A stretch of DNA of 64,000 nucleotides from Fragilariopsis cylindrus CCMP1102 (lineage: Eukaryota > Bacillariophyta > Bacillariophyceae > Bacillariales > Bacillariaceae). A program made the position numbers and the translations under genes. This document shows positions 1-64,000 of the stretch, piece after piece (position 1 is the first letter of the stretch; every line of letters begins with the position of its first letter). The notes beneath the pieces were generated by a model. That model saw only the letters and a program-made list of their open reading frames with translations. It had not been told where the DNA came from and ran no database searches. The stretch is from contig FMBT01000302.1 of the NCBI GenBank assembly GCA_900095095.1, forward strand, positions 372,001 through 436,000, written 5' to 3'.

Positions 1-1
1 G

Positions 2-859
2 AGTACGACACAATCATCCGATGAAACTAATAATAAGACCGACTATTGTTCATACAGTGAAGAAGATTATATACAACACCAGATACATGTTGATGAAACT
101 AATTTATCAGTAATAAAGAAATTAAGAGAACAAAATCTTTTTTATAAAGAAGATATTCAAAGAGAAGATTTAATGGAATGTTTACTTTATTGCACAAATA
201 ATGAAGATTGTGACAATTACGATGACAGTGACAGTGACGATGACGATGACGATGATAATGACGACCACAGTAGTGGTTTCTACTTTGCAGAAAAAAGATT
301 CCGTTATTTAGTAGATTGGGATCCAATCAGCTTAACGAAGGAACGAAATAATCGGGTTGATGGACGATTACCTTTACATCTTTCTGTTATGAATACCTTC
401 AACATCAACCACCACAAGAAGAAAAAGAAGGAGAATAAGAATAATACAAGACATGATGCTGCTGTATTTGGATTACGTGGATTTCGAACAGTCCTCGATG
501 CAGGGATACGTCATTATCCAACAAAAGTTGGTTTTCTTTTCCATAAAGCTATAAATAATGATCGTACACCCTTTCAGATGGCATGTAATAAATATGGAAA
601 AGAAGCGGTAATGCAGATTGTTCATGACGTTGTCAATATCGGTGATAATTACAACAACACTGCTACCAGTAGTACTAGTACCTTTATGGAAACATTAATT
701 ACTGCTGCGATCGATGAAACAATACATTTAGATTGTATATTTTTCTTGTTGCGTAAAGAACCTTCGGTATTTTACAAATATCGTCGTCTGTGTCGTCGAA
801 CGAAGATGGAGGTAAATGCAATCCGGTGGGGTCAACGACGACAACGAAAATGGCGATGA
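2..859 (+). CDS. Ankyrin-like diatom family protein, 5'-partial
   Basis: The reading frame is open from the left edge of the window, so the start lies outside. It is clearly a paralogue of the intact gene at 25447-26760. Shared landmarks in order are LVxWDP, a PLH motif, GxxxYPxKxG, TPFQMAxxKxG and a C-terminal AAIDExIHLDCIxFL block. An Asp tract (DSDSDDDDDDD) sits between two blocks. The biochemical role is unknown; such diatom families are usually annotated as ankyrin-like or hypothetical and I see no catalytic motif. After the last conserved block (about base 765) the C-terminus diverges from the paralogue. A different frame (790-1011) carries a KRKR-rich tail like the paralogue's NKRKRE end, so the reading frame may have slipped near base 780. 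Confident as a family member, less sure of the true C-terminus. Confidence 0.75.
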   Translation, partial: STTQSSDETNNKTDYCSYSEEDYIQHQIHVDETNLSVIKKLREQNLFYKEDIQREDLMECLLYCTNNEDCDNYDDSDSDDDDDDDNDDHSSGFYFAEKRFRYLVDWDPISLTKERNNRVDGRLPLHLSVMNTFNINHHKKKKKENKNNTRHDAAVFGLRGFRTVLDAGIRHYPTKVGFLFHKAINNDRTPFQMACNKYGKEAVMQIVHDVVNIGDNYNNTATSSTSTFMETLITAAIDETIHLDCIFFLLRKEPSVFYKYRRLCRRTKMEVNAIRWGQRRQRKWR

Positions 860-1748
860 TAACAAATGATCAACAACAAAAACGAAAGAGAGGAATGCTA
901 GTAATAACACTGGCAAGGAGGAGGATAGCAGCGAAAATGATGAGCATGGTCATGGAGTCAGGAATCATAAATGGAAGACACCGAGATAGACATAATTCTG
1001 CTACTAGCTAGCTAGTATCGTCATTCCAATATTGAATGCAGTTTGCTTTTATAAAAGACTCCTGCCCCGGGAACAACAAAACCCGATAATTTATTGTAAA
1101 GATTCTTTATTGAGTATAATGTATTTATCTAAATGAGAACAGGTGCTATAGCTATTATCTCAACGTCTACGCCTTCATCTGTAGCGACCTTATCGCCATT
1201 TCCGTTGCCATTTCCAATACTACCATTGTCAGTATCATCCGTTGCAGCACTGATGACGGAAGTAGTAGAAGGAGCATTTGTTACTTCTTCCGTCTTGATA
1301 CTACTTCTGAACAGGAGGAAATATTATTATCATTAGCATTGACTTTTGGCGTTGTTCTGCTTGTTCTAGTTCTTGTTCTTCTGCATATTAACGGTGGTAC
1401 AAGTTCTGCAGCTTATTTATGCCGTCGGATATGCTTGATTCGGTTCCCTTTTGGTATTGATAGTATTGACGCTGATATGGTTGTATGACATAAATTCTAT
1501 CTCCTAGAGAATTTACATCACCATCAGCATCAGCACTTGTCTAAGTCCTAAAAAATTCCGAAAAAAGAAATGACAATATTTCATACGTGCATAAATTCGA
1601 TTCCCAGCCATTCGTGAATGAGCAAATTCGAAAGTTAAGAATCAACCATCACAACAAAAACAAGAAACACAAAACACAAGGTTAACAACAACAACGACAA
1701 CAGCAGCAACAGCAACAAAAGCACGCAATCACAGGAAGGAACGCGAAC
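860..1748. other. Intergenic, with a possible C-terminal tail remnant on the minus strand
   Basis: No convincing gene. On the minus strand about 1330-1130 reads for roughly 65 codons as a Thr/Ser/Asn/Gly-rich tail ending in a stop, resembling the low-complexity C-termini of the ankyrin-like family, but it has no start. Bases 1585-1625 (the stretch around ccattcgtgaatgagc) are repeated in inverted orientation near 12030-12075, suggesting that this is family 5' flanking DNA. A CAA/CAG-rich stretch at 1680-1720 precedes the next gene. Confidence 0.4.
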
Positions 1749-2563
1749 ATGTTTTCTTTGACGAAAAGGAAACCATCATCGGCTATTGATGCCGGTGGTG
1801 CAATTGAAGATACAGATATAGCAATACAGAAAATGAAGGATAGTGGATTTGATTTAGGTACAGACATCAATCAAGAACAACGGATCCTCGATTTGCGGAT
1901 GGGTAAGACATTGGGAACGGGTAACTCCTATGACTAATTTTGTTATTAAAGGAGACCTGAAAATGTGTCGTTATTTGTTTGTAAACGGTGCTAAATGTAC
2001 CCGACCAACTCTAGCTGATATAAAATTTTCCATTATTGATGGCAGCAAAAGAAGGACATATAGACATTTGCAAATGGCTGTTATGCATGGTGCAAAAGAA
2101 GACATACAAAAGCTAGATCTTATGGGAGATGGAACTCCCTTACGCAGCACGATCCTTACCCACGCTGCTTCTATGCGTACACTAGAGAATATGTAAAGAA
2201 AAAATTTAGTTTAGTCAATGGTTGATACTTAATGGAGCTCTTTGTTGCCAAGATTATAATGATTCTGGTCAGATTGATGAAGTTGTTTTGAAACGTGATT
2301 TAAGTATAGATTCAAGACCAATGTTTTTATCTTGGGCACAAGATGAATTAAAAATACGTAATAATTTTCTTTTCTTTCTTTATGGTACAAGCACAAATCA
2401 ACACAAACAACAACATCTCTTCTTCAATGGGAATAAATCTGGTATCATGGAGAATATTGCAGACTATGTTGGTATTGTACGTGGTAGGGATCTTCGTATA
2501 ATACGGCAATTAGCATCTATATTGTCTACTTTGATTCAAGAGGACGAGGAAAGTAGCAACTAA
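1749..2563 (+). pseudogene. Broken ankyrin-repeat-type family gene
   Basis: Three consecutive plus-strand pieces in three different frames together resemble one member of a large diatom ankyrin-type family. The pieces are 1749-1937 (ILDLRMGKTLGT), 1930-2196 (VIKGDLKMCRYLFVNGAKC, then GAKED) and 2222-2563 (LILNGALC-like, SGQIDEVVLKRDL, FNGNKSGIMENIADYVG, RIIRQLA). The helix pairs KGDLKMCRYLFVNGA and WLILNGA are ankyrin-like. Frame changes fall near 1925 and between 2196 and 2222, and the middle piece is itself divergent, so at least three lesions are likely. The 3' end (2462-2735) is duplicated at 12097-12318. Confident as a decayed family member; exact lesions less sure. Confidence 0.65.
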
Positions 2564-3069
2564 GGGTGCGGTGGAAGAAGATCTCATCAACGATCAGAAT
2601 TGGGATAACAGCAACAAGAAGTCAAAAGGGATGGAAGATTATGGAATGAGAAAAGATAGAGGGACTGTACACGTAGACTCATAGAATTTACTAAAAATTA
2701 GTATAATAGTATTAGTAATACACGGATCCCTCATAACACATACGGTACTTCACTATACATAGACTTAATACTATATTTATGCATAAGCTATGAACTTCTA
2801 CTTATTATCATTCATGAATTTTATAAATCTATTACTGTCTATGTTTGTTTTTATGATAGGTTTTCTCCCTATCATTTAGCTAGCTAGATTGAAAGAAGAG
2901 CAGAAATATATCCAGCCGTCAGAATTTAATATGGGTCGACACCCCCACGTAGGTATGGTGATACCGTGAACCATAGATGATAGATGATAGAGTACGGTAT
3001 GGAAGAATAGTATTCGTCTAAGCACTTCTTTGAACCAGCACATACAAAAAAGACGACACTGCTTGTTCG
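2564..3069. other. Intergenic, 3' flank of the ankyrin-type gene
   Basis: No gene seen. The first part (to about 2735) is the 3' untranslated flank, recognisable because a copy lies at 12170-12318. The rest is AT-rich with no supported feature. Confidence 0.5.
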
Positions 3070-5160
3070 TTAGTCTTTTCCAAGTGTCTGATCCATAAAT
3101 GCATTTAGTTCAATAATGCTACCAGTTTTTAATAAAAAATCTACCCATACGTCATTGGCCGCAGGATCATCAGAATTCACATCATCATCACTATTTTTCA
3201 TCTCGTCCGATGTGGTGTCATCGATAGTTATTCTCTCATGCTTTTCATGTTCATTACCATAATCGACACTCTTATTGCTGTCGAGGGGTCCATTAAGGTC
3301 ATCAAGATCGTCGCCGTCGACACCATCGTTGATATCTAACGATTGCGCCGTTGTCTCAGTAGTAGTAGTTTTGGTTGCTAAAGAAGATGAACAAAAGTCA
3401 CAATCATTGTTGTCGTTGTCGTTGTCGTTCGTTATTATTGTTGCCGAAGGCGAAGGAGTAGTAGCATTATTATTTTTCTTTTGTTGTTTTTTCTTTTTCT
3501 TCTTCTTTCTCTTTTTCGGCTGCTTCCCCCCATGATTACTATTATTATTATTGGCAGTACTAAGTTGTTGTTGTTCTTTTTGACAATCTTGTATTAATTC
3601 TTCTAAATCTAATTCTTTTTTCATTTCTTTTTGTTGTCTAATTTGTTTTATTATTGATGGATTAAAACAATCAAAACAATCTGTACAAAAAAAACATACA
3701 ACTAAGTTACTACCATCTGCCTCACCTGTTACACCACGAGTTATTAAATTTTCTCTTGCTTTTATTTTAGATGGACAACGAACTTCTGTACCAAACAAAT
3801 CACAATATCGTCTTGAATAGATTGCTCTACAACCCTTACAATGTATATAATTATATTCCATTAGTCGTACAATTTTTTCATCAGCAGTAACACCAGCAGC
3901 AGATGATGAGTTGATTAAATTACTAGTAATTTGTGTTGATAGTTTAATATTACGTTGATATGCTTTTTCATATCCATTAAACAAATGACGATTTTCATTA
4001 TTTTTATACATATCATTTTGATTTTGATCTTGATTTTCCCAATTACTATTATTACCATTTACACGTCTATAATCCCAACTACTATTACCACAATCATCAC
4101 CACTATGACGATTACTAATAAAACTATTTTGTCGACGCCATGTCGAATAAAACCAAAATATTTGTGTACTACATATTTCATCAATTTCTTTTAGTGAATT
4201 TAATATTGACAATGAAAATTGGATTTTTATTATTAATTCTGTTTTTGTTTCCATTCTTTTCATCCACATGCCAACCGATCGTACTAGTAAATAAATTTCA
4301 TTATTATCACCATTATTATTATTACCTTTACTTTGTTCATCACGTTCCCTTCGTTGTTTATTTAGTATATTAACTTTTTCATGTATACAAGATATACGAT
4401 TTTTTATGTCATCAATATCATGATTTAATTTATTAATTTTTGTATTGTATTCATTACTAAGTTTTTTAATATTTGTACCACTAGTAGTAACCGAAAATAA
4501 ATATGCTAATGGATGAAATTCAATAACACATCGCCTTGTGATTGACATTGCTTCTGTTGTTAATAATGCATCACCATTTCTATTCCTCCATGTAAATAAT
4601 GTTGATTCCATTGGTATTTTTTCTTTCCCATCTTGTGATGATCGTCCTGATGATATTATCATTGTTGGTGGTGATGTTATAATATTATTTGTATTTGAAT
4701 CTGAATTTGAATTTGAATTTTCATTGTCATTGTCATAATTTGCTTCTGGTTCTATTTTTTCTGTCTCTTTTTCTGTCTCATTTTCATCACTACTACTTTC
4801 GTGATTATTTTGATTATTCCGGATGACATTGTTGTTATTATCGTCGATAGGGATACTGTAATTGTCATTGTCTTCATTATTATTGTTATAATTCCTTTTC
4901 TTTGTTGCAGTACAATATGATACTGTTCCATCATGATGCCGATTTGTTATTGTTGTCCTACCGGTAGTAGCCGTCATCTTACCTTCGTCATTATTTTTGT
5001 TGTTTTCGACAAATTTATCATTACTTGAAGGATCATCAGTAGCAGCATCATCATCCTTGTTGTTCCTATGCTGACGAGGCAGTCCACTATTATTACCGAT
5101 GTAATGCTGTTGAGTACTATCACAACGACCACCACCACGCAGCAAGGTTGTAACTGTCAT
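3070..5160 (-). CDS. Unrecognised coiled-coil / CxxC...CxxC protein, paralogue of 6691-9869
   Basis: About 696 residues from the ATG at 5160; an ATG further upstream at 5280 would add 40 residues of less convincing sequence. The N-terminal third is Asn/Asp/Ser/Glu-rich and disordered. A conserved core follows: a HPLAY motif, a coiled coil (KINKLNHDIDDIKNRI), a WMKRMETKTEL helix ending in WRRQN, a YQRNIKLSTQI helix, then HCKGC and VVCFFCTDCFDC, which could bind zinc. The tail is acidic with a long Lys tract. The same ordered motifs occur in the divergent neighbour at 6691-9869, so the two form a pair of distant paralogues. I do not recognise the family. Nuclear location is only suggested by the basic tract. 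Confident as a gene, function unknown. Confidence 0.8.
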   Translation of the reverse strand: MTVTTLLRGGGRCDSTQQHYIGNNSGLPRQHRNNKDDDAATDDPSSNDKFVENNKNNDEGKMTATTGRTTITNRHHDGTVSYCTATKKRNYNNNNEDNDNYSIPIDDNNNNVIRNNQNNHESSSDENETEKETEKIEPEANYDNDNENSNSNSDSNTNNIITSPPTMIISSGRSSQDGKEKIPMESTLFTWRNRNGDALLTTEAMSITRRCVIEFHPLAYLFSVTTSGTNIKKLSNEYNTKINKLNHDIDDIKNRISCIHEKVNILNKQRRERDEQSKGNNNNGDNNEIYLLVRSVGMWMKRMETKTELIIKIQFSLSILNSLKEIDEICSTQIFWFYSTWRRQNSFISNRHSGDDCGNSSWDYRRVNGNNSNWENQDQNQNDMYKNNENRHLFNGYEKAYQRNIKLSTQITSNLINSSSAAGVTADEKIVRLMEYNYIHCKGCRAIYSRRYCDLFGTEVRCPSKIKARENLITRGVTGEADGSNLVVCFFCTDCFDCFNPSIIKQIRQQKEMKKELDLEELIQDCQKEQQQLSTANNNNSNHGGKQPKKRKKKKKKKQQKKNNNATTPSPSATIITNDNDNDNNDCDFCSSSLATKTTTTETTAQSLDINDGVDGDDLDDLNGPLDSNKSVDYGNEHEKHERITIDDTTSDEMKNSDDDVNSDDPAANDVWVDFLLKTGSIIELNAFMDQTLGKD

Positions 5161-5280
5161 TTGATTTGATTTGATTCGATTCGTTTCGTTTTGTGTTCGT
5201 ACGTCCTTTATCTTTCCACGTGAATGGGGAATACAGTACAGTACAATGCCATGCAATGAAGATAGAATTAGAAAAGGCAA

Positions 5281-6690
5281 ACGCCAAATAAATAGCGTTA
5301 GCTAGTGCTCGTACGTACGTACAATTCGTTTGCTGTTTGTGTTTCTTCTTCTTTTCCAAAAATCTTTCAGCGAACGTAAACAAAACAATCGACTTGACTT
5401 GCTGTCACGTTGAATGTGTTGACTCGGATGAGATTGGTTCAGCGAAGCGATACAACAAGATCTATATTGACTTTGTTATGTAACGAGCTCTCGCTAGCTT
5501 GATTGATAGTATGGAAGGTATTATGTGAAAAGATATTGGTAAGGGAAGTACATGTGCAGCCATGCATACCTCTTTGTTCTTCCGTCTATATAAGGAACGG
5601 GGGGGAGGGGAGGGAAACGACAAACTTGACAGTAGTCTAGTCGTAGGGGAAGAATTGTATCTCTTGCTCTTTTGATGACTGGGTTCTCTTTATTGCTGGT
5701 GCCGTTTGTACTAGTGATGCGCTTCCTTGGGTCGATTTGTAAATTGTGTGTTGCTTACTGTATGGCTCTGGTGTGCTGTGTTGTCCTATGTTCAGTTTTG
5801 CGGGCCGTCAAAAAAAGTTTGTTACAGTACTGTACTTTACTAATAAAATTAATTGTTGTGAGCTGAGGTTACTTTTGTCAATCGATCAATAAAAAAATGA
5901 TAAAAGCATTCTTCTACGATACGTACTGTAGAATTGATATTATTTAGAGAAAATCATTTTTTTTGACGCGACTACGATCTAGGGTTATGATTGATTGGTG
6001 GACAAAAGGACAGACGTCAAGCTATTAATCACAAATAGTATGTGTACTTACTACATGTACCAGACATACCTTTACATACCTTCTAAATACCTGTGCATAC
6101 GTATACATACCTTTACATACCTATACATATGTATTCATACATATAGGAGCATTTCAACATATTAAAAGTAAATGTTCGCCTGGCTACGCGAGAAGACGCG
6201 GGTAAATTTTTTAAATTCAAAAAGGAATAAGTAAATAATTACTTACTTATTACAATAGGCAATCACTTAGTCTGATACAAAAATACCGTTCACACCGGCA
6301 AGCTAGCACAATCACACATCTTCCATTTTTGAATTCGTCGAGGGAATTCGGCTTTGCTTCCTTTCCGTCTCATTATTTCCATATATCGATTAAATTTGCG
6401 CGCTTTTTTTACTCTGTAGAGAGTAAGAGAAGAATTTTGTAATTTCGGAAATTTGAAGGTTATCGCTCTTCATAACGCAGTATCTCTGCAATGTATTGCC
6501 CTTTTTTGAGTCAATGCAATCCCAATTAGGATGCTGAGTTTTGTTTCGCGAAGGAAAAAAGAGCACAAACCAGTACAGTAGTACAGTAGAATAAATGGTG
6601 CACAACTTTATAATCCAATCCAATCCAATGCAACTACAAAACAAACAGTAAATGCACTTATTGTATTGTTATAAAACATAAACATCAGCC
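5281..6690. other. Divergent intergenic region between the two paralogues
   Basis: No convincing gene. A TATA-like tatataagg at about 5585 precedes a short hydrophobic ORF (5672-5866, 64 residues) that I do not trust. Bases 6057-6143 hold a degenerate tandem of tacatacct-type units. The region presumably contains the promoters of both flanking genes. Confidence 0.4.
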
Positions 6691-9600
6691 ATGAATCAAT
6701 CTTCATCATCGTTGCCGCGAAGGGTGCAACGGCAACGGAAACAACAACAGCAGCAAGAGCAACTTGAACTTGAACAACAGCAGCAACTTGAACAACAACA
6801 TCAGCAGCAACTTGAACAGCAGCAGCAGCAACCGCAGCCGCAACGGAAACAACAACAGCGACAACGACAACCGGCTTCCCAGCAACAACTTGAACAACAT
6901 CAACAACAGCAACTTGAACAGCAGCAACTTGAACAACAGCCGCAACAGCAGCAACTTGAACAGCAACTTGAACAACAACAGCAACCGCGACAACCGGCTT
7001 CCCAGCAACTTGAACAGCAACAGCAACAACAGCAACAGCAACAACAACATGTGGTTGTACCATTTGAATTTATTACTAGTCCTACTACCGGTAGTACTAT
7101 TCATCCATTAGTTTATTGTTTTCATGTGGAAGAACGTGTACGTACATTAGAAAAATTCATTCAACAGGAACTTCAACCAAAAGTTTTACGGTTACAAGAT
7201 GAAAATGATTGGATTGATCAACGTACAAGTTCAACAAGTAGTTCAAATAGTAGTAGTAGTAGTAGTAAACTCAACAAACTCAAATACAAACAAATTCAAA
7301 TACAAAGATTGAAACATCAAGCATGGTTACATAAGAAAACAATAAAACGAAATGAATTACATCAAATACAATCGACATTCGAATTAGCATTAGATATATA
7401 TAAAATATCGAATATATTCAATCCAAATATATTACTTCTTACTGTATTATGGCAACGTAATCAAGAAACACAATCGATAAAGAATCCTACTAGTACTAGT
7501 ACTACTACTCCTACTGCAGGCGATTACGATGATAATGACTACATGAGCAGTATAAAGAAAGACAAAGACAATAGTCGTCGTCACCGTAGTAATAATCGTA
7601 ATCGTAATACTAAAAATGAAACTGATCCACATCTACAATTACTATCACGAGAATATCATTATGCATATACAGAAAATTTAAGACTATCAAAATCAATTCA
7701 AGAACGATTAGTAGGAATGAAAATGAAAGTGAAGACATCAACAACAACAGTAAAAACAAGAGATAATGGAAAAACTTGCAGTAAAGTTTCTGCTGCGAGT
7801 AGTTCGAGTACGAATGATGCTGCTGCTACCTCGGCCTCGCCGCCACCGTACGCCACAATCGTTTCTTCATTGATAGAATATTGTAAAGATTTTTGTATCT
7901 GTAATACATGTAAGGGGATGTTTCATAATGATTATTACAAAGCTCTTATTATTCGTAATAATGATGTTCCAAAAAGGAGGAGGAGGAACAGGAGGAAAGC
8001 ACAATCACATATAGTTGTAGTCATTGTTGGAATTCTAATGATGCGCGTGAGACACAGAAACGGCAGAAACTGCCACCACATACTGCCTTTCAGCAGCAGC
8101 AGCAACAATGGCAACAACAGCAACAACAACAGCAACGGGAACAGCAGCAACGACAGCAGGTGGAAAAACAAGATACGCTATCATCATCAACCACAACACC
8201 TACACCTACACCTACAACCGTTATGATTCCCGAGAAGATCTCATCGCCGATAGAAGAAGAGAAGAAACGGAAGCTCACCATCAAAAACAACAACAGCAAC
8301 AATAAGGAGAATATACAGCTCCAGCTACAACCAACAACGAATACGATCAAGGCTGATAATACTACTATTACTACTACTACTATTACTACTACTAGAGGTA
8401 TGAATAGCAAGAATACTACAAGTATGAGTAAGAATGCTTTATTTATGGGTGCTCGATATAGGGTAAGAAAGAATATTCTTCAAAAGCGAATGGCAGAAGC
8501 AGCAGCGAAGATGACAACTTCGACGGACGAACAATCCGCACCTACACGTAATGATGCTGATGCTGATGCTGATGCTGATGCTGATGCTGATATTAATATC
8601 AGCAATATCAGCAACGAAGGCATTCGACGATCATCGATAACATCTGCATCTGCATGCACGTCCGTGTCCACATCTGAATTTGTATATACAGGGAATGATG
8701 ATGCGGATACTTGTACTACTATAAGTATCGACAACGAAAACGAAGTACAGATTCGACAACCGACGAATTCTCCACTTCCTCCTGTTTCTACTACCACAAG
8801 TATTGTTCCCAATGCTACTCCAATCACAAGAAGTAGAAATGATAGTTGGAGTAGTTGTAGCTCATTGAAATTGATCGGTACAAACCCTATTGTAGAATCT
8901 GAACATCAAAGGGATATGTCCCTTCGTTCTTCATTTCGAAGTACATGTGCTTCGGTGATTGACAATGTTGTTGACGACCACAACGGTGATAACAACAAGT
9001 CATCAAAGAAGTCTGGTCGAACCAACACCAACACTACTACTGTTATATTTGGATCATCAACATCATCGATTTGTAGTAACTCAATTGCAGAATGTAACTC
9101 AATTGAAGAATCTTATCTTCGTCCTCCTTTAGGTGCTACTTCGGCGCGATTGAAGGCGAAAGCAAATGATGGCGACGGACGCAAGTCTTCTCAAATCATC
9201 AGAGAAGAAAAAGCCAGTAGTTCAAAGAGGGGTGATAGTTGGACTAGGTTTGGTTCATCATCGTCATCAATTTGTAGTACATCCATTATTGCAGAATATC
9301 GCGCTACCGAAGGGTATCATGAACTTCCTCCTTCGGGTCCTACCACTACTACTCCTTCTTCTTCGACGAGGCGATCCAAGTGGAAGACGATAGATGATGA
9401 CGAAGACAATAATAAGTCATCTCAAATCAAAAAAGAAAAATCTAACTCATCAAGAAAAAAAGGCGATAGTTGGAGTAGGTTTGGTTCATCTGAATCATCA
9501 ATTTGCACTACGCCGTCCGTTGCAGAATCTGAATCCATGCATAGTACTAGATATATTAGTGGTATCATGAAGAAGAAAAGCAAAACTTCATCAAAATCGT

Positions 9601-9869
9601 CATCATCATCGAGATTGTCACCGATAAAAGTTGAACATTTTCCTTTACCGAAAAAGGTCCGATTTCAGTTGCCAGAAGATCATCTTGATAAAAGTGCACA
9701 TTCAAGAGAGACATCATACACCGACGATTCATCTGTGTTAAGTCATAGTCCTTATTCGGTCGACCTCGATACATCCACTGATCTTTACGGCGGCAATGAT
9801 GATTATTTTTGCAAATGTGATTCATTCTTAGATTATCTTGAGAAGAATATTATGAAACAAATCATATAA
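6691..9869 (+). CDS. Unrecognised Gln-rich coiled-coil / CxxC protein with SSxC repeats, frame break near 7971
   Basis: Starts with a poly-Gln region (about residues 5-120) built from LEQQ units. The core matches the 3070-5160 gene: HPLVY, a coiled coil, WLHKKTIKRNEL ending in WQRNQ, YAYTENLRLSKSI and CNTCKG. At the AAAAA run at 7971-7975 the sense frame changes: the next frame reads KKEEEEQEES, then a YSCSHCW motif (the second CxxC, as in the paralogue), another poly-Gln tract and on without a stop to 9869. So 6691-8020 and 7970-9869 are one gene split by a one-base indel. The C-terminal half has at least three copies of a DSW-x-x-FGSSxSSIC-like unit (from about 8838, 9225 and 9463) and a PKKVRFQ segment that fits the PP1-docking RVxF pattern. 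Function unknown. Confidence 0.75.
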
Positions 9870-10152
9870 AAGCAGGCAGGCATCATATTGAAAGTTGGAC
9901 ATCTTCATACCCAAAGTTAAAGGGATACATAACGTATCGACCGAAAACGCAAGATGCTATATGGTACCTCGATATTTAAATGTCTTCCTGATTCTGCATA
10001 GATAATTTCTATAATGAAGGACGCATGATATATATCTTACTACACTACTATATCATTGCTAGTTCTACTATATAATTGATAAATATATACTTATAATCAT
10101 AATTACTTCGATCGATAATAATATTATCATGCTATGTGGTACAACGGAAATA
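9870..10152. other. Convergent 3' spacer
   Basis: AT-rich spacer between two convergent genes. It has no supported feature apart from short AT palindromes, and presumably carries both polyadenylation regions. Confidence 0.4.
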
Positions 10153-11361
10153 TCATAATCTTATTACTTTCTTCTTTACCATCTCGTTGTTTATCATGCT
10201 TGAGCAGGAAATTCCAACTCCCAGATTATATGTATCATTCAACATATCAGTAGTTTTATTCCATTTCTTTTTTGTTCTGTGCATAATGACAGTAGGAAGA
10301 CCAATCGCTAATACACCAAATGCTGCAACTATTGGAATTGCATATGGTTGTGTAGCAACTAGAACGGCTGCAGGTGCAGTCGTAAGTGCTGTTATTTCCG
10401 TTGTTGCAACAGCCGCACATAAGGCCTGTAACGTACACCATTTGCCTGTCTTGCACCAAACTGCTGCAGTTTCACAATTATTATATGCCCAATGATATGG
10501 CATATCTAATACAGTCACTGAATATTCTTGAAGGAATAGTACTCTTGATAGAACTAATACGGATGGATCACATTCATTACCAGTAGATGTTCCAGGACTA
10601 GGATTTTTAACTAGTTCCCAAAATGTTGCCCTATAGATAACCTTAATCCATCCTGTAACAGGACTAACATAAGTTCTCCAACCACCAGGAGCTGCTTTAT
10701 TGGAATTAAATGGATTACTCAACATATTAGAACCACCTGATGATGTGGATGCTTTTTCATGGAGAGAAATATTTGAAAAATCACTTATACATAACATCCA
10801 TAAATTTTCTACATCATCCCAATATACTTTCATAACAATACCATGATGATGATAAAGAGGAATACCAGCAACTTTATACCATTGATATACATGATCACCA
10901 GGAATAAAGGGACAAAACGAAGGAAAATTTGATGCTGGTGGTTTGTTGGGGTCGGTCGTTGTTTTGATAGAACTTAATTCTATTTCATCGTCGTCTTGCT
11001 GCTTCTCGAGGACCTTCTTCTTCTTCTTGTTGGGAGCCGCCAATGATGATTGACTGCTTTTCATTATTACTGATAATAATGTTGCTGTTGTTTCCGAACA
11101 TATCTTTAATTCATCAATGATCTCTTCCTCGCCTTCCGACAACTCGTCATCATCGCTATGATGATCATCGTCGTCGTATTCTTTAAGTAATTGATCTGTG
11201 GTAGCGGCGACAATTTGTTTCGATTTCTTCATTGTCGTCGTTAATAACTCTCTGATGATCCCCTCCTCACCTTCCGATAGTTCATCATCATCGTCACGGT
11301 CGTAGTCGAAGTTGATTGATACTACCTCGTTAGAATGATTATCTTTCCCAGAAGTTGCCAT
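10153..11361 (-). CDS. LRAT-domain (NlpC/P60-like) protein with acidic N-terminus and membrane segment
   Basis: 402 residues. The LRAT core starts at GDHVYQWYKVAGIPLYHHHG (His about 171-173) and continues to the catalytic-type NNCETAAVWC (Cys about 296). This His...NCE order is diagnostic of LRAT/H-rev107 thiol acyltransferases and phospholipases. A long insertion lies between the two. A C-terminal segment rich in Ala/Val/Ile (about residues 315-365) is likely membrane-associated and is followed by a basic HRTKKKW. The N-terminus has two copies of an acidic DDDELSEGEE-I-I-x-EL unit about 55 residues apart. The expected role is acyl transfer on membrane lipids, inferred from the family only. 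It is convergent with the gene ending at 9869. Confidence 0.8.
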   Translation of the reverse strand: MATSGKDNHSNEVVSINFDYDRDDDDELSEGEEGIIRELLTTTMKKSKQIVAATTDQLLKEYDDDDHHSDDDELSEGEEEIIDELKICSETTATLLSVIMKSSQSSLAAPNKKKKKVLEKQQDDDEIELSSIKTTTDPNKPPASNFPSFCPFIPGDHVYQWYKVAGIPLYHHHGIVMKVYWDDVENLWMLCISDFSNISLHEKASTSSGGSNMLSNPFNSNKAAPGGWRTYVSPVTGWIKVIYRATFWELVKNPSPGTSTGNECDPSVLVLSRVLFLQEYSVTVLDMPYHWAYNNCETAAVWCKTGKWCTLQALCAAVATTEITALTTAPAAVLVATQPYAIPIVAAFGVLAIGLPTVIMHRTKKKWNKTTDMLNDTYNLGVGISCSSMINNEMVKKKVIRL

Positions 11362-12096
11362 TGTATAGTAGTATACGCTTTATTATTACTCCTTCTAAAT
11401 TTTAAAAATGAGAATAAAGGGGATACAACCAAAGTCAAAGAATCAATCGGAAGAAAAACGAAGAAAGAGAAGAATAACGCACATAAAATATGATGGGCGA
11501 AACATCAATCCGTGTCAATCAATCAGAAGTTTCAAGTTTATCGCCGTTACCACGTGTCACGAGTTAAAAAGTAAGGTGACGACACGGGACTTAAATGGGT
11601 TAGGTATCTAAAACTTCAATCGCTCACCCATCCACGAATGGGAATCAATCGAATTATGCACAGAACCCATTAAACGTGATGAATGACGAAGCATTGCTCA
11701 ATGCAACAAGGATAAAAAATGAGCAGCTCAATCCCACAACAGAATACTGGTAAAAGAAAAAAAGACGAAAAACGAACGCATTAAACGTGATGAAGCGTTG
11801 CTTGATGGAACAATCATTAGAATGAGCACATCAATCCCACAACGTAATACTGGTACAAGAAAAGTCAACAAGAAAGACGAAGAACGAACGCATTAAACGT
11901 GATGAAGCATATTAGAACAAGGAACAAGCATAAAAAATGAGCACATCAATCCCACATATAGTTTATCGCTGTATGTGATGTGCGTGTAAATGGGAAGGAT
12001 CTCCCTTCAATCGTATTTTCGACGCTTCATAGCTCATCCACGAACGGCTGGGAATGGAATTTATACACGAACGTATGAAGTACAAATTCTTCGAAA
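11362..12096. repeat. Relic region with about 112-bp tandem repeat
   Basis: No gene. A unit starting cattaaacgtgatga recurs at about 11667, 11778 and 11890 (period 111-112), each time with aatcccaca and a gaacgaacg-type end. Bases 12030-12075 match, in inverted orientation, the 5' flank at 1580-1625 of the ankyrin-type gene. The whole stretch looks like rearranged family flank DNA. Confidence 0.6.
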
Positions 12097-12318
12097 ACTA
12101 TGTTGGTGGTATTGTATGTGGCAGGGATCCTTGTATACTACGACAGTTAGCAAACCTATTGTCTACTAGTAGTTTGATTCAAGAGGACGAGGAAAGCAGC
12201 AGCTAAGGGTGCAGAATTGGGATAACAGCAACGGATAAGAAAAGATAGGGGGTATGTATACGTAGACTCATAAAATTCATTAAAAATTCGTACAATGGTA
12301 TTAATGATACAGGGATTT
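12097..12318 (+). pseudogene. Truncated copy of the 3' end of the ankyrin-type gene
   Basis: Aligns with 2462-2735: tatgttggt...attgta.gtgg.agggatc, then ttgattcaagaggacgagg and the following 3' flank to acagggat. Only the last 36 or so codons (YVGGIVCGRDPC to the stop) and the downstream flank are kept. Several small indels separate the copies, so the duplication is not recent. Confidence 0.75.
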
Positions 12319-12420
12319 TATATAAGGAACTATGTAGTATACGATACTCGTGGTCTCGCAACATTGTTTCATTCTTGTTATACCTAAATGTGAAGAAACG
12401 GAAGGAACACAGAAACAAAA

Positions 12421-13435
12421 AAGTTTTAGTTTTTCAGATAAGAAATGGATATTTTATGTACAGAATCAATCCGATTCATATACATAAACAGTCAACATAC
12501 TCTAAATTAAGATAATCGAACCAACGATGTTTTTAAAATGTTATAATCATTCTCGGAAAGTGCAAAAATATCAAGCCAATTATTACTCACCTAGCTAGAC
12601 AGTCACAATTTGTTACAACAATGTTTTCCACCATTTATTTCATTCTCTTTATGCCTAAATGTCATGCAATAAAACACAGATATTATGCGTTAGTTTTTCA
12701 GGAATGAAATAAAAAAAAGATATTTGATATACAGTATCACTCCGATTCATATACATAAACGCTCAACATACTCTAAATTAAGATAATCGAACCAACGATG
12801 TTTTTAAAATGTTTTAATCATTCTCGGAAGATGCAAAAATAGCCGGTCACTTGTCACTCACCTAGTAGCTAGACAGTCAAATTTTGTTACAACAATATTT
12901 TCTACCATTTACTCCATTCTTTTCATGCCTAAATGTCATGCAATGAAATGCAAGTAATAATATGCGTTAGTTTTTCAGAAAAGAAATATAAGCAAAAATA
13001 TTCTATATACAGAATCAATCCGATTCATATACATAAACACTCAACATACTCTAAATTAAGATAATCGAACCAACGATGTTTTTATAAATTGTTTTAATCA
13101 TTCTCGGAAGATGCAAAAATATCAAGCCACTTATCACTCACCTAGTAGCTAGACAGTCAGATTTTGTTACAACAATGTTTTCTACCATTCACTTCATTCT
13201 TTTCATGCCTAATTGTCACGCAGAGAAGTACAAATAATAATATGCGTTAGTTTTTCAAGAATGAAGTATAAGCAACGATATTTTATATATAGTATCAATC
13301 CGATTCATATAACACGCATAAACACTCAACATACTCTAAATTAAGATAATCGAACCTTTGTTTTTAAATTGTTTTAATCATTCTCGGAAAATGCAAAAAG
13401 AGCCAGTCACTTATTACTCACCTATCTAGCTAGAT
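12421..13435. repeat. Satellite-like tandem array, 4 units of about 271-280 bp
   Basis: The marker ccgattcatat recurs at 12471, 12742, 13020 and 13300. Each unit also carries ctctaaattaagataatcga, cattctcgga.aatgcaaaaa, tcaccta..tagctag and gttacaacaat.tttt. The fourth unit runs to the stop codon of the Sec8 gene. On the minus strand every unit contains ctagctaggtgagt, a good 5' splice-site match, and the same sequence follows the Sec8 stop. Confidence 0.85.
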
Positions 13436-16400
13436 ATTGCCCAATTTCTTCAACAGCATGTTGTACCTATTGATATCTCCTTTTCTTCTTGGTCCATTCA
13501 TAGTAAACATGAGTTTGAAGTCTTCCTCTGTGAAATCACTTCGATTTTCTTGATAGTACGCTTCTAATTCTAGCATTTCTAATTCCATCATGGCAATAAA
13601 ACTAGCTGATCGTTCGAACGAGACGGCGGCTAGTTCAATATCCCAAAAGGAGTTATCAAACGACGTGGCAGCCTTCAAGTCTCTATACAGTACAGAACCG
13701 GATCTATCTAATGCTTCTATCCCGTTCATAGTGAGAGGTGCCTTCGCAACAACACCCTTACCGGCAGCCAAAACACGGACCGTTTGAATTATACATAGTG
13801 GAATGTATGTTCCAGTGTCGAAAAAGAATATGCAGTTACAGCATTCCCTGCTGCCTCCCGCAAGTTATCGGACGCGGCTGTCATGTATTCACCAAGATCG
13901 TTAATAGACGATGGAATGCGTACAGCATCTCTCGCCACAACTGTGGAAGAATTGCATACTTTGCATAGACGGGTGATGCTATAAATAATAAAGGAGGTGA
14001 AGATTTAGATTATATTTCCTAAATCAATCAAGATTTCAATTGACAAGCATAAAAAAAAAAAAAAAAAAAGCACCAACAAATACATACCTTTGCAACAAAA
14101 TGTCCGCTCGACAGAATTTGGCCATTTTTAATCCATTTGCCTTGATCGTTTTGATCGCTTCTCGCAAGGCCCGTGTATTGGTCAAAGTTTTCGTCGATGT
14201 GATACCCGAGCGACTTCGAACCCTAAGTCGACTATCTAGAAGGGAAGCTAGCTTGAGAAGACTGTGTGCTAGACATGCTGCCTTCATTAAATCTTCGTCC
14301 AAACAAGTCTTGATCTGTGCTAGTTCCATACCGGCAAACTCTAAATAGGGTCTAACGAAAGCCAATTCCACACTCAAGTTGGACTCTTCTCGTTCGACAC
14401 CTCCTTCGAAATCTAAATCTTCCATGCCCGCAATTTTGTTCGTCAGATCTGATCCGCGAGGAGTGTCGCCGGCGGGTGCTGGAATACTCTGCATTCCAGT
14501 CAGTTCACCTGTCTTTTCGTCGTTGACTGCATCTAGCAAGTCACCATCAGCATATGCCAGAACCAAATGCGCAAAGGCTTTGCGCCGTTCCATGACTTGT
14601 CCAAACGACTGAGACCGCGGTTTGGGCGCTGCACCATTGGATCCAGGAGCAGATGGTGGCATAGACGATGCGGTTGAATCCATTAGGAGTTGCAAAGCGG
14701 TCTTGTCATTGCAAATTCGGGAAACTTGTTGCTTCACGCGAGAGATAAACGTGAGAATCACGTGTTCCAGTACCGCTACTAACGGCAAATACATATCACC
14801 ACCCTTAGGAAGTCGATGTAGAGCTAAAAAGAGAGGCCCCGTAAAGTTGTAGAGCGCTGTACACGCTTTACACATGTCGACGTCTTGCGGTTCGTTCGAG
14901 TCAGCGCGAGCGTACACGTTGCGATCCAAAACGGGATCGAATGCATCTTGTCGCTCCAACGCGTGAACTGTACCATCGACGGCTTCTTTTTGAAGCACAG
15001 GAAGAAGTTGCTTTTGAATCACGTTGTCTAAGTATTCAAGGGCAGGTTGCTCTCGCTGAAACAGATATGTATTAGTGCTAGTATCTTCGCCTGTAGCTAT
15101 GGCGAGTTGATATCGCAATTGGTCATTGTCACGTTGCCATTTTGCCAAGGCCTTACGGAAAAAGAGCGCATGGCGGATTTGTGGATGACCATTTTGAGTC
15201 GTCTTAGAAAACAAGACGTCATTTACAAACTTCGACGTAGTGTACGACTGGACGGATGATCGACGACTACTTGAAGAGGAACTCATCCATTGACTGCCAT
15301 CGTTTACTTGACCAGGACCGCCCTTGTCGATTATTCCAAGAGAAAATAGACCTGATTCTCTCCGTTTGCCCGAAGCATTTTTTGATCCATTTTGATTTGA
15401 TTGGGAGTTGTTTGATGTGGGATCATCTTCGCCTATCGCCTTCATCAAACAGCAATTCAAGAATGATTTGAGTTCTCTCTCCATTATTGATCTGGCATTG
15501 ACCAATAGATTTCTTAATGCTACAGTACCGTTAGCGGAATACCCTACAACTTGCGTCTTTTCGGAATTCTATGATGCGGTAGTAGTATGCATTATTTGTT
15601 TTTTAAAGAACAAAAGTACGCGAAAAAATAGTGAGACAATGCAGCAAAGTAAATTTAGTTCTAACGGGAGATGCGGATGGATGACTGGATATCCATTCTT
15701 TATATATTTTACTCACAATACGATGACGAATAATTTGTGTCAAATGAATTAATCGAATTTGGACGTTTCCGAATGCACTTAATATATGATTAAGATGACG
15801 TCGAAAATCACGTAAGTCAATCCCAGACCCTGCCTTCGTTAACAATGCAGCATACCGTCCCCCAGCACCCTTATTCCTAAGTTGAGATTTTTCTACCCAC
15901 AAATAGGTACGAGCCTGTTCTCGCTGGACGAGTTGTGATAATTCTCTTTCTAATGATTCTGTAACAATCCGTTCAACATCATCTAATCGTCGTAACCTAA
16001 CAAGACATTCCACTAACGTCCGTAAGGCTACTACACTATCAAGATATGTTGGTTTCGTCATATGTAGTGATTGCTTTCTACGACGGCCCTGACTATCATA
16101 TTGTTGTTCCTCAAGGGATCGTCGTTCATCTGCCTCTAAATCAAATTCAGCATCCATCATAGTACCAGGAATTACTGCCTTCGGACGTCCATTGTTATTA
16201 TCAACGTTGTCAGTCGACAAAGACAATTCTCCACCACTACCATCACCACTAGCAGCTCTACTATTATCGTCTAATTTCTTTTCGTCAACATTATTCAGTA
16301 ATGATGAAGTTGAATTATTTCCTCCATATAAAAAGTTTCCTTCTACTTCTTCTTCATCGTCATACAAATCTTCATCGACACCATCTAATAAATGACCACG

Positions 16401-18164
16401 TTCACGATCTCTTTGTTGGATTTCAATATTCCTTAATATCGATTCCAATTGTAAATCATCTGGATCTAATGCGAATCTCATTTTTACATTTAAAAATGGA
16501 TTGACCATACTCGATTGTTGACGACGGATATAATCCCATCCAGATGGTGGTAAATTATATAAATAGGCTGCTGCTAGGGCTGGATTGGTAGCAGTATTAT
16601 TGGATGATTGTGATGATTGTTGTCGATGAAGAACACTACCCGATATTACGGATGAATTGCCGACGACAGAAGCGTTACCAGTATTATTGTTATTGTTATT
16701 GTTATTGTTGTTGTTTGGATTACTTTTGTTGTTATTATTATTATTAGCAAGTATACTGTTATCAGCAAGTATACTGTTATCACCCAGTGACCCATCGCCT
16801 TTCTGACTACTACTTTCTATAGATGCACGTGTACGTGATCCTTTCTGCTTATCACTGGTACTGGTACTGGTAGTACCAAATAAAACTTCACCAGCTCCTG
16901 TCCCTAATGCGACCAATTGAGCTGTACCATTTCCGGTACGTAAAAATAAGACATCCGTTAATAATTCCCAGACGACTTCTTCTGCTTTTTGTTTCCGTAT
17001 CATTAATTGTTCCATAATTTTATGCAAGGCTTGTACTTGATTGACATCGGACATAAACATGGTATCTAATCCACCCGAGACCGTGACGACCGCCGCACCT
17101 ATCCGATGTTCTTTTAATAAATCATCAAATCTCATGGGTGCGGCACGGATGGTATCCAATTTTTCAAGTAAAGCTAAGACAGCTTCGGCTTCTAATTTTT
17201 TTAACCATAATTCACGCAAGGATGCGGCAGAGGATGCGGCAGCACGTGCCGCCTCCACATCTTTTGCGGCAGCTACAGCTGCAGCATTATTACCCCCATT
17301 ACCACGACTATGATTAGTATGATTATTATGACTTCCTCCAGTACCTAATGTTTCTTGTATATCCTTCACTTGTCGTCGGAGTGATTGGACTTGTGATGCC
17401 GCATTATGAAATTGTCGTGCTACACGTCCCACTTGTACCACCGAACCATTCAAATCAGCACAATGTATTAATGCTAAATGTTCAATGGCTTCTTCTACCA
17501 CATCCTGTTGAGCAGTTAAGGCACGATAGGCTGGATTACGATCAATTCTTGGTTGTGCATCTTCATGTTGTAAATGACCATTCTCCGAATTGGATCGTCG
17601 TGGTTTATTATCCTTGCCGTTCCCTCTTTTATCATTAAAGGAATCATCTGCTAATGTTAATTGCATCCCTAAGACATCAATGACACGATGCAATGTATGA
17701 AATTTTCTAGGATCTTGAAAGAATTCCTCATCTACTTCATCGGTTAATCGTTCTTCTAATTCAATTAAATCAGCATCAGGATTATTTTCACTATCATCAC
17801 CACCATTACCATTACTACTTGTAGAAAATGCTCCACTACTACTATTCATAATATTCATACTCCTGTTACTACGTGTTATACTCCTGGTCCTATTTTTCTT
17901 GCTAGTTTTATTATTTTTATTTCGACTATTACTTTCTCTTTCTGCTCTTCTACTGATACTGGCACTGTTATTCGAGCGGGTACTGAAACTGGCATTATTC
18001 GTCGAGCGGGACGATGAGGAGGATGACGGTTTTTTAGTATTATTTGCTGAAGAAGATTGTCTCCTCGATGATGATGACGACGATGTTCGAGATTCTTCTC
18101 GATCACGTTGTTGTTCGACGCGATAGTCACGATCATTATTATCTTTCGATTTCGACCGAGGCAT
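13430..18164 (-). CDS. SEC8: Exocyst complex component Sec8/EXOC4, three exons
   Basis: Sec8 is a subunit of the exocyst, which tethers secretory vesicles to the plasma membrane. Exon 1 (18164 to about 15717) has a disordered Ser/Arg N-terminus and then the Sec8 core: FFQDPRKFHTLHRVI, EAIEHLALIHCADL, LRELWLKKLEAEAVLALLEK, TIRAAPMRFDDLL and LDTMFMSDVNQVQALHKIM. After an Asn-rich insert come ECLVRLRRLDDVERI and LRDFRRHLNHILSAFG. Exon 2 (about 15550-14088) gives SIMERELKSFLNCCL, YLPLVAVLEHVIL and YLEFAGMELAQIK. A 109-nt intron (13979-14087, donor gtatgt, acceptor tatag, poly-A on the plus strand) leads to exon 3. Within exon 3 the frame changes near 13805-13815: STLE in one frame, YIPLCIIQTVRVLAAGKG in the next. 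The acceptor of intron 1 is uncertain. The last exon abuts the satellite array. Confidence 0.85.
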
Positions 18165-19309
18165 GATTAATTCAATTTATTTATTTATTATTATTTATTG
18201 ATGAACGATTGATTGTGTTGTATGATTTTAATTTTATGTAGCCTATCGAATAAGAAGGTGAAGCTTTCTATGATTACGCAGAACTAGTCTATATAGTGTC
18301 ACCTTTGTATTCAATCTCATATAGGAGCCATAACATGCATACACGGTCAGAAGCTGATGAGACGTTGTGCTGTTATTGCTACTGTATGATGTTACTCTGT
18401 TGTTGTTGTCTCCATTTGTTGGTGCACAGCACACATCGACATCAAGCAATGCCTTTTCAATAATAGCACGCAACACCGCGCATGCCATGCCATGCCACAA
18501 AAAGAGAAGAGCAAAACTGCTGCCCGCCCCTCCGTCGTCCCTCCCCCGACTGAATAGTAGTGCGTTTTCATTAAATAAATATAATTTCCCACGATTAATT
18601 GCTTGATGCTGTGTTTCAAAAAGCAAGTAAGAGTATGTGTATGTGTGTGTGTGTGTGTACCTCATACCATATGGCATGTACCTCTTGTATACAAGAAAGA
18701 CCTGGTGGTGTCACTACTATAACAAGGCATATAAATGACAACTTGGTAGCATCTGGCATGATGTTACTATCTCCTGATATCCGAGTATCAGCCATTATTT
18801 CATTCCCTCTCATAGGTGTTGTTTTGCTCAGTTGTTGCTCAACACTCTGATATCTCTTATACACCACATGGTGGGCATAGTCTAACTGGCTTCCTGTGGT
18901 GTGCCGTGGAAATGTAGCATGCAGTCCTGAACACAGATAATTGAGAGGGAACGAACTATTTGTTGTTGTGAAACAATTGTCTAGATTTCTGGAGGAATGT
19001 ACATGAATACGCAGGGAGCCAAATTCTGTGACACACATTAGTGGCTGGTTGTTACTCATACCTTGTATATGGAACAATAGTGATTGCCAATCTAGGAGCG
19101 CATACAATGAGACAAGAATTCCACAGGGTAGCACAATTAGCATAGAATCAAACTTGCACAAGCTGCAACAAAGAAGATGATCATACATGCATTTAAGGGG
19201 GGAAATAGCAACATACCTACCAGGAAGATTCCCTATACAACGTCTGGTCAAGGAATGCATATGTAATGGTAGTTATATGATCTTGACTCAAACTCCATAA
19301 ATAATGCAG
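18165..19309. other. Intergenic upstream of Sec8
   Basis: Contains a (gt)n microsatellite at about 18632-18659. A 214-codon open frame on the minus strand (18616-19260) has no recognisable domain and runs through the microsatellite, so I do not call it a gene. A short minus-strand frame at 18243-18677 is equally unconvincing. Confidence 0.3.
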
Positions 19310-19815
19310 TAGAAATAAAACCAGAAAGAAAGAAGTATCAATCAAAGGATATAACAAACTGTATGAGGACATAAAACAAGCAGGAATAAGTTCTAAAACC
19401 CCAGTACTACATCAATTAGACAATGAAACATCAACAGACTTAATAAAAGAAATAGAAGATCATCGACTCCACCATGCTGAAAGAACAATCCAAACCTTCA
19501 AATACCACTCCATTGCAGGACTATATGGATCTGACAGCAAATTCCTGGCAACAGGCAGTAATAACATTAAACATATGTTGACTTTCCTGAATAAACCTGA
19601 GATTATCAGCATACCAACAGGCATGGAGAAACTTTGACTTCAATAAAACAACAATAGAACCACCAAGATGCAAAGTAGTGGTACATATGAAAGGGCAATG
19701 GAAAGAGGAGCATGGGCACTGCATCGGACTGGCATTGAAACACTACAAAAACTACAACAGCTGCATACCTGAAACAAATCAAGAAAATATCATCATCCCT
19801 GCTTTCATGAAAGAT
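19310..19815 (+). mobile_element. Fossil LTR-retrotransposon pol fragment (integrase region)
   Basis: The plus strand shows coding-like pieces typical of diatom LTR-retrotransposon integrase: QLDNETSTDLIKEIE, HHAERTIQTFKYH and, further on, CKVVVH-like and RGAWALH-like pieces. No LTRs, gag or reverse transcriptase are seen nearby. It is a short, broken and probably old remnant with several interruptions. Family assignment (Copia/Gypsy-type diatom element) is from memory of conserved wording, not from a search. Confidence 0.65.
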
Positions 19816-20155
19816 GTTTATTAGCTACAATACTGTTCACGGCAAGTGAAATGTAAATAACAAAAAGGGGGAAATTCTTTTTTAGTCCCGTTCGCGACTG
19901 GATAATTTGATATCTTTTTTCAGAGAAAAGATATCGACAAACGTCAACGAGAGTGTCATACACGCAGTACTGTATCTTCGCTCTTTTAACTCCATTCGGA
20001 TATGGTAACCGCTGCGTAGCTACAAGTAGTACCATGCATCAACGCAACACGACAACACATCATGTGCATCAGACGCATAAAAGCAACAGTATCCTATCTT
20101 TCAAGAAAAGCACCATAGTAAACAGAAATCACGAACGGACAATCGCAGCAGCATT

Positions 20156-21859
20156 ATGAGTAGCACTAATATTAATACCGACGATAATAACAATAATAAC
20201 AATAATAACAACACCGACGTTAACGGCGACGATAACGGTGGTAACAATAACAATCCAGCATTCGATGGTACAGGTAAACTTTCTGATCATCATCATGAGA
20301 AAAAAGAAAAATTGAAATGTATTGTTATTGATGCAATTACTAAGGAATGTACTGCTGCCGCCGCTGCTACTGCTGCTGCTGCTGCTACCAGTAGTACTAA
20401 ACACCAACATGATGATATACTTGCTATAGCAAAAGGATTAAAGGATGGTAAAAAATTAGAATTAACAATATTAACTGGTGGATTATGTAATTATGCTTAT
20501 AAAGTTCATTTTGCTAATGAAAACTTTGACAAGAAGAAGAAGAAGAATGATGCTGTTGATGAAGTTGCATTATTTGCAAAGTTAACATTTGGTGAAGCTC
20601 TATTATTTCCTGGTACACCAATGACACAAAATAGAACTCAATGTGAATATGAAGCATTGGAATTATTTGCAAATATATCACCATATCCACATAGTGTGTG
20701 TACACCCTATTTTTGTATTGACGTCATTGACGTTGACGTCATTATTGAGGATGGTGAAGCTGATGAGGGTGATGCTGGAACTGATGATGGTGAAAGTAAG
20801 GAAAAGGAAGACAATATTATGAAACTATTGGTAACACAATTTGCACCATCTGGATTAGAGGAACAATGTGCAAATAAGTTTATTGATGGGGGTGTTTTGG
20901 ATACAATATTTGCATCTAAATTAGCAAAGAGTTTAGCGAGTCTTCATAATATATCAAATTTAGATACCAATTATGATATTGATTTCAACAAAGAAATAAA
21001 ACCATTCCTTAATTCATTAACAAATATATTGGATACAATATTTGATAGTTACTTTGATGATGATGAATCGTGCCAAAAAGAAGATATCTGTCTTGTTACT
21101 AAATTAGGTAAAGAAATTGGTAAAGACAGATTGAAGTTTATCCTGAGGAATTATCGTGATACGTTGAACCGTACAGATTGCTATGTACATGGTGATTGTC
21201 ATGTGTTTAATATGTTAGTTGAACCTACACCAAGTATGGAAAGTATAATACAAACTTTTCAAAATGATACAGATGTTGAAAATAACAAACCATAATAATA
21301 CTGGTGACTTTACATTAATTGACTGGGAATTGTCACATGTTGGTCCAATTGGTAAGGATATTGGTTTCTTTTTTCCATTCCCATTAGCATGTGTATTTGC
21401 ACATGCAATTAATGGTGACCATAATGGATCATCCAAATCAATATTAAAATTTTAGATGTTTTGGACAGAATATGCATCCAACATCTTACTGCCACCCAAT
21501 TCACCAGGTATTGATAGTATTAATGATATTTATTATCAAGTATTAGGATTTGTGGTGTGATTACTCTTGCATATTGTTCACTTGGTTTTCATATGGAATA
21601 TTTACCAATTGAAGAACATCGTAAAGAAGATCTAAGAAAAGTAAAAGATTCATTAGGTATAATTGGTCTAAAATTTTTGAATATTGGTTTTGGTACAAGC
21701 AAAGAAGACAAAGAGAAGTTGTCACTTGACGATCTGAAGAAGAAATTTAACGATATTATTCAAGAAGAAATTGATCGTATTGTACCTAATCATGTACCAC
21801 GACCAATAAGAAACCATCTAGATGGAGTTCGGTACTACGTCAATCTGGACGACGTGTAA
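20156..21859 (+). pseudogene. APH-fold small-molecule kinase (MTR-kinase or choline-kinase-like), interrupted
   Basis: The protein resembles the aminoglycoside phosphotransferase / choline kinase fold used by metabolic kinases. After an Asn/Asp-rich N-terminus come LTGGLCNYAYKV (nucleotide loop), ALFAKLTFGEALLFPG, the catalytic YVHGDCHVFNML (Brenner HGDxHxxN motif) and, in another frame, FTLIDWELSHVGPIGKDIGF (metal-binding D with the GP...DIG context). A last piece reads ITLAYCSLGFHMEYLP. The gene is not open throughout: the frame changes near 21290, a TAG lies in frame at 21453-21455, and the frame changes again near 21550. All core motifs are otherwise present. It could be a recent pseudogene or suffer from sequence errors. 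This is a host metabolic kinase relative, not evidence of antibiotic resistance; the substrate cannot be told. Confidence 0.6.
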
Positions 21860-22616
21860 GTGATGCACATACTGGCTTAGTATGGTGGCATCATTGCCTT
21901 AGATGATGATGATGATGGTGCTAATCCTGATGACATTTGGGAACCAATTAATGCTAGAAGATTCTACAAGGTTGTTACTACAGCACCATTAGCAGATGGT
22001 TCTATGGGACACTATGATGAAGACGATACCGGCAGTGGTGTTGGTGTTGGTGTTGGTGGCCTCGCACCAGTACTAGTAGCAATGCTACAGCCAGATTGTC
22101 ATCGTCGTCGCTAGGAAGTAGGAGAGCATCGATTGTACAAATTGAAAAATTATTGATCGAAATTGAAGATGGGTATTAATACATAACGCTATTAATCTTG
22201 ATTAGATGGATAAATGCTTGTGAATGCATCCGCTACTAGATAAGGATAATGGTATGGTATGGTATGGTGGGAGGAATTTAGGGAGGACAAAGGAGGGATT
22301 ACGGTGGGAGGAATTAGGGACGACGAAGGTGGGATTTATGGAGGACAAAAAGTAAGACAGTAGTAAAATGTGTGTGTGGTGTGTGCGGTTGGCTGTGAGT
22401 GCGGATTGATGTGGAGAAAAAGAAACGAAGATTTTTAAAGAAACGATAAAATGTAGAGAGAACTGGGATCTATTTTAAATTACTATTAGCTCATTATATT
22501 ATATATTATGTTATACTATGGTTCTGCTACCACGTAGTTGCAGCTTGTTATAGTTTTTTGATGTTTTTCTCTCAGATAATCATTCAGTCAGTCATTCATT
22601 CTTAATATCCTCTACT
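21860..22616. other. 3' region of the kinase gene and spacer
   Basis: Bases 21880-22130 look partly coding on the plus strand (an Asp run, then WEPINARRFYKVV and a Gly-Val repeat), so the broken gene or a neighbour may extend here, in changing frames. From 22130 to 22616 there is only low-complexity sequence, including imperfect repeats of ggtgggaggaatt/gggaggac (22260-22350). Confidence 0.35.
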
Positions 22617-24572
22617 CTATACTAAGACGGTGAAGCCTGTATTTCTATACTTTCGACTACGACGGATCATAATAATAGAACGATTATAATCGTATACGTG
22701 AGAAATACGTTTCGTCAATCGCCATAATTGATACCGTTGATGTAATTTTTGACATGTATTGTACTTATATCCGAATCCATTTCCTTCCAAATATAATTTA
22801 AATTCCTTGTGATATATCTGAATACATGGTTTGACAACTTGATGATAATTATGTAAGATAATTTTATTTCTTGAATAGGAGGAACAATATTTTGGATATA
22901 ACGTCCCTCCTCCTCCTCCCTCCTCCTCCACCACCAGCAGTACTAGTAGTCTCTAATAATAAATTTTGTAAACTTGGTAAAATATATGGTCGATTTGGTC
23001 GTTCTTCATCAAATATATATTGACTATTCCCAAAGAATTCATGAACGAGTGCATCTAAATATCGTATCATCAACAGGATATGATTCCTTGTTCCATCTCC
23101 CCATGGATGTGTATGAATATCATGTAATTCAATATACCAACGAACAATCACATCTTGCATAATAATAATAAATTCCACCTCTTCTTCCACGTATTTATAA
23201 TAATGTTTATTCCGATCATTCAAATCATATCCACGGTATGAATTGTCATCATATGTTTGTTGTTTCATATTTTTGTTAATGGTGCTGTTGTTGTTGTCAT
23301 CGTTGTTGATGTTGTTGGTGGTGGTGGTGGTGGTTGGTGTGGTTAGAACAATAATAGGAATACTGGTATTGGTTGGATTGTTACAACTTAGATCCCATGA
23401 TTTTAGTAACGGCATTTGAGAAATGAAACTATTGAAACTATTGTCATTATCAATCACAATATTCAGACGATTAAATAACACTAATTTCCGTAATGAGTTT
23501 CGTAATGGTAATAATTCTTGTAACGAATCTTGTTGTAAAAATCGTCCATCATTATTCCATTTCCAATACATATTTTCACGTAAATTAAACTTTCTAAATT
23601 TGGTGCCAATTTCACAAAGGCTTGTAAATTCGATTGTCTCCAATTGGACACATTCGTTTCTTCATAGACAATACTTTTTAATGTTGCTATACCATTGTTT
23701 TTTGGATTTGTGGATAAGATTGATACATATTGATCTAAGGCAAATTCTGAATAGATAATAAGATCTTGTAATATAGGAAATCGATCTAAAAAATAGATTT
23801 GTTTGTTATTGCTCTTGCCATCAAACATAAAATCATTTAAATTATATTTGGATTCATGTTCCTTTGAAAGTTTTAATACCAGTATTAATTTTGTGGTTTT
23901 CGTTGTCACATAGGATGGTAATCGTCCAATACTATGTAATGGAATACGAATCATTCTCATTTCATCATCCTCCTCCTCCTCCTCCTTGTCTTCGTCGTCA
24001 TCTGTCTTTTTCTTATTCTTGTTTATGTTGGTAATGATAACAACATCTTCAATACGTAACGTCAATGTACTACAACCACCATTAGTTACAATAACAGTAT
24101 TCCATAATTTTGATACTAATGTACATGTTCGATGTTGTTGCTTTGGTGGTAAGTATTGAATCACACGACTTACAATGTCAGCATTCAATGATAGAACATG
24201 CTTTATTGCTACTTCTGCTTCTGCTACTTCTTGTGCTGTTACTTCAACTATTGTTGTTGTTGTTGTTGTTGTTGTTGTTTTATTATCATCATCGTAATTC
24301 TGAGCAGCGATGATTGTAGTAGTGATGTAGCTACTACTACTCTCCTTGGTTGTTTCGATTTCTCTTCCAAATAATGATGATGACGACGACGACGACGACG
24401 ATGATGATAATGATAATAATGATGCTGTGGTATCTGTTTCGTCAGCGGCAGTAATAGTGTTGTTAGTAGTCTTCATCAAACGAAACTTTTTATTCCGAGG
24501 ATGATTATCGTTCTCATTTAGCTGTACATAACCTTTTCTAGATGACGATGGACGACGATTGAACTTGAACAT
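22617..24572 (-). CDS. F-box / LRR-like protein, in three frames
   Basis: Start chosen at MFKFNRR (24572); an upstream ATG at 24668 is less likely. A disordered Ser/Thr-rich N-terminus is followed by an F-box: LNADIVSRVIQYLPPKQQH then TLVSKLWNTVI. LRR-like segments follow (ILQDLIIYSEFALDQYV, NLQAFVKLAPNLE). F-box proteins recruit substrates to SCF ubiquitin ligases; the substrate is unknown. The frame changes at the AAA run near 23590-23600 (APNLE in one frame, KFNLRENMYWKWNN in the next) and again at GGA repeats near 22905-22930, after which YPKYCSSYSRNKIIL runs to the stop at 22617. The pieces join with sense on both sides, so this is probably one gene. Similar wording to the LRR gene at the right edge. 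Confidence 0.7.
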
Positions 24573-25446
24573 TTTGTTGTGATGTAGTAATATGCTGATT
24601 CTGATTGTTATAATGAAGGGCTTTCTATTGTAGATTTTGTGAGAATGAATTGAATAGTCAACTTGCATTATTTTATCCCGTCCGAAATGGTTCCTCTCAT
24701 CTTTTTTTTCCTCTCTCTCTGTCTCTCCTGACGTTGGAGGGAAATGAATTCATTATTGGTTTCCACATTGCATTGCATACTGTACCCCGCATATTTGAAT
24801 TAAGTAATCTATTCGTTGTCGTAATAAGACAGATATGGTTTGCAGTCTTACTACTGGTTACTGTATATGCAAATGGTTTTTTTTCCCTTTTTTCAGGTTT
24901 ATGAAAATAAATAAACCATCACTCGGTTGAATATTAAAAGCACACAACTCGATGATGCGCGCGCACAGACGGGAGAGGGTCGAAGAAACTTAAATTTTAT
25001 TCTTCGAATTTTTATCCATTATTTTGATGCCTAGTCCGTAGTACACTAGTACAGCAGCAAAATTATCTTCTCGTATCCAGTTCCTAACGCTAACGGGACT
25101 TAAAAGAATTTCCCCCTTTTTACGTTAGTAGCGTAAATTGTTACGGTACAGTAATACAATCGTTATTTTCATATCTTTCATTGAAAGGGGGACGTGCGTG
25201 CGGTAACAACGAACAACGACACATCATTCTTGACATCATTTTATTTTAAAAGCTTTGAAGCGTTGAACCAACCCGCCGCAACATACCTCTTTTCTCTTTT
25301 GTCAATTCAATATCCATCAAATATACTGCCTGTACCTGTACACTGTACATTTCACAATAGAACATAAGATTAAAGGTTCTTCTATTGCTTTGCGATTTGT
25401 CAACAGAAGGAATAAATCATACCATAGAGAAAATTAGGAATCAATC
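24573..25446. other. Divergent promoter region of F-box and ankyrin-like genes
   Basis: No gene. Bases 25088-25125 (acgggacttaaaa then gaatttccccctttttacg) match, in inverted orientation, 19860-19893, and the similarity extends a little past that. No other supported feature. Confidence 0.4.
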
Positions 25447-26760
25447 ATGGACGATAGTGATAGCGAGGACGACGATCATGATGCTGCACGTCATCTACCA
25501 TATGATGAAGATGAAGATGAAGAAGATGAAGATGAAGATGGTTATTCACTAACATTTTTAGACGAAGAAGAAACCGATGCCGATGAGTATAGATGTGTCA
25601 ATTTAATATCGTTGCTTCAACAGAAAAAAGAATATCCTAAACGGACAAGAAAAAAAATTAATCGTTTAGTAAAAGAATTCCTAAATAAAACTAAAGATGA
25701 TCTCCATCGTCTTATGTGTGAGTACGTCCCAGACGATGATGATGATGATGACGATTATAATGGATTGGATAGTGGTCGTGATACCGAAGAGGAGGTCGAA
25801 GCTATTATACGTTTCTTCCCTGAAGTATTGTCGACAGCGGATGAGGACTTTATTTATCCTATTCAACGTCTAGCATGCAATATAAAGGTTATATCGTTTA
25901 TTCCACTTTATGTTAGACTAGCGATAGAGTTTGGTTCATTTCCGGAAGAAATTAGAGGAGGACTATTCACTGTAACCCCAACCCTAAATAAATACGGAAA
26001 CAGCGTCTTCATAAATCTCTTTACGGTAGCTTACGATCGCGATCATCAAGAATTAGACGTCAACGATAAATATCTACTGGTAATGATACGATTGAGACAA
26101 ATGGGATATCTAAGGTTAGAAGACATTCAAAGGAATCGTCTTTTGGAGCGACTGTGCTATCATCGTTTCTTTTCAGAAAATCGATGTCGATTTCTAGTTG
26201 AATGGGATCCAACTACTTTAATAATACCTGAAGATGCTAAATATTCACCGCTTCATCATGTTACCATATGTGGCTCGACCATTCGAGGATTTCAGGTAAT
26301 ATTCGAATATGGAATTCTTTATTATCCAATCAAGAAAGGTATTAGTCTTCTATTTCAGAAATCTAAATATGGCGTAACAGCTGGCATAACACCCTTCCAA
26401 ATGGCTTATCAAAAATGGGGACAAGATGAAGTGACGAAAGTAATAGAAGATACTCTTATTCGTTATTCTTCTTCCAACAATAGACCGCCATTTAATATCG
26501 CGGAGGCATTAATAACGGCAGCCATCGACGAGAATATTCATTTGGATTGTATTTATTTTTTGGTACGAAGGGAGCCAGATGGTTTACAAAAATTACTCCT
26601 ACAATTATCGCCGGCATCGGCGGCAGCAGCAGCAAGTAACAGCAACAATAGTAACAATTATAGCAATAGTAATAGTAATAAAGACAATGGTACCAGTAGT
26701 TTAGCGAAAAATATGATAAATTCGACAACATCAAAGCGAAATAAACGAAAGAGAGAGTGA
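25447..26760 (+). CDS. Ankyrin-like diatom family protein, intact
   Basis: 437 residues with no interruption. An acidic Asp/Glu N-terminus (about 1-50) is followed by helical repeats: LFNKTKDDLHRL-like, FFPEVLSTADEDFIYPIQRL, LVEWDPTTLI with PLHHV, GIKYYP-like ILYYPIKKGISLLF, TPFQMAYQKWGQDEV and ALITAAIDENIHLDCIYFL. The C-terminus is Ala/Asn/Ser-rich and ends in a basic KRNKRKRE, a possible nuclear localisation signal. The repeats look like degenerate ankyrin-type helix pairs, with no catalytic motif. It is the reference copy for the partial gene at the left edge. Role unknown; protein interaction is inferred from the fold only. Confidence 0.85.
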   Translation: MDDSDSEDDDHDAARHLPYDEDEDEEDEDEDGYSLTFLDEEETDADEYRCVNLISLLQQKKEYPKRTRKKINRLVKEFLNKTKDDLHRLMCEYVPDDDDDDDDYNGLDSGRDTEEEVEAIIRFFPEVLSTADEDFIYPIQRLACNIKVISFIPLYVRLAIEFGSFPEEIRGGLFTVTPTLNKYGNSVFINLFTVAYDRDHQELDVNDKYLLVMIRLRQMGYLRLEDIQRNRLLERLCYHRFFSENRCRFLVEWDPTTLIIPEDAKYSPLHHVTICGSTIRGFQVIFEYGILYYPIKKGISLLFQKSKYGVTAGITPFQMAYQKWGQDEVTKVIEDTLIRYSSSNNRPPFNIAEALITAAIDENIHLDCIYFLVRREPDGLQKLLLQLSPASAAAAASNSNNSNNYSNSNSNKDNGTSSLAKNMINSTTSKRNKRKRE

Positions 26761-27027
26761 TAAAATACAATCATAGGCATGCGGATTTATGATGTATCGT
26801 CTGACGGAAATATCAATCAATTTGATTTTGAACAAATGAAGTGTAGATGGATTTTTCTAACGAATTTCAAAGAAAATTGAAATGGATTGATTCAAAGATA
26901 AGATATCTATGAAATTTAAAATATATACTTAATCCAATATCTTATAGATATAGATATATAGTCCTACTGCTTATATTATATAGTTGCTACATATAATGTA
27001 CGCAAAATAATCAATACAAGCAAAAGC

Positions 27028-27865
27028 TTACATCATTTCCGTCCAGGAACCTACATACACCGTACCGTTGTTTCTCGGGAAGAGTAGTGCACGAGGATCA
27101 TCGAGATTTTTCTTGTCAAGATATTCTTCATACTCCATTCGTGGCCGGGTTAGACCCAATTTGTTACGTAATTTTTGTAATGGTATGATAAACTTAGGAT
27201 CATCTCCACGCATAATTTGTTCTCGGATTTTGTTTGCGTATGGTTCATGATATTTCATCAAGATTTTTAGTCGATTGCATTCATTCTTGTGAGTCCCTTC
27301 TTCCCAATGGATCGTCTGGCATTCTTTACTACAATAAAAAGTCAACTTACACCCATTGCAGGTTTTTAAAGTAACCAAATCCGATTCTTGTTCACCACAG
27401 ATATTGCAAATGTTATAGAGGTAATTCTTCCATTCCTTTGCTCCTTCAAGAAATTCCACGTATCTTTCTTCTTCAATGCCGACCCAATTCTTTACCATTT
27501 TATTCCAATACATACACAATGAAGATAATTGACAGGGCATTTCCGAATTTTCGTAACATCGGTTCAACAACAAGGATACAGCAAACGGATGCCCTCGAAT
27601 AGCTCCCTCTAAAAGAAAAGGTAATTCTAAATGGGGCTGACCAATGTTGTATGCGTAATTTATCATGGAAGGAATGCAGCCGTTTTCTGCTCCTTGTTGC
27701 CAGATACCCATAAGAATGTCATTTTTGACAATTGTTTTACTTCCTTCTCCACTTACTTTAACATGATGTCCCCGTTTAATGAAGTCCGATGTTGGAAATC
27801 CATCAGCATCAGTAACCATTCGGCTTGCATGATGTCCAACAGCAGCACGATTTTTATTACTATCA

Positions 27866-27908
<43 letters not shown>

Positions 27909-27932
27909 CATTATCATTATCATTATCATTAC

Positions 27933-27975
<43 letters not shown>

Positions 27976-29139
27976 GTGATTATTACCCGCAACAATTGGA
28001 GATACATTCCTAGATTTCTTGTTCTTCTGGTGTGTCTTATTTTTGCTTGTTGTTTTCTTTGTTTTCGATTTGTGTAGGCCTACACTCCTTGGTTTCTTGG
28101 TCGGTTGTAAAACTTCCGTCCATGAGCCCAATTCGTCAAGCGGATCGGAGTCCTCAAAAACATTTGCTGCTGCGGAATCCGCTTGTAATACGAGTTTCGA
28201 TTGCTTATTTGCGACTGGGTCGATAATATCTAAATTATTAAGTCTTTTTTGATTCATTCGCGACCAGAAGTCCACTGATGAAAACTTTCCGTTATTATTA
28301 CCATCCACGTTATTAATAATGTTATGACCACTGCTACCAGCACTACTATCAGACGCTTTCACCACCGACGCCGATACCTGGTTGTTTTTCTTTCTCTTGG
28401 CTCTTTTCTTTCTTTGGTTTCGTGTCATCATTCTCGACGAGAAGTAAACCGATGAAGACTTTCCGTTATTATTGTCATCCACGTTATTAATGTTATGACC
28501 ACTGCTACCAGCACTACTATCAGACGCTTTCACCACCGACGCCGATACCTGGTTGTTTTTCTTTTTTGTAGCTCTTCCCTTCCTTTGGTTTCGTGACATG
28601 GTGCATTTTTTCTTCCTTTTTTCATCATATGTTTCGTCGTGACTGAGCACTGGCACCGCAACACCGAATGGTTCCATAGCGCGTATTACATCTACATCCA
28701 TATCATTCGTGTTCGCCGACGCTGATATCGACGCCGACGCTGATGCTGATACTGATGCCTGATTCTTTTTATTTTCTACCCTCCCTATTTCATTCTTGTT
28801 ATTTGGTAGTGTCGCGGTGTCGTTACTTTCGTTGTGCTCATCTCTTTCTTTGAGGAGGCTTGCTATTTCGTCAGCATCACATCGCACATCGCGTGCTATC
28901 ATACTGTTCACCCGACTACGCAGATTATCAGGCATTGTCATCAAATCTTTATCGACGAAATACTTCACAGCATCTACATATTGATCAGCAGAAACAGCAC
29001 GGCTATTAGTATTAGTGTTAAGACCGCTAGCACTGGCACTATCACTACTAGACGCCGATGCCGATGCTGATACCGATGCCGATAATGTCTGATTCTTTCT
29101 ATTTTTCCTCCCTCTTTGCTTTTTATTACTTGGTGCCAT
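27028..29139 (-). CDS. MYND zinc-finger protein with Sel1-like helical region and low-complexity N-terminus
   Basis: 703 residues. The C-terminal MYND finger is complete: CNICGEQ, CNGCKLTFYCSKECQ and HWEEGTHKNEC provide the C2-C2-C2-HC ligands. Ahead of it lies a helical part with Sel1-like character (GAENGCIPSMINYAYNIG, LLEGAIRGHPFAVSLLLNRC). The N-terminal 400 residues are Ser/Ala/Asn/Lys-rich with an (Asn-Asp)n tract coded by (cattat)n, and contain a near-exact duplication of about 58 residues (RNQRKxRAxxKKNNQVSAS...). MYND fingers mediate protein-protein contacts; the partner is unknown. The opposite strand shows long poly-Ile and poly-Tyr frames that are artefacts of the repeats. Confidence 0.85.
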
Positions 29140-29869
29140 TTTTAGGTGGTTATAGTGGTACTGTTTCTCACGAAGATTGCTTGCTTTCTTCTTTCGGCCT
29201 TATTGAGTTTCTGTTCTCGTTTATTTGTTGTGTGCACTCTTTTTGTCTCTCTTTAATCTTGCCAAAGAGAAAAAAGAGATTGACCAAAAGTAGAGTCATT
29301 CGATTCTCGCGTGATGACTATAAAGCACTACTAGAACGTGTTATTGCACGCAGCGCGCACGACTGAAACATACCGTTTTGCTCACAAAGCAACCTGGCAT
29401 TAGTACTGCACTGTAGACTTTGTTATACACACAAAGGCCAATAGGACAATAGTTATATGAGTATATACAGTAGCAGACATAAAAACTAGAACATGCCTGG
29501 ACAATAATTCTTGAGATATAATGATACAGTAACCCTATTCATGGGGAAGTACTTACTAGCAAATAATGTATGATGTATGTGTGAAGTGCAGTGAAAGGGG
29601 TTAGATGCCAGCTAGATTACTAGTAGTTTTCAGTTAATCAATTTCCATGTAAAACAATGAGCAGCATTAGAATATAATACTATATGCACCCTTTTGATAG
29701 TGCCTTTACATTCTTTGTATCTTGTTCTGCTTTGGGCATTAAACCATCTTGCTCGTTTCATCAGTACAATGGTATCATACAAACATGAAATAATGGTATA
29801 CCAGCTGTTTTAAATTCTTCTTGTCTTTATAGTAAGTGTTTTGAAAGGAAAACAATGACATCTCTTGCA
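29140..29869. other. Intergenic, upstream of the MYND gene
   Basis: No gene seen. Ordinary AT-rich sequence that begins a 3.6-kb accessory region without intact genes. Confidence 0.35.
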
Positions 29870-30415
29870 ACAGTTCCTATTCAGTCTTCTGATACCCCAG
29901 CACCACTAGTTTCTGGTTTAGAAAGTGGAAGTTGGTGGGTTTTATTGGTGTCTACCAAATTAATGATACACTCTACTGCTAGTACAGCTTGTCCTGTATT
30001 AGTCTTCATCATCCATCCTTGTTCTTTTTTGGATTGCTTTGTTGACTTCCTTCTGTAGCCGTTCTGCTAACAATTCATTTGTCCTATCTTCTTCATCTAT
30101 CTTCATCTTGAATCTAACTTCTTCTTCTTCCTATAACTTCTTTGTAACCCCTTCGTCATTATTTGTTGGTAGAGTGTCAATTAAACACATGCCTCCTCCT
30201 CCTTCTTATTTATTACTAATCTCTAATACCTCTGTTATCAAGTTTAACATATTAGTACTCTTAGCTTTAGGGCTTTTACTTCTCTTGCTGCTGACATTAT
30301 GTGGGCAGTGTTGTTGTTGAGGAGCATAGTAATTAAGATTTGTTGGATCAACAACAAAGGGAATAGCTGCTGCAGGCTTTCTATTGTTGTTGTCAATATT
30401 CTGATCCTTGGAGAT
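29870..30415 (-). pseudogene. Coding-like remnant, unrecognised
   Basis: The minus strand reads with coding character in successive pieces: PAAAIPFVVDPTNLNYY, a Lys/Ser-rich stretch, a charged coiled-coil-like RTNELLAERLQKEVNKAIQ and AVLAVECIINLVDT. The pieces lie in different frames with no intact start, so it is a broken gene. Its origin (host or mobile element) is unclear. Confidence 0.4.
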
Positions 30416-30577
30416 ATCTACAATCTAGATGATTGATGAGCTGCCCACTACTGCCCTTTTCACTGTTGGCAAATACAGGTACTAGTAGTGCACACCGGTC
30501 TGGTGTATTTGTTATAGAGATGCATTTGCTATCATTTCACCTACTACGAATATAAAAACTAAACCATACCAATGTAA

Positions 30578-32495
30578 AAACTAAATCATGCCCACATTTT
30601 ACTAGGATTTGTTAGTTGTTACATTAGTCTAGTATCTAATAACAACTTTTGCATCAAGTAAATACACCTAAAAAGTCATTTTTCTGGAAAAATAAACTAT
30701 GAAGTTTGAAATTGACCTATTGGATGGAGAACTGTTATATTCCTTAGTCTCCTACTAAGCCTACTCGTATCTCATAATGCAGGCTCACACACAGCACATA
30801 TCAAATAACCAACAGAAATGGCCCATTTGCAGTGTTTTGTGGACATACAGCACGCTCAAAATGGTGAATCATCACAAAATATGTGGATGTTGTGCACCAT
30901 ATATACCAAAGGGAACTCACTCTTGGTGATTTGTGTTGATGATCCAGCTTAGGTGCATGCAAAAGTTGAAAACCTTGTTTGGGGGCTTAATTGACCCATT
31001 TTGTGGTTAATGAGACCCTACAACTTCATGACCTCCATAGAAACCTAAGCACTAAGTTGACCTTGTAGTTATAGGTATAATGGATGCTAGTGCATCCGGC
31101 CCATCTAGTGTTGTTCCCTGCAACCCTTTTAAATGAGTTTTTTTTTGTCATTTCTGATCAAAAATCATGTTGTTCTTTGTGTGCCTGACAACAGCGAATT
31201 GAATTTCATTCCGCAAACACAGGAACAGAAAAGTTGTAGGAGGCAAACACAATATTCTAGTACACTATGTGGATGCTAGTGCACCCGGCCCATCTGATGT
31301 TGTCCTCTGCAACCCTTTCATATGAGATATTTTGTTGTTATTTTGCTGTTCATTTCTGATCAAAATCTTGTTGAAACATACCCATATCTGCCAGTTGGTG
31401 TCTGCTGCATTGAAACACCAACCAACCATCTCCATACTCCTTTTATTAAGATCAATTGATACAGCTTGTATCTGTCACTGTCATTTCTATATATTAATAT
31501 AAGAAATAAACATGCCATCCCACACACAGTAAGATTACACAGTGTAGTAGGTACATTTCTTAAACTATTAGTGCTGCACTTGTTCTGGATCCCCTCACAT
31601 GACCATTAGTTGATATAGTGTTGAAAATGCAAGTTGAAAGGTATATACTGTGGCTGACTTCAGTGGTTTATGTTTGGTTGTTCAGCTGCAGCAGCCACAA
31701 CCCTAAAAAATTTAACATTAACAAGTAAAAATATCTCAAAAAACCAATCAAGGACCGTACTTAAAATAGTTGCTGTTGGCTGAATAGTGCTCCAGTACAA
31801 ATTTTGACAGGTATTTCCAAACAAATACTCATAAAATATACCAACCCACCTAAAGCCGAAACCATTAGGGCATCTGGTTCATATGCTACACCTAGTGCAA
31901 AATTATTTTAAGTGGATTTTAGCTAAAATAGGGTGTTTATTAGTTTTTGGTCCTTGACGAAGAAAGTAAACCCCTGTTCACCAATATCAACTTGCAGACA
32001 TATAAAGACTAAACATGGTATGGGTACCATAACTTTATTTTCCGGAAAAAGTTGTTCTAGCAAAAATAATAGCCGTAATAAATTAACTAGTAACATTGTG
32101 CGTTAAAGGCTAGTCATTGTAAAGGAATGTCTGCATGAACTGAAGGAGTGCCTACCACATATTTTGGAAACTTTATTTGTTACACTTATAGTAAGGTAGA
32201 GGAACTCTCCCTGACCAAAAAGAAACATTTTCATGGAAGTTCTACCCTGCTTTGTGTCCTGAACAAGATATCTCATAAAAAGTTGATGTGTGCTGTGTGT
32301 GAGCCTACATTGTGAGATACCAGTAGACTGATAATACTAAGGAATATAAAGGTTCTCTATCTAATAGGTCAATTGTAAACTTGACAGTTCATTTTTCCAA
32401 AAAAATGGCTTTTTAGGTGTTAAAGATGTTATTATATACTAGACTAACAAATACTAGTAAATTATGGGCATGATTTAGTTCTTATATTAATAAAT
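30578..32495. repeat. Long inverted repeat, arms about 205-230 bp
   Basis: The left arm, about 30578-30807, and the right arm, about 32290-32495, match as reverse complements with small indels. Shared blocks include ctaaatcatgcccata/ca, cacctaaaaag.catttt, attgacctatt.gat, atattccttagt and aggctcacacacagcac. The 1.48-kb spacer has no gene but holds a tandem pair (31081-31170 and 31268-31360, around gtggatgctagtgca and ggcccatct). It may be a decayed foldback or MITE-like element, or two inverted copies of one repeat. Confidence 0.7.
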
Positions 32496-32624
32496 AGTTC
32501 CACGGGACTACTGAATACCCAGTCACGAATCAAGATATGGTGTATTTGTTGTGGAGAAGTGTATTAGTCACTAAGAAAGTACCTGTTTTTGTTAACGCGA
32601 GTAGACTGTATTTTACGGCGTGAA

Positions 32625-32672
32625 TGAGTCCCGTACGAATTGAAAATATAGGATGGTCCAGAGTAGTGATGG
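32625..32672. repeat. Dispersed repeat shared with 52977-53025
   Basis: Both sites read gagtcccgtacgaat, then gaaaatataggatggtcc, then agag and a gtgatggg block. The similarity fades on both sides. Function unknown; it could be the end of a small element or a conserved regulatory stretch. Confidence 0.6.
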
Positions 32673-32890
32673 GGGACAGAATTAGTCGGAGTTGAAGGTA
32701 AAAAACGACAGGAATCACGACTAGCATTGCAACGTGCGTGATGTACTTATCAATGTGTTATGACTTACAAGTTTAGGCACTAATAAAGCATGCTCGCGTA
32801 AAAATGTACCAGCGCGCTACGACGCAAAAATGTCACATTAGTGCCAGCCTTTTTTACAGAGCATAGGTTACGCGTGTAACCATGAATAAT

Positions 32891-32922
32891 GTGACCACAC
32901 ATCAATTTTGATGTGTGGTCAC
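32891..32922. other. Perfect palindrome, 15-bp arms
   Basis: gtgaccacacatcaa, two bases, then ttgatgtgtggtcac. It lies inside the left end of the transposon, between the TIR and the transposase 3' end. It could be a hairpin terminator or a subterminal binding site. Confidence 0.8.
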
Positions 32923-33422
32923 AATTAGCACTGTAATTCGGCACTAGTAAACACGCTGCTTTTTTTTTATTCCATCGTAAATTTTAATTATTATTATTAT
33001 TTTAATTACGTCCTCATGGATTTGACCATGGTAGCTCATTTTTAGACCACTTCCTATGAATGAATATGAACGAAACCATACCTCCCATCACAAGCAACTC
33101 AACTACTACTGTTGTACTACTTTTTTAGATCCCAAGTCCTATTATTTAAGCCAAAATCTCATGTTTTTAAAAACTAGGTCTGTTGACACATCACGAAAGT
33201 AGAGATTTTTATAAAATCAACCATATCAAATCTTCTATTGGTCTAATCACAAAACGAATTTGGTGCACTTTCTTCTATATTAATAGCACAAGGTACACCA
33301 CGAAGCGGGACCTTCTAACTTCATTTTTTGACCAAGAAAAAAATAAATACGTATTGCTTCTTTTCAAGACAATTAGAACAAATACAAGATGTTTCACGAC
33401 GATGGTATTATTTATTATTTAC

Positions 33423-33560
33423 ACTTCTTCTACATTATTACCTGTTATACTAGCAGCAACACTCGGACGTAGCTTCTGTAGTATGGTATTCTTGTCCTCT
33501 TGTGGTAATTTATCAATGTATTCTTGCGGCAAATGCTTTAACAAAAATATCGAATATAAT
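33423..33560 (-). pseudogene. Second copy of the transposase C-terminal tail
   Basis: On the minus strand about 41 codons read FLLKHLPQEYIDKLPQEDK, then NTILQKLRP and end in EEV-stop. This parallels the transposase end (LLPQSVVDNLLPEEHKK, LLLKLCPAEV, REV-stop). It lies just beyond the transposase stop, separated by a (taaaa)n stretch. It may be a duplicated last exon or an alternative tail. The plus-strand open frame at 33183-33575 is its shadow. Confidence 0.55.
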
Positions 33561-33612
33561 AATAAAATAAAATAAAATAAAATAATATATTAGACGACGA
33601 CGATGGTATTAG

Positions 33613-36231
33613 TTACACCTCCCTTATTGGTCCTTTAACCTCAGCAGGACATAGCTTCAATAGTAAGGCTTTCTTGTGTTCCTCTGGTAATAAGTTATCC
33701 ACGACCGATTGTGGTAACAGCTGGGCCATACTAGCAAACCCTTGCAATTGTTTTACTGCTGCTCTTCCCAGTGCGGTTTTCTCTATTGTTATTTCTTCAT
33801 CACGTAATTCGTGTAGGCGACCATCATCAACGATTGTCCATTCTTTAGTTTCGTGTGCCTTCTTCTCTCGTACGTCTAACCACAGCGCAACTAATCTGTC
33901 TTTCGTACTATCTTTCGCACCCGTTTTTTTCCCAGTGTGATCTTCAATTAAAAGCTTTAATTGTTCACTTGTTATAACCTTTTTGTCATTGAGTGATTCA
34001 TGTGTGTACACGTCGATTCCTTTATCCCTTTTTAGCTCAATCAATTGTTTCACTTTAGCAGCAAGAGCAATATAATTATCGTATTCTTTCTTCTGTTTTT
34101 CAAGCAGTATAATGTCTGCACTTCTCTTCTTCCTTTCGGTTGCAATAAAAAAATCGTCCGAATTAATTACACCACCAGCATTAGCAAAAAACTGTCCACC
34201 CGCAGTAGAAGCCCTCCCAATAGCATCCTGTCTCTCACGTGTGTTTGGTACAGTTACAGCAATCTTCTTTCGATGTGCTGATAATTTTGGTGCGTCTATG
34301 GATAAATGCTTCCCATCGCCACCTAATTGATTAATTTTTGCCACCGCTTCTTTATTTTCTTTTTCAATCTCTATTAATATGGTCGATTGTGGATCGGCGT
34401 CGAGATCAATTGAACCATCCGGACGCAGAACAACTTCGTGCTTTACTTTTGCATCTAACAAGCATGCTCGAGTGAATGGATAGAACCCTAGCTTCTTCCA
34501 TACTTCCTGGTTTCGATCAAACGAAAATGCTTCATCAAACGCGCTTTCTAAATGACACAATACAACACCCTCATTTATATAGTCTCCACCAAATACCAAC
34601 AACGGAATGCTTGTGTGTTTGATAGACGTAGTATGTTGTGTGAGCACTTTCAAATTCGATCGATATATTGATTTAAACATACCATAGTTTTGATCGGTTG
34701 GCTGTGTGATATGAGTAGTATTCGGCACTCCCGGTTTAACATAAATACCTTTTGTTCTCAATCGGGCTAACATTTCTACTTGCGTTCGACCGGGACCACT
34801 ATCGACAATTAGTAACACTCTCTTACCGGGTTTGTCCGCCGCATCCGGGTACAATGGTACAATACAATCTTCCACGTACTTACAGAATTCCTCTACATCC
34901 ATTCCAGCCTTCATATTACAATTAGCTGTCACCCCTCGCTCGGTCACTTCATCGAAACCCCATCTTCCTCGAACTTTTCTCATGTTTTCAAATAAACGCG
35001 TATCAAGTTTTTTAGTTTGTTCTGTTCTTGCTAGACTTCGAACTTGAAAGTGAGGGGGTACCGGATACCCATCCATTGTACTACCACCAATAAACGTGGC
35101 AGCGTAACCACTCTTGTTTGTCCCTTCGGCACCAGTACCGATACGGGTATCAGTAGAACAGTATTCCGTAATCGGACGTCCGCCTGTAAGTTTACTAGTA
35201 CCATCTGTCGTTACTTCGCTCTCGTCTATATTAAGGATCCGTTGAAGTTGACCGTCGAAGAACACCAGTTCACCTTCGACATCTTCTTCAGCAGTAGGCA
35301 AACGAGCAAAACCCAAAACAATTAGTTCTTCTTTCATTTTTTCGAACCATGTATTTATATTATTATAAGTCGACCACACTAATCGTCTCTTCTCCATTTT
35401 GGTATTTGCTGTTGTTACATTAACATCTAATGCAATATCTCGCATTAATCGTTGTGCAAATTTACGTGTCTCTTTTATTCCTAATTGTCTTGCTATCACT
35501 TTGTCAAGAATTTTAATTATCTTTTGTTTGTTTGGCATTGTTGTCCGATTTGCATTTGCAAGTGCAATGTAAGATCGTAGCGCCGAAAGAAGAGCATCCC
35601 GTAATTCACCGTTCACTACACCTTTTCTTCCTCGGCATGGAGGCACCGCTTCAGTTCCTGCCTTCACACGACGGCGCACAGTTGCCTCATTTACGTTTGT
35701 ATCGTTCTTTTTATTAATGTCATTGACAATATTCCTACAACTAATTCGTTGTTTCTTTGGTAACGAACTCTGTGTTTTCCATTCCTTTACAGCCTCAAAA
35801 TACGACTCTTCCTCCTTCTTCTTCCTTTTTGCTGCCTCATAATCATCGGAATTGACTTGGGTTACTGTCCGGCGTGTCTTTGATTTTCTTCTTTTTCTTT
35901 TCTTTTTTTTTGTCGTGGCCGTGGTTACTGTTGTTGTTGTTGTTGTTGCTGTTGTTGTGTCCGTGTCGGTAATTGCTGAGAAGGCACCCGGTGACGCAAT
36001 GTCCACTAAAGACGGAAGCGACGCCTGTGATAATCTCCTTTTTGCTCTGTCCACAGCATGTCGATGCTTATTATTATTGTCGATATCACCTTGTGAAAAT
36101 CCGACTTTTAATAAGGCTATTTTTAGTGTCATCCTTTGACTGGTTACCGCACATATTTGCTCGTCCAATAGCAATGCTCTTGCAGCATGCTCTATCCGTT
36201 GCTTGTATGCGTCACTTGTTGTCTCACTCAT
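33613..36231 (-). CDS. pogo-like DDE transposase
   Basis: 872 residues, uninterrupted. An N-terminal basic, helical region (Lys/Arg tracts near residues 105-120, RNIVNDINKKNDTNVNEATV as a helix-turn-helix candidate) precedes a DDE_1-type catalytic core. The acidic triad fits LNIDES (Asp about 336), LLIVDSGPGR (Asp about 477) and HITQPTDQNYGMFK (Asp about 513), giving a DD35D spacing and the QPxD-x-x-x-FK context typical of pogo, Fot and Tigger elements. The C-terminal 250 residues are Lys/Glu-rich, with SAP-like EQLKLLIEDHTGKKTGAK. It catalyses cut-and-paste transposition of the surrounding element. Domestication is possible, but the TIRs and TA sites argue for a normal transposon. Confidence 0.9.
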   Translation of the reverse strand: MSETTSDAYKQRIEHAARALLLDEQICAVTSQRMTLKIALLKVGFSQGDIDNNNKHRHAVDRAKRRLSQASLPSLVDIASPGAFSAITDTDTTTATTTTTTVTTATTKKKKRKRRKSKTRRTVTQVNSDDYEAAKRKKKEEESYFEAVKEWKTQSSLPKKQRISCRNIVNDINKKNDTNVNEATVRRRVKAGTEAVPPCRGRKGVVNGELRDALLSALRSYIALANANRTTMPNKQKIIKILDKVIARQLGIKETRKFAQRLMRDIALDVNVTTANTKMEKRRLVWSTYNNINTWFEKMKEELIVLGFARLPTAEEDVEGELVFFDGQLQRILNIDESEVTTDGTSKLTGGRPITEYCSTDTRIGTGAEGTNKSGYAATFIGGSTMDGYPVPPHFQVRSLARTEQTKKLDTRLFENMRKVRGRWGFDEVTERGVTANCNMKAGMDVEEFCKYVEDCIVPLYPDAADKPGKRVLLIVDSGPGRTQVEMLARLRTKGIYVKPGVPNTTHITQPTDQNYGMFKSIYRSNLKVLTQHTTSIKHTSIPLLVFGGDYINEGVVLCHLESAFDEAFSFDRNQEVWKKLGFYPFTRACLLDAKVKHEVVLRPDGSIDLDADPQSTILIEIEKENKEAVAKINQLGGDGKHLSIDAPKLSAHRKKIAVTVPNTRERQDAIGRASTAGGQFFANAGGVINSDDFFIATERKKRSADIILLEKQKKEYDNYIALAAKVKQLIELKRDKGIDVYTHESLNDKKVITSEQLKLLIEDHTGKKTGAKDSTKDRLVALWLDVREKKAHETKEWTIVDDGRLHELRDEEITIEKTALGRAAVKQLQGFASMAQLLPQSVVDNLLPEEHKKALLLKLCPAEVKGPIREV

Positions 36232-36749
36232 TGTTTATGATGGAAGGAAACCGCAACAGCATGTATCGATACTATATGTCATTGTGGAACTATTTTCAAA
36301 ATAGTAGTTAACTATTTTCAAAAAATACAGTTGTTATTGCAGTATTGTGGCTGGCTCGTTAATAGAGGAATCAAGTATGGGATGACAGCTTTGTAATCTG
36401 TATTATTTTACGATGAAAAGCCGCATAATGTGCACGATATTCGATTGATTTCAAACCGGATTCTAATCGATGCTCTATTGTAGTTGTTAAATAATTGAAT
36501 TTGAACTTTAATTTTCAACAATAGGGCGACTAGAAAACCATATGTAATTCAACAACTAAAAATAGGATTAACCAATGAAAGACAGTTTCTGAAAGCTGAA
36601 ATCAAATCCAGTCCGAATCGTTAAATATCGTTTCGCTTTTATTAATATCAATTCAATATCGTTTCCTCCGAGTAGAGCTGAGTAGTTTATACTATATTTT
36701 GGGCTCATATCCCGAGCAAAAAAAAATGTCACATTAGTGCCTAAACTTG

Positions 36750-37412
36750 TATGACCAAACCAAGATTAAGTGTATAATAACGAAGCAATTATGAGATCCC
36801 CTCTCGTCCCGATCCAAGATCCGATAAATTATCTTTCGATTTTCTGAACAACTCCTCGATTTTCTGAACAACTCCTCTTACAAAAAATGTCCAGTTAATT
36901 TCGGAATCTAGTAGTAGCACAGCGGACAGAGTGAGTCAGTCAATGATTGATATCACCTACTTTGACATCGTTCTTGGCAGCAGTTATTGAACAGCCCGAA
37001 GTAAAATGCAGGACTAAAAACGGTATTCCTACTGTACTACTCCGTTATTGATATCACCTACTTTGAGATCGTTCTTGGCAGCAGTCATCGAACAGCCCGA
37101 AGTAAAATGCAAGATTTAAAACGGTTCTCCTACTGTACTACTCCGTTATTGATATCACCTACTTTGATATCGTTCTTGGCAGCAGTCATTGAACAGCCCG
37201 AAGAGAAACGCAAGATGTAAAACGGTTCTTCTACTGTACTACTCCGTTTTAAGGGCACCATACCAATCAATCGTCTACCATCATTCATCGAAGGAAACTA
37301 AAACGAAGATGTAGTTTTGACATTTCATAGCATCCTCATAATATCTTTTTAATGCAGATAATAGGTCAAAAATATATATTCTAAAAAGAAAATTCATTCA
37401 TCACGATAACTA
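36750..37412. repeat. Three tandem 101-bp repeats upstream of the secreted nuclease gene
   Basis: The unit starting ttgatatcacctactttga begins at 36947, 37048 and 37149 and ends at about 37248 (period 101). Each has gttcttggcagcagt, gaacagcccgaag and a ctactgtactactccgtt end. A short 20-bp tandem pair, cgattttctgaacaactcct, lies at about 36837-36878. The array sits 165 bases before the start codon at 37413, so it could carry regulatory sites. Confidence 0.85.
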
Positions 37413-39834
37413 TTGATTGCAATAATATATATGATGGCTCCTCCAAAAAAATCTTCCGTTATGTTTGCATTACTGGCTGTATTCTTATGCTACTGCTGTG
37501 GATCTTCTCACAATTTCGTTGTTGCTGTGGACAATAATGATGACAGTAACAGCAAAGGAGCTACAAAAGCAAGAACAAACTTCTTACGACGATCTATGAC
37601 TGGTAATCAAGTAGACGTCGTCGTCGTCGTTAACGATGCGGTTGCAAAAGACCAAAGAGAATTGATGCCATCAAACAACAAGTGTGGATGTAGTACTTGT
37701 ACACAAGAAGTACTTAATGATGATGCTGATGGTTACTCATGTGGTGGAAGAATCGACTGGATGGTCAGTAGTATGGAGTATTCCGAGAAGGATGCTTGTA
37801 ATTTAGTCGCTGGTGAAGAATTCCCTTCAGGTATGTATTTGTATTTGTATGGATGATGATGAATATTTTACTCGCATTTTGCGAATTTTTTTCCTCTAAT
37901 AATATCTCTATATTTTTTTGATGATGACCTTTCTCTCATAATAATAATAATAATATAATAAAATCTTAGTTTGTGGTGGTTGCCACACAGCTCAGTGTCG
38001 AGAAGAACTGATTGTAACAGAACTGATTGTAACAGAACGATCGCGATGCGGATGCGAGCAATGCACCGATGCTGCTTGGAATACCATCGTGACGGATGCT
38101 GGTGGTTCCTATAGTTGTGGTTCTCGTATCGATTGGATGATATCAAGCCAGGGATATGATGAATCTACGGCATGTAGTTACGTTAGTGATGAATTCCCAG
38201 ATATTTGTACATGCAGTTGTGATGATGACGACAACAACACTGCAAGTCCTATTACGCCGTTGGATACTCAGACACCAACAACGGAGCCTCCTACTGGTTC
38301 GTCATCAAGTTTCGATTCAAATTTCGAATCAAGTTTCGAATCAACGAATTCACCGAACGAGGAAGCGACTGTAACAACTACTCAGGCACCAACAACGGAG
38401 CCTCCTACGAAATCACCGACCGAGGAACCGACTGTAAGAGCTACTCAGGCACCAACAACGGAGCCTCCTACGAATTCACCGACCGAGGAACCGACTGTAA
38501 GAACTACTCAGGCACCAACAACGGAGCCTCCTACGAATTCACCGACCGAGGAACCGACTGTAAGAGCCACTCAGGCACCAACAACGGAGCCTCCTACGAG
38601 TACACCGATCGAGGAACAGACTGTAGAAACAACGTCCCGATGTGGATGCGAGCAATGTACCGATGCAGTTTGGAATACAATCGTAACGGACGCTGGTGGT
38701 TCGTATAGTTGCGGTTCTCGTATCGATTGGATGAAATCAAGCCAAGAATATGATGAATCTAAGGCCTGCAGTTACGTTAGTGATGAATTCCCAGGAGTAT
38801 GTACCTGCACTTGCGGCGGTTCTTCACCGTCTTCACCCCCCCCACCCCCACCACCTATACCTACTCCCAGTGTTAGTGGCAGTGGGACGGTGAAAGTAAT
38901 GAGCTACAATACACAATACACAGGATATTATGGTGACGGAAGAATAGTTAATTTTGCACAAAAGATTGCTGAAGTTGCTGCGGATGTGGTGGGATTACAA
39001 GAGTGCCAGGATGCAAATGCCCTCGTTTCACTGGTTGGATCTCCATATAAAGTTTTAAGCGCAACAGGTCGCCAAAACTATATTCTATACAACGCTAATA
39101 GGGTTGAATATCTTGAAAGTGGATCGATGAACATCCCAAGTGATACTTATGCTCAAAGAGCTCTAACATGGGGAAAGTAAGTATTATCTAAAATTATACA
39201 GTAGGATTATATTCTTGCAATCCATCAGGTATCTCAACTTTATCTCTTTTTGTACTACACATATGTATTCCTTCCGTACGTTTTCTTTCCCATGTTTGCC
39301 ATAAATAGATTTCGAGTTTTAGAAGGTTCTGGTGCTGGTAACGAATTTTGGTTTTTCAATACCCATCTACCACATAATCTCGGTGCAGCCGCAGATAGGA
39401 ACACACATGCAAGGATTGGTCAGATGCTTCTGGAGAAGAGGATTCAATTGGGGGCAGGATCCTCGCCCACGATTGTTGTTGGGGATTGTAATCCATTTGC
39501 TTCCTCAGGAGCATCCAACGGATCATTTGAATCAAATCTTGCCCAAGGCGGAATTAAAATGATCTATACTGTTACCGGGATCGATGGGTAAGGATCTCAT
39601 TTCTAAACGTCTGGTTGTGTTGTTGCATTGTACTTATTCTGACAATATTTTTCTGTTCTTTTGGTGACAACTTTATCTCTCATAATTAAATAAAAATAAA
39701 TAAACAAACAAAGAGGGTTTGGTGGTCTTGATAAAATCTTTGCATCTGAGGAACACTGGACTGGCTCCGGCGCGGACGTTGGTACTGGAAGTTCTGATCA
39801 CTCTGCCATTATTGCTAACCTCTCGTTGAAATAA
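37413..39834 (+). CDS. Secreted endonuclease/exonuclease/phosphatase protein with three Cys-rich modules, four exons
   Basis: Exons 37413-37830, 37970-39176, 39309-39587 and 39714-39834, with GTATGT, GTAAGT and GTAAGG donors and in-phase joins. A signal peptide (MFALLAVFLCYCCGSSH) is followed by three copies of a module CGCxxC ... YSCGxRIDWM ... AC ... EFP ... C (starting near residue 88 and at genomic 38040 and 38640). Between modules 2 and 3 is a Thr/Pro stalk of four 21-residue repeats (TQAPTTEPPT). After a Pro tract comes an EEP nuclease/phosphatase fold: VMSYNTQYTG, VVGLQECQD, FNTHLPHN, VVGDCNPF and the catalytic GSSDHSAII. Likely extracellular, acting on nucleic acids or phospho-substrates. 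The Cys modules resemble secreted diatom wall or adhesion modules. The substrate is inferred only from the fold. Confidence 0.85.
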
Positions 39835-40394
39835 CAAAAAATACATGCATTCATAAAAATGAACGTGCATATAACAACGAACATACATACATACGTACAT
39901 ACATACATAAGATACATATGTACATTCATACATAAAGTTGCATGCAGCCATGATATAGAATTGTACCGAAATCAATAAAACCGTAATCAATAAAGTATTA
40001 TAAATTTGAATTAGATATCATCTAGATGTCTCTGTTTTTCTTATCTACATCGAAACGCGAACGTTATATTCGTCCATACAGTAAAAGATATTACCATCCA
40101 ACGACGATATACAAATAAAAGATAACATTATCGTCGGACATAAAAGAAATTCGATTCAATATTCCAACGATTGCCCTAGAATACTCCCACGATTGATAAA
40201 TTTCAGATCTCAGAATGCAAAACAGGTGCGAATCTTCAAAGCATTCTTTCCAACGGAAACGGCATGACGGGTACAAATTCTATGGACGAAGATGGAACGT
40301 ATGATATTGGGGCTTCTACTGTAGCACAGCTGATATACGTAACATGAATAAAATGAATAATCTACATACACTCACTCTTTCATGTCCTCTTATC
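39835..40394. other. Convergent 3' spacer with (cata)n tract
   Basis: Bases 39880-39935 hold a degenerate acatacatacgt microsatellite. No gene seen. Confidence 0.4.
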
Positions 40395-41960
40395 TTATGA
40401 TCGTATTGGAACACCATCCATTTCACGAACGAGCTGATAAACTTCCATTAACCCTACTTCGAATATAACACCATTGGAGATATTATTATCACTATCACCA
40501 CAATCATCATCACTTGTACTTTTAATTAGTTCAACTTCTTCTATATCTTTCTTATTATTAACAAGAGGAGGATTATTAAATCCTATTGCAGTATAGGATT
40601 CACCTTTTGTGAAATCATAATTTAATTTTAATCCTGTACCATATCCATTTTTATTTATTCCCATACTTAAAGAATTCAAATTCGATTGTTGAAATGTTTC
40701 CCATAATGCTGCTTCTGTGATTGTATTTGTATCTGTATCTGTATTTGTATATGTATTTGTATCAGGATTATTGTAATTAGAAGTTGTTGACGACGTCGAC
40801 AATGACATCGGCGTCGATGGTGGTAATGATGATGATGGTGGTTTCCACTTCCAACAATCAGCTGTAATTAACTTAGTATTATTATTATTATTATTATCGG
40901 TATCGGTATGTTCGTCTTCGTCGTCATCAACATCAACAATTTCTTCTACTATACGAAATAAGAAACATCGACCATCACCATATACTTTTGACGATGGATG
41001 CCATAATTGTGATGCATACATTCCTATAACTAAACGTTGTTTTTGTTGTTTTTGACTTTGACTTTGTGTATGACAAGTTGATAATACTTCTAATAATAGT
41101 ATAGTATGATGGGAGGATGTTTTTTGTATTTGATTATACAGCATTGTTAATGAACGACCATGTATACTAGTACTATATATTAAATTCATATTCGATGTAT
41201 ATTTTAAACTATATGGTAACCATTCTGCTAGTTTTTTACGTATCTGTTTTGATTTACCTAATACTATTGGTTGTTCGTGTTCTTCAATATGGTAATCTTT
41301 ATCTGCATTGCTATTGTTGTTATCGTACATATACAAATCACTAATACCACCACCAGTACATGCAGTTTCAAATATAAATGGTCGTAATCCAAGAGGATGG
41401 ATTGTCAATAAGGCATCATCGTCCTCGTCCTCGTCATCGTTATCCTTTATCTTATTATTGTTGCTACTAATTTCTAATAATGATGTACTTATTTTATTCC
41501 TATTATTGTTGACGATGCCTTTTTCCTTCCATAATAATCCTTTATTTCGAACAACAACAACAAGTATTATTATTGTCGTCATCAAAATAAAGACGGGACT
41601 ACTTGTACTCCTGCTTGACGATGATGAGAAGAAGAAGGAGAAAAAGGCAGTAGTAGTATCCTTGTTGACGTTTCCACCAGAAAAAATCAATGGTATTACC
41701 AACACGGCGACGATAGCGACGACAACGGCAACGACATGACTATCACCAGCAACCGCAATACCATCAGATGACGGTGATGGCGGCAATAGAAATTTTGCCT
41801 GTAACTCTGTTTTCGTCGTCGTCGTCGTGTTCACGATCTTATCATTATTATTATTAATAGTAGTAGTAGTAGTTTTATCATCTACCAGTAGTCGCTCTTC
41901 TTGTGTTAGTCTTCGTCGTCTTCTTATCAGTCGTCGCTCTCGTTTTTTACTTGACATCAT
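40395..41960 (-). CDS. TLDc-domain membrane protein
   Basis: 521 residues. A short basic N-terminus is followed by two hydrophobic segments (AVVVAIVAVLVIPLIFSG and PVFILMTTIIILVVVV), which suggest two membrane passes. The C-terminal half is a TLDc domain: LAEWLPYSLKYTSNMNLIYS, STSIHGRSLTMLY, LVIGMYASQLWHPSSKVYGD, GRCFLFRI and then GLKLNYDFTKGESYTAIGF and GLMEVYQLV. TLDc proteins are linked to oxidative-stress protection and to V-ATPase regulation in other eukaryotes; the role here is inferred. An Asn/Asp/Thr insertion splits the domain, as is common in this genome. Confidence 0.85.
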   Translation of the reverse strand: MMSSKKRERRLIRRRRRLTQEERLLVDDKTTTTTINNNNDKIVNTTTTTKTELQAKFLLPPSPSSDGIAVAGDSHVVAVVVAIVAVLVIPLIFSGGNVNKDTTTAFFSFFFSSSSSRSTSSPVFILMTTIIILVVVVRNKGLLWKEKGIVNNNRNKISTSLLEISSNNNKIKDNDDEDEDDDALLTIHPLGLRPFIFETACTGGGISDLYMYDNNNSNADKDYHIEEHEQPIVLGKSKQIRKKLAEWLPYSLKYTSNMNLIYSTSIHGRSLTMLYNQIQKTSSHHTILLLEVLSTCHTQSQSQKQQKQRLVIGMYASQLWHPSSKVYGDGRCFLFRIVEEIVDVDDDEDEHTDTDNNNNNNTKLITADCWKWKPPSSSLPPSTPMSLSTSSTTSNYNNPDTNTYTNTDTDTNTITEAALWETFQQSNLNSLSMGINKNGYGTGLKLNYDFTKGESYTAIGFNNPPLVNNKKDIEEVELIKSTSDDDCGDSDNNISNGVIFEVGLMEVYQLVREMDGVPIRS

Positions 41961-42829
41961 CGTCAGTCAGTCAGTGATGCATGTGTGGGTATCATTGGGT
42001 ATCATTGGGTATTACTGTATGTTTGTTGTTTGATTAATGAAATTTTGGATTGATTCATTCGCGTCAAAGATATCTCAACTTGAATCCCGTATAGAAGGGA
42101 TTTCACGGAAAAAGTTTCGAAATTCATTGTTTTGTGTTGAGGAATTACTGAACCTGAATTTTCGTCCGACGTCGATGATGAAGAAACTAAACAACGAAGG
42201 TAATATTAGTCGACTACTAATGAACGATAACGATGTTGTTCATGGTAACAACACGGATACAGACAATCAAATACTGGATGAGAATGAAAAAAGTAAAAAT
42301 ATTTGGAATGTCTACCTGTTGACGTAATATAGAAACGGTGAAAATAAAAGGCACCGATAACATTGAACACGAACTTTCAACAACAACAGCCCAGACATAT
42401 CAATACTGTAAGTACTTTATTATGATAGTCCTCTCCTAATCATATTGGTATGAGTTTATAAACAACAATAGACATACGTGTAGTAAATGATCTGAATAAA
42501 CAACAACCATTCCTCAAAAGTTGCCGGTAGTTGAACAATTTAATGGAACAGAATAACTTCAATTGGCGCACAAATAGTATTTAAAGCATCTTTAACTTTG
42601 TCAAATTACTATTTTTTTGACTATATACAGTTACAATTCAATTATTCATCTCCTATAGTAACATTCCTACCTCTTAACTACCGTTCCTCACCCTAAATTA
42701 ACGAAATCTTTCGATCAAATAATTGTTCCGCCATTTTATATCCTTGATGTAATTCTCGAGTCAATAGTAATTCTTCTTCCATAGTTCACAGCCGCCACAA
42801 TGGTAACAAGCCATTCTTCCTTCCTAACT
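41961..42829. other. Intergenic; short ORFs and a dispersed repeat
   Basis: A plus-strand 96-codon frame at 42037-42327 has no recognisable domain. Bases 42066-42120 (tcaacttgaatcccgta then gaaggga) recur at 43600-43665. On the minus strand 42696-42780 reads MEEELLLTRELHQGYKMAEQ in an open frame and might be an exon of the next gene, but no splice join is obvious. Confidence 0.35.
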
Positions 42830-43186
42830 TTAGTGGTCGTTGTAAAAATAATCTACTTGATAGAGTAAACGCTGGAGCTTCTCATTCTTTGTTCCAGTAG
42901 TGCTGTCAAGACCACGACAATCTAATAATCCCTCAATGGCCGTCTCGTCCATCTCTTCCTCATACGGTCTCGCTTCGTTGCGTAGTTTGCGTAACTTTTT
43001 TTCTGCATCGAGGAAATGGTAATTAACTAAACCAACCCATGCCTGGAGCTTGTTCGTAAGTTCTTTCATTTCATTAATCTTCATGCTGTATGCCATCACT
43101 CTGGACATCCTGCCAAGAGAAGTGTTATCGTTGGCCATTCTCGCTAAGTTTGCGTTCATGATTTCTTCATCCGCTTGAGATACCAT
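42830..43186 (-). CDS. Small coiled-coil protein with SAP-like end
   Basis: 118 residues from MVSQADEE (43186); an upstream ATG at 43243 would add 19 hydrophobic residues. A coiled coil (MKINEMKELTNKLQAWVGLV, AEKKLRKLRNEAR) is followed by a SAP-like AIEGLLDCRGL then TGTKNEKLQRLL, which has the spacing of a DNA-binding SAP motif. I do not recognise the protein. If the SAP reading is right it would bind DNA or chromatin. Confidence 0.55.
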   Translation of the reverse strand: MVSQADEEIMNANLARMANDNTSLGRMSRVMAYSMKINEMKELTNKLQAWVGLVNYHFLDAEKKLRKLRNEARPYEEEMDETAIEGLLDCRGLDSTTGTKNEKLQRLLYQVDYFYNDH

Positions 43187-43249
43187 TATAAAAACTATTA
43201 CGCTTGATTTGATTCCTGTAATGTATTTTTTATGAAGTTTCACTGATAA

Positions 43250-43887
43250 ACTTTTTAATTCCCAAACTCCTCGTCAATAGCGTTGGAGAAAACTTATAGA
43301 GACCAAAGGAATATAATTGGTTGGTGGGATCGATTCTCTGTAAAACCTGGAATTGGTTTGAAAAATTCAAATTTTAGTTTTGGTGTATGCGTGATTGGTT
43401 TCACGAGAATTATTTCATCTTACTACAAAAACTCAAACAAGAATAGAGAAATGGCAAATGGATCTATTCGAACTACTCCACTTGTTAGCTAAACTGGTCG
43501 GAATATTTGCAAGAGTTGCATTCGATATTTTTTTTCTTCTTCCCACTAACACATAAAACTTGAAAACGTGATTCTTGGTTCTTTTTGTTGTCGTCGTCTG
43601 TCAAAAGATATTTCAACTTGAATCCCGTACAATGCATGATAGTATTGGAAGGGATCGCGCGAAAGTATAAAGCTTCGAAAGAATTCAACGCGCGCGAAGA
43701 CAAATTGCTATTTTCATGGTCGGTGCATTCATTCAAAATTCAAAAGTTGAAAAGAAAAAAAAGCATTGCATCACCATGACAAGAATGGAGAAATACCGAA
43801 TGGATCTGTTCGAACTACTCCACTTAAACTGGTCGGATTATTTGCAAGAGTTGCATTCTAGCTAAGAGTTGCATTCGAGCTAATTAT

Positions 43888-43948
<61 letters not shown>

Positions 43949-44049
43949 CAATCAATTCAAATTCAAATTCATAAATCATAAATCATCAGTTCAAAAATCA
44001 ACATCACCGCACCTAACACACCTGACACATACCATCAAGAAACCTGACA
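43250..44049. repeat. Duplicated intergenic segment and (ca)n microsatellite
   Basis: The block gatct.ttcgaactactccactt, then aactggtcgga, then tttgcaagagttgcattc occurs at about 43461 and 43804 (offset about 343). The (ca)n run covers about 43890-43943. Bases 43597-43690 share a dispersed motif with 42066-42125. No gene seen. Confidence 0.7.
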
Positions 44050-45424
44050 TTGAGTAAAACAATGCAACAAAGAAAAGCAGCAATTATACTACCGCGTCCA
44101 TCATCGCAGGATGATGATGCCAAAACTAACAAAAGGATACGACGATTACAACTACTACGTCGAAATAATAATGGAAGAACAAAAACAAGGTTTAAATCAA
44201 TATTAAGATATGGTACTATTATATTATCGTTATCAATTATAGTATCTATATTTACTGGAATATCAAATCCGCATACTATTACAGGTGCTATCCGATCCTT
44301 ACTAGAATATTTTGGAGTGGTACCTATAGTGTTGTCAACAGCACCGGTAGTAGTTGTTGTAAAAAGTGATACTACTGCGACTACTACTACTACTACTACT
44401 GATAAGAAGAAGATCATTACAACAACAAAAGCAGCAGAAGCATCAGAAGCATCAGGAGCATTAAAATCAACGACAGCAACGATTGTTGAATGTTTTGTAT
44501 CAACACCTCATATTAAGAACATATACGAAACCACTGATGGTGGTACGGATGGTAGTGATGTTGCTGCTGAAGGAACAATACGTATAACAATACAAAATTA
44601 TAATAATATACAAAATCGTACAACTGGATCATCAGCAGAGGCATTTTTGAAATTAATTGATGAATATCAATTCTATGATGGTTCGTATACATTCCGTGTA
44701 ATAAAAGATTTTGTGGTACAATTTGGACATCATAATGCAAATAATAATAAAAATAAGAAGAATAATAATGTTGCATCAAATCGTATATTACAATCTGATA
44801 CAACCGGTGATGAAATTTTATCGAATATACGTGGTACAATAACTATGATTCCTGGACAAACTGGACAAGTTTTTATTAATTTAGGTAAGTTACCGTAAGA
44901 CGTAATTTACTACTGTGTGTTTGCTTCTACTGCTGCTTCTACTGCTGCTTCTACTACCGCTTCTACTGCTGCATCAGAAGTTTATGTGTGTACTGTAATC
45001 GCTTTTGTTAGAACTGAATATTATTACTTGACCCCTTTTACTACTGCTGCTGCTGATGCATTGGAAGGTTGTGTGTGTAATCGCTTTTGTCAAAACTGAA
45101 CTGAACTGAACTGAACTGAACTGAACTGAACTGAATTCTACTCTTTCGTGTACTAATACTTTTTACATTCTCTACTCTATGCTACATTATTATTATACTG
45201 AACTCTACTCTACTCTACTACTCATCACAGGTAATAATAAACGGTTAGATAAAGATGGTACAATACCATTTGGTACACTTGATGATAAAAGTATGTTAAT
45301 AGTTGATAGGATATATGATGGTTATAAAGGTGGACAAGGACAAATAGCTTCTATTAATAATAATAGTATAGCCAAAACATTTCCAAAAATGAGTCGTATT
45401 GATTTTTGTAAACGTAGTGCATGA
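44050..45424 (+). CDS. Cyclophilin-type peptidyl-prolyl isomerase-like membrane protein, two exons
   Basis: Exon 1 is 44050-44884 and exon 2 is 45231-45424, joined by a 346-nt intron (donor GTAAGT, acceptor CATCACAG). The join restores the cyclophilin wording TGQVFINLG then NNKRLDKDGTIPFG. The protein has an N-terminal basic region and a membrane anchor (TIILSLSIIVSIFTGIS), so it is type II and faces the secretory lumen. The cyclophilin-like domain shows FLKLIDEYQFYDGSYTFRVI, DFVVQFGH, ILSNIRGTITMIPG and MLIVDRIYDGYKGG. The canonical catalytic Arg/Phe/Gln positions are only partly conserved (FRV and VQFG kept), so activity is not certain. The intron carries a (tgctgcttctac)-type minisatellite and an (actga)n run. 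Confidence 0.75.
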
Positions 45425-45754
45425 CATCTCGTCGTCAGTCAAGATAAAAAGAAACGTGTACAACGTCCTAATTTACGCTGGTCTCCAACATCAACTTCAC
45501 ACCACGTTCCAACACGAAAGTAGATCCGTCAGACTTCAACGTGCATATCCTCCCATCAACAAATTAGCTCGGGAAACATCATTTGTCCTATTAGTACTGT
45601 GCGTAGTACGAATCTGCTGACATTCCTGTAGAATGAGAAAGATCAACATTGAAGACGACATGGATGTACTTTGATATACTTTAAAACTTTTTTTCAACTT
45701 TATTTATAACTTTAACTATAATAGTAAGCAATATATTATCCACCGTCTTTATTG
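45425..45754. other. Convergent spacer
   Basis: No gene. An open plus-strand frame (45399-45620) continues past the cyclophilin stop in another frame but has no recognisable content. Confidence 0.35.
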
Positions 45755-46248
45755 TTAGGGTGTAGTATTGGTCATCTCACTTGTGATGCTGCTGTTGCTG
45801 ACTCTTCGTACTTTATCAATATTTGTTATACTATTCATTTTAAATAAATTTAAATTATCAAGAGTCTTATTATGATGACCATTTGTATAATTTTGAAATA
45901 TCTCTGGAAAATATGTGACATTACAAATTGAACTTGTATATGATATAATGAAATGTAATTTTATATCTTCCCCATTATAATTGCAGTCACTTTCGTTGTA
46001 ATTCCGATTCGTTACTGTACAGTTAGACTGTATTGTTTCATTAACACAATCATTAGCTGTATCATTTGTAGAACATGTAAATCCAGGACATATATCATCA
46101 TAAGTATTACTTGCTATGAAAAAATTAGTTGTTTGAGCTTGCATTAAAAGTTCAAACATTAATATTTCATGGTCATTAAACAACCGATTACTATCTACAG
46201 AAAATTTCTGCTGTAATGTAACCTTGGACGTATTAATCGTCATAATGC

Positions 46249-46288
<40 letters not shown>

Positions 46289-46498
46289 GCCATCACCAGT
46301 GATATTATCATTAGAAGCACTAGCAGCAGCAGCAGTAGCAACAAGAACAGGTATTTCACACTCAAATTTAGTGCAATGAACAGTTAAAAAGATGACCGAA
46401 CCAAGTAGGAAAAAAATTATTGCAACAAGAACAAACTTTAATAGTTTACCATTATTTTTCCTTCGCCGTTCATTTTCTATAATGTCGTTGCCGGTCAT
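45755..46498 (-). CDS. Type II membrane glycoprotein, unrecognised
   Basis: 247 residues. A short charged N-terminus precedes one hydrophobic segment (FVLVAIIFFLLGSVIFLTV), after which come an Ala/Asn-rich linker and a lumenal or extracellular part. That part has paired cysteines (ICPGFTCSTNDTANDCVNE, NCTVTNRNYNESDC) and many N-glycosylation sequons (NES, NCT, NDT, NVT, NYT, NKT, NSS). I do not recognise the family. It is divergent from the secreted Cys-rich gene at 46951. Confidence 0.65.
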
Positions 46499-46950
46499 GA
46501 TAATCGTCGTATTATTCCTGTTCCTATTACTATACCGTAGGTGATGGTATTAGTTGGCGTAAGAAATTGAGCAGATTCGCGTGTTTGATTTCATTGATTA
46601 ATTTTTTTTATCAGGAATATTCAAGACCTGCGAAAATCGATATCTTCTTTACGCGCTTCTTTTGACCACACAAGTTTCGTATGAAGCGTAAACATTCTAA
46701 TATGCGCTGTGCCGGATTTTGATTCATTCATTCGTGAAACATCAATGCAATTAAGAACAAGAATAATAACTGAGACGCGCGATTGATTCCAAAAAACAAC
46801 CGGTCAATGGATCTCCTCGATAGGACCGGTAAGAATTTAATCCAAAAAAATACATACCGGTACGTAAAACAATGTTCACACAAAAAAATAAACTGAAACT
46901 AACAAAAGCTTTTAAACAATCAAACAAAAAATCAAACAAAAAAATCCAAG
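46499..46950. other. Divergent promoter region
   Basis: No gene. It separates the divergently transcribed membrane-glycoprotein and secreted Cys-rich genes; no specific site is supported. Confidence 0.35.
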
Positions 46951-47586
46951 ATGAAATTCTCTACTCCTTTTACACTATTAGCAATGACTTTGATGTCGAA
47001 CACCGATGCTCGTATTGGCGACAATGGTGGTCACCGTGATCTTATGGACTATTCGAAACTCAAGAAATGTAACCCTAATCAAAACCCAACCGTCACTCCT
47101 CAATGCTTGAGTGTAGGAAAAGGATATGAATGTATGAATGTAAAACTTGGAAGCAAAAAGGGCGACTATCGTTGTTTGGACAGGAGCCAATCAACTCCAA
47201 CAGTTGCTCCGACGGCTGCTCCAACACCCACATCAAAAGAAAATTGTGCTCATCCGGGTACAGGTTATTTTTGGTGTGATGAAACAAACGAATGTCTTCC
47301 ACCTAGTGATCATGATAAATGTGAGAGTGCTACATGTACAGCCCAATCCGCAAGTACTGGTTATTCCTGGTGCGTGTCGACCAGCACATGTCTTGCACCT
47401 GGTGATGATAGTTGTGACATTGCTGATTGTAACACGAAAGCCGGAAATTTTGATTGGTGTTTCTCCACCCGAGAATGTCTTCCCTCTAAAGATAATTGTG
47501 ATCCCAAATATTGTACGGATGATGATGATTGTAATCTACCCTCCGTATGTAATGTAATCTTCGGAGGAAAATATCAGTGTTATTAA
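46951..47586 (+). CDS. Secreted Cys-rich repeat protein
   Basis: 211 residues. A signal peptide (MKFSTPFTLLAMTLMSNTDA) is followed by a Thr/Pro linker (TPTVAPTAAPTPT) and three copies of a unit W-C-x(4-5)-x-C-L-x-P/S...C: YFWCDETNECLPPSDHDKC, YSWCVSTSTCLAPGDDSC and FDWCFSTRECLPSKDNC, ending in a last Cys pair. There is no membrane anchor, so it is probably secreted or in the cell wall. The unit resembles Cys-rich repeats in diatom extracellular proteins; function unknown. Confidence 0.8.
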   Translation: MKFSTPFTLLAMTLMSNTDARIGDNGGHRDLMDYSKLKKCNPNQNPTVTPQCLSVGKGYECMNVKLGSKKGDYRCLDRSQSTPTVAPTAAPTPTSKENCAHPGTGYFWCDETNECLPPSDHDKCESATCTAQSASTGYSWCVSTSTCLAPGDDSCDIADCNTKAGNFDWCFSTRECLPSKDNCDPKYCTDDDDCNLPSVCNVIFGGKYQCY

Positions 47587-47755
47587 CGACAGATTCGGTG
47601 ATGCACCCATATAGGGGCACAATACTAAAACTAATATAGATTAATAAACGGCAGGTCGATCACTGACTCACTAGCCTTTTTAAGGCGGTGAGGAGTGAAG
47701 CGGCAGCTATTAAATAACCAGTTAATAAGAATATTTTTTGTTCAATCAATAGTAA

Positions 47756-48438
47756 TTATAGTTTACTCCGAGGTAGTGTCGTTGCTACTGTTGCTGATGA
47801 TGTACAATGTCTATGTCGACGACCTGTTACTGCTACTGTTACTGGTGTTGGTATTGATGTTGATGTTGGTGTCAGTTGTTGTTTTTGAGTAGTAGGTTGT
47901 TTTAACAACCATTCTATTATATTTTTTGTAACAGGACCAGGATGATCTTTTCCTTTCAACATCATTAAATCTACTATAGTATCTTGATGACCTGTTTTTG
48001 GAACATAATATTCATCAATAATGATATTACTACTACTAGCAGCAGTACTACTAGCACTATCAGTACTACGACTTCCACCTAAGCATTGTCGTAATATTTT
48101 TGCAGCCTCACCAGTTGATGTGAATGGTACTATATCATCTTCTATACCATGTACTAATAACATACGATTAGGAAAACATGACGATAATAATAATGATTCG
48201 TCCTGTTCATATAACTTTTGTGATAATAGTAATAATAATTCATTTTGTAACACAAATGTTGGTGTATATGTATTAAATGATTTACGATTATAACCACATA
48301 CAGGTTTTAATGGTGATATTTCTTCCACACCACGTCCAGATTCATAATCAAAATGATGGTTTATATTATAGACACCTGATATACCAATAAAGGATGTTAT
48401 AATTTTATTTTTATTTTTACTATTATTAGCATCAAAGC

Positions 48439-48472
<34 letters not shown>

Positions 48473-49396
48473 TTGTTGTAATTGTTGTTTTGCTCTTTCA
48501 ACTAACCATAATAATGATATATGTGCACCAGATGAATGACCCATAACAATTGTACCTAGATGATGTGGTAAATGTAAATCATGACAATCATGATGATTAT
48601 TATCTTCCTTATTATTATTTTGATTTGGAATACTACAACACCATTCCGGATATTCTTTTACTAATTTACAAAATGCTAATTCTAAATCATCTACTTGAGT
48701 TAATATACCACCACGATAACCATTACTACTACTACTATTGTTGCTGTTGTTGTTATTGTTATTGCTATTGGATGGTGGTACACCACATAATGGATAGACA
48801 CGATAACCAATAATTGCCACCGCAAACCCTAATTCTAAAAATGGTATAACAATTAAACGATAAAACCATGGTTGTCCTGATCCCCATGCACCACCATGGA
48901 CAAAAAATATCATACCTCGTCTTTTTACCTTTGAATTTGCATTTGGAAAGAAAACGTCAATGAATTGTGGTGTTGAATTTTCATTTTCACCATAATATAA
49001 TCTTTTACAATTATTCTTTGTTAAAGAAATAAATTCTTTTATAACAGTATTTGGATTGGATATAGCAGCTGTTGGTACAGCAATTGTTGTCACGATTGTA
49101 TCAGCTAATAATTTAAACCCACCACTATCACGAAATGTATGTTGTATTGATAATGGAATTTTTGTACTTAGTAAACGTGTCATTCTTGTCATTTTACGTA
49201 GTATTGGATCAGTATTATATTCAAATGGACTATCACATCTTGGTGCCATTTTTGATAATCGTATTGATTTGGGTGTAACAAGTGTTGTTTCTATTGCTTT
49301 TATTCTTGCATTATGTGTTGTTGTTGTTGTCTCCTTCTTCTTCTTTTCATCGTTACCACTTCCATTCGAAGGAGATGATCTCGTCATCATCGTCAT
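47756..49396 (-). CDS. Alpha/beta hydrolase (esterase/lipase-like)
   Basis: 546 residues with the alpha/beta-hydrolase layout: oxyanion-type FFVHGGAWGSG, IIGYRVYP, the nucleophile elbow GHSSGAH (Ser about 288), the acidic residue in VHGIEDDIVPF and the catalytic His in KTGHQD. It is of the HGGxW carboxylesterase type (hormone-sensitive lipase / BD-FAE group). A poly-Gln insertion (QQQ...) and Asn-rich inserts lie outside the core. The C-terminal tail is disordered and no signal peptide is clear. Substrate unknown; esters are inferred from the family. Confidence 0.85.
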
Positions 49397-50400
49397 AACG
49401 CTATTGAAAGCAGTAATTAAGTATGCTTCCGTAGGACTATTGTAATTTAATCTTTATGTTAGACTCTGTTTTGTCTTTTGTGCTTTTGTGCTTTCAATCA
49501 CATCATCCTCATCATCAGCGGCAAAATCGAAATCGTAGATAGAGAAAGTAAAGATTTTTATCGGAAGTTTGTTTAATAAAAAGCAGTTCGCACGAACTCT
49601 CGCCTCCCCCTCTAAAAAAAGTTCGACCTAAAAAAAGAAATTATAAATAAAATGAAATTTCCACATCCCCCCGTTTTTTATTTTTGTAGTTACCATCGTA
49701 CGGTATTATAGTACACCCCCCTGCCCTTTTGACTCACCGTCAAGACACGACAAACTATTTGTTTGGCACATCAGCCATGCTTGCGAGTGTGCTTTATTCT
49801 CTGTGTACTTTAAATGAAGTATGCTGATTGACTAAGAAGTGCAAGCTAGGCCAAGCCAAGACAAGGCGTCACAGGGGATCATCATCAGAACTTGTGTTGA
49901 ATGAAATGGGGAGAGGAATGTTCAGTTAAAAGAACAACTTGTATATTGTCCATCAGAAAAAAGTGATACACGTGGCAGTCATATAGATTTTATAAAAAAA
50001 TTGAGAACCTGACGAGGCAGGAATCGGTAGGAAGAGTGGGAACAATATTAAAACCCAGAAACATAATATCAGTGTGGGAAGGGACGAAAAACAACACATA
50101 ATTGTCACCTTTTTCTCCCATAATAGCAGTACATGCGATGCATGACTTGTCTATGATTTATATCGAACCAACCACTAGCATTAATGCAGAAGTAAGTTGA
50201 TCATGGAATGATTCATGCATCATCCCAATCGAAAAATATAGTCTCTCTAAACTCCACTGTTATGTCTATATCATTATTCTTGCAATGTGTCAATGATCCG
50301 GGTGGTATTATAGTCTCTTTTATAAGAACTATGGATTTTATTTTTAATCTTTATCTCATGCTATTTAATATTTACCTATTTTTATATAACTTCATCAATA
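49397..50400. other. Intergenic spacer
   Basis: About 1 kb without a supported gene. It has a C/T-rich patch near 49600 and AT-rich stretches. A short plus-strand frame (50208-50423) is unconvincing. Confidence 0.35.
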
Positions 50401-52362
50401 TCAAACATCATCAACATCAATAATATGATCTTGTAATAAGATAGATGCAACTTCTATACCAACGCCACCATTAATGCCGCCTTCACCATCACCATCCCCT
50501 TCAATGAATCGTACTAACCATTGATCAATCCAATTATAGTCATTCGATCTTTGATATGTTATATTGGAACGTTCACGATAACGTTTTGGATTTCTTCTTA
50601 AATCATTTGGACGTGAAAAGTATCGTTCTTCACTACCAATATAATGATATGCAACTACTGGTGATTGTGTAATAATTTTTAGTGTCACATCACCTTCACC
50701 GTCACCTTCACCGTCACCACCACCATTATTATCATTATTAATATTTTCATCATCATTACTAGTTCTACCTACTAATAATGTACCATTAAAATTAGTTGTA
50801 CTTTCAGGTAAACATAATATTCGAGATGGACGATGTACCGTATGTACATGATTATTTATATTATTAAATATTTCATCATTGTATGGTATATCATTTAAAT
50901 TTAATATCACTTTTTGTTGAAAATTTCGATCATCATATGGTGATGCATGATATTTCCATCGTAATGTTTCCATTGTACTACGTGACCGTGGTAAATTATA
51001 GGCTAGTTCTACATTATTACTACTGTAACTTGTTCCATATTCTTCTTCATCAGTACGACTTCTTTTTGTTCGTATCAGTCCACTTGTAACATCACGTTTT
51101 ATTGTTGTCGCATCAGCAGCAGCCACAGTAGTAGTAGTAGTAGTAGTACTAGTATTCAATTCAACTGAACCAAAAAGTAATCGAGGAATTGGTATACAAA
51201 CATTACCATTATTACCATTATTATTTTTTGTTTTGTTTTTGTTGTTACTACTATGATTTACTAAATATCGTAGAACTGATCCTGCTTCTAATCGTAGTGC
51301 AGCCATTTCAGTTTCATTATCATCGTCGTTTTCGTGTTTTGTTTTTGTTTTTGATTTATCATTATTATTATTATTATCCGGTATATTCATCATCCATGGA
51401 TTAATAGCAAGATATTCATCTGTATCAAGTGTTGACATCCATATATTCCTATGATTATTATTATTGTCGCTGTTATTTTTACTATATTTTGTTTTCAAAT
51501 AGTGACTACATTTAGATAAAAATCTGGTTTGTCGATATCGATGATTATTAACTAATGTTTGATCTTGTCGTTTATGATATCCAAATCCTTTTTTGGTACT
51601 ATACCAATCATACCATGTTGATTGATCGGGATTTTCAATATTACCAACAAAGTTTGGTGCTAAACCATACTCACCATTTAAAAAATATTGTGGCATAAAA
51701 TCTATATCAGACCATTGATCAATAATTAAATAATCATTATCATTCTCATTATCATTTTTGTGTGTACTATTTTTACCTAAATAATTACGAAATTTATCAA
51801 ACATAGGTTTTGGATTTTGTTTGGAATTCGGATCGACTGCCACAATTAAATGACGTAAATTAACGGCATGATAATGATAGGCAATCCATTCCGATAATAT
51901 TGGTATATCATCTCTTGTTAATAAACATATTGCAAATATTGGTAATTCGTTATCTTTTTCTGTTTCTTCTGCCTGTTCTTGTTGGTGTGCTTCTGGTGCT
52001 TTTTGTTTTTGTTGCTGGTGTTGTTCATTCTTGTTCTCGTTTTTGTTGTAAGAAAACATGATGTTACTACTACCATTCGTTTGTGCCTGATCGACTTTGT
52101 GATGACAAATGAATATAATAAATGAATTCGTTAAGAAGAATATTAGAGACCAATAGAAGAATCGATGTACACGTCTTGTGAAGAATCCACCACCACCACC
52201 ACCACCATGTAACACACCACCACCACGAATGCCGTTAGGACGATGAAATCCATTTATTTGATGATTTCCGTTCATTGCCATTATTACTGCAATTATATTT
52301 TGATATCTACTAACTGTCGGGGAGTTTAAGATTTGATTCTTTTCTCCAAAGTAAGGAAACAA
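50401..52362 (-). CDS. Type II membrane glycosyltransferase-like protein (GT92/DUF23-like)
   Basis: 653 residues; several N-terminal ATGs are possible, and the one giving MAMNGNHQ is also plausible. After a Gly-rich segment there is a signal anchor (FFYWSLIFFLTNSFIIFICH). The catalytic part begins PIFAICLLTRDDIPILSEWI and YHYHAVNLRHLIVAVDPNS, and has an acidic metal-type motif LDTDEYL, then CIPIPRLLFGSVEL, HRPSRILCLPE and VAYHYIGSEERYF. This matches the GT92/DUF23-like layout common in diatoms; the linkage it makes is unknown. Expected location is the Golgi. Confidence 0.75.
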   Translation of the reverse strand: MFPYFGEKNQILNSPTVSRYQNIIAVIMAMNGNHQINGFHRPNGIRGGGVLHGGGGGGGFFTRRVHRFFYWSLIFFLTNSFIIFICHHKVDQAQTNGSSNIMFSYNKNENKNEQHQQQKQKAPEAHQQEQAEETEKDNELPIFAICLLTRDDIPILSEWIAYHYHAVNLRHLIVAVDPNSKQNPKPMFDKFRNYLGKNSTHKNDNENDNDYLIIDQWSDIDFMPQYFLNGEYGLAPNFVGNIENPDQSTWYDWYSTKKGFGYHKRQDQTLVNNHRYRQTRFLSKCSHYLKTKYSKNNSDNNNNHRNIWMSTLDTDEYLAINPWMMNIPDNNNNNDKSKTKTKHENDDDNETEMAALRLEAGSVLRYLVNHSSNNKNKTKNNNGNNGNVCIPIPRLLFGSVELNTSTTTTTTTVAAADATTIKRDVTSGLIRTKRSRTDEEEYGTSYSSNNVELAYNLPRSRSTMETLRWKYHASPYDDRNFQQKVILNLNDIPYNDEIFNNINNHVHTVHRPSRILCLPESTTNFNGTLLVGRTSNDDENINNDNNGGGDGEGDGEGDVTLKIITQSPVVAYHYIGSEERYFSRPNDLRRNPKRYRERSNITYQRSNDYNWIDQWLVRFIEGDGDGEGGINGGVGIEVASILLQDHIIDVDDV

Positions 52363-53579
52363 CGACCAAAAATGAAGTCCCTATAATGATCTTGATGGGT
52401 GTATACGGCAAAACTACACTACACTACTACTCCTCTGTTTTTCTTCAATGGAATGGATGATGATAAAATCCTACACCAGTATTAGTTTTAAGTTACTGGG
52501 TTTGACTTGACTTGACGTGACTTCGACTTGACTTGACTTGACACAAGCTACCAAGTACTGTAATGACTACCTGTCTGCCTGCCTAAGCTACGAACGAACA
52601 GCGCCTATAATAAAGGTATTCGATTTCGATTTCGATTTCGATTTCGTTTTCAGTCAAAGAAGAAAACAAAGAGAAAAAAAGATCTCACGATCGAAGAAAA
52701 GACCTGTGATACCGACACACAAAAATGATGTTCTTGAATGAAGCAATGCAATTGTTATCACTCTACTACTGGGCAAATAATGAATACAAGTAATCTTCTG
52801 TTCTTCTTACTTCTGCTCAACTCATCTTGTTTCGAATGGGGAAGAATGAATGAAAAAGTGTCAACAAAATCGATTTCAATTCCTTCGTATTCGTTTGTTG
52901 TTGAGTTCTTGTTCGTTTTGTTACAATATATATGCTTTTATTTTTACTATTTTTTAATTTTTGAATGTCTTTGTCGAGTCCCGTACGAATCGAAAATATA
53001 GGATGGTCCAGAGAAGAGTGAGTGATGGGAATAGAGAAGAATTAAGCAAAAAACGAATTGTAGTGTTAGTTGTCATCACCGTTAGCTGACGACGTCCTAT
53101 TCGCCATACTATTTATACTACAATCGGATGATTCGGCTGTTACAAACTTCCTTACTTTATGTGTTTAGTTTGGTGTTTGGTGTCGATAAGAATTGATGAT
53201 TGATGATTATTGATTACTTACCTGTCCAGGTTTTTACTGTACCCGTCCTGTTAAGCGATTATAGCGCGGTAGTACTGTATACTTATACTGCTGTGAGTGA
53301 TTTTGGGATTTCTAATGTATGTTAATACCGTAGGTAGTGTTCGGAAGTAGGGCCTACATCATAAACCTTCGTAACCACTGGATTAAATTTTCATTACACG
53401 CTACGGTACGAGTACGCACAGCCAGTTGAAATTTTTCTTTGACCAATCATATTAAAGCTTAATAATATTAATTAGATTCTTCAAGTTAGTTGTCAGCAGT
53501 ACATTCGGCATGAATTGCCGATGGGGAAATTGTACCCCCCACAGTTGTGCTGTAGTGTCATTTAAAAAAAAAACTTATC
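52363..53579. other. Intergenic with microsatellites and a dispersed repeat
   Basis: (ttgac)n lies near 52503-52545 and (gatttc)n near 52620-52645. Bases 52977-53025 match 32625-32672. No gene seen. Confidence 0.5.
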
Positions 53580-55145
53580 ATGATAGACCTCAACGAATTG
53601 CAAAATGATATGGACAAAATCACCCTCAACGAAGAAGGGGAGAACCTTGATTTGTTTCTCTATTGCAATGTAGAGTCTACGGATTTAGTCGCTATTGTTG
53701 ATTCATCTACTAGTAGGACTGATGACGATCTTGGTCGTGTCGTAATCGCGACAAAGGATGTTTCTGTTGGTACGACAATAATTCGTGAGAAACCTGTACT
53801 TGTCTATAAACATGGAGCCTGGTTAGAAATGGTCTCAGCGTTCGTGAACCTTGATGAGGAATCTAAGGATGGTGTTCTGAACATGTTTCACCCTCCTCCG
53901 AAACTATCAGTAATGCCAGAAGAAAAATTGGTTGCTCGTCAGCTTTCAATAGATCCAACGCTCGTTCAGAAACTAATCCTGATTTCCAACTTTAATTCCC
54001 ACCAGTATTTTGGCTGTGACCAGGAACGATTCAACGAGGTTGTATCATTCTCCCCATCTTCTGCGGGAAAATCGGCTTTGTTTCTTTTTAGCTCAAAGGT
54101 CGCTCACTCTTGCAATCCCAACGTTATATATTCTAGCCGCACAAGTGACGGAAAACTCGAATACAGAGTTATCCGTCCAATCAATACCGGTGATATGATT
54201 AGATTCTCATATATTGATGAGTTATTGGAGACACCAACTCATATTCGGCGCATCACGCTGATCAAAACGAAGCAATTTATATGTCGATGCTCTCGCTGTA
54301 TGGGTCCTGATTTTTCACGAGCAATTTCTTGCAATAAATGCAGAAGTGGCGGTGTAGTTTTTTGCACCGACAACAAAGGAGGCTCGCCCAGTTGGTCTTG
54401 TAGTGGTTGTGGCGAGCTTGATAGTACAGAGAAACAACGTATCGCTGCCATGGAGAACGAAATCAAACAGAACCTTGATTTTTGGGACTATAAGATGACG
54501 ACGAATCTCAGTAATTGCCTTCCCGGTGAATTTGAGAAAACGGTCATCCGTATTTCGTCGGAACTGCATCCTCACCACTATCTCACCCTACGATCGATGA
54601 AGATGCATATCTGTCTATGTGCCTCGCAAGCGGTCCAGATGGGGAACATCTCAAACTCAAGTTATCCTCGATCGACGGTTGCGTCCATCCATCGCAGATT
54701 TGGAACCCCTGACAGGCACCGTAGTGATGCAGCTCGGATGGGAATATCCATTATCGAAAAATTTGAGTGCATCGCTGCCAGTTGCAATGGTCCTGAATTA
54801 AGTGGGGAAAGATGCACCCAACAGCATGCGCCCGTTCAAGATGCATCTCAGCTCGCATTCCATGTCGCTCAAGATATGATACAGTGCTCTTCTTCTGTTT
54901 GGCCTGCCAACGGACCTAATACAGTCCATCGGTATATTCCTGCATTCCGTCTACAATATGGAAAAGAAGACGAAGACGTGGTTGAGATTGAGCTGAGAAT
55001 CCCTAGTCCAAAGGATAAAGAAGGCAACCATACGTCACCAATCAAGAAGAAACCTCTTTTGATTTCCAGCGTAAATAGCAAGGCAAAAAAAACTAACAAA
55101 AAAGGAGGAAGAACGAACAACAAGAAGAAAGGGAGAAATAGGTAG
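53580..55145 (+). CDS. SET-domain (SMYD-like) protein lysine methyltransferase candidate
   Basis: 521 residues. SET motifs in order: DLGRVVIATKDVSVGTTIIR (start), a long insert, SKVAHSCNPNVIYSS (NHxC-type cofactor site, here AHSCNPN), INTGDMIRFSYIDELL and FICRCSRCMG (post-SET Cys). More Cys pairs follow (CNKCRS, CSGCGE). It would methylate lysine using S-adenosylmethionine. Between about 54615 and 54735 the other two frames look more protein-like (LASGPDGEHLKLKL, then GTVVMQL) than the open frame, so three same-direction one-base slips that cancel out are possible; the annotated frame stays open throughout. Lys/Arg tail. No MYND finger is present. Confidence 0.8.
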   Translation: MIDLNELQNDMDKITLNEEGENLDLFLYCNVESTDLVAIVDSSTSRTDDDLGRVVIATKDVSVGTTIIREKPVLVYKHGAWLEMVSAFVNLDEESKDGVLNMFHPPPKLSVMPEEKLVARQLSIDPTLVQKLILISNFNSHQYFGCDQERFNEVVSFSPSSAGKSALFLFSSKVAHSCNPNVIYSSRTSDGKLEYRVIRPINTGDMIRFSYIDELLETPTHIRRITLIKTKQFICRCSRCMGPDFSRAISCNKCRSGGVVFCTDNKGGSPSWSCSGCGELDSTEKQRIAAMENEIKQNLDFWDYKMTTNLSNCLPGEFEKTVIRISSELHPHHYLTLRSMKMHICLCASQAVQMGNISNSSYPRSTVASIHRRFGTPDRHRSDAARMGISIIEKFECIAASCNGPELSGERCTQQHAPVQDASQLAFHVAQDMIQCSSSVWPANGPNTVHRYIPAFRLQYGKEDEDVVEIELRIPSPKDKEGNHTSPIKKKPLLISSVNSKAKKTNKKGGRTNNKKKGRNR

Positions 55146-56020
55146 GGGGGCCAGCTGAAAGATAATAGTTATTGAGTACAATAGCAAGGTCAAAATGTTG
55201 GTTAAATCTAACATTGAAATACATAGTTAAACAAAGCATACCCACTATAACAGTCCTTTGAAATCTGGTTAATAATGTTTAACACCATGTAGTTTATTCA
55301 CGCCTTAGAAAAAGCGACCAAGTCAGCTCATCACTATATTAAATATATTACTGATTTATATTTGTGCCATGCTAAGTTGATCTTCTTCCTACCATCCTCT
55401 CAATCATACTAGAAAAGCGCTAGCAAGTCAGCTCACCACTATGTATGAATAGATATACATCAAATAATACTTATTTAATTAATTTATATCTCTGATACTG
55501 ATCTTCTACCTGCCTTCCTTTCAATCATACATCTATCGGCTCCACACTCGCTCATCAGGGGGACTGTTTGTTGTGTCAAATATGAGTCATGAGTAAACTT
55601 TCAATTAGTGAATGAAAAACATTTAGTCACTAGTCACATTCCTAATGGAAACTTCACGAAATTTCACGTTGAAAGTTTCAACTATTTAGGCGACTAGTGA
55701 AATTTCCAAACCCTATAATCACAAGTACTGTACTACCGGGTAGTGTAGTAAATCTCACAAACTGATGATAGCAGACATTTGCCGATGAGATTGTCAATTT
55801 TCAATTCACAAAAAAAGGTTTCTGTAAGTTACTGGAAAGTAGAGGGGACCAAATGAATTAAACAGAAGGAGAAGAAAAAGAAGAAGAAGAAGAAGAAGAA
55901 TGATTGTTTTAAGGTTATGAATGTATGTATGTGTTGGTCGATTAAATTAAAGTTGAGGACCATAATAGGATACAGTAGATAGATAACTAACTAACTACCT
56001 AACTAACTAAAACGACGACG
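55146..56020. repeat. Intergenic with a tandem duplication
   Basis: Bases about 55319-55406 and 55424-55530 are imperfect copies (aagtcagctca.cactat, then gatcttct.cct and caatcatac). No gene seen. Confidence 0.5.
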
Positions 56021-57849
56021 ATGACACAGATGATCGACCGTAGTGGTGGCAGACAAGCACACTACGGACGAACAAGGGAAGAAACAGGTTCTTCTTCTAA
56101 TCCACCATCATCGTCATCATCATCGGTTATAATAGTCACCAGTTCTTCCAAGATAAAAAGAAAACAAAAAAGATCGAGTAGTAATAATTGCCGACCAAAA
56201 AAATTGTATGTACTTTTAATAGTATTTGGTTTTATGTATTTAGGAATAACTATAACAATAATAATACAACATCATAGTTATTTTCATGAGGGTGCTACTT
56301 TTCCTACAACAACAATATCAGCAGTAGTGTCCTTACCAAGTGCAACTTCTAATAGAAAAGGCAGCAAGAATAACGACAACAACGTCGTCGATGATAACAT
56401 CAAGGAGACAAATTATGATGATCATCCTGTTGGTGAATGTGCAATCAATTTATTTGGTTTACCAAGAAGTTTTAAATATTATGTATTACCAAGTCTAATC
56501 AAAAATGTGATTACAATTAATCAAAAATATCAATGTGATTATTATATACATTATTTTAATGTTACAATTGAACAATCAGGAGGAGTAACAACAACTACTG
56601 GTGATAGTAATAGTAGTCGTGGTGGGAATAATGGTGGTATTATTACACCAAATGATGTATTATTATTACATGATGCTGTATTGCAAGTATCATCAGCTGC
56701 GTTAGCATCATCAGCATCAATAAAGAATGGCAACAAACAAGAAGAACAACAACAACCAGAACAAATAATAAAATTTGTATGTGATACTGATCAGGATTTT
56801 GAAATTGAACGTAAAACGTATATAAATGAAATTGTTTATAATAATAATGATGGTAGTGATCGTGGTAGTGGTAGTGATCGTGTTAATCAGAATAACAATA
56901 GCAGCAGTCAGAATAAAACGAATCCATATCATATACATGAAAATCATTTACAGATCGTACATTAATCAATATCTTAAAAATGTGGCATAGTCAAGATAAA
57001 GTGTGGAATTTAATGGATGCCAACAGTAATGCCAATAGTAATGATAATAAAACAAAGAAGACTAAGAAGAAACATTATAATCGTGTTGCAATGTTACGGC
57101 TAGATGTTATATATACAACACCAATTGATATATATTATGTACCATATGATCCAATTCCTGAAGATTATAATGATGAATATTTGAAAGGATTAAGAAAAAT
57201 TCGTGGAAAACAAAAGAAGGACATCCAATACTTTTATGATTATTATAACAATAGTATGAATTGTGTTTTACCAGGATTTAAATCATTCCCTGTCAATGAT
57301 CGTTATTTTGTGGGTCCATATCAGGCCACCAAAATATGGGCAAAAGATCGATTTAGTCGTGCGAAAGATCATGTATTGAATACATTACCAGCATTAGAAC
57401 AACAAAGACAGATGGAATTAGAAGTAGATGTAGAAGCAAAGTCACAGGAAATACAACAATCACCAGTAGAAAAACAGGAAGGTGATGAAGCAACAACAAC
57501 AGCAATGAAAATGACAGATTATGGTTTACATGATGAAAAATTTGTTGCATATACGATCCTACCTGCTATACGACGAGAATTATCACAATCACAGAATACA
57601 TCGAGTACTAGTATCCAAAATCAACATTTAATCCATGTCGATCGTGAATTATATTTTGTTCGAGTTCGAGCGGATGGTTCAATTTGGTTAAAAGATAAAC
57701 CAGGATATGGTCGTGTGAAAACAACGGTATTAGAATCTGTATTAAATCGTAGTTGTGCCGGTTCCAAACCATATGAAGTATATGATGAAATATTAGGTGA
57801 TAAATCACCAGGAAAATGGCAGATTAAATGTCCACCATTAGCATCATAA
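56021..57849 (+). CDS. Type II membrane glycosyltransferase-like protein, frame break near 56945
   Basis: Starts MTQMIDRSGG, with a signal anchor (LYVLLIVFGFMYLGITITII). The first half has CAINLFGLPRSFKYYVLPSL and CDYYIHYFNVT, and ends ENHLQIVH. In another frame the same bases continue TDRTLINILKMWHSQDKVWN, then YNRVAMLRLDVIYTTPIDI, LPGFKSFPVNDRYFVGPY and YGLHDEKFVAYTIL. The two halves belong together; the frame changes by one base near 56940-56955. The architecture is that of a diatom Golgi glycosyltransferase-like family, recognised by the IKMWHSQ and MLRxDV wording; the sugar and linkage are unknown. Asn/Ser-rich inserts and a Gln-rich linker interrupt the core. Confidence 0.7.
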
Positions 57850-57956
57850 ACTTAAGTACCACAGATTCATTTTTAACTTTCATTATTTCAAATTCGTTAT
57901 TTCTGTTTTTCTAAACTTTACTGATATATTTTCTAAATATGGAATCTATCATCTTG

Positions 57957-60900
57957 TCAGCTGGTGGCCGTCGTGGTCGTGGTTACTTTCGTCTTTTGGA
58001 ATTTGAATACGTCCGCTGATCTACCAGGTCTGTACCCATTTGAATTTTCTCCTGGTTCAGGCAATCGATATGGAAGACGTGAACGCCATCGTTCAGCTTG
58101 ATCTGGATCTGTTGTGATTAAAACCACTCCAAATTCTACATTACCTGGCATAGCTCGTCGAATTCCCCATGCCTTCTTACTAAAGTTATGCGATCCAGCG
58201 TATAGAGCTGTATACTGTTGTGGTGGTGAGGTACCGTCACTGTCACTACTACTACTTTTCTTCTCGAATATACTATTAATTTTGTTGCTATATATGGTTT
58301 TAGTCGTTGTGCATCTCCGAGTAACCATGTTACTGGCAACGATTGCTTTTCCGTGTGTGAAAGCGTAGTACCTCTCTAGTAGACCAGCACGAAGTTTGTA
58401 GTCCACCCCGATCCATTCGGATAATGATTTTGTTGGATGAAATGCCTCTATTCCCGGCGGCAATTTGTGACGCTGTCGAGCACACCAAAGCGGTTTCATA
58501 TGGGTTTGGCACGGCATCAAAAAACAACCGACGCTGGGCCGCCTTCGGTATAGTCTTCCAGTGCTTCGAAGACATAGGTCTTCCACGACCGAGTACCGCA
58601 ATCGGATTCATCATTCTTACTATGTGCTGACTTGGCCACAAACAGTACGTCTTTTGGATGGTAGGCCAATCGCTGTTTGGACTAGCGATTAGCCATTTCT
58701 TCAGTTTATCATTTTTAACAGAATGGCCCTCGTTATCGTTTCCGGTATGTAAATCAAATCCACAAAATGCTAGTCTCATCTGCCGCAAAAAATCAGGCTT
58801 CAAGTCTCCAAAGCTCCCAGACATTGCATACATATGGATGCTCTCCTCCAACTCCATGGCTCTTTCAATCTGTGCGCTAACGTTCTTGCTATCTCGGTCG
58901 TCGTCGCTATATCCGTCATCTGTCTCGTAAAACAAGTCATCATCCTCGTGCAATTTTTGATGGGGAATCGATGCTTCTGTCGTCGATTCTATGCCTTGTT
59001 TTAGCTGATGCTGTTGTACTGCGTCCTCCTCCTGGTGTCGTAGTGCTCTCACTGCACCCGCTAGTTGTTGCCATCCTCCTCTCCGAAACTGACGTGGGAA
59101 GGAAAATATAAATCGGAACATGCACCGGTGACCACGACTGTTGATACCGTTGTTACAGTTGATCGGGTGATCCTCGCATAGACCATCTAATAGACAACCG
59201 ACACGCTCATATAAAAAGGTTGTTATTTCTTTGTCCAGACGGTATTCGATATTGTGAAAGGCTGGACTACTCTTCATTAGATCGACCAGAAAATATCGTA
59301 GCCGAGATAGGGGAGGCTCGTTGTCAGAATAGCGCTCATCATTGTCAGAATAGCGTTCATCATTGTCTCCTTCTGGAGTCACCAAAAAAGAAGGTGATTT
59401 TGTTTCTTGACCCACACTCCCTCCTGTCAAGTCCACAGTAGTGGAGACTGGAATATCCAGAATCCACAAACAATCCCTATCTTCTGTCCACTGATGCTCT
59501 GTCAAGTTATTACCTGAAATGACTATCCTGAGACCTTCCTGCGATCGAAATAATAACAGCTTGGCGTGCATTAGATGGTGATCATTTCCGAAAGGTCTGC
59601 ATGCCATCCAAAACCATTCGCTGTGATTGTCATTCGTGGCCGGTAAAGATGATGTTATAGTTGTATTTGTGTCTATATTTATATTTGCATTTGGTCTTGA
59701 TTTTGTAGTTGTTGACGATGGATCATCGGGAGAAACCGGAGAAGGAATTCTGCAGAATGATGAGCCCTGATAATCGCCATGACCAAGAAGCAATACTTGG
59801 GACGGCAAAGTACCTGTTTGACCGCCGAAGTGGTCACGAAGGAAGCGAACAGTCTGATCATTGTGTGTGAATGTCGTACATATGATAGATTGGCATTTCG
59901 GCAGTACCAGATTAGACAACGTAACGAATCCATCCTCTAATCGTTCCTGATGGTTTAGTTTGTTACGACAAATCGTACCAGTATTTTCATCTGCATTACG
60001 GTCTACGCCAAAAAAAACCAAAGGGCAGCGGGTCGTCCCCCCTATCTTCCCATACACCTCTATCTTTCGCATCGTCGCAGTAGCTATGCTCTTGCTGGGT
60101 CTCTTCGTCCAATATAAAGGGTGCATCATCATCGTCATCATCGTCATCGTCGTCATCATCGTCGTCGGCTTCAGGCACATTCATTTTGCAATCTATTTCG
60201 GTATTGTCTATCCTCTTTTCCACAGTAGGAAAGGTAGCAGTAGCAGTAGCAGTAGCAGTAGCAGTGGCAGTAGCAGAATGAGGAGATAAAAGTAATGGTG
60301 ATAATGGTGTCTTCAATGCTGGCTTCGATGGCCAAGATGGAGGAGATAGATCTGCCAAGGATAAGGATAGAAGTAACGGCGACATTTCTTCATCGTCGTC
60401 GTCGTCTTCGTCGTGTTCCATTTTGTTTTTTCTACTACCGTTTACAGCAACGACAGCGTTTTCGTCTATTTGGTCGACGGCGTCCGAGGAAGGATTACTT
60501 TCGAGATCTTTGCAACAGAAACCGGAATTTTCTTTGTCGTCAGATTCATGTTTGTGTATAATATTTTCTATTGTTGTATCCCGTTGTTGTAAAATAAATG
60601 CAGTAGCAGTAGCGGTTGCAGTTGCAGTATCAACATTAGCAACATTAGCAACATTAGCAACATTAGCAACATTAGCAACATTAGCAACATTAGCAACAGT
60701 ATCATCCCCCGAATATGTTTTTCTACAATTATTTTCTTCATTATCAGAGCTATTGACGTTATTTTTTTTATTCATGTTGACTTCCTCGATGATCATTTTA
60801 TTACTTGACATCATATTATTAGTTGGAGTCGTCTTCCTTTTCTTTTCTGGTGATAAGGACAACAATAACGTCGTATCCGTATTGGTGGCCACATGTTGTA

Positions 60901-60966
60901 CTTGTGGTGGCTTAATATTAATCTTCTTCTTTCTCTTTTTCTTCTTTTTATTACCAGCAACCCTAC

Positions 60967-61003
<37 letters not shown>

Positions 61004-61189
61004 ACTGCCTGGTGGACCTAACAAAGCTTCAAGAGATTTTCTATATCCTGTTCGGATCATTGTTCGAAGTTGAAGGCGTCTATTCTTAAGAGAGTAGTAA
61101 TGTCCGGAGGGGACCTTATTAACTTCACCGGTAGCATTTTCTACTGTTGGTTGCTTCGGTGGTAGTTTGACGGGGGGTGTTTGTGACAT
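57957..61189 (-). CDS. TDP1: Tyrosyl-DNA phosphodiesterase 1, two one-base frame breaks
   Basis: Tdp1 removes stalled topoisomerase I and other 3' adducts from DNA. The N-terminal 340 residues are low-complexity (Asn, (VAN)n, (TA)n and Asp tracts). The phospholipase-D-type core shows HKD motif 1, MHAKLLLFRSQEGLRIVIS followed by GNNLTEH, and motif 2, NPHMKPLWCARQ with SHNFSKKAWG. The motifs match human Tdp1 in order (HxK...TxxN, PHIK, SANLSKAAWG). Two frame changes split the gene: at the eight-A run 60010-60017 (PFGFF in one frame, then GVDRNAD in the next) and at the three-base G run 58502-58504, immediately before the HMK. Both are at homopolymers. The gene is otherwise intact; sequence error is the simplest explanation. 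It is divergent from the LSm gene. Confidence 0.85.
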
Positions 61190-61766
61190 TATTGTGACGT
61201 ACGTTGTTCCTATATAATTCTCTTTGATTATAGTATATGGTAGAATGAATGGATGAATTCGATTTGATCAGGATCAGACATTCTCTCCCTTCGCAGTTCA
61301 ACTTCGATTACTATTATTATTCGTGGTTGTCGATCGGTGGTACCGTGGTGATTTTTGTTTGCTGTTGTTGCATATTACCTGCGTGGACGATTTGTGTTGA
61401 TTATTATTATATGTGTTGTTATTTTTTTTTGTTGTTGTCATTTAAAAAGTAAAATTGAAGCCTTTTGTGTTTTGTGTTGTAATAGGTAAAAATTGAGCGA
61501 AAAGACCATATTTCCTCTGACCCCCTAGAAAAATATGAAGAAGTTCATTCCGACCCAAATTCGGGGGAGATAATGCTTAGATAGATAAAACACCAAAAGC
61601 AATCGCTCCCTCCTCTCTCCTCTCGCCATTATTTTATTGTTCATTACCGGTAGGTTTGTTCAAAACAATAACACAATTATAGAAAGATAAAAGAGCCTCC
61701 ATACAATTTTTATGCAGTCAAAGTGAGAGAAGTGCACGAGTCTCATAAAGCAAGTAACAAGTAAAT
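61190..61766. other. Divergent promoter region of TDP1 and LSm genes
   Basis: No gene. It has tg/tt-rich patches (61310-61440) and probably contains the promoters of both genes. Confidence 0.4.
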
Positions 61767-62288
61767 ATGTCTCTTCCATCAGGTGGCGATGGCGGTGGCG
61801 GCAGCGGTGGTGGCAAGAGAAAACGTGACTCTAGTAATAGCAGCAGCAGCGGCGGCGGCAATAACAATAACGCCAAACAAAAATCAGGCGGCGGTGCAAA
61901 TAATATTGACACAAGTAAAACAACATTATCATCATTACTTAAATATATGGAAGGGTATGAAATTATTGTTGAATTAAAAACAGGGATACGTCATCGTGGT
62001 CGTCTTACATCAGCTGATGATAGTATGAATCTTACATTAGAAGAAGAAGAAGATGAAGAAGATGATGACAATGATCAAGAACACAAAAATAATAATGAGA
62101 AGAAGAAGAAGGAATGTAATAAACAAAAAACTGTAGCTGTCAATATTGAACGTAATATACGTGGATCAAATATACGGTATATACATTTTCCTGATAATGC
62201 TAATTTATCATCTGTTTTTCAATCTGGTCGAGAACGTGAAAAAAATGCATCACAAAAGTATCAAAAAACAAAACGAAAATCATCATAA
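61767..62288 (+). CDS. Sm-like (LSm) protein with acidic insertion
   Basis: 173 residues. Sm motif 1 is GYEIIVELKTGIRHRGRL then TSADDSMNLTLE, and Sm motif 2 is IRGSNIRYIHFPD, as in SmD1 and LSm10-type proteins. Sm proteins form heteroheptameric rings on U-rich RNA in snRNPs. Between the two motifs is an acidic/basic insertion of about 40 residues (EEEEDEEDDDNDQ then a Lys run) that replaces the usual short loop. The N-terminus is Gly/Ser-rich, the C-terminus is basic. It is closest to SmD1/LSm10 by eye; exact orthology is not settled. Confidence 0.85.
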   Translation: MSLPSGGDGGGGSGGGKRKRDSSNSSSSGGGNNNNAKQKSGGGANNIDTSKTTLSSLLKYMEGYEIIVELKTGIRHRGRLTSADDSMNLTLEEEEDEEDDDNDQEHKNNNEKKKKECNKQKTVAVNIERNIRGSNIRYIHFPDNANLSSVFQSGREREKNASQKYQKTKRKSS

Positions 62289-63461
62289 AATAAACAATAA
62301 CAGAACAAAAACGAACAAACGAGCAAACGAAGAAAGACCGACACCAACGGTGCTGTAATGATAATGCGATACACGGTCGTTTGTCACACGAATCTTCAAA
62401 TTGAATTGAAATGCATAGAACATCACACAAAAAAGAATTTTCGGGGTATGCCCGTCGACGACTTTTGGCTTTAGGCATGCATTCCTATTGTTATTATTTT
62501 CTGAAGGAAAAAAAATCCAACCAGTTATAGAAGGATGGTTATGATTATGATCCATCCGCTTCATCGCGTTTCTCGGGAGCGAGCAACAATATAAACATTC
62601 ATGGATAATCCCCCCCCCCCCCCAACATTTAAAGGGGTACACTACATTAGCAATATTATTACTGTACTGTAGTAGTAACAGCAAGTATCAGTATCAGCAA
62701 TTTATGATTTTTCAAAAAGAAAACAACTACAGCCAAGCAATGCAATAGCAACAACAAGAAAGGAAGAAAGAAAGAAATCTAATCTAATAAAATAAAATCA
62801 AACATGGAAATCTATAATATTTGTTACTATATCTTTTAAAATTATACCATATAGCAACCTCTATCTGATACCGTATATCGTCAAGTGGGGCCGTGTTGTC
62901 ACTTTTGAGATAGACTGGTATATATGTCTGTCTGTCTGAAACGAACGGATCAATTTACGGTAATATATTCCAAATCGTCATCGTCACCTATTTTATCTTA
63001 TTTTACTTGTCGCTAGCTATCGTTATCTCGTCTCTCGTCTCTATCTCTTTCTCTCTCTCGTTGACTCTAGTATCGTAAACTGCTGTTCTGTTCTGTACCG
63101 TTAAGTCAAGTCAAGATTAAGCCATCATTAGCTGGAAAGGAAGAAATAAACCAAATGCAGAACAATAATTCATTTTTCTTTTCTTTTCGTACACCATCTT
63201 CTATCCTCAAGAGAGAGAGAGAGAGATGACTAGACGAAGGTGTCAAAATTATAAACAGATAGAACAATACAATACAAAAACTTCGTTCATGCTTTTAAGG
63301 TCTAGTCGAGCCGAACCGAGCCGAGTCGACTCGATATGCTACGCTGCACCTTTCCATTCTGTTTGCCTTTTGCTGTGCGTAGAGTACTAGTAGTACATAC
63401 CTTTTCTGTACTATTTTGTTTATTCATTTTTGTTTTCTTTTTTTCCCTCTTTTTTTTACAT
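62289..63461. other. Intergenic with homopolymer and simple-repeat tracts
   Basis: A C run lies at about 62610-62623, with (ga)n at about 63211-63226. Several imperfect tracts, such as ctctctct near 63040, occur. No gene seen. Confidence 0.45.
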
Positions 63462-64000
63462 TTACATAAATTCAATATCAGGTCGTTCTTTTTTCAACAC
63501 ATCAATATTGCCTTGTGTTAAATCACTATGAAACCATTTCAATGTTTTAGGTGCATTACGTATAAATTTCATTAACGCATTTTGTGGTACATCTATACAT
63601 TGTGAAAATGATGAACAACGACTCGAAAAAACTTTTGCATTCTTGATTGATAAACGTTCTAATTTGGTACCATTTTCACAAAAATCTTGAAATATATAAT
63701 TTTCGTTTGGTTCGTCTATTAAATCAACAAAATCATTATACTCTTGACGATTTTTTATCAAAAATATTGTATCATTCATAATAAATTCTTTAATTGTATC
63801 TTGTATTAAATGAAATTGATATCCAGATATATCTATATTATATTTTGAATAATTCCAGATAATGTTTGTAACTTGTAGTGTATTCAATTGAGTTAATATT
63901 CTATCTGCATTAGTTATTGAAGGGAAAATTATATATGAAAAATTAATTGTATGGACTGTTTTATTTTTATAATAGTTATTACGAAATAAGCATGATATAA
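63462..64000 (-). CDS. LRR-like protein, 5'-partial
   Basis: The frame is open from the right edge to the stop at 63462, about 178 codons, with the start outside the window. It reads KFIRNAPKTLKWFHSDLTQ and FCENGTKLERLSIKNAKVF, wording typical of diatom LRR-type families, with related wording in the F-box/LRR gene at 22617-24572. Asn-rich helices dominate. No catalytic motif. Probably a member of an F-box/LRR family, but the F-box is not in the window. Confidence 0.7.
   Translation of the reverse strand, partial: ISCLFRNNYYKNKTVHTINFSYIIFPSITNADRILTQLNTLQVTNIIWNYSKYNIDISGYQFHLIQDTIKEFIMNDTIFLIKNRQEYNDFVDLIDEPNENYIFQDFCENGTKLERLSIKNAKVFSSRCSSFSQCIDVPQNALMKFIRNAPKTLKWFHSDLTQGNIDVLKKERPDIEFM

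What the first reader, a model, noticed from the sequence alone, without database searches (positions are those of the whole stretch)
3070..9869. Unrecognised gene family: two divergent paralogues with HPLxY, coiled coil, WxRQ and paired CxxC
The genes at 3070-5160 (minus) and 6691-9869 (plus) share an ordered set of motifs: HPL[AV]Y; a coiled coil; W[LM].K...K.EL..IQ ending in W[QR]R[NQ]; a YxxNxxLSxxI helix; CxxC; and a second CxxC about 50 residues later. Outside these the sequences are low-complexity and unrelated. I know of no named family with this architecture. The second protein also has a PP1-docking-like KVRF and a repeated DSWxxFGSS unit.
Basis: partly seen in the sequence, partly recalled or inferred. 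Interest (0 to 1): 0.75.

Follow-up and report, generated by a model that had tools for sequence, protein, structure and literature searches.

The report
Unnamed coiled-coil zinc protein family
Two neighbouring genes of a polar sea-ice diatom belong to a real but unnamed protein family with at least five genes in that genome, which probably binds zinc, pairs through coiled coils and works as an adaptor, most likely in the nucleus.

Summary
The window is Fragilariopsis cylindrus: gene 2's deposited product, FRACYDRAFT_238299, matches it over 963 of 963 residues (frame break near 7974 crossed, intron 8463-8750 removed). Genes 1 and 2 share HPLxY, two long helices with conserved tryptophans, a YxxN helix and two CxxC pairs. 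A family profile built without gene 2 gives it 46 bits, from the helical part; none of 999 scored local shuffles of its core reaches the core's score. The cysteine module is more weakly supported (1 of 1000 cysteine-fixed shuffles does as well).

The family is larger than two: gene 1 has 15 database relatives without functional names, and the genome holds at least three more members (C522, C164, C56). Gene 1 and those three also carry a lysine-rich stretch and a C-terminal motif, ND.(W)VD[FY]LL.TGSII.LN.[YF]M, that gene 2 lacks.

No Pfam, NCBIfam or PDB-sequence match is significant. AlphaFold supports only the helices; Foldseek finds nothing significant. The family is separate from the genome's MYND set. 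The PP1 motif is not significant.

Best mechanism (inferred): a zinc-binding, coiled-coil nuclear adaptor docking a partner through its C-terminal motif. Family near certain; mechanism about 38%.

The parts
3070..5160 (-). Gene 1, coding sequence of 696 aa, uninterrupted
   Evidence: Open frame. Database relatives P0002 and P0003 begin with MTVTTLLRGGG as gene 1 does.
4501..4515 (-). Gene 1 HPLAY motif; H, P and Y are invariant in the five-member core alignment
4333..4470 (-). Gene 1 first long helix (coiled coil)
   Evidence: AlphaFold H23-71 in the core model, block means up to 93 pLDDT; coordinates
4120..4302 (-). Gene 1 second long helix, from NEIYLL through WMKR to WRRQ
   Evidence: AlphaFold H79-124 and H127-140; W298 and W340 invariant in 14 sequences
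3898..3981 (-). Gene 1 third helix, YEKAYQRNIKLS
   Evidence: below 50 pLDDT in the gene 1 core model, but 77-87 in the P0006 model
3658..3861 (-). Gene 1 putative zinc module: CKGC (3829-3840), LFG, CTDC (3676-3687)
   Evidence: Invariant cysteines in the alignments. AlphaFold gives a short beta hairpin around CKGC at low confidence in this model. Zinc binding is inferred.
3472..3525 (-). Gene 1 lysine-rich stretch, possible nuclear signal
   Evidence: Lysines at this place are invariant in the 14 aligned sequences; a lysine block also lies between the second CxxC and the C-terminal motif in C522, C164 and C56
3082..3159 (-). Gene 1 C-terminal motif NDVWVDFLLKTGSIIELNAFMDQTL
   Evidence: Most conserved stretch against 11 divergent relatives, mean identity 0.76; shared with C522, C56/C138 and C164
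6691..9869 (+). Gene 2, FRACYDRAFT_238299, deposited as 963 aa; frame break near 7974 in this assembly; intron 8463-8750 in the deposited model
6730..7050 (+). Gene 2 glutamine-rich N-terminal repeats
   Evidence: Tandem repeat scan and translation
7102..7116 (+). Gene 2 HPLVY motif
7321..7461 (+). Gene 2 second helix, AWLHKKTIKRNEL to WQRN
   Evidence: Profile alignment; coordinates
7654..7698 (+). Gene 2 YHYAYTENLRLSKSI helix
7900..8027 (+). Gene 2 putative zinc module, CNTC (7900-7911) and CSHC (8016-8027), with the frame break between them
9048..9506 (+). Gene 2 three FGSSxSSIC repeat units (9048-9074, 9249-9275, 9480-9506)
   Evidence: the only other match of this tail in the genome has E 0.77
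9654..9665 (+). Gene 2 KVRF, a PP1-docking-like match of no statistical weight
   Evidence: 401 of 1000 shuffles hold such a motif

Best explanation
Both genes belong to one unnamed protein family, found so far only in F. cylindrus and in sequences without an organism name. Shown by sequence: HPxxY, two long helices bearing conserved tryptophans, a third YxxN helix and two CxxC pairs; in four of the five F. cylindrus genes also a lysine-rich stretch and a near-invariant C-terminal motif. Inferred: the two helices fold into an antiparallel hairpin that dimerises or forms a platform; the four cysteines hold one zinc ion in a small treble-clef or ribbon-like module that contacts a nucleic acid or another protein; the lysine block brings the protein into the nucleus; and the C-terminal motif is a helical docking site for a partner common to the family. 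Gene 2 is the most diverged copy: it lacks the C-terminal motif and carries a serine-rich tail with FGSSxSSIC repeats that look like phosphorylation or binding sites.
For: Family: 13 relatives of gene 1 and two more, P0016 and the 129-aa piece P0017. Own-genome members on C522, C164 and C56, whose second allele appears split across C138 and C435. Leave-one-out profile tests: gene 2, C164, C522 and C56 cores scored 38.4, 58.2, 119.0 and 69.4 bits, and 0 of 999, 996, 999 and 986 scored shuffles reached these (1000 made for each). In a scan of 3175 open frames of 40 aa or more from the window and overlapping fetched loci, every hit at E < 0.001 lies in one of the five genes; the best other frame had E 0.13; four of the five helped to build that profile, gene 2 did not. 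Constraint sits in the motifs: mean identity of 11 divergent relatives to gene 1 is 0.50 in the helices, 0.59 in the third helix plus cysteine module and 0.76 in the C-terminal motif, but 0.06 to 0.20 in the N-terminal tail and linkers. Helices: AlphaFold block means up to 96 pLDDT in P0006 and 93 in gene 1. The first CxxC lies in a short beta hairpin in both models.
Against: Nothing here shows zinc binding, dimerisation, nuclear location or a partner. The cysteine region has low model confidence: about 39 to 52 pLDDT in gene 1, and 75 falling below 50 in P0006; the models' mean pLDDT was 52 and 53. The length between the two CxxC pairs varies from about 30 residues (C164) to about 70 (P0016), which is loose for a zinc finger. 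In gene 2 the cysteine stretch scored only 2.6 bits in the whole-family run, and two alignments did not pair it. Gene 2 lacks the motif on which the docking idea rests: its 60-residue tail scores 2.1 bits, matched or beaten by 6 of the 209 shuffles that scored out of 300 made. In the C56 gene the C-terminal motif lies in another frame than the lysine block in both alleles, so there their union is inferred from order and spacing. Lysine-rich stretches also occur in proteins that are not nuclear.
Confidence: 0.38

Rival explanations
1. A cytoplasmic or ribosome-associated factor: the lysine block binds rRNA or ribosomes and the zinc module RNA, as in some processing enzymes with basic N-terminal blocks (recalled).
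For: The gene 1 profile's weak PDB-sequence matches in the lysine block include methionine aminopeptidase 2 (E 0.34) and N-myristoyltransferase 1 (E 3.2), and the five-member profile weakly touches eL19 (best E 1.3).
Against: None of these matches is significant; better-ranked chance matches in the same lists are p300 (E 0.23) and ribonucleotide reductase (E 0.16). They are probably driven by lysines or helices.
Confidence: 0.2
2. A structural coiled-coil protein of the cytoskeleton or trafficking machinery, whose cysteine module only stabilises the end of the hairpin, much as in bacterial HP0958/CT398-type proteins.
Confidence: 0.25
3. Gene 2 is not a true family member: the resemblance is convergence between low-complexity, helix-rich proteins.
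For: Identity of the gene 2 core to the P0006 core is about 20%, its tree branch is the longest (6.91 changes per column), it lacks the C-terminal motif, and its own protein search found only itself among 7978 scored candidates.
Against: 46.2 bits for the whole protein; 0 of 999 scored local shuffles reached the core's 38.4 bits; zinc module alone reached by 1 of 1000 cysteine-fixed shuffles; same order of six motifs; the gene is the direct divergent neighbour of gene 1.
Confidence: 0.03
4. Gene 2 is a decaying pseudogene because its frame is broken near 7974.
For: The window sequence changes frame there.
Against: The deposited protein reads straight through and is otherwise identical over all 963 residues. 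The C56 member likewise has a break between its helices and its first CxxC that the C435 part of the other allele lacks, which points to indels in this assembly.
Confidence: 0.06

Closest known systems
MYND zinc fingers, the large zinc-binding expansion of F. cylindrus
   Same: Cysteine-rich, many copies in this genome, associated with domains of unknown function (the expansion is described in passages of PMC8991070).
   Different: No Pfam MYND match in any member tested. The genome search listed 149 MYND matches (150 candidates scored, a lower bound), one in this window at 27277-27408, none at the five family genes. Only four cysteines are invariant in the family.
HP0958/CT398-type helical hairpin with C4 zinc ribbon (bacterial; family description recalled)
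   Different: No sequence match seen; only the hairpin was aligned; extra helix, lysine block and C-terminal motif here.
DksA-type coiled coil with zinc finger
   Same: Coiled-coil hairpin plus four-cysteine module (general architecture, recalled); DksA2 appears at rank 50 of the Foldseek list.
   Different: Foldseek E 2.7, 16% identity over 85 columns: no evidence of kinship.

Membership tests
The unnamed family defined here | HPxxY, two helices with conserved W, third helix, two CxxC pairs, in order | tested here: met
   Gene 1 and gene 2
The unnamed family defined here | C-terminal motif ND.(W)VD[FY]LL.TGSII.LN.[YF]M | tested here: inconclusive
   Met in gene 1, C522, C164 and C56/C138 (C164 has DDLVD in place of D.WVD); not met in gene 2. 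So it marks a subgroup, not the whole family.
zf-MYND (PF01753) | Match to the Pfam profile above the curated cut-off | tested here: not met
   No match in genes 1 and 2 or the other members tested; the listed genome-wide MYND hits lie elsewhere
Any Pfam-A family | Whole-protein match above the gathering score | tested here: not met
   Best values: DUF4746 E 0.049 for gene 1, Rubredoxin E 0.12 for the second half of gene 2, none for its first half; best among relatives CysR_MRC2_N E 0.0065, 16.7 bits against a cut-off of 27 (C164)
HP0958/CT398-type C4 zinc-ribbon coiled coils | Sequence profile match | tested here: inconclusive
   Not named among the Pfam matches at E <= 5 of seven core members, but 2 of the 27 families were not shown, and the Pfam entry was not tested by itself
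HP0958/CT398-type C4 zinc-ribbon coiled coils | Hairpin followed directly by a C4 zinc ribbon of the same fold | tested here: inconclusive
PP1 regulatory subunits (RVxF docking) | Docking motif beyond chance | tested here: not met
   401 of 1000 shuffles contain the motif
Zinc-binding proteins in general | Zinc bound by the four cysteines | not testable with these tools
   Needs metal analysis or a structure

The most novel reading that the evidence does not exclude
A diatom-lineage-specific class of zinc-dependent nuclear adaptors, all recruited by one shared partner through the ND.WVD[FY]LL.TGSII.LN.YM tail, that arose alongside the MYND expansion of polar diatoms. Gene 2 would be a derived copy that exchanged the tail for a phosphorylatable repeat domain.
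Probability: 0.25. Interest if true: 0.6.

Novelty: new variant of a known kind. Interest (0 to 1): 0.36.

Why it matters
It turns two uncharacterised genes into a defined family with a testable architecture and a C-terminal motif kept between paralogues whose cores are only 27-34% identical to the gene 1 group's P0006. Such a motif often marks one important partner, which a pull-down could find. F. cylindrus is a model species among polar diatoms (passage of PMC13149256) and is already noted for an unusual load of zinc-binding genes (passage of PMC8991070), so a further, non-MYND, probable zinc family is of some use to that field.

Tried and rejected

Viral and prokaryotic copies: no relative was confirmed in viral contigs (600 pattern stretches for the gene 1 alignment; 99 for P0015) or prokaryote genomes (584 stretches). 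These scans rest on two, six and two short peptide patterns, several of them low-complexity, so they are weak evidence of absence. MYND membership: rejected. PP1 docking: rejected. Gene 2 carrying a worn C-terminal motif: not supported. A DNA pattern for the first CxxC gave 21 matches in the window against 14.8 expected; 9 of 100 shuffles had as many. The family tree has 9 of 15 inner branches open and places the paralogues by long branches, so it is not used for their order. The promoter/terminator scan of the shared 1.5-kb intergenic stretch uses bacterial consensus and says nothing here. Papers: the locus tag of gene 2 is in none of the held papers; the listings (titles and starts of abstracts) showed no description of this family. 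I read only passages of PMC8991070 and PMC13149256.

Limits: the first two protein searches scored only the 7990 and 7978 candidates sharing most words, so relatives of these low-complexity proteins may have been missed; the third scored 3530 candidates and reported no such cut. No metagenome scan was available, so the hosts and neighbours of P0002-P0014, P0016 and P0017 are unknown.

Full report
Where the window lies. The 64-kb window is part of a 67.9-Mb genome in 818 contigs (C307). A protein search with gene 2 returned one deposited protein, P0015, 'hypothetical protein FRACYDRAFT_238299, Fragilariopsis cylindrus CCMP1102'. P0015 equals the window translation over 963 of its 963 residues when a frame break near 7974 is crossed and a 288-base stretch, 8463-8750 with GTAAG...CAG ends, is left out as an intron. 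The host is therefore taken to be F. cylindrus.

The two genes. Gene 1 is one clean frame of 696 aa on the minus strand, 3070-5160. Gene 2 begins at 6691 on the plus strand, so the two are divergent neighbours with about 1.5 kb between them. In this assembly the second CxxC of gene 2 is reached only in another frame, which the deposited protein shows to be the same protein. And its distance from the first CxxC is 39 residues, not about 50.

Are they related? Profile-profile comparison of 14 gene 1-type sequences with the gene 2 core gave probability 69.6, E 4.2e-5, though it did not pair the cysteines. A stronger test used a profile of the gene 1 group plus three further genome members, gene 2 left out. 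The deposited gene 2 protein scored 46.2 bits (E 1.9e-13), all from the helical part (residues 136-363); its cysteine stretch scored 2.6 bits in that run. The trimmed core scored 38.4 bits over the whole sequence, and 0 of 999 scored local shuffles reached that (1000 made, best 11.6). The same leave-one-out test gave 58.2, 119.0 and 69.4 bits for the cores of C164, C522 and C56, with 0 of 996, 999 and 986 scored shuffles reaching them. The cysteine module of gene 2 on its own scored 13.5 bits against a profile of that module: 0 of 1000 plain shuffles and 1 of 1000 with cysteines fixed did as well. Of 3175 open frames of 40 aa or more in the window and the overlapping fetched loci, every one with E < 0.001 lay in a family gene, the best other at E 0.13; the profile was built from all members but gene 2.

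The family is larger than two. Gene 1 has 13 database relatives, and two more were found with a five-member profile, one of them a 129-aa piece: 15 in all. Their sources are labelled ena, jgi or lgn, without organism; two of the first 13 are called only 'hypothetical protein', and none carries a functional name or Pfam domain. In the genome itself, single-protein searches found members on C522 (588-aa frame), C164 (618-aa frame) and C56. The second allele of the C56 gene appears split between the end of C138 (99.4% identical) and the start of C435 (93.4%). So the genome has at least five member genes. A search with a made-up consensus of the C-terminal motif found five places: gene 1, C522, C164, C56 and its allele on C138. 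The C56 gene is seen only in pieces: helices and first CxxC share a frame in C435, second CxxC and lysine block share one in C56, and the C-terminal motif lies in another frame in both C56 and C138; an intron or assembly indels could explain this.

Anatomy. Across the core alignment of the gene 1 group's P0006, C522, C164, C56 and gene 2, the invariant residues are H, P and Y of HPxxY, one glutamate, one tryptophan, one isoleucine and the four cysteines. Gene 1, C522, C164 and C56 also carry a lysine-rich stretch and end in ND.(W)VD[FY]LL.TGSII.LN.[YF]M. Mean identity of 11 divergent relatives to gene 1 is 0.50 in the helices, 0.59 in the third helix plus cysteine module, 0.44 in the following helix and lysine block, and 0.76 in the C-terminal motif, but 0.06, 0.16 and 0.20 in the N-terminal tail and two linkers. 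That pattern is what selection on protein function leaves. Gene 2 lacks the C-terminal motif and instead has a serine-rich tail with three FGSSxSSIC units, whose only other match in the genome has E 0.77.

Known families. No Pfam match reached its cut-off in any member tested, and NCBIfam and PDB-sequence searches gave none at E below 0.001. F. cylindrus is known for a large MYND zinc-finger expansion (passages of PMC8991070). The genome search listed 149 MYND matches, one in this window at 27277-27408, none at the five family genes. The family is thus separate from MYND. No relative was confirmed in viral contigs or prokaryote genomes, by weak pattern scans.

Most likely working. Shown: common descent, conserved cysteines, lysine block and C-terminal motif; predicted with confidence: the long helices. 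Inferred: zinc binding, pairing through the hairpin, nuclear entry, and a shared partner for the C-terminal motif. I rate the whole mechanism at 0.38; rivals are a ribosome- or RNA-associated factor and a structural coiled-coil protein. That gene 2 belongs to the family I rate at 0.97.

Verdict. The finding is real and larger than reported. As a lineage-restricted family without demonstrated function it is of moderate interest; the near-invariant C-terminal motif is its most testable feature.

Noticed in passing
window 27277-27408 (minus), in frame 27031-29199: A MYND zinc finger (E 7.9e-10, 39 bits) in a 723-aa frame: one of 149 MYND matches listed for this genome.
   Followed up: partly
window 33616-36234 (minus): An 873-aa frame with a DDE_1 transposase-type match just above its cut-off (E 6.6e-5, 23 against 22 bits).
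   Followed up: no
G000 C56:175.7-177.3 kb, C138 right end, C435 left end (L005, L006, L031): One family gene seems present as two alleles, one of them cut between two contigs. Its frame breaks sit at different places in the two alleles, except that the C-terminal motif is out of frame with the lysine block in both, so indel errors and perhaps an intron are likely.
   Followed up: partly
protein database: The C522 and C164 products, though within the length limits, were not returned as deposited proteins, and neither was an F. cylindrus-named copy of gene 1: these genes may be missing from or drawn differently in the deposited gene set.
   Followed up: no
window 53556-55142, 40398-41966, 58333-60180, 47759-49453: Frames with SET, TLDc, tyrosyl-DNA phosphodiesterase and BD-FAE matches above cut-off.
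   Followed up: no
window 10153-11361 (minus): A 402-aa frame beside gene 2 with a weak LRAT-like match (E 0.17, below cut-off).
   Followed up: no
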